DNA of 44,713 nucleotides from an uncultured Arenicella sp. (lineage in GTDB: Bacteria; Pseudomonadota; Gammaproteobacteria; Arenicellales; Arenicellaceae): the NCBI GenBank assembly GCA_937918955.1, contig CAKZRZ010000036.1:1-44713 (forward strand). The letters run 5' to 3'. The notes beneath the pieces are model-generated. The model did not search any database and was not told where the DNA came from. It worked only from the letters and a program-made list of their open reading frames with translations. Below are positions 1-44,713 of the stretch, one piece after another (position 1 is the first letter of the stretch; every line of letters begins with the position of its first letter). Made by a program: the position numbers and the translations under genes.

Positions 1-45
1 AACAGATTTAGCGATATCGATACCAATTAATGTAATATTACTCAT
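1..45 (-). mobile_element. IS110-family transposase, N-terminal fragment (cut by window edge)
   Basis: Reading the minus strand from the ATG at 45-43 gives 15 codons, MSNITLIGIDIAKSV, that run off the left edge. The GIDIAK segment holds the first acidic residue of the DEDD RuvC-like catalytic domain of IS110-family transposases and is the typical start of these proteins. An AAGGT stretch about 9 nt upstream of the ATG can act as ribosome binding site. The 'IDIAKxVF' style resembles the IS1111 subgroup more than the IS110/IS621 subgroup, but 15 residues do not settle this. Whether the element is intact cannot be seen. Confidence 0.8.
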
Positions 46-313
46 GATGAATACCTTTTAAGTTTTAGTAGACCTCCATCCTCCAAAAATAACCACTGGT
101 TGTCAAAGAGGGTGGGAGGTATTCATCACAACACCCACTCACCTACTCTCACCTAATTGCGAACTTTTCAATAGATTGAATAATCAGCCTGAGAATCAAC
201 GATGTCACTACGAAAAGGAGACGCAACTTAGCTATAAACAAAGCTTGTATATATCTGACGAAGTCACCTCGTCAAAGATCAAGCCTTGTCTCAAAAAGGC
301 ACAACTCGATAAC
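46..313. other. Non-coding stretch: probable upstream end of the IS110-type element plus flank
   Basis: There is no open frame with support here. Read on the minus strand toward the transposase, it holds a 6-bp stem (TGACGA 256-261 with TCGTCA 269-274), a TTCAA/TTGAA stem (167-180), a repeated AGGTGAG motif (around 138-154), and an imperfect 10-bp stem (72-81 with 111-120) that encloses an aacc/ggtt hairpin at 91-101. In IS110-type elements the non-coding ends lie next to the transposase and in some groups encode the bridge RNA. The exact end of the element cannot be placed without comparing copies. Confidence 0.4.
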
Positions 314-340
314 AAAAAAGGCCCTCAAATGAGGGCCTTT
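314..340 (-). terminator. Rho-independent terminator of the phasin-like gene
   Basis: A perfect 10-bp stem (317-326 with 331-340; arms AAAGGCCCTC and GAGGGCCTTT) encloses an AAAT loop. On the minus strand it is followed by a run of six T residues (A-run at 314-319 on the plus strand). It lies 24 nt beyond the stop codon of the phasin-like gene at 365. Confidence 0.9.
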
Positions 341-364
341 CGATACTGCTTTTAAGAACTCAGA

Positions 365-880
365 CTAAGCTGATTTCTTAAGATCTTTACTCAAAGACTC
401 AAGCTTCTTAGAAAGATCTTGCAAACGTGCAGGAATGTCTACCACTGAGGTCAAGCCTACAAAGCGCTCTTTAGCGGCTTCGATTTGCTCTTCAACGGTT
501 GCACGACCTTCTTTCAAACGACTTTCTGCTTCGTCTTGAACTTTCTCACCGCGAGAAACTAAATCAGTAACTAGCTCTTGGCTTTCTTTGTTCAATTTTG
601 TGTAACGAGTTTGAATTTCGTCATTTGCTTTGTTTACCAAAGAAACAGCTTCTTCGTAAGTGCGGCCAGCAACACCAAGGTTTGCGAACCAAAGTTGCTT
701 AGCAACGTTCTGCGCGGCTGAGATATTTTTGCTTACTTTAGCAACAATTGAATCGGCCGTTGCTTCTACTGCATCTTCAACTGCGTCTACCGCTTCAATT
801 ACTTCTTTCTTCGCTTTCGATACCGCTTTTGCAGATGTCTTCTTAGCTGGTGCTTTTTTGCTTACAGGTTTAGTAGCCAT
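365..880 (-). CDS. Phasin-like polyhydroxyalkanoate/lipid-granule-associated protein with basic N-terminus
   Basis: A 171-residue protein. The start is the ATG at 880, because GGAGG sits 8 nt upstream; the open frame extends 18 codons further but that stretch has no ribosome site. Residues 2-25 are Lys/Ala/Ser-rich and histone-like, 26-50 form an Ala/acidic helix, and 55-120 (QLWFANLGVAGRTYEEA and following) match the phasin family of PhaF/PhaI type, where this amphipathic region coats granules. The rest is predicted helical coiled coil. Phasins bind the surface of storage granules; PhaF-type members also bind DNA through a Lys/Ala-rich arm, although there the arm is C-terminal. No PHA synthase is in the window. 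It is monocistronic with its own terminator. It could serve wax-ester/triacylglycerol bodies rather than PHA; this is inference. Confidence 0.75.
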   Translation of the reverse strand: MATKPVSKKAPAKKTSAKAVSKAKKEVIEAVDAVEDAVEATADSIVAKVSKNISAAQNVAKQLWFANLGVAGRTYEEAVSLVNKANDEIQTRYTKLNKESQELVTDLVSRGEKVQDEAESRLKEGRATVEEQIEAAKERFVGLTSVVDIPARLQDLSKKLESLSKDLKKSA

Positions 881-1148
881 GATCGGCCTCCAAAGTTTCA
901 AGTTAATTTCAATGATCCCATCATACTGAGCCACTTTAGAATCTGCCCCCTAATTAGAAATAGCATTCTAACACCCCACCGCTTCTCGCTTTTAGGCAAC
1001 GATCAGGCAAAACTATTGTTCCTTGAAATTCGTTGTCAGCTTGATGCCTCCTTGATTTTCAATTGCTAGACTGCAACACTTGTTCAGTAATTTAGCCATA
1101 CCTACAAACACTATACAAAACAACAGCTCTAACCATCAAAGGCCTCTT

Positions 1149-2051
1149 ATGAAACATTTATCCATCCCCAAAAAGAGCATGAAAAGTGCTTTCGTATTAA
1201 GCTTGTTCGCGCTTGCGAGTGCATGCACTACCGTAAGCTCGCAAAGCGTCGCGCCAGTTGCTATAGAGAATCTAGCCCTGAAAGCGGCTCTTTCATCTCA
1301 AAGTGAGAAAAACCAAATGCGCTTTGCATCACGTAACCCAGGTCCAACGCTGGAATTTTTTGGCGTGCAACCAGGCATGACCGTTGTCGAAGCATTGCCA
1401 GGTGGCGGCTGGTACTCGAAAATTCTACTACCCTATCTCGGCGAGAACGGTCAGTTAATAGGTGTAGACTACTCACAAAAACTCTGGCCCAATTTTGGTT
1501 TCATGACGCCTGAGCGCATCGAAGCGAAAAAAACATGGGTATCAACTTGGACCGCCCAAGCCAATGAATGGCGCACCGACGCCAGTGCCTCAGTAAGTGC
1601 GTTTCAATTCGATGAAATGCCTGATTCAATGATCGAAACAGCAGACGCGGTCTTGTACATTCGCGCTATGCACAACCTAGCACGGTTTGACGATAAGGGC
1701 GGATTTCTTGGTAGCGCTCTTAGAGATACCTATCAAATTCTCAAACCCGGTGGCATCGTTGGCATTGTTCAACACCAAGCGCTTGAAGATCGCGATGACT
1801 CGTGGGCCAATGGCAGCAATGGCTATTTAAAGAAAAGCTTTGTTATCGCAAAAATGCAAGATGCTGGCTTTGAGTTTGTAGGCGAGAGCAACATCAATGA
1901 GAACCCGAAAGATCAAGCTACGACTGGTGATTTTGTTTGGCGCCTACCTCCGAGCTTAAGTGGTTCTAAAGATGACCCAGAAAAGCGTGCCGCAATGCAG
2001 GCCATTGGCGAATCTAGCCGTATGACGCTTAAGTTCAGAAAGCCTGCATAA
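1149..2051 (+). CDS. Predicted SAM-dependent methyltransferase with lipoprotein signal (COG4798-like)
   Basis: A 300-residue protein from the ATG at 1149, preceded by AAAGG; an earlier in-frame ATG at 1080 would add 23 residues ahead of the signal peptide and is less likely. Residues 11-26 are a hydrophobic segment ending in LASAC, a lipobox with Cys26 as the lipidation site. The mature part has a class I methyltransferase layout: VVEALPGGGWYS (79-90, glycine-rich SAM loop), GVDYS (105-109), and a later LKPGG strand-turn. This matches the family of predicted extracytoplasmic methyltransferases often found in marine bacteria. Its substrate is unknown, and how SAM would reach it outside the cytoplasm is unclear. 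It is followed after 48 nt by the 2100 gene and may be co-transcribed with it. Confidence 0.7.
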   Translation: MKHLSIPKKSMKSAFVLSLFALASACTTVSSQSVAPVAIENLALKAALSSQSEKNQMRFASRNPGPTLEFFGVQPGMTVVEALPGGGWYSKILLPYLGENGQLIGVDYSQKLWPNFGFMTPERIEAKKTWVSTWTAQANEWRTDASASVSAFQFDEMPDSMIETADAVLYIRAMHNLARFDDKGGFLGSALRDTYQILKPGGIVGIVQHQALEDRDDSWANGSNGYLKKSFVIAKMQDAGFEFVGESNINENPKDQATTGDFVWRLPPSLSGSKDDPEKRAAMQAIGESSRMTLKFRKPA

Positions 2052-2099
2052 GCGTTTCAATTTAACAAATGACATTCCACAATAGAGTGAGACATCACA

Positions 2100-2549
2100 A
2101 TGACTAATTTTTTTCGCGGATTAATCGCTCTATTAGTGGCGAGCTTAACAACGGCTCTGCTTGGCTCAGTATTTTCGAGTCAATTTGTCATGAGCGACCT
2201 AATTTCTGTAGGCGCTGAAATTCCTTTTTCGGACCGATTGTCGATGACAATCGACGATTTCGGAATTCTGCCTTCATTAATACCACTGACTCTGGTCTGC
2301 TTTGTGATCGCGTTTAGCATTGGATCACTTTGCATTAAGTATATCGGTGGCAAGCGAATTGTTTGGTATATGGTCGCTGGTGCCGCTGGCTTAATGGCAA
2401 CCTTACTAGTCATGAAAGCAGTGCTCCTGGTTAGCGGTATTGCAGGAACACGCAGCACCTTAGGCTTTTTGAGTTTTGGACTTGCAGGAGCAATTGGCGG
2501 ATGGGTATTCGCTAAGCTCACTCACTCATTGACGAATCAGGGAGATTAA
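2100..2549 (+). CDS. Small integral membrane protein, function unknown
   Basis: A 149-residue protein with four predicted membrane segments (about 5-26, 57-80, 90-112 and 122-142). A GAGTGAG stretch precedes the ATG by about 8 nt. I do not recognise the family. The stop lies 5 nt before the sugar dehydrogenase gene, so the two are almost certainly co-transcribed. A role as membrane partner of that dehydrogenase is possible but nothing in the sequence shows it. Confidence 0.7.
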   Translation: MTNFFRGLIALLVASLTTALLGSVFSSQFVMSDLISVGAEIPFSDRLSMTIDDFGILPSLIPLTLVCFVIAFSIGSLCIKYIGGKRIVWYMVAGAAGLMATLLVMKAVLLVSGIAGTRSTLGFLSFGLAGAIGGWVFAKLTHSLTNQGD

Positions 2550-2554
2550 GTAAG

Positions 2555-3676
2555 ATGAAAATTAGCATCAAGTTAGCATTACAAATATTCGTGTGGTGCT
2601 TGATTACTGTGATGAGCGTTACCGTTTCAGCCCAGCATGTTCCAGTGGTAACAGATGACTATCGCACTGAAGTCGTGGCCAGCGGACTTAATCAACCTTG
2701 GGCCGCAGCCCATTTGCCAAACGGTGACATACTCATCACCGAACGTGGCGGCACACTTAGAGTAGTTCGAGGTGGCAAACTTCTTGATCAGGCGGTAGAC
2801 AACGTGCCTGAGGTATATTTTGCTGGCCAAGGTGGTTTGCTTGACGTTTTGATTGACGCCGACTTCGACACTACTAAGCGCATCTATTTGAGCTTTGCCC
2901 ATGGCACATCTGATGCAAACGCAATACGCTTGATCTCGGCACAGCTCAACCCACTTGGTGACAGCTACAGACTTGAGAATGTTACCCCGATCTTCACAGC
3001 GTCCCCTCTGAAACGAGCGCCACAACATTACTCCGGCCGAATCGAACAACTAAACGACAAAACTCTTTTGTTGACCGTTGGCGATGGGTTTGATTATCGA
3101 GAACACGCGCAGAAGCTTGATAGCCATCTAGGTAAAATCATTCGCATTAATCGTGATGGTTCGGTGCCTCAGGACAACCCTTTTATTGGCAACGAAAAAG
3201 CTAAGCCTGAAATTTGGTCTTACGGGCACCGTAATCATCAAGCCATCGCCCTGATTGGCGATGCCGTATATCAAAATGAGCACGGCCCACAAGGCGGTGA
3301 TGAAGTTAATCTAATCACGCCTGGCACAAATTATGGATGGCCTATTGCAACAATTGGCCGCGATTACAATGGTGCGCGCATCTCGCCTTTCACCAGCTAT
3401 CCAAACACACAAGCGCCCTTAGTAGATTGGACACCGTCGATTGCACCATCGTCTATGGCGTTCTATCGAGGTCGCCTATACGTAACGGCACTAGCCGAAC
3501 AATCAATACGTGCCTTAAGTGTTGAAGGCGACGCGGTAAAAGACCTCGGCAAGGTATTCACGGGTATTGAAGGACGCTTACGAGATATCTCGGTTGGTAT
3601 TGATGACACGCTCTATGTATTAAGCGATGGAGATCAAGCAGAGTTGATCAAGATCACCTTAACACTGCTTAGATAG
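2555..3676 (+). CDS. PQQ-dependent sugar dehydrogenase (YliI/Asd, soluble glucose dehydrogenase family)
   Basis: A 373-residue exported protein; a Sec signal peptide ends near VSA-QH (residue 26). It is a six-bladed beta-propeller of the GSDH family, with ITERGGTLRVV (61-71), GQGGLLDV (91-98), HYSGRI (158-163, containing the likely catalytic His), WSYGHRNHQ (221-229), NEHGPQGGDE (241-250) and NYGWP (259-263). Family members oxidise aldose sugars in the periplasm with PQQ as cofactor and pass electrons to quinones or other acceptors. No PQQ synthesis genes are in the window, so cofactor supply is unknown. A GGGAG ribosome site lies about 9 nt upstream. Followed 3 nt later by the carboxyltransferase gene. 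Confidence 0.88.
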   Translation: MKISIKLALQIFVWCLITVMSVTVSAQHVPVVTDDYRTEVVASGLNQPWAAAHLPNGDILITERGGTLRVVRGGKLLDQAVDNVPEVYFAGQGGLLDVLIDADFDTTKRIYLSFAHGTSDANAIRLISAQLNPLGDSYRLENVTPIFTASPLKRAPQHYSGRIEQLNDKTLLLTVGDGFDYREHAQKLDSHLGKIIRINRDGSVPQDNPFIGNEKAKPEIWSYGHRNHQAIALIGDAVYQNEHGPQGGDEVNLITPGTNYGWPIATIGRDYNGARISPFTSYPNTQAPLVDWTPSIAPSSMAFYRGRLYVTALAEQSIRALSVEGDAVKDLGKVFTGIEGRLRDISVGIDDTLYVLSDGDQAELIKITLTLLR

Positions 3677-3679
3677 GCC

Positions 3680-5440
3680 ATGCGAAATTCGATCAAGGCG
3701 CCATTAAGCGGCGTTGTCGTTGACCTAGCAGTGACCGTTGGCGAAAAAGTACAGCAAGGTCAATTGCTCGCAATTCTGGAGTCGATGAAAGTTCAGATTA
3801 GAATTGAAGCCGATCACGCCGGTATCGTATCAACGGTCAATGCGCAATTAAACGAATCGATAGAGCGAGAAGCGAGCTTGTTTGAAATCGAACAGCGAGA
3901 ATCTGACTCTAGCCAAACTCCAGCTCCCTCTGAAGAATCAGCAGAGCGCCCACATCCATTAATTGCACAATTTGAAGAACGTAAAGAACTTAGTTTAGAC
4001 TCCTCACGGACGGTAGCAAGAGAAAAACGCCATGCAAAAGGCTACCGAACCGCTCGAGAAAATTTAGCCGCACTTTGTTCGCCCGAAGACTTTCAAGAGT
4101 ACGGGCAATTTGCAGTCGCTGCTCAACGTAAGAAGATCGACTATCAAGAGTTAAAGACAAGCAGCGCTGCTGATGGAATCATCACAGGCATAGCGAAAAT
4201 CAATGGTCAGAAAACCGCTTTAGTGGTCAACGATTATTCGGTGATGGCCGGCACACAAGGTTTTTTCCACCACCAAAAACTCGATAGAATTCTCGCGATT
4301 GCTAAAGAGCAAAGCTTGCCAGTCATCATGTTTACAGAGGGCGGCGGTGGCCGACCTAACGACACCGACATAACAACCGTAAACTCAGGTCTACAATGTA
4401 CCTCCTTCGGCGCATGGGCGGGCTTAAGCGGCTTTGTCCCCAGAATTGCGGTGGCCAACGGCTATAATTTTGCCGGAAATGCAGCATTATTTGGAGCAGC
4501 TGACATCACCATCGCCACTAAGTCTTCTTGGGTAGGAATGGCGGGGCCAGCGATGATCGAAGGCGGCGGCTTGGGCTCGTTTAAGCCCACAGACATCGGC
4601 CCAATCGATGTTCAAGCTAGCAATGGCACCGTAGACATTGTTGCCGATGACGAAGAACATGCCGCGAGCATTGCGTTAAAAGTACTTAGCTATTTTCAGG
4701 CCACACCAGTATCAGAAGCAGTGCAAGCGAATGAGCAGAGCAAGCTGCAATATGCGTTACCCGAAAATCGGCGCCAAACTTATGCAGTGAGAACCATTAT
4801 CGAATGTATATGCGATGTAGACAGTGTCACAGAATTACGCTCCGGCTTCGGCAAATCTATCGTTACTAGCTTAGGCCGGGTTGGTGGCAAAGCCGTTGGT
4901 ATAATGGCGAACGATTGCACCAATCTTGGCGGCGCCATTGACGTTGATGCTGGGCAAAAAGCTGCTCGATTTATGACGCTCTGCGATCAGTTTGGTCTGC
5001 CGATTATTTCACTCTGCGATACGCCAGGATTTATGGTTGGCCCTGAACATGAAGCTCAGGGCGCGGTGAGGAAACTCGCTGAAATGTTTACCGTTGGCGC
5101 ACAGATCAGCGTGCCGTTCTATGCTGTGGTGTTGCGCAAATGTTATGGCCTGGGAGCCCAAGCCATGCTTGGAGGAAGCACTTCGCGGCCATTGTGCACA
5201 CTGTCGTGGCCCACGGGTGAGTTTGGCGCGATGGGCTTAGAAGGTGCCGTCAAACTAGGCTTTAGCAAAGAGCTATCGGCAATGACAAACCCTGAAGATC
5301 AAAAAGCCTTGTTTGATAAATTACTTGCCGACCAATATCGCCGTGGGCAAGCAGAAGAAGTCGCCAGCGTATTAGAAATTGACGCTGTGATCGACCCAAT
5401 GGAAACTCGAGCGACTCTTACACTATTGCTCGACCGCTAA
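3680..5440 (+). CDS. Acyl-CoA carboxylase subunit: biotin carrier domain fused to carboxyltransferase
   Basis: A 586-residue protein with two parts. Residues 1-72 are a biotinyl domain with the ESMK motif (34-37; Lys37 is the expected biotin site), followed by an acidic/Pro/Ser linker (about 73-95). Residues 100-586 are a full carboxyltransferase of the AccD/PccB type with both halves: GFFHHQKLDRILAIA and TEGGGGRPND in the N half, and NDCTNLGGAIDVDAGQKAAR, CDTPGFMVGPEHEAQG and RKCYGLGAQAMLGG in the C half. Such enzymes move carboxyl from biotin to an acyl-CoA. The biotin domain is usually on the biotin carboxylase chain, so this arrangement is less common, and no biotin carboxylase is in the window; AccC must come from elsewhere. 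The substrate cannot be told. It begins 3 nt after the dehydrogenase stop with only a weak ribosome site, suggesting translational coupling. Confidence 0.85.
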   Translation: MRNSIKAPLSGVVVDLAVTVGEKVQQGQLLAILESMKVQIRIEADHAGIVSTVNAQLNESIEREASLFEIEQRESDSSQTPAPSEESAERPHPLIAQFEERKELSLDSSRTVAREKRHAKGYRTARENLAALCSPEDFQEYGQFAVAAQRKKIDYQELKTSSAADGIITGIAKINGQKTALVVNDYSVMAGTQGFFHHQKLDRILAIAKEQSLPVIMFTEGGGGRPNDTDITTVNSGLQCTSFGAWAGLSGFVPRIAVANGYNFAGNAALFGAADITIATKSSWVGMAGPAMIEGGGLGSFKPTDIGPIDVQASNGTVDIVADDEEHAASIALKVLSYFQATPVSEAVQANEQSKLQYALPENRRQTYAVRTIIECICDVDSVTELRSGFGKSIVTSLGRVGGKAVGIMANDCTNLGGAIDVDAGQKAARFMTLCDQFGLPIISLCDTPGFMVGPEHEAQGAVRKLAEMFTVGAQISVPFYAVVLRKCYGLGAQAMLGGSTSRPLCTLSWPTGEFGAMGLEGAVKLGFSKELSAMTNPEDQKALFDKLLADQYRRGQAEEVASVLEIDAVIDPMETRATLTLLLDR

Positions 5441-5454
5441 AGATAGAAATCACA

Positions 5455-5841
5455 ATGATATCAGCCTTACTAGATCTGCTAGCGCCAAGAGCGAAAGCTC
5501 GGCTAGAAATTGAGCTAAATACCAATTTGGAAAACTTTCTTTCAAACATAAAAACTGAACACACTCTGATCGAAAGCAATCAGCGCCAGCACAAATTCAG
5601 AGTCAATGGCAACTTCTTCTCAGACCTAAAATCAACCAGCGTTGTCGTCGGCAATAGCGCAAACCCCGATCACCATGAGAATGCCGGCTTTAATCTCACC
5701 ATTGAAAACGGTAAGAACTCCAAGATAATTTTAAAAGCCGAAGAGCGAATTATCTTAGGTTACTTAGAGGTTATCGCAATTAGTACCGCCTTAGAAAAAT
5801 TGCTAAACGACCTTATTGAAAAGAATGATCGCGAAGAATGA
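5455..5841 (+). CDS. Conserved-looking hypothetical protein at the end of the carboxyltransferase operon
   Basis: A 128-residue soluble protein starting 14 nt after the carboxyltransferase stop. I recognise no family. It has a helical N-terminus (1-40), a beta-rich middle (45-95) with HDHH-like polar patches (NPDHHEN), and a helical C-terminus (100-128). No signal peptide or membrane segment is visible. Codon use resembles its neighbours. Position suggests a role with the fused carboxylase, but this is inference only. Confidence 0.6.
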   Translation: MISALLDLLAPRAKARLEIELNTNLENFLSNIKTEHTLIESNQRQHKFRVNGNFFSDLKSTSVVVGNSANPDHHENAGFNLTIENGKNSKIILKAEERIILGYLEVIAISTALEKLLNDLIEKNDREE

Positions 5842-5885
5842 AAATAAATACCAAACGGAAAAATCTCAAACAGTATAGACACTTA

Positions 5886-5897
5886 AACCTATAGGTT
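5886..5897. promoter_or_regulatory. 12-bp perfect palindrome upstream of the epimerase gene
   Basis: AACCTATAGGTT is a perfect inverted repeat lying 79 nt before the ATG of the SDR gene, in a 134-nt intergenic gap. It has the size of a half-turn dimer operator. No convincing -35/-10 pair is seen next to it, so it may simply be chance. Confidence 0.3.
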
Positions 5898-5975
5898 CTT
5901 AGACCGTTATAGCAACTGCTCTAGGCAGCTTTCGTTCATTCGTATTGACACAAGAAAACGCGAGATAGTTTTGAT

Positions 5976-6845
5976 ATGAATACTTATTTTGTAACAGGAA
6001 GTTCCGGGCGGATTGGGCGCGCTATTCATCGCCTCCTCTCTGAAAAAGGCAACGTAATTGGATATGATTTATCACACAGTCCCACCACATCTCACCTAGG
6101 TGATCTTGCTGACTACGATAAGTTGAGGCGTGCAATAGAAGGCTGTGACACGATCTTTCATGCAGCAGCGCTACACGCACCTCATGTTGGAATGCGCTCG
6201 GACTATGAGTTCGAAAAAACCAACATCGAAGGAACGGCCAATGTTCTCAGAGCCGCCAAGGAATTGGGTGTGGAGAATTTCGTTTTCACCAGTACCACCG
6301 CGCTTTACGGTCACGCCTCGCAAAGTGCCGATAAAGCATGCTGGATCACTGAAGAAACAACACCAATGCCTAAGACGATTTATCATCGAAGCAAAATCGC
6401 AGCTGAAGCTATCGCTCAAGAATACGCATCGAAAACATTAAAAGTAACCTCAATCAGAATGTCTAGGTGTTTTCCTGAACGGGTTGATTTAATGGCAATG
6501 TATCGCCTACATCGAGGTATCGACGCACGTGATGTCGCGACAGCTCATTTAGCGTCATTAAGTAATAAATCAGACTTTTCCGTTTACCTTGTTTCAGGAA
6601 AACATCCTTTCGAAAAAGAAGATTGCGAAGAATTAAAAGCCGATGCAGCGGCAGTCATTCGAAGGAGAGCACCCATAATAGCAGCAGCTTTTGGTGCTAG
6701 AGGGTGGGAACTTCCAACGTCAATCGATCGTGTGTATGACTCCTCCAAAGCAATGTCTAAACTCGCGTGGCAAAGCCAATATGGTTTTGATGAAGTTCTG
6801 GCTCAACATGATCGTATGTCTCCAGAAGTGTTACCATTAGTCTGA
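5976..6845 (+). CDS. NAD(P)-dependent epimerase/dehydratase (extended SDR)
   Basis: A 289-residue extended short-chain dehydrogenase. TGSSGRIG (7-14) is the GxxGxxG dinucleotide loop, FTSTTALYG (104-112) supplies the catalytic Ser/Thr, and YHRSK (136-140) is the YxxxK pair. A RDVATAHL segment follows in the substrate domain. The family works on nucleotide sugars or related hydroxy/keto compounds; the exact substrate cannot be inferred. A GAGATAG stretch about 9 nt upstream may be the ribosome site. It stands alone between unrelated units. Confidence 0.85.
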   Translation: MNTYFVTGSSGRIGRAIHRLLSEKGNVIGYDLSHSPTTSHLGDLADYDKLRRAIEGCDTIFHAAALHAPHVGMRSDYEFEKTNIEGTANVLRAAKELGVENFVFTSTTALYGHASQSADKACWITEETTPMPKTIYHRSKIAAEAIAQEYASKTLKVTSIRMSRCFPERVDLMAMYRLHRGIDARDVATAHLASLSNKSDFSVYLVSGKHPFEKEDCEELKADAAAVIRRRAPIIAAAFGARGWELPTSIDRVYDSSKAMSKLAWQSQYGFDEVLAQHDRMSPEVLPLV

Positions 6846-7063
6846 TAAGCCGTTTATTATGACAGTTAAATAGCAAGCCAAACTCGTTCACATTGGCATG
6901 AATTAATTTGTATGTTAATTCAATAATCGCTGCTTTGGGTTACTTCATCTGGGCTTTAAACCAATCGTCTATGGACGCTTTATGAAAATACCTAATCACG
7001 GTTACTGGTTTTTTTGACTGCCATTAGTAACTGATCGCAGCCCCAGAGAAGAATTCACTGCGC
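6846..7063. other. Intergenic, convergent genes; short inverted repeat
   Basis: No gene is supported between the convergent SDR and DUF442 genes. An AT-rich inverted repeat (GAATTAA 6900-6906, TTAATTC 6915-6921) could fold but lacks a clear T-run. A short minus-strand frame that ends at 6940 is broken and is treated as chance. Confidence 0.4.
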
Positions 7064-7435
7064 CTAAGCCTGATCACATTTCGCATCATACTCAGCCTCA
7101 CCGCCTACTAGAAAATTCGCTTCACGCCACAAGCGTTTTGATCTTGCTCCAGATCGGCAGTAGCAATGAATTCGCTTGCGCGTCTGAATTAAGCAAACGA
7201 ACTCATCACGATTTTCAGGCGTGATTTGATAAGACCTAAACGCCAAAAGTTTGAATGGTAAGCCAAGCCGTTGCGCCTCGGCTTCAATTAACTTGTACTC
7301 TATTTGACCTTCGTCTTCACCATCGGGGCGATTACAAACCAAAAGTTCAACGCCTTGATCAATAAAGCCTTGCACATCTTCTACCGTAATTTGGCCCGAC
7401 ACTGAAACTTGACTCGTTAATTGTTCTATATGCAT
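7064..7435 (-). CDS. DUF442/TIGR01244 phosphatase-like (beta-lactamase-hydrolase-like) protein
   Basis: A 123-residue cytoplasmic protein. The NRPDGE segment (35-40) and the CRSGARS loop (93-99) followed by RLW are hallmarks of the DUF442 family, a dual-specificity-phosphatase fold often linked with sulfide/persulfide metabolism or fused to metallo-beta-lactamase domains. Cys93 is the expected nucleophile. GAGGTGG lies about 4-9 nt before the ATG. Its substrate is unknown; the neighbours give no clue. Confidence 0.8.
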   Translation of the reverse strand: MHIEQLTSQVSVSGQITVEDVQGFIDQGVELLVCNRPDGEDEGQIEYKLIEAEAQRLGLPFKLLAFRSYQITPENRDEFVCLIQTRKRIHCYCRSGARSKRLWREANFLVGGEAEYDAKCDQA

Positions 7436-7591
7436 TTTCCACCTCGTTAAGCTTTAGTGAGCAATGATCAATAGCATGCTGACCAGCATTGCTAAGTCAC
7501 TCTTTCACTAACCATTATTCGCCTAGAATCTAAAAAATGCAAATAGCGGCCGCGGGTTCAGGATTGACTCACGGCACAAGTTTAATTGTGC

Positions 7592-8752
7592 TTAGTCGTG
7601 AATACTTTTGTAGTTGTCTGAGAAGATATCTCGGCCAATAATCAACTTCATGATCTCCGATGAACCTGCATAAATTCGACTGATTCTGGCGTCGGTATAC
7701 ATGCGACTAATTTCGTACTCGTCCATAAAACCTGCCCCACCGTGCAACTGCACTCCAAGGTCAACCATTCGGCCTTGAATTTCACTGGTCTGGAGTTTGG
7801 CTTTAGCTCCTTCGATCGCCGTGAGCTTACCTTGATTCATAAGTTCAACGCAGTAGTCGACATAGCGTTGTGCCATATCAATTTCAGTATCCATCTCCGC
7901 CATTTTGAATTGCGTGTTCTGCATGTCTGATAACTTCTTTCCAAACATTTTTCGCTGCATAACAAACTCGCGCGTGATATCGAAAGCGCGTCTCGCTTCA
8001 GAGATATAACCCACCGCACCAAGTAGACGCTCTTCGGCTAAGCCGTGCATCAACTGGTAAAAACCTTTGCCTTCGGCTCCCAATACATTCTCTTTAGGGA
8101 TCTTTACGTTATTGAAAAACAGCTCAGCGGTATCTTGAGCTTTAAGGCCCATTTTCTCCAAATTACGACCACGCTCAAACCCTTCCATACCAGCTTCAAC
8201 AATGACCAATGTTAGGGCGTGCGAATGATCGATACCTTCTTGACGCGCGGCGACAATTATAATGTCGGCATTGATGCCGTTTGAAATATAGGTTTTAGAG
8301 CCATTTAGAACAAGGTGATCGCCCTCGTCACGTACGCTGCTGCGCATACCTGAAAGATCGCTACCGAAGTCTGGCTCGGTCATGGCAATAGCCAAAATTT
8401 TATCGCCGCTAACGCAATCGGGTAAAAAACGTTCGCGTTGCTCTTCAGTACCAAAGGATTTGAAGTAAGGGCCTACCAAACGACTATGCAAGCTATTGAA
8501 CCAGTCTCCACATCCAGCTCGGCTGGTTTCTTCGATGATAATCTGCTCGTAGCGAAAGTCGTTATCACCTAAACCACCATACTTTTCATCTGGCCAAATC
8601 ATTAAAAAACCTTGGTCACCGGCTTTCTTAAACGCGGAACGGTCAACGATGCCCGCTTTGCGCCATTCTTCCATATTCGGCTTAATTTCTTGATCGATAA
8701 ACTTGCGATAAGCTTGACGAAACATCACTTGTTCTTCGGTAAAATTTCTCAT
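7592..8752 (-). CDS. Acyl-CoA dehydrogenase (long-chain type)
   Basis: A 386-residue FAD enzyme of normal length. AMTEPDFGSDLSG (123-135) and NGSKTYISNG (150-159) are the flavin/substrate motifs, LHGGAGF (336-342) and RIYAGSSEIMKLIIGRDI (359-376) are the C-terminal signatures. In medium-chain enzymes the catalytic Glu lies in YEG near the C-terminus; here it is Ala362, while Glu241 in AEERLL matches the base position of long-chain and isovaleryl-CoA dehydrogenases. It catalyses the first step of acyl-CoA beta-oxidation or a related alpha,beta-dehydrogenation. Ribosome site is weak. It stands alone, 179 nt from the EamA gene. Confidence 0.9.
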   Translation of the reverse strand: MRNFTEEQVMFRQAYRKFIDQEIKPNMEEWRKAGIVDRSAFKKAGDQGFLMIWPDEKYGGLGDNDFRYEQIIIEETSRAGCGDWFNSLHSRLVGPYFKSFGTEEQRERFLPDCVSGDKILAIAMTEPDFGSDLSGMRSSVRDEGDHLVLNGSKTYISNGINADIIIVAARQEGIDHSHALTLVIVEAGMEGFERGRNLEKMGLKAQDTAELFFNNVKIPKENVLGAEGKGFYQLMHGLAEERLLGAVGYISEARRAFDITREFVMQRKMFGKKLSDMQNTQFKMAEMDTEIDMAQRYVDYCVELMNQGKLTAIEGAKAKLQTSEIQGRMVDLGVQLHGGAGFMDEYEISRMYTDARISRIYAGSSEIMKLIIGRDIFSDNYKSIHD

Positions 8753-8931
8753 AGTGCGGGCTCATTTGATTTATTGTTAATGGCTATGCGTTGATAGCAG
8801 TTTATGCTCAAGGCTATAACAAGCTCATGACTCTTATTAAGCTAGCTCAGGGCTGTATAAAATACGTTACGCCGATTACGTTTAAGCAACAATGACTAAG
8901 CTTATTAAGAAATAGGCAAAGCTTTTGTGAT

Positions 8932-9843
8932 TTAGCTTACTCTCTCGCCTCGTTGAGCGAGCGCTATACCGCCAACAATCAGGACTAGGCCACAAACATG
9001 ATACCAATGTAAAAGTTCTCCAAGTAAAATGATCGCCAGAAGAGTGCCTAACAATGGAACTAAATTTATGAACAAGCTCGCCGCATTAGAGCCAATTAGT
9101 TCAAGACCTCTGATCCAAAAAACTTGAGCGCACAAGGACGCAAACACTGCGGTGTAGAGCACAAGAATCCAACCAGTTCGATCTGGCCAAAGCAGTTTTT
9201 GATGAGAAAATTCAATAAAGACAAATGGCAAGGACGCTAACAATGCTGATATCGCCAATACAGTGATTAAACTAAGCCAGTGAATTTTAGGTTTTTTAGC
9301 CAACATCACCGAATACACGCCATAACAAGTGATGGCCGTTAGCATCAATAAATCGCCGACAACAAAACGCAGTTGAGTGAGCACCTGCCATTGGCCTTGT
9401 GCGATGATTGCGACAACCCCAAGAACGGTTATTGGAAACCCCAAGAGCTGGTGGTTATTTGCTCGCAAGCGATAGACCAGAAAATTCAATATAAAAATCG
9501 AAGCCGGCAATGCAGCTTGGATAATCGCAGCATTCATGGCCGTGGTGCTCTGCAACGCAAGGTACATAAGGTTATTAAACAGCGTAAACCCGATTAGCCC
9601 CAGCGAGAACACAAACGCTAAGCGAGGGCGAATAAGCTGCCAATCCTTTTTCAAATGCGGTAAAGAAACAACAATGACAATCGCACTAGCAAATAACCAC
9701 CTGAGCGAAGTAAGTACGAAAGGCGAGATGTGCCCAACGGCGAGCTTGCCGGCTATTGCATTTCCCGCCCAAAACAAGGTTGCTAGAAAAAGCAGTAGAT
9801 AAGGCTGGCTATAAAACCAAGCGAAAAAATGCTTGCCATTCAT
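8932..9843 (-). CDS. EamA/DMT-family transporter
   Basis: A 303-residue inner-membrane protein with about ten hydrophobic helices in two repeated EamA halves (about 15-140 and 160-295). LLFLATLFWAGNAIAGKL near the N-terminus is the usual first-helix signature. Family members export metabolites such as amino acids, but substrate cannot be predicted. It lies 77 nt downstream of leuA on the same strand, so an amino-acid export role is conceivable, though this rests on position only. Confidence 0.85.
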   Translation of the reverse strand: MNGKHFFAWFYSQPYLLLFLATLFWAGNAIAGKLAVGHISPFVLTSLRWLFASAIVIVVSLPHLKKDWQLIRPRLAFVFSLGLIGFTLFNNLMYLALQSTTAMNAAIIQAALPASIFILNFLVYRLRANNHQLLGFPITVLGVVAIIAQGQWQVLTQLRFVVGDLLMLTAITCYGVYSVMLAKKPKIHWLSLITVLAISALLASLPFVFIEFSHQKLLWPDRTGWILVLYTAVFASLCAQVFWIRGLELIGSNAASLFINLVPLLGTLLAIILLGELLHWYHVCGLVLIVGGIALAQRGERVS

Positions 9844-9920
9844 TTCAGCTAGCTCAAGGTAAATTAATCAACCTTTTAAATAAGCTTGAGTCACCCTGAA
9901 TGGCCCGAGCCACGGCGATC

Positions 9921-11567
9921 TTATACTCGAGCCACGGCGTTTAAAATCGCCCCAAGTGTCGCGCCTAGAATATCTTGACTTCGCCCAGCACCACAAACAC
10001 GTTGCGAATTGATGCTTAGCTGAACATAGGCCATCGCGTCCGACGCATCGTCTTGGCCAAGGGTGTGTTCATTGTATTCAATAATGACTAGATCTTTACC
10101 GACATGCTTACTCAAGGCAGAGGTAAATGCCTCTAACACACCTCGGCCTTCGCCATTGATTTCAACTTCGTTGTTACCATCGAAAATAACCGCTTCCATT
10201 GAATCTTGGCCGTCTTGTCGATTAACTTGATAACTTTTCATTCGCATTGAGTCTCGTGGCGCCAGGTAGGTACGCTTAAATAAGTCGGCTATCTGTTCGC
10301 CTGATACTTCAGCCTCTGTGTTCTCAGCTTCTTGTTGAACCACTGGACTAAAATCGACCTGCAACCAGCGCGGCATCTTTATGCCATGCTCTTGTTCCAA
10401 AACATAGGCCACACCCCCCTTGCCTGATTGCGAGTTAATACGAATGACCTCTTGATAATTTCGACCTAGATCACGCGGATCAATTGGTAGATAAGCCACC
10501 TCCCAAGTTTCACCTTCTTGATACAAAGCTAAACATTTGTTGATGGCATCCTGATGGCTGCCCGAGAACGCCGCGAATACAAGCTCGCCAGCGTAAGGGT
10601 GACGCGGATGCACTTTCAATTGAGTACACTTTTCCACCACGTTTATGATTCGATCCATTCGAGAGAAATCTAGTTCTGGGTCGACGCCAGCGCTGTAGAG
10701 ATTCATCGCCATCGTAACAATGTCCATATTGCCGGTTCGTTCACCGTTGCCTAACAAGGTACCTTCGACTCGATCAGCCCCTGCTAATACACCCAACTCA
10801 GATGCAGCTACGCCACAACCTCGGTCGTTATGCGTATGTAAACTCACAATTATTGATTCGCGGTTTTTAATGTTGTCACAGAACCACTCAATTTGGTCTG
10901 CGTAGACATTTGGTGTAGCCACTTCCACGGTAGCCGGCAAATTTAAGATAACTTTCTGTTCAGAGGTCGGTTGCCATACGTCGACTACCGCATCGCAAAC
11001 CTCCACCGCATAGTCGATCTCAGTACCCGTAAAACTTTCGGGGGAATATTGAAACTGCCATTGTGTTTCAGGCTGCTTAGCCGCGTTTTCTCTAACCCAT
11101 CGCGCACCATTAACCGCAATCTCTTTTATTTGTTCTCTTGAGGCCTTAAACACCTGTTCGCGTTGCACCGTAGAGGTTGAATTATAAACGTGTACGATGG
11201 CACTTTTAGCTCCAACCAAAGACTCATAGGTACGATCGATCAATTCTTTGCGCGCCTGAGTGAGCACTTGAATCGTCACATCATCAGGAATTAAATTTTC
11301 AACAATCAGCTTTCGAACAAAATCAAAGTCGGTTTGCGACGCTGCTGGAAAACCAACTTCAATTTGCTTAAATCCAACGCTCAATAACATCTCGAACATC
11401 TCGAGTTTTTGCGCAGGCGTCATAGGTTCAATCAAAGCTTGATTGCCATCGCGCAGGTCAACACTGCACCAAGCAGGCGAAACATCTATCACTTTATTTG
11501 GCCAACGGCGGTCGGTCTTATTGACAGTGACAATTTTGGTGTACTTAGTGTGATCGAAACGAGTCAT
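9921..11567 (-). CDS. leuA: 2-isopropylmalate synthase (type 2, long form)
   Basis: A 548-residue enzyme for the first committed step of leucine synthesis (acetyl-CoA plus 2-oxoisovalerate). DLRDGNQALIEPM (37-49) holds the metal-binding Asp and catalytic Arg, SLHTHNDRG holds the metal-binding His pair, and LLGNGERTGN closes the TIM-barrel signature. The C-terminal about 130 residues form the leucine-feedback regulatory domain, ending with ILGATLGAILNAVARV. The length and N-terminal motif fit the form shared with actinobacteria rather than the E. coli type. It is divergent from an Lrp/AsnC gene across a 147-nt AT-rich region, which suggests leucine-responsive control. Confidence 0.95.
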   Translation of the reverse strand: MTRFDHTKYTKIVTVNKTDRRWPNKVIDVSPAWCSVDLRDGNQALIEPMTPAQKLEMFEMLLSVGFKQIEVGFPAASQTDFDFVRKLIVENLIPDDVTIQVLTQARKELIDRTYESLVGAKSAIVHVYNSTSTVQREQVFKASREQIKEIAVNGARWVRENAAKQPETQWQFQYSPESFTGTEIDYAVEVCDAVVDVWQPTSEQKVILNLPATVEVATPNVYADQIEWFCDNIKNRESIIVSLHTHNDRGCGVAASELGVLAGADRVEGTLLGNGERTGNMDIVTMAMNLYSAGVDPELDFSRMDRIINVVEKCTQLKVHPRHPYAGELVFAAFSGSHQDAINKCLALYQEGETWEVAYLPIDPRDLGRNYQEVIRINSQSGKGGVAYVLEQEHGIKMPRWLQVDFSPVVQQEAENTEAEVSGEQIADLFKRTYLAPRDSMRMKSYQVNRQDGQDSMEAVIFDGNNEVEINGEGRGVLEAFTSALSKHVGKDLVIIEYNEHTLGQDDASDAMAYVQLSINSQRVCGAGRSQDILGATLGAILNAVARV

Positions 11568-11601
11568 TTGAAGATATAAATTGGGTTACTAGATTAGGCA
11601 G

Positions 11602-11607
11602 AGTATA
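11602..11607 (-). promoter_or_regulatory. Candidate -10 element for leuA
   Basis: TATACT on the minus strand, 35 nt before the leuA ATG, matches the consensus at five of six positions. No good -35 is seen 17 nt away, which would fit an activator-dependent promoter. Confidence 0.35.
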
Positions 11608-11630
11608 GCTACTAAGCGTGAGCTTTTTTG

Positions 11631-11651
11631 ACTAAATAATTACTAAATAAT
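11631..11651. repeat. Two direct ACTAAATAAT repeats, 11-nt period
   Basis: ACTAAATAAT occurs at 11631-11640 and 11642-11651 in the leuA/lrp intergenic region, so the copies fall on the same face of the DNA about one helical turn apart. An AT-rich repeat of this spacing can mark bending or cooperative regulator binding. Confidence 0.45.
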
Positions 11652-11659
11652 AAATAAAT

Positions 11660-11674
11660 TAGCTATATTAGCTC
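11660..11674. promoter_or_regulatory. Candidate Lrp-type operator between leuA and lrp-like gene
   Basis: AGCTA-TAT-TAGCT at 11661-11673 is an inverted repeat with a 3-nt centre. The 15-nt frame at 11660-11674 fits about ten of fifteen positions of the E. coli Lrp consensus as I remember it. It lies in the divergent region and could serve both genes. Confidence 0.35.
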
Positions 11675-11714
11675 AATATTTCTATATTTATAGTCATTTA
11701 ACCCGACCAAGAAG

Positions 11715-12176
11715 ATGAAAATAGACAAAGTCGACAAGCTAATACTAAAAGAGCTCCAAGCCAATGCGAGAATCAGCAATTTGGAGCTAGCTGAGAAAGT
11801 CAATCTCTCGCCCACGCCCTGCGCGCGACGAGTTAAGCACCTTGAAGAATCTGGCATTATCACCGACCACATTACCTTGCTGGACAGTGAAAAACTCGGC
11901 CTAAACCTCACGGCTATGATTTCAGTCACTATGGAAAAGCACACCGCAGATTTATTTGAAAAATTTGAACGCGATGCGGCTGACCTACCTGAAGTAATAG
12001 ATTGCTACTTAGTCACGGGGCAAGATTCTGACTTTCTAATCAAAGCCTTGATACGAGATATGCGACACTACGAGGAGTTCTTACTTCGCCGCCTAACCAA
12101 GCTTGATGGTGTCAGTGGTGTCCACACTAGCTTTGTATTGCGACAACCCATTCGCAAACACCAATTGCCGCTCTAA
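11715..12176 (+). CDS. Lrp/AsnC-family transcriptional regulator
   Basis: A 153-residue DNA-binding protein. Residues 1-60 form the AsnC-type winged helix-turn-helix (DKVDKLILKELQANARIS, then LAEKVNLSPTPCARRVKHLE), and 65-145 form the RAM/ACT-like ligand and oligomerisation domain (CYLVTGQDSDFLIKALIRD). Members bind amino acids, assemble as octamers or hexadecamers and control amino-acid metabolism. The divergent leuA gene makes branched-chain amino acid control likely. The gene ends 3 nt before the serine hydrolase gene, so the two are co-transcribed. Confidence 0.93.
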   Translation: MKIDKVDKLILKELQANARISNLELAEKVNLSPTPCARRVKHLEESGIITDHITLLDSEKLGLNLTAMISVTMEKHTADLFEKFERDAADLPEVIDCYLVTGQDSDFLIKALIRDMRHYEEFLLRRLTKLDGVSGVHTSFVLRQPIRKHQLPL

Positions 12177-12179
12177 AAT

Positions 12180-13331
12180 ATGACTATAATAAAAAAAGTA
12201 CTCGCCGCGTTTGTCGCCCTTGTTATGCTTTTTGTTGCAGGCCTTTATGCCACTGGCACTGACTTTATCATTACCAGCGTTAAGCGAACCTATCTGGTCG
12301 GTAACGTAACAGCCAACATCAATGATTACCAACAGTTCGAAACCAATTTCATCGAGGCCGGGCAAGCTCAGCCAATTCCAAACCACCCCAAAATAAACAG
12401 CAAAACCCTAGACGAAAATTTTAGGAAAGAGCTAGAAAGCTTAAACGCAGCAGCCTTTCTTGTCGTTAAGGACGATCAGCTTATATTTGAAGAGTATCTA
12501 TCAGGCTATAACGATCGAAACAAAACCAATTCATTTTCGATGGCCAAAACGGTAACGACAATGCTCCTTGGCATTGCCATTGAGGAAGGATATGTGCGTG
12601 ACCTAGACCAACCCATAACCGACTTTATTCCGGAATTTAAAAATGACCCTATTGGCAAAACCGCAACCGTGCGGCAACTGTCTTTGATGAATTCAGGTTA
12701 TGAATGGGACGAACAATATTACACTCCGTTTAGCCCAACGGTTGAACTTTACTATGGCGACGACGTCACCGAATTCACGACTGGCCGCTCGTTTTCGGCC
12801 GAGCCTGGAACATTTTGGGAGTACTCTAGCGCGTCGACCCAATTGCTTGGCATCTTCTTGCTACGAGCATTACAGAAACCGCTGGGCAATATTAGCCTCA
12901 GCGACTATCTCAGCGACAAATTATGGAAACCTATGGGCATGAACGATGATGCTCTATGGCATACCGATAATAAAGGTATGGAGCTTACCTATTGCTGCCT
13001 CAATACTAACGCACGTAATTACGCCAAACTGGGCATGCTACTAATGAATAAGGGTAAATGGAATAATCAGCAGCTCATTCCAGAAGCTTTTGTGGAAGAA
13101 ATGCTAAAGCCAGAAGGCACATCGTACTATGGACTCTCCACTTGGTTAAGCGACGGCCAACAACCTGCATTTTACGCCTTTAGCGGACACCTAGGCCAAT
13201 TCATTATCAATGTGCCGGAGCATAAAATGGTGGTCGTTAGACTCGGTGAGAAAGCTCACCCGAGCCAAGACGTTTTAAAAGACACCTTACCAAAGTTAAT
13301 CGACGAAGCCCTAAAAGTGTCTGTCGACTAG
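12180..13331 (+). CDS. Serine hydrolase of the class C beta-lactamase/esterase family
   Basis: A 383-residue protein anchored or exported by an N-terminal hydrophobic segment (7-25). S120-M-A-K123 is the SxxK nucleophile motif, Y215-S-S is the second motif, and H337-L-G is the third motif where lactamases have K/H-T-G. The fold (PF00144) includes esterases, D-aminopeptidases and EstB-like enzymes; true beta-lactamase activity cannot be claimed. It starts 3 nt after the Lrp-like gene stop, an unexpected pairing. A 325-nt untranslated stretch separates it from a strong terminator. Confidence 0.85.
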   Translation: MTIIKKVLAAFVALVMLFVAGLYATGTDFIITSVKRTYLVGNVTANINDYQQFETNFIEAGQAQPIPNHPKINSKTLDENFRKELESLNAAAFLVVKDDQLIFEEYLSGYNDRNKTNSFSMAKTVTTMLLGIAIEEGYVRDLDQPITDFIPEFKNDPIGKTATVRQLSLMNSGYEWDEQYYTPFSPTVELYYGDDVTEFTTGRSFSAEPGTFWEYSSASTQLLGIFLLRALQKPLGNISLSDYLSDKLWKPMGMNDDALWHTDNKGMELTYCCLNTNARNYAKLGMLLMNKGKWNNQQLIPEAFVEEMLKPEGTSYYGLSTWLSDGQQPAFYAFSGHLGQFIINVPEHKMVVVRLGEKAHPSQDVLKDTLPKLIDEALKVSVD

Positions 13332-13726
13332 ATGCTATATCAAGTAACGTTAGGTAGTCTGACGCTCTAATATTTTTAACAATAAGTCTAGCATCTACTA
13401 ATTTATTCATATCATTCGATAAATCTAAGTGATATTTGGGTTGTTTATCGCGCGACACAAGAGTAAAGTGGTGGTGAGGTTATTTAAGATTATGTCTGGG
13501 GGATAGAATCTAAAGTATAGAGTTTGGCAGTCCTCAGTAACTCGAGATTGTCAAATTCAGTGGAAGGGATTTCACTGGCAACCTCAAATGCGCTTATGCG
13601 ACAACTTTGGTCTTTCTTACCCCGAAGCCAATCTTAGTCGCCGGCGTTTTAATAAGACGGCTTCCAGCACTCCAACCCTGCTGCGAAGCCGTTTTTTATT
13701 TTGAACTCGCAAATATTGTTAACAGC
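13332..13726. other. 395-nt gap: structured non-coding stretch between convergent genes
   Basis: No supported coding frame. The plus strand can fold into successive hairpins: a 10-bp stem with G-U pairs (13522-13531 with 13547-13556), a short CAGTG/CACTG stem (13558-13562 with 13573-13577), then the terminator stem at 13657-13692. This is either a long 3' untranslated region of the serine hydrolase gene or a small RNA with its own promoter; no convincing promoter is seen. Confidence 0.4.
13657..13699 (+). terminator. Strong intrinsic terminator, possibly bidirectional
   Basis: Arms ACGGCTTCCAGCA (13657-13669) and TGCTGCGAAGCCGT (13679-13692) pair over 13 bp with one bulged C, closing a 9-nt loop. 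On the plus strand six T residues follow (13692-13697), then ATTTTG. It also lies 35 nt beyond the stop of the minus-strand thioesterase gene, where the following sequence (CTTATTAAAA) is a weaker U-tract, so it may serve both directions. Confidence 0.8.
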
Positions 13727-14167
13727 TTATGTAGCACCGGCATGATCGACAACAACTCCAGGCGCACCCTGCTCAAGCTTTTGCTTTAGGTTTTCAGGTA
13801 TGGGTGTTTTGTTGAACTCAGTCGCGCTCACCATGACATATACAATTTCAGCTGTAGCAACAAGTTCTTGGGTCGAGAACTGAGTGATCTCAAAATCAAG
13901 ACGATACGAGGTATTGCCAATGTGACCCGCTTTAACGCTGATTGCCAAAACATCGTCAAACCGTGAGGACGCTCTCCATGAAATGTTCAAATTCACAACC
14001 TGACTATCGATACCCATCGCTAGCACCTGGTTGTAGGCTCCCCAAGTGTGGCGTGTGAATTCAGTAGCAGCAACGTCGATAAACTCAGCGTATTTACCAT
14101 TAAAGACAACTTTTTGAGCGTCACAATCAGAATAACGAACACGCAATAAATGAGTGAAGTCTGCCAT
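13727..14167 (-). CDS. Acyl-CoA thioesterase, 4HBT/YbgC hotdog family
   Basis: A 146-residue hotdog-fold protein. RVRYSDCDAQKVVFNGKYAE (9-28) is the family signature, and Asp16 matches the catalytic Asp17 of 4-hydroxybenzoyl-CoA thioesterase. It hydrolyses a CoA thioester in the cytoplasm; chain preference is unknown. An AGGTAA stretch about 8 nt upstream may be the ribosome site. It is the last gene of the argB-to-thioesterase run, 32 nt after the cupin gene. Confidence 0.85.
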   Translation of the reverse strand: MADFTHLLRVRYSDCDAQKVVFNGKYAEFIDVAATEFTRHTWGAYNQVLAMGIDSQVVNLNISWRASSRFDDVLAISVKAGHIGNTSYRLDFEITQFSTQELVATAEIVYVMVSATEFNKTPIPENLKQKLEQGAPGVVVDHAGAT

Positions 14168-14199
14168 CGAAGTTTACCTATTGAATTGAGATCTAAGTT

Positions 14200-14568
14200 T
14201 TAGATCCATACATCAGTTTTCGCTGTTAACGCTCCGCCTTCAGCCTCACCCGTATTGACCACGCCACGGGGCTCAATTAATAGAAGCTGTGTCTCACTTT
14301 TGGCGAAAGGTTTGTGTGGTACTCCTTTAGGAACCACAAACATTTCTCCAGCATTAAGATCAACCGAGCCATCTTCAAAATCAATTCGCAAACAACCGTC
14401 TAATACAATAAATGTCTCGTCCGTATTGGCATGACTGTGAAACACAAACTCGCCTTCAACCTTAGCAAGTTTAAATTGGTAGTCGTTCATTTCGGCAATG
14501 ACCTTCGGCGCCCAATGCTCAGTGAATAGTCCGAATTTATTGTTAAAATTGATTGATTGGTATGTCAT
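14200..14568 (-). CDS. Small cupin-domain protein
   Basis: A 122-residue single cupin barrel. His44, His46, Glu51 (motif 1, HSHANTDE) and His85 (motif 2, PKGVPHKP) form the usual metal-binding set. Proteins of this shape are found as isomerases, dioxygenases or sensors; no specific role can be assigned. It starts 9 nt after the EamA gene stop. Confidence 0.85.
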   Translation of the reverse strand: MTYQSINFNNKFGLFTEHWAPKVIAEMNDYQFKLAKVEGEFVFHSHANTDETFIVLDGCLRIDFEDGSVDLNAGEMFVVPKGVPHKPFAKSETQLLLIEPRGVVNTGEAEGGALTAKTDVWI

Positions 14569-14577
14569 GTAAGCGTG

Positions 14578-15477
14578 TTACGGTTTAGCTATTTGAAGTG
14601 GTGCTCGCTTGGCAAGCAACACAAGAAGTATACCACCCAGGGTTAACAATGAGGCGATGATCAAACGACTCGAGAGCACTTCATTTGCAAACAGGACCCC
14701 GCCCAGTGACGCAATGATAGGCACAAGCAATTGCATCACTCCCGCTTGGGTGCTAGTGAGTTGTGGTAAAGCCGCATACCAAATTGCATAACCTAAACCA
14801 GAGGTGAGCGCGCCAGACGCGATCGCCAAAAACCAAGTTTGCGGCGACGCATGCAAACCGCTTGCAAACGGAAAAACCAAAAAGGGAAGTAGCAGCAGCG
14901 CGACAAAAGCCAATGACAGAGTAAAATTCGATGTGGTGTCGACAAGCGGGTTCTCAGAGCCCTGCCCCAAAACGGTGTAAACGCCCCAAGCGATACCTGA
15001 AACGCTCATCATGAGAAAGCCAATTAATGAAGGTTTGCTTAACTCAGGAAAAACTAAATAAACCAAGCCAGAGCAGGATATCAATAAACCCAGCCATTCA
15101 AATAGTGACAAGCGATTACCCTTAAATAAATTAATCAAAACCATGGTGATTTGTACTGAGCCAAATAAGATCAACGCCCCAACACCCGTTTCTAAACTTA
15201 CGTAAGCAAATGAAAATAAAGCGGCATAGGCGAATAACATTAGACTTGATGCCCAGGCTAGATTTCGTGGTCGGCCCGAAAGAGCAACGGATTTCACCTC
15301 AACTGAGCCGTTAAGCTTTAGTAGAAATAACAAAGCCACGGCACCAGCGACAAGACGAATAGCAGTAAAGCTCGCGGCGTCGATCTCACCATTGCTAAGC
15401 GCCAATCGGCACAATACTGAATTGCCAGCGAACGCGATTAAAGCGAGGCTAGATAGAGCTGCAGTTTTAAAATTCAT
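14578..15477 (-). CDS. EamA/DMT-family transporter (second of an overlapping pair)
   Basis: A 299-residue inner-membrane protein with about ten helices. I place the start at the ATG at 15477, which overlaps the stop of the upstream EamA gene by four bases (ATGA) and leaves a standard N-terminus (MNFKTAALSSLALIAFAGNS); an upstream in-frame ATG would add 36 basic, non-membrane residues encoded inside the neighbour. The two EamA halves lie at about 5-130 and 145-285. Substrate unknown. Tight overlap with the neighbouring paralogue suggests that the two are made in equal amounts and may pair. Confidence 0.85.
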   Translation of the reverse strand: MNFKTAALSSLALIAFAGNSVLCRLALSNGEIDAASFTAIRLVAGAVALLFLLKLNGSVEVKSVALSGRPRNLAWASSLMLFAYAALFSFAYVSLETGVGALILFGSVQITMVLINLFKGNRLSLFEWLGLLISCSGLVYLVFPELSKPSLIGFLMMSVSGIAWGVYTVLGQGSENPLVDTTSNFTLSLAFVALLLLPFLVFPFASGLHASPQTWFLAIASGALTSGLGYAIWYAALPQLTSTQAGVMQLLVPIIASLGGVLFANEVLSSRLIIASLLTLGGILLVLLAKRAPLQIAKP

Positions 15478-16388
15478 GGAATGGGGTTCCCGCCGAATAA
15501 ACCGAGAAAAACTAATACTCCGCCGAACGTTAAAGTAACGCCAGCGACCTTGCGGAAATTGAAAGTTTCCTTCAAAAATAGCCAAGCCATCAATACGATG
15601 AAAACATTCGCCGTTTCATTTAGAACTGACGCGACCGACGCATCGGCGTACTTAAACCCGCCTAGCCAAAACAGTAAGGCGAGATAAGAGCCGATGAAAC
15701 TTGCTAGCACAATATGTATCCAACGATGATTGCCCTCTCGCACGGCGACTAACGTGCTAGCAACTTCACCTTTATACCCGAGAAAGATCAACATGCCGAT
15801 CACGCCAGCCAACATACGCAAACTCACCATCCAGAAAAAACCGTCGTTCTCTAGAATAGGCTTCATCGCCACTACACCGGCAGCAGTAAAAAATACAGAT
15901 GCCGCGGCCAGTGCCACTCCTTTTAGAAAAACACCCTGCTTAACTGATTGATAGCTACGCTGATAGACAACAACCAGAATACCCGCCAATACCATGATAA
16001 AACCCAGCCATTGCCAGAGCGCCAAGGTTTCATGTAAAAAGATGATGGACAACATCACCACAAAAGGGCTGTATAGACTGGCAACAATGGCAGTTCTGCC
16101 TGCCCCTAAATTGCGAAGCGCTTGCAAATACCAAGTGTCGGCCACCGCGATACCAAAATAACCACTGGCGAACAAGATGATCCATTCTAAGGAACTCAGG
16201 ATTGGCATCTGAATGCCTTCTAGAAAAAGTGCAGTCGGCAGAAGTAGTGACAAACCCAGAATGTTTTTAACCAAATTTAGTGTATTGGCACTCATACTTT
16301 CGCCAACATATTTAAACAAGACCACAGCGCTCGCCCACATTAGCGCGCAAGCGAGCGCGAAGACTTCGCCAAAATTTTCTATTGCCAT
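15474..16388 (-). CDS. EamA/DMT-family transporter (first of an overlapping pair)
   Basis: A 304-residue inner-membrane protein with about ten helices in two EamA repeats (about 8-135 and 150-290). I use the ATG at 16388 (MAIENFGEVFALACALMWAS); a TTG at 16406 is the only other in-frame start nearby. It overlaps the next EamA gene by ATGA. The gene lies 46 nt after modC, and no terminator is seen between them. Substrate unknown. Confidence 0.85.
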   Translation of the reverse strand: MAIENFGEVFALACALMWASAVVLFKYVGESMSANTLNLVKNILGLSLLLPTALFLEGIQMPILSSLEWIILFASGYFGIAVADTWYLQALRNLGAGRTAIVASLYSPFVVMLSIIFLHETLALWQWLGFIMVLAGILVVVYQRSYQSVKQGVFLKGVALAAASVFFTAAGVVAMKPILENDGFFWMVSLRMLAGVIGMLIFLGYKGEVASTLVAVREGNHRWIHIVLASFIGSYLALLFWLGGFKYADASVASVLNETANVFIVLMAWLFLKETFNFRKVAGVTLTFGGVLVFLGLFGGNPIP

Positions 16389-16434
16389 AAACCCAATACC
16401 CAACAAGCCTTATAAACTGATGTCAAAATCCACG

Positions 16435-17511
16435 TCATAATAAGGCCACACTTTTAGCCTGCAAATAAACTTTCATGCCTGTTTCCAACTTCATTAACGA
16501 TGCTGATTTTTTAGTTAAACTCGCAAGCACCGGCACGTCATTGGCGTTTAACTTGAGGGTTACTTGAGATGGCCCAGCATGTTTAATTTCGGTAATCATG
16601 GCGGGGAAAATATTTAAGATGCTGGTATCGCGTTGTCGATCTAAAGTTAGGCTAACGTCTTTAGCAGACAGCATGACACGCACACTTTCGCCAAGCTCTA
16701 ACTCCTTACGCGCAACCGAAAAGCGCCCTACTCTCGACTCCAAATAAGTCAAGCCATACTCCTCATCATGCTCAGCAACAACAGCGTCAATGATTGATTC
16801 AGCATCGGATCCATGAGCAAGCGATAGATCAAGCTGCGTGAGTATTGACTGCACGTCACCGCTTGTTACTACCGAACCTCTTTCGAGTAAAACGAGATCG
16901 TCGGCTAAACGCGCAACTTCGCTTATCGAATGGCTTACATAGATAATTGGAATACTGAGCTGATTGCGAAGCCTTACAAGCATCTTCAAAATTTCTTTTT
17001 TGCTCGCCTCGTCAAGAGCTGATAAGGGCTCGTCCATCAACAAAACACGCGGCTTCGAACACAGCGCGCGGGCAATTGCCACGCGCTGCCTTTCACCACC
17101 AGAAAGCGTATCCACATCTCGCTCAACAAGTTTAGTTAGCTCGAGTGCCGCAATGGCTTGTTCTGGGCTAATGCCCTCTTGATCGGTGCTTGTGCGGTTT
17201 GCGCCATATTCAATATTTGCCATCACCGATAAGTGCTCAAACAAACTTGGCTCTTGGAATACGTAAGCCAACTTTCGCTTATGAGTTGGCAAAAAGACAG
17301 CCTTAGCTCGACCATTAGACTGCCAAGTCTCACCATTAAAACTGATTCCCGAACTTCGCTGATTATCTAGACCCGCGATGGTGCGCAATAGACTCGTTTT
17401 ACCACTGCCTGAAGGGCCAAATATTGCGGTCACTTTGTTAGCGCTTAGGCTCAAATCAATATCTAGGTTGAAGCCATTAGCCGATGCGCTAAGTTTGATG
17501 TCTAAGCTCAC
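16435..17511 (-). CDS. modC: Molybdate ABC transporter, ATP-binding protein
   Basis: A 358-residue ATPase that powers molybdate uptake with ModAB. I choose the GTG at 17511: it overlaps the modB stop in GTGA and has GAGGTGG 5-11 nt upstream, unlike the GTG at 17520. Walker A GPSGSGKT (32-39), signature LSGGE (136-140), Walker B VLLMDE (156-161) and the H-loop His194 are all present. The C-terminal part (about 285-355) is a TOBE/Mop molybdate-binding domain, which separates it from other ABC ATPases. Confidence 0.93.
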   Translation of the reverse strand: MSLDIKLSASANGFNLDIDLSLSANKVTAIFGPSGSGKTSLLRTIAGLDNQRSSGISFNGETWQSNGRAKAVFLPTHKRKLAYVFQEPSLFEHLSVMANIEYGANRTSTDQEGISPEQAIAALELTKLVERDVDTLSGGERQRVAIARALCSKPRVLLMDEPLSALDEASKKEILKMLVRLRNQLSIPIIYVSHSISEVARLADDLVLLERGSVVTSGDVQSILTQLDLSLAHGSDAESIIDAVVAEHDEEYGLTYLESRVGRFSVARKELELGESVRVMLSAKDVSLTLDRQRDTSILNIFPAMITEIKHAGPSQVTLKLNANDVPVLASLTKKSASLMKLETGMKVYLQAKSVALL

Positions 17512-18194
17512 TTTGACCACCTCAAAACACGCGCCTTAGGGTTAGCAGCATACACTATTATCAATAGAGCAAACGAGATAACTAATAAAGCAGAAGACAA
17601 CCAATGTGCGCTCGCAAGTTGCAAACTTTCAACATGCTGATATATAGCGATCGAAGCAACCTGGGTTTCGCCCGGGATGTTTCCGCCTATCATCAGCACT
17701 ACTCCGAATTCACCGAGCGTGTGTGCAAATCCAAGAATCATCGCCGACAAGAAGCCGGGTCGCGCTAAAGGCACAACAATCGAGCAAAAACGATCCATCG
17801 GCGAAGCGCCAAGGCTTGCCGCTACTTCTATTGGCCGAGTCCCAATTGCAACAAAAGCATTTTGCAGAGGCTGAATCACAAAAGGTAAAGAATATATCAC
17901 CGAGCCGAGCACCAAACCTGTAAACGAAAAGGCCAATGACTGACCAAAGACCGCTGCAAATGTTTGCCCTAGTAAGCTCGATGGGCTAAATGCCACCAAG
18001 AGATAGAAACCTAATACCGTTGGTGGTAAAACCAATGGCAGCGCCACCATGGCTTCGACCAAAAAACGAAATCGCCATTGTGAGTTGGCGAGCCACCAAG
18101 CCAGCGGCGTGCCCAACACCAACAAAACCAAGGTGCTAATACCGGCTAACTTCAATGTCAGAAAGAGTGCGACTAAATCGGCTTCAGAAAACAT
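17508..18194 (-). CDS. modB: Molybdate ABC transporter, permease
   Basis: A 228-residue inner-membrane permease with about five to six helices. The EAA loop that contacts ModC is visible as EVAASLGASPMDRFCSIVVPLARPG around residues 125-149 (start EVAASLGASP). ALPLVLPPTVLGFYLL and LGEFGVVLMIGGNIPGET are typical of ModB. Its ATG shares one base with the modA stop (TAATG), and GAGGG lies just upstream inside modA, so translation is coupled. Confidence 0.93.
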   Translation of the reverse strand: MFSEADLVALFLTLKLAGISTLVLLVLGTPLAWWLANSQWRFRFLVEAMVALPLVLPPTVLGFYLLVAFSPSSLLGQTFAAVFGQSLAFSFTGLVLGSVIYSLPFVIQPLQNAFVAIGTRPIEVAASLGASPMDRFCSIVVPLARPGFLSAMILGFAHTLGEFGVVLMIGGNIPGETQVASIAIYQHVESLQLASAHWLSSALLVISFALLIIVYAANPKARVLRWSK

Positions 18195-19015
18195 TAGCCG
18201 CCCTCAGATCTTCGATGGCGATCACTGGCACTGCGATACCCTCTCGATCGAATTAAACTCTGAGAGCTCTTGCTTAAAACAAAGTCACGCCATTGCCTTG
18301 CTGCCGGCGAATCGCTAACTATAATCAGTTGCTGATCAATCGGCGCATGTAAGTCTTCAGAAATTATTCGATACGATCCAAAGTCGAGATCTTTGACTTG
18401 TGCAAGCGCGAGCAGGCCCAGTTGTGCGCCGCCGCCATTAACAAATTGAAACGCTTGAGCAACACTCTCACCAAAAACCAGCTTAGGTTTTACGGCCAAT
18501 GCTTCGAGCACTTGCTCGGCCGCCAAACCATAGGGCGCAATCTTTGGGTTGGCGATGGAGACTATCTGTTCTTCTGATCTCGCAAAAATAGCGTTTAGAG
18601 CTTCGATTGAGACAGCTACTGAATAACTACTTGAAGCTTGAGAGCCACTTAAATCAGAGCTCGTTTCAAAAAAATCACTCTCGGCACTCCAAACAACCAA
18701 ACGCCCCTGTGCATAACTTTGTCTAGATCCTTTTAAGGCAAAACCGTTTTGCTCAAGCAATGTAGGCCTCTTGGCGTCAGCAGCCATAAAAACGTCAACG
18801 GCTAGGCCATATTGAATTTGCATGGTGTGCTTGCCACTGGAACCGACAAGCAAAGTAACCTTATGACCACTCTGCTGGGTAAATACTTCAACTAAAGCCT
18901 CAGCCGTGGTCGCGAAGTTGCTTGCCACCGCGACTTTTAAGTCAGCTGCTATTGCAGAGGAAGCGCCGAAAAGCGCAATGAACAAGATGCAATAAAACCG
19001 AAGCCATCGACCCAT
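18194..19015 (-). CDS. modA: Molybdate ABC transporter, periplasmic binding protein
   Basis: A 273-residue protein with a Sec signal peptide ending near AIA-AD (residue 23). The mature protein has the ModA features DLKVAVASNFA and LLVGSSGKHTMQIQYG, where the Ser residues bind the oxyanion, and VDVFMAADAKRP. It captures molybdate (possibly tungstate) for ModBC. Its start directly follows a 14-bp palindrome that covers the argB stop, and the nearest GAGG lies about 13 nt from the ATG, an unusually long spacing unless the palindrome folds. Confidence 0.93.
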   Translation of the reverse strand: MGRWLRFYCILFIALFGASSAIAADLKVAVASNFATTAEALVEVFTQQSGHKVTLLVGSSGKHTMQIQYGLAVDVFMAADAKRPTLLEQNGFALKGSRQSYAQGRLVVWSAESDFFETSSDLSGSQASSSYSVAVSIEALNAIFARSEEQIVSIANPKIAPYGLAAEQVLEALAVKPKLVFGESVAQAFQFVNGGGAQLGLLALAQVKDLDFGSYRIISEDLHAPIDQQLIIVSDSPAARQWRDFVLSKSSQSLIRSRGYRSASDRHRRSEGG

Positions 19016-19885
<870 letters not shown>

Positions 19886-20049
19886 TTATTAAATTAGAGT
19901 GTAAGTGGGGTTCTATAGCTCGAAGTATATCACCCTGAATAGCAAACGAGCAGCAATTCACACTTCGCAGCATATTGACATTTAGCGTGCGAAAATCCGC
20001 CAATTAAGAGCAATGAAGCATTAAATTTCCATGTTATTCGCTTATTTGA

Positions 20050-20078
20050 TTAAGCAGCGAAGTTTATTGCTTTATAAT
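20050..20078 (+). promoter_or_regulatory. Candidate sigma-70 promoter of the tripartite efflux operon
   Basis: A perfect TATAAT at 20073-20078 is preceded, after 17 nt, by TTAAGC (20050-20055), a weak -35. Expected transcription start is near 20085, giving an untranslated leader of about 80 nt before the ATG at 20165. A weak -35 with perfect -10 is compatible with activator control; no regulator gene lies next to the operon. Confidence 0.5.
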
Positions 20079-20164
20079 TCGTGTAAATTGAATCCATTAT
20101 GGCATCTCGAGCATCTAAAGATAATTGATCAACTATAGAGGCAATTGCTTTTCTCGAGGATATA

Positions 20165-21778
20165 ATGACATCTACCAATACCAATAACTCACTTGCGACA
20201 CTTGGCAACACTATGATTGACAGTGCTATGGACAGAACTAAGAGCAACAATATGAGTAGCGATGCAGCGTTTCCACTCAAGCAAAGCCTTCAAGCCGCAA
20301 GCTTGGCGGCGGTGCTAGTGTTATCTGGGTGTATGTCTAAAGTCGGCAATTTGCCAGAAGAGGCTCAAGTAAAGATACCTGAAACGTGGCAACCCGTTGA
20401 CACTGCGGTTAGCCCCTCGTCAGAAGAGTCGCAAAAGCAGCCTCCAAAGCCAGTTGTTGGCGGCTGGCTTAATAGTTTAAACGACGAGGCTCTTAATGCT
20501 CACGTCGAAAAAGCGCTGAAAAATAATCCTGATTTACTTGGATCAGCTGGACAACTCAAAAACGCTATTGAACAAGTCACTATAACCGGTTCGGGGCTTT
20601 GGCCACAGCTTCGCTTTAGTGTAGACGGCAGCACAAGAGAATCGAGTTCAGCTGCAGCAACTGGCGGTGCCGCTCAAGGCGACGCCGATAGCACTACAGA
20701 AATTCGCAGTATTGGCGGCACTCTAGGTGTTCAGTGGGAAATCGACATTTGGCGCAAACTAAGCCAACGCAAAAAAGCAGCCGCACTCGGAGCGCAAGCG
20801 CAAAGCGAACTGTATAAAGCAGCTGAATTGTCATTGGTAGCTAACGTTAGTCGAGCCTGGTACAACCTTGCCACTAATAAGTTACAACTTGACCTAGCGC
20901 AAAAACGTTTAGACAGTTTTCAAAATACCGCCAAGTTGATCGAAGAGAATTACGAACGCGGTCTTCGCTCTGCACTCGATGTATATTTGAGTCGCACCGA
21001 TGTGCAACTGCAAATTTCAGCATTGGCCGATTCGAAATTCAATTATGTGCAAGCTCTTAGAGCGTTGAAAACATTGCTTGGCGAATACCCAGATGCATCT
21101 ACGGAGCTGAACGTAAATTTACCTGAGCTCGCGTCATCAGTGCCAACGGGCTTGCCTGCAGACCTTTTAACTCGAAGACCTGACGTCAAAGCCAGCCAGC
21201 TTCAGTATCAAGCGCAAATTGCTAATGCGAAAGCTGCTCACCGAGACCGTTTTCCAAGCTTGAACTTCTCAGGTTCTATCGGCGAAAGCCGTGATACATT
21301 CAACAGTATCTTTGATAGCGATAACAGCATTCGTAATATTATCGGCTCGTTGACGCAACCGATCTTTGCTGCGGGAGCCTTAAAAGCGGAAGAACGCAGA
21401 GCCTACAACGACGCTGAAATTGCCTACGCTTCGTTACTCCAAACAACCTTAACGGCATTTGAAGAAGTTGAAAACTCGTTGACACGAGAGAATGTATTAT
21501 TCGAGCAACATCGGGCGATTAAAGAAGCTGTAAAGCTTGCGCAAGGTGGCTTGGATTTAGCGCTAGACCGCTATCAATCGGGCATTGAAAATTACACAAC
21601 TGTATTGCAGTCGCAGCGCAGTTTGTTCGACTCTTTGAGCAACGAACTTAACCTTCGCAATGCCTTACTGCAAAACCGTATTGGTATTCACTTGGCTCTT
21701 GGTGGCGACTTCGCTAGCGCAGAATCACGTGAAGCTGGAACTGTGCCAGCACCATCAATTGATAAACCAGACGATTAG
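20165..21778 (+). CDS. Outer-membrane efflux channel lipoprotein (NodT/OprM family)
   Basis: A 537-residue outer-membrane factor of a tripartite pump. VLVLSGC is a lipobox with Cys56; the ATG at 20165 has GAGGA about 6 nt upstream, but the ATG at 20252 would give a more usual 26-residue signal peptide and also has an AAGAG. Two OEP repeats follow (about 100-300 and 315-510), each with a long coiled-coil hairpin and the conserved LLTRRPDV segment between them. It forms the TolC-like duct for the adaptor and pumps encoded just downstream. First gene of the operon. Confidence 0.92.
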   Translation: MTSTNTNNSLATLGNTMIDSAMDRTKSNNMSSDAAFPLKQSLQAASLAAVLVLSGCMSKVGNLPEEAQVKIPETWQPVDTAVSPSSEESQKQPPKPVVGGWLNSLNDEALNAHVEKALKNNPDLLGSAGQLKNAIEQVTITGSGLWPQLRFSVDGSTRESSSAAATGGAAQGDADSTTEIRSIGGTLGVQWEIDIWRKLSQRKKAAALGAQAQSELYKAAELSLVANVSRAWYNLATNKLQLDLAQKRLDSFQNTAKLIEENYERGLRSALDVYLSRTDVQLQISALADSKFNYVQALRALKTLLGEYPDASTELNVNLPELASSVPTGLPADLLTRRPDVKASQLQYQAQIANAKAAHRDRFPSLNFSGSIGESRDTFNSIFDSDNSIRNIIGSLTQPIFAAGALKAEERRAYNDAEIAYASLLQTTLTAFEEVENSLTRENVLFEQHRAIKEAVKLAQGGLDLALDRYQSGIENYTTVLQSQRSLFDSLSNELNLRNALLQNRIGIHLALGGDFASAESREAGTVPAPSIDKPDD

Positions 21779-21816
21779 TACGATCTAACACCGAACAGCA
21801 GTGACTCCATAAAACT

Positions 21817-23355
21817 ATGAGTAGTAATGAAAATAACTCCGACTATGAGTTGAATCTTAACGACGGCGTCACTGAGCAAGAACGCGCTAGCTTTAGCGAA
21901 AGCACTAGCAATCTATTATATCGAGTTCCTCGAAAGTTGAGAATTGTGCTTAGCATTATCTTGCTTGCGGTGATCATTATTGGCTTACTCAATGCATTCA
22001 AGCCAGAGGCTCGTAAGCGCGCTATTCCTGAGACAGTAGTGCGTGTAGAGGTAATTACTGCCGAACCCAGCAGCTATCCAATTGTCGTTAACGCAAATGG
22101 TACGGTTGAAGCTGAAACTCGAGGCGACTTGGTTGCTCAAATTCGTGGTGAGATCGTTGCGGTATCAGACAACTTCAATACCGGTGGCAGCTTTAATAAA
22201 GGCGATGTGCTGATTCAGTTGGACCAGCGCGATTATCAGGCTGATCTAAGCCAAGCACTGGCAAGCTTATCCCAAGCCGATGCAGCCTATCGCCAAGAAC
22301 AAGCTACCGCGAAACAAGCAGAGCAAGATTGGAAGCGTCTCGGCAACACCGAGCCCGCACCTGATTTAGTATTGCGCAAGCCGCAGCTCACAGCGGCCAA
22401 AGCTCAATTTGATTCAGCTAAAGCGGCGGCCGACAGTGCGCGTTTAAATCTAGATCGCACAACCATCAAAGCACCGTACAACGGCCGCATTATCGAGCGC
22501 AAAGCCGTACTAGGACAATATGTTAGCGTTGGCACAGCCATTGCCGAAGTATTTGCAACCGATGGAGTGGAAGTACGCTTACCGATCAGCCAGGAAGAGT
22601 ATAGTCAGCTAGGATTAGATTCGTTTTCAAGCGAACCGGGTGCGGACAACCCATTTACCGTGTCAATTACATCTACGGTTGGCAATCAAGGATTTCAGTG
22701 GGATGCGAAAATTACCCGTACCGACAGCACGTTTGACATTAATACGCGGCAAATCGATGTAGTCGCCAAAGTCGCTGACCCGTTTGGTAAATTGAGCGGC
22801 CAGAGAGCTCTTAAAATAGGCCAGTTTGTTAGTGCCCGAATACAAGGGCGCACCGTCGATGATGTTTTTGTCATCCCAAATAAAAGTATTCGCGAAGGCA
22901 GTTATGTTTACACGGTACGTGATGGAAAACTTGCCAAACAAAGTATCAACATTGTGTGGCAAGACGATCAAAACGCCCTGCTTAGCCAAGGCTTAAGCAA
23001 TGGCGAGCTGGTAGTAACAACATCTTTGAACAGCACATTAGCAGGCGCAAGTGCAAAGTTTGATGAGGCAGTCTCAGAGAAGAGCTCTGCAGATACGAAT
23101 AAAGCAGTAGCCGATACTGAAGGCTCTTTAACCGCGCTTGAGCAAGATAAATCTGAGAATGCTGAATCAGCCTCGCCTGTTTCAAGCGAGAACCTTGATG
23201 ACTTAGAACAAGATGCTACGACGCTACCTGTAGCGCCTCAACAAACTGAGCTGGATAGCGTCATCGAAGCTGTTGAAGACGCCGCCGAAGACATCAAAGC
23301 AGATGCCAATCAAGCCGTTGAAACGGTAAGCGCCGACAACGGCCTGTCTCAGTAA
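21817..23355 (+). CDS. RND efflux periplasmic adaptor (AcrA/HlyD family) with acidic C-terminal tail
   Basis: A 512-residue membrane fusion protein. A 41-residue hydrophilic N-terminus precedes one membrane helix (about 42-60), so it is a bitopic anchor rather than a lipoprotein. The lipoyl-like halves are at about 95-140 and 205-235 (TIKAPYNGRI), with the coiled-coil hairpin between them, then beta-barrel and membrane-proximal domains to about 410. Residues 418-512 are an extra Glu/Asp/Ala/Ser-rich tail with roughly two dozen acidic residues against four lysines; common adaptors end near residue 400. It links the channel encoded upstream to the three RND pumps encoded downstream. Confidence 0.9.
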   Translation: MSSNENNSDYELNLNDGVTEQERASFSESTSNLLYRVPRKLRIVLSIILLAVIIIGLLNAFKPEARKRAIPETVVRVEVITAEPSSYPIVVNANGTVEAETRGDLVAQIRGEIVAVSDNFNTGGSFNKGDVLIQLDQRDYQADLSQALASLSQADAAYRQEQATAKQAEQDWKRLGNTEPAPDLVLRKPQLTAAKAQFDSAKAAADSARLNLDRTTIKAPYNGRIIERKAVLGQYVSVGTAIAEVFATDGVEVRLPISQEEYSQLGLDSFSSEPGADNPFTVSITSTVGNQGFQWDAKITRTDSTFDINTRQIDVVAKVADPFGKLSGQRALKIGQFVSARIQGRTVDDVFVIPNKSIREGSYVYTVRDGKLAKQSINIVWQDDQNALLSQGLSNGELVVTTSLNSTLAGASAKFDEAVSEKSSADTNKAVADTEGSLTALEQDKSENAESASPVSSENLDDLEQDATTLPVAPQQTELDSVIEAVEDAAEDIKADANQAVETVSADNGLSQ

Positions 23356-23432
23356 GAAAACGCATCGCCTAACAACTTAACAAGCGCTGCTTTGACAGCC
23401 AGATTACGCTGTGAATATGAGCACTAACACAA

Positions 23433-26400
23433 ATGATTGAATGGTTTGCTCGTAACCCAGTAGCCGCCAACCTCCTGATGATAACCATCGTTGTCGTCGG
23501 CTTATTCTCGGCATCGCGTTCTATTCCTTTAGAAGTTTTCCCCAGCTTCGAAGTCGAAGCCGTTAATGTATCGACCGCATATCGAGGTGCTACGCCACGA
23601 TCAATCGAAGACGGTGTTACCAAACGTATTGAAGAAGCGATTTACAATATCGAAGGTGTCGACGAGATCAATTCGAGATCGTCCGAAGGACTGTCAGTGG
23701 TGACCGCACAGGTCGCAGATGGTTATGAAAAGCGAGAAATACTCAACGACATTAAGCTAAAGGTAGACGCCTTAAGTACTTTACCTGGAACCGCTGAAAA
23801 GCCGGTTGTATCGCTTTCGACTATCAACCCAGGTGTGATTCAAGTAGCCGTAGTCGGTGAGGTAGACGAAAAAGTATTGCGCATCACGGCCGATCGCGTT
23901 CGCGATGACCTGCTAGCGAATAACAACCTCACCTTAGTTGAGTTGATAGGCGTGCCAAACTATGAAATCAGCGTCGAGGTTGCACCGCAAACACTCGACG
24001 ATTTCAACTTGTCATTGCAAGACGTCAGCGAAGCAATTCAACGAAGCTCGGTTGATATTTCAGCTGGCAACGTGAAAACACGCGACGGTGATATATTAGT
24101 TAGAGCTGACGGCCAAGCGTACCAACAACAAGACTTCGCTGCGATTCCGGTGATTACCGCTCTCGGCGGGGACCCCGTATTATTAGGCGAAATCGCCACA
24201 ATTAATAATGGATTTGAAGACCAACCATTAATTACCCGCTTTAACGGCAAGCCTGCCATATTGATTGATGTCGCCCGCACCGGTAAACAATCGTCTATTG
24301 AAATTGCGTCCACTGTTCGAGAATACATCGAAACCGAAAACCGCCAGCTTAACAATGGCGTTAGCCTTGATTTCTGGGATGACGACTCTAAAGTTCTTAA
24401 AGGCCGCTTAAACACATTGCTGAGCAGTGGCCTTTACGGCGGGCTATTGGTGTTGCTCATTTTATCTTTGTTTTTACGCCCGGCGATCGCGTTTTGGGTA
24501 TTCCTAGGCGTACCTGTCAGCTTTATGGGCGCCTTCATTTTCATGCCCTTGGTTGGCGGCACTTTCAACATGATATCGCTGTTCGCTTTCATAACGGTAC
24601 TCGGGATTGTCGTTGACGACGCCATTGTCACTGGTGAAAATATTTATTCGAAAATGCGTGATGGCATGGAGCCAATCAAGGCTTCAATCATAGGCACTAA
24701 GGAAATAGCGATTCCGGTTACCTTCGGCATTTTGACCACTGTCGTCGCATTTTTGCCGATGGGCGACCTCGGAGCCAACCGCACGGGTTTTCTTGCTGCG
24801 CAAATTCCAATGGTAGTTATTCCAGTATTGCTATTCTCGCTGATCGAATCAAAATTAGTACTGCCATCGCACCTTAGCCATATCAAACCGCGCAAAGAGG
24901 CCGCTAAATCTGCCTGGCTTTCGCGCATGCAAATGGCGGTGTCCCGTGGCTTCGAAGATTCGATAATACGTTTCTATAAACCTTTTTTAGCGCGATGTTT
25001 GTCCAATCGAGCCATTGCGATTGCAGCTTTATTGGCTACATCAGCCATAGTTGTTACTTGGGCGAGCACGGGCCATTTAAAGTTCACCTTCTTTCCAAGG
25101 GTCGAATCTGAGGAAATTCAGTTCACTCTGACCATGCCGGATACAACCGGTTTTGAAACCACCAGAGCGCATATCAAGATAATCTCGGACCATGTTCATA
25201 CTTTACAAGATAAGTACCGCGACCCTAAGACAGGAATATCGGTAATACGCCACACCTACAGTACAGTCGGCAGTAGTGGCTCAACGATAAAGCCCAGCGT
25301 GGGCGTAGTACGAGCCGAATTAATTGGGCCAGAAGAGCGACACATCGATATCAAAGCGTCTGAAATCGCTAGAGAAGTTCGGGCATTAGTTGGAGAGATA
25401 CCCGGTGCCGAACAGCTCAGTGTAAGAGCCGAGCTAGGGCGCGGAGGCGAACCAATTAATGTTGAGCTCAGTGGTGGCGACCCGCTAAAAATGCAGTTCA
25501 TCGCCGACAAAGTGCGAAAACAATTGCTCAGATATCCTGAAGTGTTCGATATTCAGGACAACTATTCAGGCGGTAAAGAAGAACTCAATATTGAACTCAA
25601 ACCACGCGCGCACGCGTTAGGCTTAAGTCTCGCAGACATCGCTAATCAAGTTCGCGGTTCGATTTTTGGCTTTGAGGCACAGCGCTTGCAACGAGGCCGA
25701 GAAGAAGTGCGCGTGATGGTACGCTTGCCAGAAGAGCATCGTTCGTCGATAGATGATCTTTCGCGGCTATCAATATTGGTTGGCCCTAGCAATGAGGCAA
25801 TTCCGCTGTCTGATCTTGCGGTGATAACCCCCGTACGTAGCCCAACTACACTCTATCGCTTGAACCGAAAAGGCATCTTAAACATTACCGCTGATGTTGA
25901 TAAAGAACTTGCCGATGTGCCTGCAATTTTGTCGGAGATACGTGCCTTTCTTAACCAAGAGACACAGTCTGATCCAAGCATCAGCTACACTTTCAAAGGT
26001 GAAGCTGAAGAGCAGTCTGAGAGCAATGAAGGTTTAAAGTCAGGAAGCTTACTAGTGTTGATAGCGATCTATGCACTACTGGCAATACCGTTTAAATCGT
26101 ACTTGCAGCCATTTATTGTGATGTCAGTTATACCATTTAGTTTAGTTGGCGCGGTACTTGGCCACATCATCACCGGCTACGACCTATCAGTTTTAAGTAT
26201 CGTCGGCATGATGGCTTTACTCGGAGTGGTAGTGAACGACAGTTTAGTTTTAGTCGATTACATCAACAAACAACGCGAAAAAGGTATTGAGGTCTATCAA
26301 GCGGTGCTCAATAGCGGGGCAGCGCGTTTTCGACCAGTGATGCTTACATCGATAACCACCTTTGCCGGCCTTACGCCACTGCTATTGGATAACAGCACAC

Positions 26401-26594
26401 AATCTCAGTTTTTAAAACAAATGGCCATCTCGCTCGGGTTTGGCATTGTCTTCGCCACCATCATCACCTTAATCATAGTGCCAATTAACTATTATCTTGG
26501 TTACCAGGTAAAACATGGTGTGATTCGCCTATGCAATACCGCATGGGCAAGTTGGTTAGAATTTTGGAATCGTGAAGATGTGCGACGGAGCTAG
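23433..26594 (+). CDS. RND efflux permease, first of three paralogues
   Basis: A 1053-residue HAE1-type inner-membrane pump with the usual twelve helices and two large periplasmic loops. N-terminus MIEWFARNPVAANLLM is typical of this subgroup. The TM4 pair Asp395-Asp396 (GIVVDDAIVTGENIY) is present. In TM10 the AcrB motif with Lys940 is replaced by VVNDSLVLVDY with Asn935-Asp936; the following RFRP Arg and LTS Thr are kept. It takes substrate from the periplasm or inner membrane using the proton gradient. Translation starts at the only suitable ATG, with a weak ribosome site. Substrate unknown. Confidence 0.92.
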   Translation: MIEWFARNPVAANLLMITIVVVGLFSASRSIPLEVFPSFEVEAVNVSTAYRGATPRSIEDGVTKRIEEAIYNIEGVDEINSRSSEGLSVVTAQVADGYEKREILNDIKLKVDALSTLPGTAEKPVVSLSTINPGVIQVAVVGEVDEKVLRITADRVRDDLLANNNLTLVELIGVPNYEISVEVAPQTLDDFNLSLQDVSEAIQRSSVDISAGNVKTRDGDILVRADGQAYQQQDFAAIPVITALGGDPVLLGEIATINNGFEDQPLITRFNGKPAILIDVARTGKQSSIEIASTVREYIETENRQLNNGVSLDFWDDDSKVLKGRLNTLLSSGLYGGLLVLLILSLFLRPAIAFWVFLGVPVSFMGAFIFMPLVGGTFNMISLFAFITVLGIVVDDAIVTGENIYSKMRDGMEPIKASIIGTKEIAIPVTFGILTTVVAFLPMGDLGANRTGFLAAQIPMVVIPVLLFSLIESKLVLPSHLSHIKPRKEAAKSAWLSRMQMAVSRGFEDSIIRFYKPFLARCLSNRAIAIAALLATSAIVVTWASTGHLKFTFFPRVESEEIQFTLTMPDTTGFETTRAHIKIISDHVHTLQDKYRDPKTGISVIRHTYSTVGSSGSTIKPSVGVVRAELIGPEERHIDIKASEIAREVRALVGEIPGAEQLSVRAELGRGGEPINVELSGGDPLKMQFIADKVRKQLLRYPEVFDIQDNYSGGKEELNIELKPRAHALGLSLADIANQVRGSIFGFEAQRLQRGREEVRVMVRLPEEHRSSIDDLSRLSILVGPSNEAIPLSDLAVITPVRSPTTLYRLNRKGILNITADVDKELADVPAILSEIRAFLNQETQSDPSISYTFKGEAEEQSESNEGLKSGSLLVLIAIYALLAIPFKSYLQPFIVMSVIPFSLVGAVLGHIITGYDLSVLSIVGMMALLGVVVNDSLVLVDYINKQREKGIEVYQAVLNSGAARFRPVMLTSITTFAGLTPLLLDNSTQSQFLKQMAISLGFGIVFATIITLIIVPINYYLGYQVKHGVIRLCNTAWASWLEFWNREDVRRS

Positions 26595-26665
26595 CTTAAA
26601 AATGCAATGCCCGCTCTCTATTTTCACGCAAGACTTTTGCGGTCTAAGATATTTAAGGTGCCTTC

Positions 26666-29600
26666 ATGATTGAGTGGTTTGCGAAAAATCCTGTTGCCTC
26701 AAACTTGCTGATGTTCGGCATCTTAATCGCCGGTTTAACCACCGCAAGCCGCTCTATTCCTGTTGAAACGTTCCCATCGTTTGAATTGGATACAGTTACC
26801 GTTAACACACAGTTTCGTGGTGCCACACCGAAGACCGTAGAAGACGGTATCACGTTACGAATTGAAGAAGCGATCGCCGACGTAGAGGGCATCGAAGAGC
26901 TTACCTCGCGTTCATCTGAGGGTAGCTCAGTAGTCATCGCCGAGGTTAATGACTCATATAACAAGCGAGATGTACTTGATGATATAAAAGTTCGCGTCGA
27001 TGCTCTTAATACCTTACCAACTGAAGCTGAAAGACCAACAGTAGCACTCAACACGCGCAATCGAACGGTTATTTGGGTAGCCATACAAGGTGAGGTTGAA
27101 ACCACAGTATTACGCAGCGTTGCAGGCCAGTTTAGGGAGGGTTTACTTAGCCATGACCAAATCAGTACAGTTGAGCTTCAAGGTGTCGCTGAGTATCAAA
27201 TGAATATCGAGGTTTCTCCTCAAACGCTCGACGCTTATAACTTAAGCTTAGCGCAAATTGGTCAAGCAATTCGAGCCGGTGCTAGCGATGTCTCAGCGGG
27301 AAATATTCAAACGCGTAATGGCGATATCTTGGTGCGCAGCGCTGGCCAAGCCTACACTCGTGATGAATTCGCAGCCATACCCATTCTGTCTAACTCACAG
27401 GGCAACCCGATCACCTTAGGCGACATAGCCAAAATCGATGACGGCTTTGAAGAACAATCATTGATAACCACATTTAACGGCACACCTGCGATTATGGTTC
27501 AGGTGCGTCGTGTCGGTGAACAAAGTGCGTTGCAGGTTGCTGAGTTGACTAGGGATTACATGGCTAAGTTTGCCGAAAACCTACCATCGGGCGTCAGTAT
27601 CGATTATTGGGATGATGACACTACATACTTAAAAACTCGCATCGGCGCGGTGCTAGACAGTGCTTGGCTGGGCGGAATCTTAGTGATGATTCTGCTGTCA
27701 CTTTTTTTACGTCCGGCGGTTGCAGGCTGGGTATTTTTGGGTATTCCTGTGAGCTTTATGGGGGCGTTTTTGTTTATGCCTCAGGTTGGCGGTACGTTCA
27801 ACGTGGTCAGCTTGCTCGCCTTTATTATGGTGATCGGGATTGTTGTCGATGATGCCATTGTCACCGGTGAGAATATCTATCGACGGATGCGCGAAGGCAT
27901 GGACCCAAAGCAAGCGGCGGTTGTCGGCACCCAAGAAATTACCGTGCCAGTTACTTTTGGCATTCTAACCACCGCGGTCGCATTTTTACCCTTAGGTTAC
28001 CTGCATGGCACGCGCTATGACTTTATCGGCAGTCAAATGCCAATGGTTGTGATCCCCGTTTTATTGATGAGTTTGGTCGAGTCAAAGCTAGTATTACCAT
28101 CACACATGAGCCACATCAAAGCGCGTGATGAAAACGGTGAGATTGGGCTACTTGGCCGAACTCAGCAAGGAATTTCGCGAGGCTTAGAACGCTTTGTCGA
28201 AAACATTTATTCGCCGTTTCTACATAAGTGCGTCAATAACAAGGGCATTACCGTCACCCTGCTTCTATCCGTTTCAATCATTGTAGTAAGCGCAATTTCG
28301 CTCGGGCATATTCGCTACACGCCGTTCCCATACGTAGAGTCCGACACAGTTCGCGTGAATCTTACAATGCCTGAATCAACCGGTTTCGAAACCACGAATA
28401 AACATATTCAAGAAATCGTTGAACATTTTAAAACAATTCAAAAGAAGTACACTAATCCTGAAACCGGTGAGAGTGTGATTATGAACATACTCGCCACTAG
28501 CGGCAGCCAGGGGCGTACGACTAAGAGCAACCTAGGCGCAGTGCGTGCAGAACTACAAACGTCAGGTGAGCGATATGGCAATATCAAGACTTCACAAATC
28601 GGACGAGAAGTGCGCAAGCTTATAGGAGAGATTCCTGGCGCACAGAGTTTAAGTGTTCGCTCACGTAGATTTGGAGACCAAGCTGCAATTAACGTAGAGC
28701 TTTCAGGCGATGATCCGGCAAAAATGTATGAGGTTATTGAAAAACTTAGAGAGCGATTTAAAAGCTACCCTGGTGTGTACGAGATTCAGGATAACTACTC
28801 CGGTGGCAAAGAAGAACTGAGCCTTAGCCTTAAGCCGCGGGCGTACACACTCGGCTTAACTCTCCGCGATGTCGCCTCTCAAGTACGCAATGCGGTATTC
28901 GGCTTTCAAGCACAGCGAATTCAGCGTGGCCGAGATGAACTTCGCGTCATGGTTCGCTATCCGCTTGAATATCGTTCATCAATGCAAGATTTGAACCAAT
29001 TGGCGATTAGAGTACCCAATAGTGACGAACCTGTGCTGCTATCGGATATCGCTGAAGTCGAACCATTCGAAAGCCCAAGCACTTTATATCGCCTTCAGCG
29101 TAAATCAATTTTAAATATAACCGCAGATGCAGATAAAGACGTTGCTAATTTGCCGTTGATTCTACAAGAGGTAGAGGCCTATCTAATAGAACAACAGCAA
29201 CAGTATTCGAATCTTCAATTTCGCTTCGATGGAGAAGCTGAAGACGCACGCGAAACTAATCAGCGCCTTGGCACTGGTTTAATTTTAGTGCTCATCGCTA
29301 TTTATGCTCTATTGGCAATTCCATTTAAATCTTACGGCCAGCCATTAATCGTTATGTCAGTAATCCCGTTTGGTATAATTGGCGCTGTGATGGGGCACTT
29401 TATAACAGGACAAAACCTATCGGTACTAAGTGTCTTTGGGATACTCGCCTTAGTCGGAGTAATGGTCAACGACAGTTTAGTATTAGTCGATTATATCAAC
29501 AAGCGTCGTCAACGAGGGGTTGAACTAATTGAAGCGGTACTTACGTCTGCGGCGATTCGGTTTAGACCGGTAATACTTACTTCGATCACAACATTTGCCG

Positions 29601-29830
29601 GTTTAGCACCGATATTACTTGATGGCTCTCAGCAAGCGAAATGGCTGAAGCCAATGGCTACCTCACTCGCGTTTGGTATTGTGTTCGCAACGATAATCAC
29701 CTTATTAATCATACCGATTAACTATCTTTTGGCGCACAAGTTTAAATACTTGTGTCTAGATGGCGGTACCAAGTTGTGGACGACCTGGCTAGACTTTTGG
29801 AACAAAGAAGATGTTCGCCCAAGTAACTAA
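26666..29830 (+). CDS. RND efflux permease, second of three paralogues
   Basis: A 1054-residue HAE1-type pump, clearly the closest relative of the first copy (same N-terminal ASRSIPxExFPSFE stretch, RGATP loop and C-terminal FWN-KEDVR). Asp395-Asp396 in TM4 are present, and Asn935-Asp936 again stand where AcrB has Lys-Asn. The 71-nt gap from the first pump holds no gene or terminator, so the genes are co-transcribed. It could form its own homotrimer or mix with the other two subunits, as MdtB and MdtC do. Confidence 0.92.
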   Translation: MIEWFAKNPVASNLLMFGILIAGLTTASRSIPVETFPSFELDTVTVNTQFRGATPKTVEDGITLRIEEAIADVEGIEELTSRSSEGSSVVIAEVNDSYNKRDVLDDIKVRVDALNTLPTEAERPTVALNTRNRTVIWVAIQGEVETTVLRSVAGQFREGLLSHDQISTVELQGVAEYQMNIEVSPQTLDAYNLSLAQIGQAIRAGASDVSAGNIQTRNGDILVRSAGQAYTRDEFAAIPILSNSQGNPITLGDIAKIDDGFEEQSLITTFNGTPAIMVQVRRVGEQSALQVAELTRDYMAKFAENLPSGVSIDYWDDDTTYLKTRIGAVLDSAWLGGILVMILLSLFLRPAVAGWVFLGIPVSFMGAFLFMPQVGGTFNVVSLLAFIMVIGIVVDDAIVTGENIYRRMREGMDPKQAAVVGTQEITVPVTFGILTTAVAFLPLGYLHGTRYDFIGSQMPMVVIPVLLMSLVESKLVLPSHMSHIKARDENGEIGLLGRTQQGISRGLERFVENIYSPFLHKCVNNKGITVTLLLSVSIIVVSAISLGHIRYTPFPYVESDTVRVNLTMPESTGFETTNKHIQEIVEHFKTIQKKYTNPETGESVIMNILATSGSQGRTTKSNLGAVRAELQTSGERYGNIKTSQIGREVRKLIGEIPGAQSLSVRSRRFGDQAAINVELSGDDPAKMYEVIEKLRERFKSYPGVYEIQDNYSGGKEELSLSLKPRAYTLGLTLRDVASQVRNAVFGFQAQRIQRGRDELRVMVRYPLEYRSSMQDLNQLAIRVPNSDEPVLLSDIAEVEPFESPSTLYRLQRKSILNITADADKDVANLPLILQEVEAYLIEQQQQYSNLQFRFDGEAEDARETNQRLGTGLILVLIAIYALLAIPFKSYGQPLIVMSVIPFGIIGAVMGHFITGQNLSVLSVFGILALVGVMVNDSLVLVDYINKRRQRGVELIEAVLTSAAIRFRPVILTSITTFAGLAPILLDGSQQAKWLKPMATSLAFGIVFATIITLLIIPINYLLAHKFKYLCLDGGTKLWTTWLDFWNKEDVRPSN

Positions 29831-29944
29831 CAAGTTGCTAAGGTGTTTAGTGCTTTTTTATAGCGCCATTCTAAGCAATGCAAAGACTCGGTAAAGACAT
29901 GCGAACAATGATGCCATTTTACGTACAAACAATCGGAGCCCAGA

Positions 29945-32900
29945 ATGATTGAATGGTTTGCTAAAAATCATGTCGCGGCTAACCTACTGATGTTTTGCAT
30001 CATGATAATGGGTTACAACGCGGTCAAGAACGACGTTGCGCTCGAACTTATGCCAGACTTCGCGTTAGGGGTAATCACCGTCACCACTATACTGCCGGGC
30101 GGCAATCCAGAATCAATTGAGGCAACCATCACCGCTCGAATTGAAGAATCTGTTGCTGACCTAGAAGGAATTAAAAAAATCACATCAAGGTCCGCCGAAG
30201 ATGTGTCTGCTGTATCTATCGAAGTAGAATCAGGCTATGACGAGAAAGCCTTATTAAGTGATGTTAAAAACCGCGTCGACTCGCTCAGCACCTTGCCGGT
30301 TGACGCCGAGCGCCCCGTTATTGATCTAGCCGATCTACCAATACAAGTGGTCGGCATTGCAGTCTACGGAGATGTTGACTACGACCTACTGTATAAAACC
30401 ACCTCAGACATGCGAGAGGCATTGCTGCAGGTTGATGGCATCACTCAGGTCGGACCGGTCCAGGCCCCAGAACGAGAAATTCAAATTGAAACGAGCCCCG
30501 AAGTTTTAAAACAGTACGGCCTCACTCTAAGAGATATTGGCGCAGCGATTCAGCGCAATGCCATAGATATTTCCGCTGGTAACTTACGCACCAGCAATGG
30601 AGATATCTTGGTTCGAACAAACGGGCAAGCGTTTAGCAAACAAGAGTTCGAAGCCATTCCGGTTTTTAATTCCGGTGACCGTGTACTGTATATAAAAGAC
30701 TTAGCTACCGTAGTCGACGGATACGAGTTACGTCGAGTCGAAACTCAGTATGGAGGCTTGCCGGCGATCACTGTAGAAGCTTTTCGAGTTGGCAACCAAA
30801 GTACCATCGACATCGCGAACAAAGTATTCGATTTCATACGTGAGTATGAAAAGACTTTGCCACAAGGTATTAAACTCGGCAACTACGGAAACACCTCAGC
30901 GGTAGTCGAAGACCGCTTGTCAACCTTGGTAAGCAGTGCAATTCAAGGCGGCATATTAGTGCTCGTACTACTATCCTTATTTCTGCGCCCAGCTGTCGCT
31001 CTTTGGGTAGGCCTTGGAATACCGGTCTGCTTTTTAGGTGGTTTGGCCATGATGCCAATTCTCGGTTTAAGTATGAACATGCTCACCATGTTCGCCTATC
31101 TTCTAGTACTCGGAATTGTAGTCGACGATGCGATTGTCACCGGTGAAAATATATATCGACATCAACGCAACGGTATGTCCCCTGCTGATGCAGCACTCTT
31201 TGGCACCAAAGAAGTGGCCGTTCCTGTAACCTTTGGTGTAATCACCACCATGGTCGCGTTTGCTCCCTTACTATTTGTCGAAGGTGTGCTATCGGATCTC
31301 GCCAAACAAATTCCACTGGTCGTAATTCCGGTACTAGCGTTCTCGCTGATTGAATCAAAACTTATTCTACCCTCGCACATGAGCACCATTAAGCCTCGCG
31401 ACGAAAACAATATTCGAGGTCTAGGAAGGATCCAGCAGAATTTCTCTCGCGGCTTCGAAAGCGCCATCATCAAGTTGTACCGCCCATTTTTAAATGCTTG
31501 CATTTCAAACAAAACCATCACCATTGTTAGCGCATTCATGGTTTTTGTGATTACCATCTATTCAATGACAAGCGGCTGGCTACGCACCTCTTTCTTTCCA
31601 GAATTTGAAGACAATGCGGTATTTATCACCCTAACCATGCCAGCAACAACTGGCTATGAGACAACTAAGGGCCACGTGGTGCGTATTGTTGATATTGCCA
31701 GCGAACTCGCAGATGACTATCTCGACCCAGAAACTGGCGAGTCTTACTTCAAATACATTGTTTCAATTGCTGGTCTTAAAATAGGCCCAACCGGTCCAAC
31801 GTTCGGCAACAATCAAGGCATGGTAGTAATGGAGTTTGTTCAAGGCGAAAATGGTTTGCCTGAAGGTTTTTCGATTCGCAAGGTACAAGACCAACTACGC
31901 GCAAGAATTGGCGAAATACCCGGTGCTGAAAAACTCAGCTTGAGCTCTACGTTTGGTGACTTTGGCGCTCCACTATCAGTTTCTCTATACGGGAAAGACA
32001 TTGAACGTATCGAGGTGATAAAGGATGAGATTCGAGAGTATTTGCGTACCTACCCCGGCGTTTTTGATATTCAGGATAATTTATCTAGCGGTAAAGAAGA
32101 ACTCAAACTAGAAATAAAGCCACTCGCGAACACCTTAGGGCTATCGCAACAAGAAATCGCTAGTCAAGTGCGTCAAGCTTTGTTCGGTTTTGAAGCTCAG
32201 CGTATTCAACGAGGCCATGAAGAAATTAAAGTAATGGTGCGTTATCCGCTGGAATCTCGTTCATCAGTACCCGACGTCAATAATATTCCGATTAACACAC
32301 CCAATAGCACCGACACCATTCCACTATTTGAACTAGCCGATTTGTTACCATCACAAGCCGCAAGTTCGATTTACAGAGACAAGCAGCGCAGAGCCGTCAC
32401 TGTCACCGCAGACATTAATGCAGATGAGTACGATGTAACTGTAATACGTCAAGATTTGGTCAAGTACCTCGATGAAAAATTTATCTATGAGCCTGAAGTA
32501 ACTTATGAATTAGGTGGTCAAGCCGAAGGCCAGAATGACGCTAACGCAAGTTTTGCGCTTGGCTTTATCTTGGTGATCATTCTTATTTACGCTCTCTTAG
32601 CAATTCCGTTTAAATCGTTCGGCCAGCCTTTTGTGGTTATGTCGATCATTCCGCTGGCAATAGTAGGAGCAATCATCGGCCACTATACTATGGATCTGGC
32701 GTTTTCAATGTTAAGCATCATGGGAATGCTCGGGCTAACGGGAATTGTAGTTAATGACAGCTTGGTGTTGGTCGACTATATCAATCAAAAGCGTAAAGAA
32801 GGCGTGCCGCTAATGGAGGCAGTGCTAACGGCTGGTGAGACACGTTTCAGACCCGTTATTTTAACGTCACTAACAACGTTTGTTGGCTTGCTGCCGCTAA

Positions 32901-33109
32901 TGTTAAACCAAAGCACACAAGCGCAGGCGTTGATACCAATGGCCGTGTCGCTGGGTTTTGGCATTATTTTTGCAACCGTAATCACTTTGGTTATAACTCC
33001 AGTGAACTATTTGATTGGTCGTAGCATCAAATATGCTTTCCTTCGATTTTTTAAATGGATTGGCCGCGTTTGGAACGGTAGTCCGCGCCAAGAACGTTTG
33101 AATGCATAA
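29945..33109 (+). CDS. RND efflux permease, third and most divergent paralogue
   Basis: A 1054-residue HAE1-type pump. It shares the MIEWFAKN start, Asp394-Asp395 in TM4 and Asn937-Asp938 in TM10 with the first two, but the first periplasmic loop differs: PGGNPESIEA replaces RGATPxxxED, and LELMPDF replaces xExFPSF. The C-terminus lacks the FWNxEDVR end. GGAG lies about 8 nt before the ATG, a better ribosome site than the first pump has. A 114-nt gap separates it from the second pump. No terminator is seen until the repeats at 33131. Confidence 0.92.
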   Translation: MIEWFAKNHVAANLLMFCIMIMGYNAVKNDVALELMPDFALGVITVTTILPGGNPESIEATITARIEESVADLEGIKKITSRSAEDVSAVSIEVESGYDEKALLSDVKNRVDSLSTLPVDAERPVIDLADLPIQVVGIAVYGDVDYDLLYKTTSDMREALLQVDGITQVGPVQAPEREIQIETSPEVLKQYGLTLRDIGAAIQRNAIDISAGNLRTSNGDILVRTNGQAFSKQEFEAIPVFNSGDRVLYIKDLATVVDGYELRRVETQYGGLPAITVEAFRVGNQSTIDIANKVFDFIREYEKTLPQGIKLGNYGNTSAVVEDRLSTLVSSAIQGGILVLVLLSLFLRPAVALWVGLGIPVCFLGGLAMMPILGLSMNMLTMFAYLLVLGIVVDDAIVTGENIYRHQRNGMSPADAALFGTKEVAVPVTFGVITTMVAFAPLLFVEGVLSDLAKQIPLVVIPVLAFSLIESKLILPSHMSTIKPRDENNIRGLGRIQQNFSRGFESAIIKLYRPFLNACISNKTITIVSAFMVFVITIYSMTSGWLRTSFFPEFEDNAVFITLTMPATTGYETTKGHVVRIVDIASELADDYLDPETGESYFKYIVSIAGLKIGPTGPTFGNNQGMVVMEFVQGENGLPEGFSIRKVQDQLRARIGEIPGAEKLSLSSTFGDFGAPLSVSLYGKDIERIEVIKDEIREYLRTYPGVFDIQDNLSSGKEELKLEIKPLANTLGLSQQEIASQVRQALFGFEAQRIQRGHEEIKVMVRYPLESRSSVPDVNNIPINTPNSTDTIPLFELADLLPSQAASSIYRDKQRRAVTVTADINADEYDVTVIRQDLVKYLDEKFIYEPEVTYELGGQAEGQNDANASFALGFILVIILIYALLAIPFKSFGQPFVVMSIIPLAIVGAIIGHYTMDLAFSMLSIMGMLGLTGIVVNDSLVLVDYINQKRKEGVPLMEAVLTAGETRFRPVILTSLTTFVGLLPLMLNQSTQAQALIPMAVSLGFGIIFATVITLVITPVNYLIGRSIKYAFLRFFKWIGRVWNGSPRQERLNA

Positions 33110-33130
33110 GATCATCGTATTTGCGTTTAG

Positions 33131-33205
33131 ATCCTTCGACTTCGCTCAGGATGACGGCTAATTGGCTCAGGGTGACGGCTAATTCGCTGAGGATGACGGT
33201 TAGTA
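33131..33205. repeat. Hairpin plus three 21-nt tandem repeats after the efflux operon
   Basis: An ATCCT/AGGAT hairpin (33131-33135 with 33148-33152) opens a block of three 21-nt units at 33143-33163, 33164-33184 and 33185-33205. Units share the core GCTnAGGrTGACGGyTA. The first resembles the dispersed 'CCTTCGACT...CAGGATGAC' intergenic repeat that I recall from many bacterial genomes. TGACGGCTA-like copies also occur at 40821-40860. The block sits between convergent operons and has no T-run. Confidence 0.65.
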
Positions 33206-33251
33206 AGCTAAGCGGCTACCAAACCTTTGCAACAACCTAGTCTGCACTCTC

Positions 33252-33659
33252 TTATGAGTACTCAGACGACAGAGACTTGAGAGCGGTCATTGCCTCGATC
33301 GCGAATGGCTTTTGCACGAATATATGGTCGTGATAAAAACCTGCGATTACATTGGCGCTGATCTCTACCTCGCTCAAGGCTTTAGCAAACGCCGCGGTCA
33401 AGCCGATTGCCTCAAGACTTGAGTGCACTTCGAGAGTGATACCTTTATAAACGCCATCGAACTCATAGCCATGATCAATAGCCAATGCCTGTTCAACAAT
33501 CAAAGTTAAACCTTCTGCTTCATTGATTGCTGCAAATGGTTTTAGTTCTGAATAATCGCCGTACTTTGCATCTGCAAAGCTAAGAAAAACGTAGTCGCCA
33601 TCAATCAAGCTCGGTGACATTGCTCCAAGCAACTTGTTAAGATTTTCTTCGCCAGCCAT
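33252..33659 (-). CDS. ACT-domain protein (COG3602/DUF2241 type)
   Basis: A 135-residue cytoplasmic protein with two ACT-like halves. The N half has NLNKLLGAMSPSLIDGDYVF and the C half VHSSLEAIGLTAAFAKALSE followed by NVIAGFYHDHIFV, matching a widespread small family with tandem ACT folds. These are thought to bind amino acids, but no regulated partner is known to me. It is the last gene of the HAD/PlsC-PlsB-GpsA run, 21 nt after gpsA. Confidence 0.85.
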   Translation of the reverse strand: MAGEENLNKLLGAMSPSLIDGDYVFLSFADAKYGDYSELKPFAAINEAEGLTLIVEQALAIDHGYEFDGVYKGITLEVHSSLEAIGLTAAFAKALSEVEISANVIAGFYHDHIFVQKPFAIEAMTALKSLSSEYS

Positions 33660-33680
33660 CAGTTTTTACTAGGCAATTTT

Positions 33681-34685
33681 TTAGTCAGGTTCAATTTCAG
33701 CGCCAACACGCCGTTTTAGCAGACCATAGAACGCTTGCTCTGCAGTACGCCTCCCCGCAATAACCTCATGCACATCTTGTGCTATCGGCATTTCAACATT
33801 GTATTTCTCGGCCAACTTAACGACCGTTGGCGCACTCTTTACGCCCTCAGCGACCATGACCATGTCTTGGATGATTGCATCGATGTTTCGTCCCTTACCG
33901 AGTTCTAAACCTACATGATGATTTCTGCTTTGCGAGCTAATACAGGTTGCGAGCATATCGCCCATGCCGGTTAACCCCGAGAAGGTTTCGGCTCGGCCTC
34001 CAAGTGCAACCCCAAGGCGAGTGATCTCTGCTAAACCGCGTGTAATCAAGGCAGACCGAGTATTGTCTCCAGCACCTAAACCAATACCCATACCAACGGC
34101 GATAGCAATTATGTTTTTTAGAACTCCGCCAAGCTCACAACCTACAACATCGTTGTTGGTGTAAACGCGGAATACACCGGAATTAAAAATCTTTTGTAGC
34201 TCTTTGACGATGATCTCGTCGTCCATGGCGATTACGCTCGCCGCCGCTTGGCCAGCCATGATTTCGCGCGCCAAATTTGGACCAGTTAGCACTCCCACCG
34301 GGTGGCCGGGTAACTCAGATTCAATAATTTGAGTCATGCGCAAATCAGAGCCGCGCTCCAAACCCTTTGTAAGGCTCACTATCGGCACCCAAGGTCTTAG
34401 ATGTGGACGTACGTCTCGTAGCACATCACGAAATGAATTAGACGGAACCCCCATGACTAGAACATCGGCAGTAGCCACTACGTCTTCGATTTTCTCGTGT
34501 GCAACAAGGTTTTTAGGTAATTTAGCGCCTGGCAAATATTTCTCATTAGTGTGCTTGTTATTTATTTCTCGCACCGTTTCTGCACTGCGGGCCCACATAG
34601 ATACATCAGTATTGTGCGCAACTAAAGAAGCCACCGTTGTGCCCCATGAACCGCCGCCAATCAGACCTACTTGTAGCTTTCTCAT
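33681..34685 (-). CDS. gpsA: Glycerol-3-phosphate dehydrogenase [NAD(P)+]
   Basis: A 334-residue enzyme that reduces dihydroxyacetone phosphate to sn-glycerol 3-phosphate, the backbone of phospholipids and triacylglycerol. GLIGGGSWGTTVA (7-19) is the dinucleotide loop, SLTKGLERG and LTGPNLAREI form the middle motif, GVLKNIIAIAVGMG holds the catalytic Lys, and NTRSALITRGLAEI the substrate Asn-Thr-Arg. Placed 56 nt after the PlsB-like gene, it supplies that enzyme's acyl acceptor. Confidence 0.95.
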   Translation of the reverse strand: MRKLQVGLIGGGSWGTTVASLVAHNTDVSMWARSAETVREINNKHTNEKYLPGAKLPKNLVAHEKIEDVVATADVLVMGVPSNSFRDVLRDVRPHLRPWVPIVSLTKGLERGSDLRMTQIIESELPGHPVGVLTGPNLAREIMAGQAAASVIAMDDEIIVKELQKIFNSGVFRVYTNNDVVGCELGGVLKNIIAIAVGMGIGLGAGDNTRSALITRGLAEITRLGVALGGRAETFSGLTGMGDMLATCISSQSRNHHVGLELGKGRNIDAIIQDMVMVAEGVKSAPTVVKLAEKYNVEMPIAQDVHEVIAGRRTAEQAFYGLLKRRVGAEIEPD

Positions 34686-34741
34686 TTTCGAGCTCTCTCT
34701 ATTATTGTTAACCGTTGACGACCGTAAATGCCTAACATTCG

Positions 34742-37066
34742 CTAGCTCTCAAGATCATTAGGCATTGCCAAAGCCCGAATTTGCTCGACCCGATGAGACA
34801 AAATTCGCAACTCCTTACTCATCTTTTTTCGACGTTCTACAAGATCTTCGCCATCTACCGCGACCAATCCATAGCTGTCGAGCAATTTATAACCGTTCTT
34901 AAACAGTATTTCACCAATAGAGGCTTTACTACTAATACGACGCTGCAAATAAGCTTGCCGTCCATACTTAAATGAGGCTGATACAACCGCCTTTTGATCC
35001 AAGGTTTCTTTTGGCCCAAGGCTAGCAAACACATCAGCGACAATTCGATACGCTTCGATATAAGGTTTTAAACTACAATGCGCCACTAGGGGAGTCATGG
35101 TTCTGAGCATTGTTAAGAGCTCGTGACGATTGCTCATTTTTGATTCCCAATCATCACTAAAATGATTCAACTCAGCTCGGATGCTCTCTTGGAATTCGTC
35201 TGTTGCTTCGTAAAAGAACTCAAACTTAAACATATCTTTTAGACGATCAGCAGCATGCCAGAACGCAGACAATGGGTCCTCACTCGCATTTGCCGCTTCA
35301 ACCAAGCTCATCTCGGCAATCGCCTTGGCAACGAAATGATGCACGATGGTGTTGCGATAATAGCTTGCCATAGCGTGTTGATCCGCCGCTACGGCGTACA
35401 CTGTTTCGGGTCCTTCATCGTAGCGATTTATCAATTCAGAGTTCACCATATTAGTGATTAACTCCTCCATGTGATCATTATTATCGCCATCAAAATCACT
35501 GGTGAAACGAATATCCCTATTCTTAGACCATTCGCGCAATGCACGCATGCTATCTTCTAACTCTTCGATGGTTTGTGCGCGCGGAGCGGCTCCGAGTAAA
35601 GATAGCGACATCAACGAAGTCAGCGTTATCGGCGTAACACGATTAGCCTCTACACCGATTTTGAATGCAGTCTTTTGTAGTGCCAAGGGGTCGTCATCAA
35701 AACTCGATTTTTTAACCACGACCGGTTCGCCAAAGTCGATGTAGATTCTCCCTAAAGGCTGGCGCATGCGTCGCAAATACGAGATAAACCAACTCAACGA
35801 CTCAGGGCGTTTTATCGCGCCACTTTGCTCGGCGGCGTAATCCTTAACGTCATTATTCATGTCGTAATTGATTGCTACAGGTATCAAGTGTAGGTCGTCA
35901 GAGCTAGAGTGCTCCATCGCATCCATCACATATTTCAACATACCATAACGCGGCGGCATCAGTTTGCCAACACGCGAGCGAGTTCCTTCAAACGACCACG
36001 TTAACGGAAAGCGCTTCTCTAATAAGTATGAGAGATACTCGCGTAAAACGAGTTTGTAGAGTGGGTTATCTTGAAACGATCGTCGAATAAAAATTGCGCC
36101 GGAACGGCGAGCTAAAAAGCCAACGCCAGCGAACGCCATATTAATACCGCCCATGGTATGCGGTGGCGGAAAGTCATGCTCAAATAATACCGACTGCATG
36201 GTAATGCCGTCCATATGTGTTTTATGAGTCCACAACAGTGCCGTCGGATGCTCACGCACAATCGAGCGAAAGCGTTCAAGCTTTTCGGTATCGACCACCA
36301 CTTTATTTTCATAGCCAAGTGAAATGACCCAGCGATTAAATGCACCAGCAACGTCTTGCCAAAAGTTGTGTGGCGTAGCCACCAACTCTTTGAAATATGG
36401 AAGAGCCTTGCTACGCAATTCAGACTCAGTCTTTCCGGTCTTCTCGGCAATCTCAAGTAAGCCTGCCCTATAACGATCACTCGCACGAACCTGTTTAGAA
36501 ACCTGGGTTGGCACTTTGTAACGGCTTCCACGTAAACGACGCTCAGCAACTTCTAAAGCTAAGCTCGCTTGTTCGGCAACATATTCAGCAAGGTCTGAAT
36601 CAATCTGGGTAATCTTACGTCGCTGATCATAACGCTCAGACAAATCACCAACCGTCGCGGGCTTACCTAAAATACAGAGCGCGCGCGAAGGGTCAGAGTC
36701 AATGATTTTCTGCGCCTTTTTCTTGTTTGGCAATCTAGAGTTTCCACGCAACAAGTCTCTAAACTTAGGCTTACTGGTAATAGGCTGACCATTAATCCCA
36801 TCAAACTGAGTTTTCCAAACTACTCGAACCGGTAGAACTAGAGTTTCATTAGGCACCTGCAATGCCATCTGCAATGCTTGCGTTGGAATATTGTCTGGAT
36901 CATGAGCAATAGGTACAACGCAATGACTGACCGTACCAGAAAAACCATGTTGCGCCTTGGTGTTATTGAGCCATTGAAGCAGCAATTGCTCCTCTACGTC
37001 ATGTTCAGCATCGATGATGAAGAGAACTTGCTCTGACTCGATTTTTTCCCAAGGATTGATGATCAT
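34742..37066 (-). CDS. Glycerol-3-phosphate acyltransferase, PlsB family
   Basis: A 774-residue PlsB-type enzyme, close in length to E. coli PlsB (about 800). The catalytic HX4D box is HKTHMD (281-286). GAIFIRRSF (323-331) and FEGTRSRVGKL (359-369) are the glycerol-phosphate and acyl binding blocks, and SLMSLSLL follows as in PlsB. It acylates sn-1 of glycerol 3-phosphate using acyl-CoA or acyl-ACP at the inner membrane. The position between a HAD/PlsC fusion and gpsA parallels the plsB2-plsC gene pair of mycobacteria and suggests a dedicated storage-lipid enzyme rather than the housekeeping one. The ribosome site is weak; the start is 20 nt after the previous stop. Confidence 0.9.
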   Translation of the reverse strand: MIINPWEKIESEQVLFIIDAEHDVEEQLLLQWLNNTKAQHGFSGTVSHCVVPIAHDPDNIPTQALQMALQVPNETLVLPVRVVWKTQFDGINGQPITSKPKFRDLLRGNSRLPNKKKAQKIIDSDPSRALCILGKPATVGDLSERYDQRRKITQIDSDLAEYVAEQASLALEVAERRLRGSRYKVPTQVSKQVRASDRYRAGLLEIAEKTGKTESELRSKALPYFKELVATPHNFWQDVAGAFNRWVISLGYENKVVVDTEKLERFRSIVREHPTALLWTHKTHMDGITMQSVLFEHDFPPPHTMGGINMAFAGVGFLARRSGAIFIRRSFQDNPLYKLVLREYLSYLLEKRFPLTWSFEGTRSRVGKLMPPRYGMLKYVMDAMEHSSSDDLHLIPVAINYDMNNDVKDYAAEQSGAIKRPESLSWFISYLRRMRQPLGRIYIDFGEPVVVKKSSFDDDPLALQKTAFKIGVEANRVTPITLTSLMSLSLLGAAPRAQTIEELEDSMRALREWSKNRDIRFTSDFDGDNNDHMEELITNMVNSELINRYDEGPETVYAVAADQHAMASYYRNTIVHHFVAKAIAEMSLVEAANASEDPLSAFWHAADRLKDMFKFEFFYEATDEFQESIRAELNHFSDDWESKMSNRHELLTMLRTMTPLVAHCSLKPYIEAYRIVADVFASLGPKETLDQKAVVSASFKYGRQAYLQRRISSKASIGEILFKNGYKLLDSYGLVAVDGEDLVERRKKMSKELRILSHRVEQIRALAMPNDLES

Positions 37067-37086
37067 ATTTATTATTGTTTGCCTTT

Positions 37087-38868
37087 CTATTGAGCAGAAC
37101 TATCACTGTCCGCGGCATTTATGGATCTAGCTGAGACCTTGACCGCGCTAAGCTTGCGAGCTCGCCTACGAGGCTTTCTCTTTGGTTCAACCGCTTTGAC
37201 TTTGCGTTTAGCATCACCATTAAGCTTAGGTACTGCTGACGTACTCGCGACTGATTTTTTGCTTACTGATTTTTTATTTGCGGGCTTGGCTTTTGAGACA
37301 GACGTTGATGACTCACTAGCACTCTTAACGCTTACTTTAGTATTCTTCTTTTTCTTGTTGGCTTTCTTAGCCGCTTCTTTACGTTTCAAGCTTCTCAATC
37401 GAGCTTCGCTCTTCTTGCGCTCTTGATCAGAGATCTGAAACTGCATTTGATCAAGCTCTTCAAGAAACATATCGCGCACATAATCAACATGTTGATTCAT
37501 AGTAGTCGCTTGCCAATCAGATGTATCCACAGCCGGCAAAACGGTGACCTTCACAGTCGCCGAGCGAAACACATATTGCCCTCTCGGCGCCACATCGATC
37601 GCATTGTGAATAACAATTGGTACGATTGGAACTCCGGCTTGCATCGCTAAATGAAACGCGCCTTTCTTGAAGCGCCCAAGAGTTGTCGAGGTTGAGCGCG
37701 TACCTTCCGGCGCAACGCATACGCTGCGGCCCTCCTTCTGTAGAACATCAACCAAAGGCTTCATCGCCTCAAGTGCCGACGCAGCGTTTTCGCGGTCGAT
37801 TAAAACCGTCCCACCTATTTGCATCAGCTTGCCTAGAATGGGCACATCTCCAATCTCTTTTTTACCAATACCAGCAAGATCGCGGCGAAGTAAAGCTGGC
37901 AAAATAACGACGTCGGCTTGGCTCTGATGATTGAACACAAATACACAAGGTCTATTCGCCCACGCGTTCTCTTCGCCTTCAACATCCAGCTCAATGCCGG
38001 TAAGTGCGCAAGCTGTATCGGCAAACAAAGAAGTCGAGAAGTTGCGGGTTTTATTCATCGAGCCTGTTAGGGCGTAAATCGGCAAACCAGCTGCAAATGA
38101 GGTCAGCATACTGACTTGTGTTGCTGCAGTTTTGACGTAATCAAATACAGATGCACTGCCACGACTATTAAAGTCTTGCACCGGCCAACCTCGACCACGA
38201 GCTATTCGACGTAAACGTTTATTTGGATTCAACGGTCGAGCATTACCAACAAACTCGAGCAGCTGAATATCTTCATCGCTATCCGAGTAAAAATAACTTT
38301 TGTCTAGATCAACACCATGCTCTTCAGCAATTTGTTCAGCTGCATCAACCTTACCCATTCCATAACAAGTAGGTTTAACTACGGCGCCAGTAAACTTGCC
38401 GTCAACTATTTCAAGCTTGGTGCATTTTACATGTTCGATGCCAAGATCACGCGCCGCTGGCATTACTTGATATGGGGTTGCTGCGGTGACTAAAGCGACC
38501 GTATGCCCCTTGCGTAAATGTGCTTCAATTAGTGCTCTCGATTCAGGATAAATAAGCTTGGCGATGTGCTTCGCATAAAGCTTCTCTGCAAACTCTAAAT
38601 AATCTTCTTCAGTAATTCCTTTTAGGTATTGCGAGGCGATGGTCATCATCGCCGAGAACCCAATGTTACCCATTCCAAACTGAGTCATGGTTTTAATCAG
38701 CTCTACCAGCTGGCGAGGAGAAACATCACCACGTTTCATTTGCTCGCGTAAATAGGTGGTCGCGGAATAGCCGTAGATCACCGTGCCATCGAAGTCAAAG
38801 AACGCGGCGATTTGAGGGCCATTCGGTAAGGCATCAACTTCTTTTGTTACTTTGCGGTATAAATCCAT
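37087..38868 (-). CDS. HAD-IB phosphatase fused to 1-acylglycerol-3-phosphate acyltransferase (PlsC), basic tail
   Basis: A 593-residue fusion from the ATG at 38868; a GTG 57 nt upstream would add 19 residues and has no ribosome site. Residues 20-245 are a SerB-like HAD-IB domain with FFDFDGTV (Asp25, Asp27) and YFYSDSDEDIQLL (motif IV). Residues 300-475 are a PlsC domain with NHQSQAD (313-319, HX4D) and APEGTRS (386-392). Residues 484-593 form a Lys/Arg/Ser/Ala-rich disordered tail. The same HAD-PlsC fusion exists in mycobacteria (Rv2483c). It should make phosphatidic acid; the HAD half may dephosphorylate lipid phosphates, which is inference. First gene of the operon, divergent from the WS/DGAT. 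Confidence 0.9.
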   Translation of the reverse strand: MDLYRKVTKEVDALPNGPQIAAFFDFDGTVIYGYSATTYLREQMKRGDVSPRQLVELIKTMTQFGMGNIGFSAMMTIASQYLKGITEEDYLEFAEKLYAKHIAKLIYPESRALIEAHLRKGHTVALVTAATPYQVMPAARDLGIEHVKCTKLEIVDGKFTGAVVKPTCYGMGKVDAAEQIAEEHGVDLDKSYFYSDSDEDIQLLEFVGNARPLNPNKRLRRIARGRGWPVQDFNSRGSASVFDYVKTAATQVSMLTSFAAGLPIYALTGSMNKTRNFSTSLFADTACALTGIELDVEGEENAWANRPCVFVFNHQSQADVVILPALLRRDLAGIGKKEIGDVPILGKLMQIGGTVLIDRENAASALEAMKPLVDVLQKEGRSVCVAPEGTRSTSTTLGRFKKGAFHLAMQAGVPIVPIVIHNAIDVAPRGQYVFRSATVKVTVLPAVDTSDWQATTMNQHVDYVRDMFLEELDQMQFQISDQERKKSEARLRSLKRKEAAKKANKKKKNTKVSVKSASESSTSVSKAKPANKKSVSKKSVASTSAVPKLNGDAKRKVKAVEPKRKPRRRARKLSAVKVSARSINAADSDSSAQ

Positions 38869-39233
38869 GTAGGCGATCGACGCGGTTACTATAGTAAATC
38901 GGTTAACTAAAAACCTTACACACACTTACTTTTGGGGTACTTCAGCGTAAGGGGATTTGGATAGATCAACAGTGAACTATCAGATTAATCTAAGAGCTAA
39001 AATGAAGTTGCGCAAGCGTTTTACACAACCTTCGTCCAATACTACCGAAACGCCTATCATTTACAAGAACGACCGCTAATCGAAGCCTATATTTACGTTA
39101 TTCATCGCGCTATATCCGACTTGCCGAGAAAAAGCCGATGCAAAAATCATCATCATCATGAGTTGCCTCGCATTTTGGAGTAATATTATGATATCTCGGC
39201 GAATTGCCTAACACCTTTTCTGGACCCAAATAT
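38869..39233. other. 365-nt divergent intergenic region between HAD-PlsC and WS/DGAT
   Basis: This must hold the promoters of two divergent lipid genes. I see no clear -35/-10 pair. Near the plus-strand end lie a short run of CAT/ATC triplets (39147-39160) and a GGAG followed by a 7-codon micro-frame (separate entry). Confidence 0.45.
39188..39211 (+). CDS. Possible 7-residue leader peptide upstream of WS/DGAT
   Basis: ATG at 39188 starts MISRRIA and stops at 39209-39211. GGAG (39177-39180) sits 7 nt before it, the best ribosome site in the region, while the WS/DGAT start 22 nt beyond the leader stop has only a weak one. This layout would allow coupled re-initiation. With so few codons, chance is a real alternative. 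Confidence 0.3.
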   Translation: MISRRIA

Positions 39234-40817
39234 ATGCAACAGCTTTCTGCTCAAGACGCACAGTTCCTTTACATGGAAACGAATAAGAGTTTATCGCAGG
39301 TGACTTCAGTGGCGATATTTGACCCCTCCACGGCACCTGAAGGCACGGTTCGGTTTAAGCAGATCATCGAGCATGTTCGCAGCCGCGTGCACACTTCGCC
39401 AATCTATAAGCGCCGCATTTATCATGTGCCTCTAGAACTCGATTACCCTTATTGGATTGACGACGAACACTTCGACATCGAATACCATATCCGGCACGGC
39501 CGCCTTCCACACCCAGCTGATTGGCGTCAGCTTTGCATACACTTAGCGCGCTTCCACTCTCGACCATTGGACATGCAACGCGCGCCATGGGAAATGTATG
39601 TAATCGAAGGCATTGATAATGTACCTGGCATACCAAAAGGTGCGTACGCAATTGCCACCAAGATTCATCACGCAGCGGCAGATGGAATGGCGATAGTAAA
39701 TTTCTTTGGTGGCTTGATGGATATTGACCAAAAAGGCACGCCAGTGATGCCGGTTAAACAACGCGTCACTTCTGCTAGGTATGAAAAGCCAACGCCCTTT
39801 CAAATGTCTGCCCGCGGCATGTTCAATGGACTACGCTCGCCAGTAAAGGTTGCCGAGTCCTTAATGAAATATGCACCAGGAATTGTGCAAACAGCGAAGA
39901 AACGTTTCGTTGAAAAGCAACGCGAAGCAAAAGCCAGCGTTCCACTAACCCGCTTCAATCTAGAAACCTCTCCACATAGGGTGTTCGATTCAACGGCCTT
40001 TAAGCTAAGCGACTTCAAACCAATTAGAGGCTTGGTAGCAGGCGCAACGATTAACGACATCGTACTCGCGATTTGCTCAGGCGCTTTGCGCAAATACCTG
40101 GGTCACCACAAAGAGTTACCAAGCGAGAGTCTACGATCGTTTGTACCGGTTAATGTGCGCGCGCCGAAAGGCAGCCTTCAAGAAACCGAGCAGCCAGGTA
40201 ATAACATCAGCACCATGTCACCGCTACTGCACACTAATATCAGTGATCCGGTAGAGCGCTTATCGGCCATTCAAGCTGAGACCAAAGAACAAAAAGCCGC
40301 TCGCCGAGGAATCTCCGCGAGACTAATGACCGATGTTACACGTCACATTCCGGCGAGCACTCAGCTTCTGGCGGCTCGTTTAATGATGCGCTCTGAAATG
40401 GCTGGCCGTATGACCAATGTGTGTATCTCGAATGTACCAGGACCTCAAGTGCCGGTGTACATGAATGGCGCTCGTTTGGTCACACAAATGGGCTTAGGGC
40501 CACTGTCTGACCGTATGGGTTTATTCATTGCGGTAACAAGCCACAACGGCATGATTTCGTTTAGCGCTACGTCGTGTAGACGCACCATGCCTGATGTAGA
40601 ATTCTTTATGGACTGCATGCGCGAGAGTTTTGAAGAATTGCGTTCGGCTGGCCTCGAATCAAAAAAACGAACTACTAAGAAAACTACCAGCAAGAAAGCT
40701 CTTAGCTCCAATAAAGCCATTAGCAAAAAGAAAGCCGTTAAGAAAAAAGCGAGCACTATAAAAGTAAACAATAAAAAAGTCAGTAGCAAAAAAGCTACCT
40801 CCAAGAAAACTAAGTAA
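39234..40817 (+). CDS. Wax ester synthase / diacylglycerol O-acyltransferase (WS/DGAT) with Lys-rich tail
   Basis: A 527-residue bifunctional acyltransferase that transfers acyl-CoA to long-chain alcohols or diacylglycerol. I use the ATG at 39234 because MQQLSAQDAQFLYMET is the family's normal N-terminus; a TTG ten codons earlier is not needed. The catalytic motif is HHAAADG (145-151), with PLDMQRAPWE (111-120) before it and NISTMSPLL and TNVCISNVPGP later. Residues 476-527 form a tail with about 21 lysines in 52 residues, absent from well-known members such as AtfA. It completes the neutral-lipid route of the divergent operon and probably sits on the inner membrane or lipid-body surface. Confidence 0.93.
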   Translation: MQQLSAQDAQFLYMETNKSLSQVTSVAIFDPSTAPEGTVRFKQIIEHVRSRVHTSPIYKRRIYHVPLELDYPYWIDDEHFDIEYHIRHGRLPHPADWRQLCIHLARFHSRPLDMQRAPWEMYVIEGIDNVPGIPKGAYAIATKIHHAAADGMAIVNFFGGLMDIDQKGTPVMPVKQRVTSARYEKPTPFQMSARGMFNGLRSPVKVAESLMKYAPGIVQTAKKRFVEKQREAKASVPLTRFNLETSPHRVFDSTAFKLSDFKPIRGLVAGATINDIVLAICSGALRKYLGHHKELPSESLRSFVPVNVRAPKGSLQETEQPGNNISTMSPLLHTNISDPVERLSAIQAETKEQKAARRGISARLMTDVTRHIPASTQLLAARLMMRSEMAGRMTNVCISNVPGPQVPVYMNGARLVTQMGLGPLSDRMGLFIAVTSHNGMISFSATSCRRTMPDVEFFMDCMRESFEELRSAGLESKKRTTKKTTSKKALSSNKAISKKKAVKKKASTIKVNNKKVSSKKATSKKTK

Positions 40818-40820
40818 ACG

Positions 40821-40860
40821 GCCGTCACTCAATAATAGACACTTTAAAATAGCCGTCACT
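40821..40860. repeat. Two GCCGTCACT direct repeats
   Basis: GCCGTCACT occurs at 40821-40829 and 40852-40860 in the 80-nt gap between WS/DGAT and the M28 peptidase. The reverse complement (AGTGACGGC) resembles the repeat core at 33143-33205. Confidence 0.4.
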
Positions 40861-40897
40861 GCTCACTAATTAACCACGAAGATAACGAGAACCAACT

Positions 40898-42643
40898 ATG
40901 ATAAGCCTCCGTCATTTGGGCACGATCGCCCTTGCTTGTAGTGCAATTGCATTGCAAGCTTGCCAACCTCAGTCAGACGAATCAACTAAAGAGAACCAAG
41001 ACGAGTCTACTAAACCGAAACTGTCTGCTGCAATTGAAAGCCCCGAAATCACCTCTGAGGCGATCGAAAAATCAGCTAAAAAAATCGACGAAGCTGGTTT
41101 CATGCAACACCTTAATACGCTCGCGTCTGATGAATTTGAAGGCCGCGCACCGTCTACACCAGGTGGCAAGAAAACAGTCAACTACATTGAGAGCGAGTTT
41201 AAAAAACTAGGCCTTAAGCCGGCTTTTGGCGACAGCTTTCGTCAAGCCGTCCCCTTGATGGAACTTTATGTCGTGAATAACCCTCCCTTGGTTTTGACTC
41301 ACGACGATGGCACAAGTGCATCATTGCCCTATAAGAAAGATTCTATCGTGTTCACGTCTCGCAGCGGCAGTGCGTCTGAGATAAAAGACTCGCCCCTGGT
41401 TTACGTAGGCTATGGCGTGGTCGCACCAGAATATGGCTGGAACGATTACGAAGGTATTGATATGACCGGGAAAACCGCCGTTATATTGGTAAACGACCCT
41501 GGTTTTCGCTCGCCCGATGGAGACTTATTCAAAGGTAACACCATGACCTACTATGGTCGCTGGACCTACAAATTTGAAGAAGCTGCGCGACAAGGTGCAG
41601 CTGGCGCAATCGTAGTACATGAAGATAAAGCTGCGGGATACCCTTGGGAAGTGGTTAGTGGCAGCTGGTCAGGTCCTCAATATAATTTGTTTGCCGAAGA
41701 TGGAAACGCAGGTAACCTTGCTGTTGAATCTTGGATCACCATGAATGCAGCGCAAGACTTATTCGCTAAAAATGGCATGGACTACCAAGAAATGGTGAGT
41801 AAGGCTGGCAAACAAGGCTTCACTCCTGTACCAATGAAGAGCACTGCGAGTAGCATCCTAAGAACCGAAAGCCGACAATCTAACTCACACAATGTTGCTG
41901 GTTTTATCGAAGGCAGCGAACGCCCTGACGAGGCCTTTATTTACACGGCTCATTGGGATCACCTAGGAGTGAAGCCAATAGCCAGTGGTGGAGACGCCAT
42001 TTTTAATGGCGCGCAAGATAACGCAACTGGCGTGGCAGGAATGCTAGAAATGGCACAGGCTTTTAGCTCTCTGCCAAGCGCACCTGAACGCTCGGTGATT
42101 TTTCTTGCGGTCACTGCAGAAGAGTCGGGCTTGTTAGGTTCAAAGCAATATGCTGAAGATCCGGCCTTCCCGATGAATAAAACCGTCGCTGGAATCAATA
42201 TCGATGCGATGTCGACCGCTGGCGCAACCGACGATGTCGTTGTCGTTGGCTATGGCAACTCACAAATGGACGACTACTTACAAGCCGTCGCAAGCGAACA
42301 AGGGCGAGTGTTAGTACAAGAACCTACGCCAGAGAAAGGTTTTTTCTATCGCTCAGACCATTTTAACCTAGCCAAGAAAGGCGTACCGATGCTGTATGCC
42401 GAAGCCGGTATAAAGGTGCGTGGTAAGCCCGAAGGCTATGGCGAAACTGAAGCGAACCGATACCTGGCTGAGCGATACCACAAGGCCGCTGACGAAGTTC
42501 ACCCAGAGTGGGATAATGGCGGAATTATGCAAGACCTATATGCGCATTTCAAAATCGGAGTGGCAATTAGCAATAGCAATGACTGGCCTCAATGGAGCGA
42601 AGGCAACGAATTTAAAGCAATTCGTGATGCGAGCCTTCAGTAA
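40898..42643 (+). CDS. M28-family zinc aminopeptidase lipoprotein with PA domain
   Basis: A 581-residue exported lipoprotein: LQAC is the lipobox with Cys22, followed by a polar Ser/Glu/Lys linker to about residue 60. Zinc ligands of the M28 fold are visible in order: AHWDHLG, NGAQDNATG, AEESGLL (catalytic Glu then ligand Glu), NIDAM and RSDHFN. A protease-associated (PA) domain is inserted before the catalytic core (about 165-330, VGYGVVAPEYGW and AAGAIVVHE). It releases N-terminal residues from peptides outside the cytoplasm. It lies 80 nt after WS/DGAT but is probably a separate unit. Confidence 0.92.
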   Translation: MISLRHLGTIALACSAIALQACQPQSDESTKENQDESTKPKLSAAIESPEITSEAIEKSAKKIDEAGFMQHLNTLASDEFEGRAPSTPGGKKTVNYIESEFKKLGLKPAFGDSFRQAVPLMELYVVNNPPLVLTHDDGTSASLPYKKDSIVFTSRSGSASEIKDSPLVYVGYGVVAPEYGWNDYEGIDMTGKTAVILVNDPGFRSPDGDLFKGNTMTYYGRWTYKFEEAARQGAAGAIVVHEDKAAGYPWEVVSGSWSGPQYNLFAEDGNAGNLAVESWITMNAAQDLFAKNGMDYQEMVSKAGKQGFTPVPMKSTASSILRTESRQSNSHNVAGFIEGSERPDEAFIYTAHWDHLGVKPIASGGDAIFNGAQDNATGVAGMLEMAQAFSSLPSAPERSVIFLAVTAEESGLLGSKQYAEDPAFPMNKTVAGINIDAMSTAGATDDVVVVGYGNSQMDDYLQAVASEQGRVLVQEPTPEKGFFYRSDHFNLAKKGVPMLYAEAGIKVRGKPEGYGETEANRYLAERYHKAADEVHPEWDNGGIMQDLYAHFKIGVAISNSNDWPQWSEGNEFKAIRDASLQ

Positions 42644-42679
42644 AAAAGCTCAGCTTTTCAAGCCTGATTTAGCCAAGAC

Positions 42680-43171
42680 CTAACTCAGAAGTACGTCCTT
42701 AGCCAAGTTAATTTGCTTGGCTAAGGCGTCTGAACCGCCACGGTCTGGATGCATTTTTTGAATTAGACGTTTATGCGCAGAACGAACGTCTTCTATCGAG
42801 GCATCTACATCAACACCCAAAATGTCAGCAGCTTGTTGTTTGTTCATCGCTTGAGTGTTTGATACAATAGATCCTTTGCTCGACCTGCTTCCCGAGTCAA
42901 GGCCACTGTCCTCGCCCATGAACTGTTTAAACAGTGGCGCGTATTGAGCAAATTGAGAGACTCGTCCAGCCAAGGCTAACAGGGACGCAAGCACGCCCAT
43001 TAGCCAATGCGCTTTTCCAGTGACGACCAGAGCCAATATCACCGCCGCAGCGCCGTACATCGCCCACTTTCTGGCGAAACCAGCTTTCTTTTCATTAGGC
43101 AATGATTGCCACCGCTTGACCCCAAAGATCAAAGCGCCGATCGCAGCAACAACTAAAATGGATGACAGCAC
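42680..43171 (-). CDS. Membrane-anchored J-domain protein (Tim14/Pam18-like)
   Basis: A 163-residue protein starting with GTG at 43171, preceded by AGGG about 8 nt upstream. There are hydrophobic segments at 3-18, 37-52 and 56-70, a Ser/Gly linker, and a short C-terminal J-domain (about 108-163) with HPD at 141-143 (KMHPDRGGSD). This layout matches bacterial homologues of the mitochondrial import motor protein Tim14. It should stimulate an Hsp70 (DnaK) at the membrane. It converges with the M28 gene 36 nt away. Confidence 0.88.
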   Translation of the reverse strand: MLSSILVVAAIGALIFGVKRWQSLPNEKKAGFARKWAMYGAAAVILALVVTGKAHWLMGVLASLLALAGRVSQFAQYAPLFKQFMGEDSGLDSGSRSSKGSIVSNTQAMNKQQAADILGVDVDASIEDVRSAHKRLIQKMHPDRGGSDALAKQINLAKDVLLS

Positions 43172-43202
43172 GGGCTACCCTATTAATAAGAAAACTGCTG
43201 TT

Positions 43203-43231
43203 ATAATAGAATTTATTTAGAACACATTCAA
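43203..43231 (-). promoter_or_regulatory. Sigma-70-like promoter for the J-protein gene
   Basis: On the minus strand TTGAAT (43231-43226) and TATTAT (43208-43203) are separated by 17 nt, matching 4/6 and 5/6 of the consensus. Transcription would start near 43196, leaving a leader of about 25 nt before the GTG at 43171. Confidence 0.5.
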
Positions 43232-43271
43232 AGTATGCTGCGCAATCAAGTTGCCATTCGCAAAGATAATT

Positions 43272-44546
43272 ATGACTACAACTATTGCTCAAGATCTCTG
43301 TGACTACATTGCCGAGTCACCAACTCCGTTTCATGCCACAAAAGCGCTACTCAAGCAGTTCGTCGCAAACGGTTTTAAGGAGCTTAGTGAAGAAGACGAC
43401 TGGACTATTGAGAACAATGCCGCTTACGTCATTACGCGCAACGATTCGTCAATAATCGCATTTCGCACCGGAGCTGACTATGAGCGCGGCTTTCAAATGC
43501 TCGGAGCACATACCGACAGCCCTTGCCTGCGGGTCAAACCCAACCCTGAAATTAACAAATATGGCTATACCCAACTCGGCGTTGAAGTTTATGGCGGGGT
43601 GCTATTGCACCCTTGGCTTGATCGCGAGTTATCAATTGCCGGGCGTGTTAGCGGGGTAACAAAGAGCGGCGACTTGTTTCATGATTTGATCGACTTTAAA
43701 CACCCTATCGCCATCATCCCAAATTTAGCAATTCACCTTGACCGGGAAGCAAATACTAAACGTGCGATCAACCCGCAGAATCATCTGCCGATCATAATTG
43801 GTCAGGGCGACGATATTGATTTCAAACAATTACTACTCGAACAATTAAGCAAAGAAGGCCGAGATGATGCCGAACAAGTGCTGGAGTTCGAATTGTCGTG
43901 CTATGACGTGCAAGCTCCGAGCATCGCAGGCCTTAATGATGAATTTGTTTGCGCTAGTCGTATCGACAACCTATTAAGCACCTACATCGGTGCCCGCGCG
44001 ATTCTCGACACACAAAGTAACCAAGCGTCGTTGTTTATTTCAACTGATCATGAAGAAGTTGGCTCGGCTTCGGCGTGTGGTGCTCAAGGCCCGTTTCTAA
44101 AATCAGTATTGCAACGCCTAACCGATAGCCCAGCGGCAATGACGCAGTTAATCAGCCGGTCCACAATGGTCTCTTGCGATAATGCACATGGCATACATCC
44201 TAACTATGCTGACAAGCACGATCAAAATCATGGCCCGTTGCTGAACGCTGGCCCCGTTATCAAGATCAACAATAATCAGCGCTATGCCAGCAACAGCATC
44301 AGCTCGGCAAAGTTTAAGCAAATTTGCGATAAGTTAGATATTCCCGTACAAACCTTTGTTACCCGCTCAGACATGGGGTGCGGCAGCACCATCGGCCCGA
44401 TCACTGCTACCGAGCTCGGTATTGAGACTCTCGATATAGGCGCACCTCAATGGGCGATGCATTCAATTCGTGAAACCGCCGGCACTAAAGATTGCGACTA
44501 TTTGTATCAAGCGGCTTGCGGCCTACTAAAAAATGTTTGCGGCTAA
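43272..44546 (+). CDS. apeB: M18-family aspartyl-type aminopeptidase
   Basis: A 424-residue cytoplasmic zinc aminopeptidase. I use the ATG at 43272; a TTG 21 nt upstream is less likely. GAHTDSPCLRVKP (78-90) provides the first zinc ligand His80 and Asp82, CASRIDNLLSTY the bridging Asp, STDHEEVGSASACG the catalytic Glu pair, and DNAHGIHPNY with DMGCGSTIGP the C-terminal ligands. It removes acidic N-terminal residues from peptides as a dodecamer. It is divergent from the J-protein gene. The gene name follows the family and is not proven. Confidence 0.9.
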   Translation: MTTTIAQDLCDYIAESPTPFHATKALLKQFVANGFKELSEEDDWTIENNAAYVITRNDSSIIAFRTGADYERGFQMLGAHTDSPCLRVKPNPEINKYGYTQLGVEVYGGVLLHPWLDRELSIAGRVSGVTKSGDLFHDLIDFKHPIAIIPNLAIHLDREANTKRAINPQNHLPIIIGQGDDIDFKQLLLEQLSKEGRDDAEQVLEFELSCYDVQAPSIAGLNDEFVCASRIDNLLSTYIGARAILDTQSNQASLFISTDHEEVGSASACGAQGPFLKSVLQRLTDSPAAMTQLISRSTMVSCDNAHGIHPNYADKHDQNHGPLLNAGPVIKINNNQRYASNSISSAKFKQICDKLDIPVQTFVTRSDMGCGSTIGPITATELGIETLDIGAPQWAMHSIRETAGTKDCDYLYQAACGLLKNVCG

Positions 44547-44713
44547 GGTTTGCGGTTAAGAGTGCGGCAATCGGTTCACAATCGAATACGATATGACTAT
44601 TAAATGCGGTAAAGCGTTAGTCTAATCGAATAATTTACGCCTGAGTCTCAATAATCGGTAGTTATTGATGTAATATAACGGAGCGTAAAATTAACTCCCG
44701 CTCGCCAGAGCCT
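44547..44713. other. Right-hand end of window, no gene seen
   Basis: There is no coding frame with support and no convincing terminator in these 167 nt. The region is AT-rich toward 44630-44690. Confidence 0.4.

Follow-up and report, generated by a model that had tools for sequence, protein, structure and literature searches.

How can three different full-length permeases share a single adaptor and a single outer membrane channel? The question is raised by an efflux operon in a 44,713-nucleotide stretch of DNA (the window; contig CAKZRZ010000036.1) from an uncultured Arenicella sp., for which an earlier note had proposed either a one-of-each heterotrimer, with protomers specialised in different steps, or alternative pumps on a shared duct. 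A known precedent is the tandem RND pair with one adaptor that works as MdtB2C (PMC12802153, PMC7015380); what makes a second kind of permease necessary in some RND pumps has been described as unclear (PMC12802153). In a systematic survey, tandem permeases were confined to the MdtBC clade and attributed to a single ancestral duplication (203 tandems among 6205 RND proteins; PMC10872679).

Organization of the operon and its surroundings

The efflux operon consists of five genes placed head to tail, all on the + strand (20165-33109), as read from the open reading frames and their translations. It opens with a NodT/OprM-type outer membrane channel (OMF) of 537 aa (20165-21778; TIGR01845 at 263 bits against a cut-off of 210, and also PF02321), followed by an RND periplasmic adaptor (MFP) of 512 aa (21817-23355; RND_mfp, TIGR01730, above cut-off) and by the permeases RND1 (23433-26594, 1053 aa), RND2 (26666-29830, 1054 aa) and RND3 (29945-33109, 1054 aa), all three of which match PF00873 full length (1-1022; E 1e-161 to 1e-166). 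A complete tripartite RND efflux system, with channel, adaptor and permease, is encoded together here. Successive genes are separated by 38, 77, 71 and 114 bp; the motif scan gave no + strand terminator-like or promoter-like match in the two gaps between permease genes (26595-26665 and 29831-29944), and no second adaptor gene lies between the three permeases. Open reading frames and family scans agree, in these respects, with the single run of channel, adaptor and three full-length permeases, lacking a terminator or second adaptor, that the earlier note had described. Its view that the first two permeases are close relatives and the third divergent is matched by the identities, 58% between RND1 and RND2 and 46% between RND3 and either of them. 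Of the span that it gave, 20050-33109, the operon is real, but 20050-20164 is upstream non-coding sequence. These positions belong to the intergenic region between the operon and a divergent amino-acid-kinase gene (19886-20164), presumed to be the promoter region of the operon; no match to the sigma-70 consensus was found in it upstream of the channel gene.

Several features of the locus are recorded as observations in their own right. The adaptor is longer than in most single-RND relatives (~380-450 aa) and carries a long, acidic-rich C-terminal tail dominated by Asp, Glu, Ala and Ser. Upstream of the operon lies an ABC importer (16435-19015) with a TOBE ATPase, a permease and a binding protein (ModABC-like), and several other Arenicella loci likewise have the gene for the binding protein on the upstream side. 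Just after the operon, at 33141-33199, a 21-bp repeat (TTCGCTCAGGATGACGGCTAA) occurs in 2.8 copies; its core has two near-matches, with 2 mismatches, elsewhere in the genome. A conserved lipid-synthesis block adjoins the operon on the same side (33681-40817), encoding glycerol-3-phosphate dehydrogenase, GPAT, a HAD-acyltransferase and a wax ester synthase/DGAT; all four genes were seen in three-RND loci, and two-RND loci likewise showed the dehydrogenase and GPAT genes.

Family placement of the permeases

The permeases belong to the RND superfamily (ACR_tran, PF00873), as seen in the full-length match, the RND fold and the TM4 and TM11 residues. A predicted model of RND3 (pLDDT 81; TM ~0.8-0.85 against MtrD, AcrB, AcrD and AdeJ) backs the overall fold only, the docking hairpin being its weakest part, with pLDDT under 50 at 210-221. 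The label HAE1-type, applied earlier, did not survive: scores are about 302-333 bits on the curated HAE-1 model (TIGR00915), far from its cut-off of 940, and also fall below the cut-off of the curated HME (CusA/CzcA) model (TIGR00914; 302-316 bits versus 701). In a tree with few E. coli references, the subfamily forms its own clade (100/100), apart from AcrB/AcrD/MdtB/MdtC (100/98), and CusA groups with G000_C145 in a separate clade. The same tree joins MdtB and MdtC as sisters (100/100) on the AcrB side, away from all Arenicella RNDs, and the Arenicella tandem appears not to descend from the MdtB/MdtC duplication. Because published tandems are confined to the MdtBC clade and this subfamily lies outside it, the Arenicella tandem represents an independent origin. 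The gene arrangement of the MdtBC type, in which one operon holds adjacent RND paralogues and only one adaptor gene, is present here with three permeases.

The Lys-Asn pair in TM10 of AcrB is essential for proton coupling. At the corresponding positions (AcrB Lys940-Asn941), Asn-Asp is invariant in 97/97 subfamily proteins, so proton coupling may differ from that of AcrB. The equivalents of AcrB D407, D408, R971 and T978 (the TM4 Asp pair and the TM11 Arg and Thr) are likewise present in 97/97, and since no copy departs from the others in these proton-path residues, each can be active and no protomer looks dead; a dead or proton-path-deficient protomer was ruled out on this ground.

Copy number in Arenicella and its relatives

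Our genus sample comprised 18 Arenicella genomes; most genomes in the analysis are metagenome assemblies. The order RND1-RND2-RND3 occurs in 10/18 (that of the window and nine others) and exactly two permeases, arranged OMF-MFP-RNDa-RND3, in 7/18, one genome (G006) being too fragmented to score. Six of the nine other three-RND loci run uninterrupted on one contig; the others are cut inside the adaptor (G014), split over two contigs (G009) or a fragment (G016). The identical order in independent assemblies rules out an assembly artefact, and its conservation in nine further genomes, three of them partly on contig fragments, makes it more than chance. The survey that the earlier note had called for thus finds the channel-adaptor-RND-RND-RND order in ten genomes. 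Two- and three-RND operons are flanked alike, by the amino-acid kinase upstream and by gpsA and acyltransferase genes downstream where the contig reaches far enough and the gene was found, and these common neighbours identify them as one inherited locus. Copy number is steady within clades (three in 10/10, two in 7/7). In all seven two-RND operons, the end of the RNDa gene overlaps the start of RND3, by 4 bp in five operons, by 1 bp in another and by 52 bp in the last, a pattern expected if the two are translated together at a constant ratio.

Outside the genus, a single RND follows the adaptor (OMF-MFP-RND) in nine relatives from the same order. In the sister genus (G018, L056), an orthologue of RND3 is accompanied by the end portion of another RND; between these two RND genes lies an opposite-strand open reading frame of 298 aa (L056:7726-8622), with no Pfam match, and this interposed gene argues against a fixed stoichiometry in that genus. 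Nearly all of ~40 further subfamily loci from the class pair an adaptor with a single RND. In another gammaproteobacterial family, one genome (G351:C141; L074:5330-16117) carries adaptor-RND-RND-RND, with permeases of 1060, 1060 and 1062 aa that form their own clade (100) and branch as ((1,2),3), the third earliest, as in Arenicella. This triple, which rests on a single draft assembly and was not seen in two relatives from the same family, appears to represent a second, independent origin. A sample across the phylum, with the subfamily present in 47 of 398 genomes and only the two best matches per genome scored, held no other adjacent matches, and among the sampled genomes tandems are limited to Arenicella, G018 (two) and G351 (three), the survey of triples covering this subfamily alone among the RND clades. 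A Terriglobia genome has two nearby adaptor-RND pairs (L033:763-13081), each permease with its own adaptor.

Order of duplications and loss

In trees built from 49-74 proteins, RND3 is one clade that divides into the two-RND species and the three-RND species, while RND1 and RNDa are sisters (98/97), with RND2 outside that pair. A clade of RND1 and RND2 only was rejected by the AU test (p-AU 0.0012), and polarised sites number nine for RND1+RNDa, five for RND2+RNDa and none for RND1+RND2; on both counts, we discarded RND2 as a late duplicate confined to the three-RND clade. RND2 and RNDa as sisters were weakly rejected (p 0.044). Three of four segment trees give RND1+RNDa (84, 97, 92) and the last segment (861-1020) does not; with no clean breakpoint, RNDa was also dismissed as a recombination chimera. 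That weak rejection and the deviating last segment indicate that past exchange between copies may have occurred. The trees show that RND3 split off first and that RND1 and RND2 duplicated later, before the two Arenicella clades separated; RND2, the copy missing from the two-RND clade, was therefore lost once, in the ancestor of that clade, and RND1 is the orthologue of RNDa. The RND3 orthologue in the sister genus likewise places the first duplication, from one permease to two, before the genus Arenicella. The earlier note had held that free loss of single copies would tell against a heterotrimer: loss is not free, given the stable counts in both clades, but it did befall RND2 once. The three intact genes are under strong purifying selection, with dN/dS against the nearest species of 0.034 for RND1 and 0.020 for RND3; for RND2 against its closest relative, dN is 0.055 and dS is saturated.

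Drug pocket, docking hairpin and trimer interface

Pocket and hairpin positions come from aligning the sequences with AcrB, to which identity is ~20-25%. Over 14 positions assigned to the deep pocket in the AcrB literature, mean hydropathy is +1.6 to +2.7 in 16/16 RND3 proteins and at most 0.09 in RND1, RND2 and RNDa. When porter columns were drawn at random, 0/2000 sets reached this difference of 2.59 (null 0.12, sd 0.53). The aliphatic RND3 pocket has, for example, A at 571, F or Y at 573, L at 615, F at 620 and mostly I at 628, in contrast to the pockets of RND1 (polar and acidic), RND2 (polar) and RNDa, with D at 327 and E or T at 571; position 573 is mostly R in RND2 and RNDa. RND3 is the changed copy, since its pocket is 14% identical to those of single-RND relatives, compared with 32% for RND1 and RND2 and 30% for pairs of single RNDs. 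Its hydropathy is approached by only 3/50 single-RND relatives, and a hydrophobic pocket of the RND3 type is thus unusual but not unique. The divergent porter loop noticed earlier in RND3 is real, and the divergence extends over the whole deep pocket.

Docking-hairpin similarity between RND1 and RND3 is 0.64, versus 0.52 in 404 control pairs matched for overall identity, their pocket similarity is 0.16 versus 0.30 in the same controls, and an alike hairpin combined with an unlike pocket is found in 0.5% of the 404, the control pairs and the paralogue pairs not being independent. For RND1 and RND2, pocket similarity (0.42, versus 0.45 in controls) is as expected for their overall divergence. 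MdtB and MdtC, a proven heterotrimer, lack the conserved-hairpin signature (hairpin similarity 0.29 at 0.50 overall identity), so the signature is not diagnostic of a heterotrimer; with this failure of the positive control, we dropped the conserved hairpin as proof of co-assembly. Interface specialisation was also set aside, as positions fixed to three different residues in the three permeases are few (10/1009) and do not clearly cluster where protomers meet in the trimer. At the pore-helix counterpart of AcrB V105, RND1, RND2 and RND3 have N, D and S, respectively, a weak lead only, given that single RNDs too vary between D and N there.

How the permeases may assemble

Our preferred reading, to which we assign a probability of about 50%, is that the permeases form mixed trimers on one duct, with RND3 as one protomer type and RND1 and RND2 as the other. 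A single ancestral permease gene gave rise, through two tandem duplications, to the three-permease operon, and in the scheme that we propose the products would act as proton-driven inner-membrane trimers on a common adaptor and channel. The usual trimer would combine RND3, with its hydrophobic pocket, and RND1-type protomers, with a polar, charged one. In the two-RND clade, RNDa and RND3 would make a trimer like MdtB2C, and in the clade of the window RND2 could stand in for an RND1-type protomer, giving up to one of each, a composition that would not have to be obligate. Such a mix of pockets could widen or split substrate handling inside one rotating trimer. Mixed trimers are favoured by the MdtB2C precedent, by the RNDa/RND3 gene overlap in 7/7 and by the likeness of the RND1 and RND3 hairpins. 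They are disfavoured by the missing hairpin signal in MdtB/MdtC, by the separated genes of the sister genus, by the homotrimers, reported inactive, that MdtB alone also forms and by the permease genes of the window lineage, which do not overlap.

The pocket difference, the strongest signal that we obtained, is also what subfunctionalised separate pumps would show, and the operon may instead encode three alternative homotrimeric pumps on one adaptor and channel, with RND3 for hydrophobic compounds and RND1 and RND2 for polar or charged ones, a strong alternative that we rate somewhat below mixed trimers. It easily accommodates the loss of RND2 in one clade with the rest kept, and the opposite-strand gene between the RND genes of the sister genus points the same way. 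Sharing of one adaptor by several RND pumps is known (PAP-pump promiscuity; PMC6975555). AcrA, for instance, works with both AcrB and AcrD. Separate pumps fit less well with a copy number that is stable per clade rather than fluctuating among species and with the gene overlap in all two-RND operons, and heterotrimers are what PMC10872679 describes for the characterised one-operon tandem pairs (MdtBC, MuxBC and SmeJK).

An obligate heterotrimer of one copy each, in which every permease keeps to one position and is specialised in one step of the cycle, would suit three genes for a trimer, an order conserved in ten genomes and the same ((1,2),3) branching in the independent G351 operon. We nevertheless judge it quite improbable: a whole clade, of seven genomes at the same locus, lives without RND2, all three permeases share the same proton-path residues, the RND1 and RND2 pockets are as alike as overall divergence predicts, and the three-way fixed positions lack a clear focus at the interface. 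Of the earlier readings, one adaptor and channel for three different full-length RNDs stands, and an obligate one-of-each arrangement finds no support for the lineage; specialisation in different steps draws indirect support from the pocket difference but none from the proton path, which does not differ between copies. For the clade of the window itself, a one-of-each heterotrimer carrying three different pockets on a common proton engine, reached from a single-RND pump via an A2C1 intermediate extant in the sister species, is in our estimation unlikely. Tandem duplication is mechanically easy, and the copies could do the same job and be retained by chance; none of our results favours this, however, and RND2 is kept with intact frames in all genomes of its clade down to ~63% identity, the paralogue-specific pockets are fixed and purifying selection is strong, which makes such redundancy or drift scarcely believable.

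Comparison with known systems

Three permeases per operon is a new count. No three-RND operon was found in the open-access literature, and the "three AcrB-like" pumps of Caulobacter were rejected as a precedent, as their genes are at separate loci. Among the closest systems are the uncharacterised single-RND operons of the subfamily in Gammaproteobacteria and other Pseudomonadota, which share the TM10 N-D and mostly 38-52% identity, and which mostly have the order OMF-MFP-RND or MFP-RND, with one permease each. The single-RND operons of the order and the Arenicella operons make up a natural series in which permease number rises from one to three, the members with two and three sharing a chromosomal site in a single genus. 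With paralogues of opposite pocket chemistry, this series allows a direct test of whether mixed trimers came before specialisation and of whether a single rotating trimer can house unlike pockets.

With AcrAB-TolC and MexAB-OprM, the Arenicella system shares the RND fold, the TM4 DD, the TM11 R and T, and an adaptor and channel, and the RND3 deep pocket is hydrophobic like that of AcrB; those systems, however, have one permease, as a homotrimer, and a conserved TM10 lysine that the Arenicella permeases lack. The resemblance to MdtABC of E. coli, MuxABC-OpmB and SmeIJK lies in adjacent full-length RND paralogues in one direction, with one adaptor that the first permease adjoins, and the identities between paralogues are similar (46-58% in Arenicella, 50% for MdtB/MdtC). 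In contrast to MdtABC, the Arenicella operon has three permeases instead of two, a separate phylogenetic origin and N-D in TM10, where MdtB/MdtC and AcrB have K-N. MdtABC is a proven heterotrimer; the Arenicella pump, a putative one, offers a second, unrelated system in which conclusions drawn from MdtBC can be checked.
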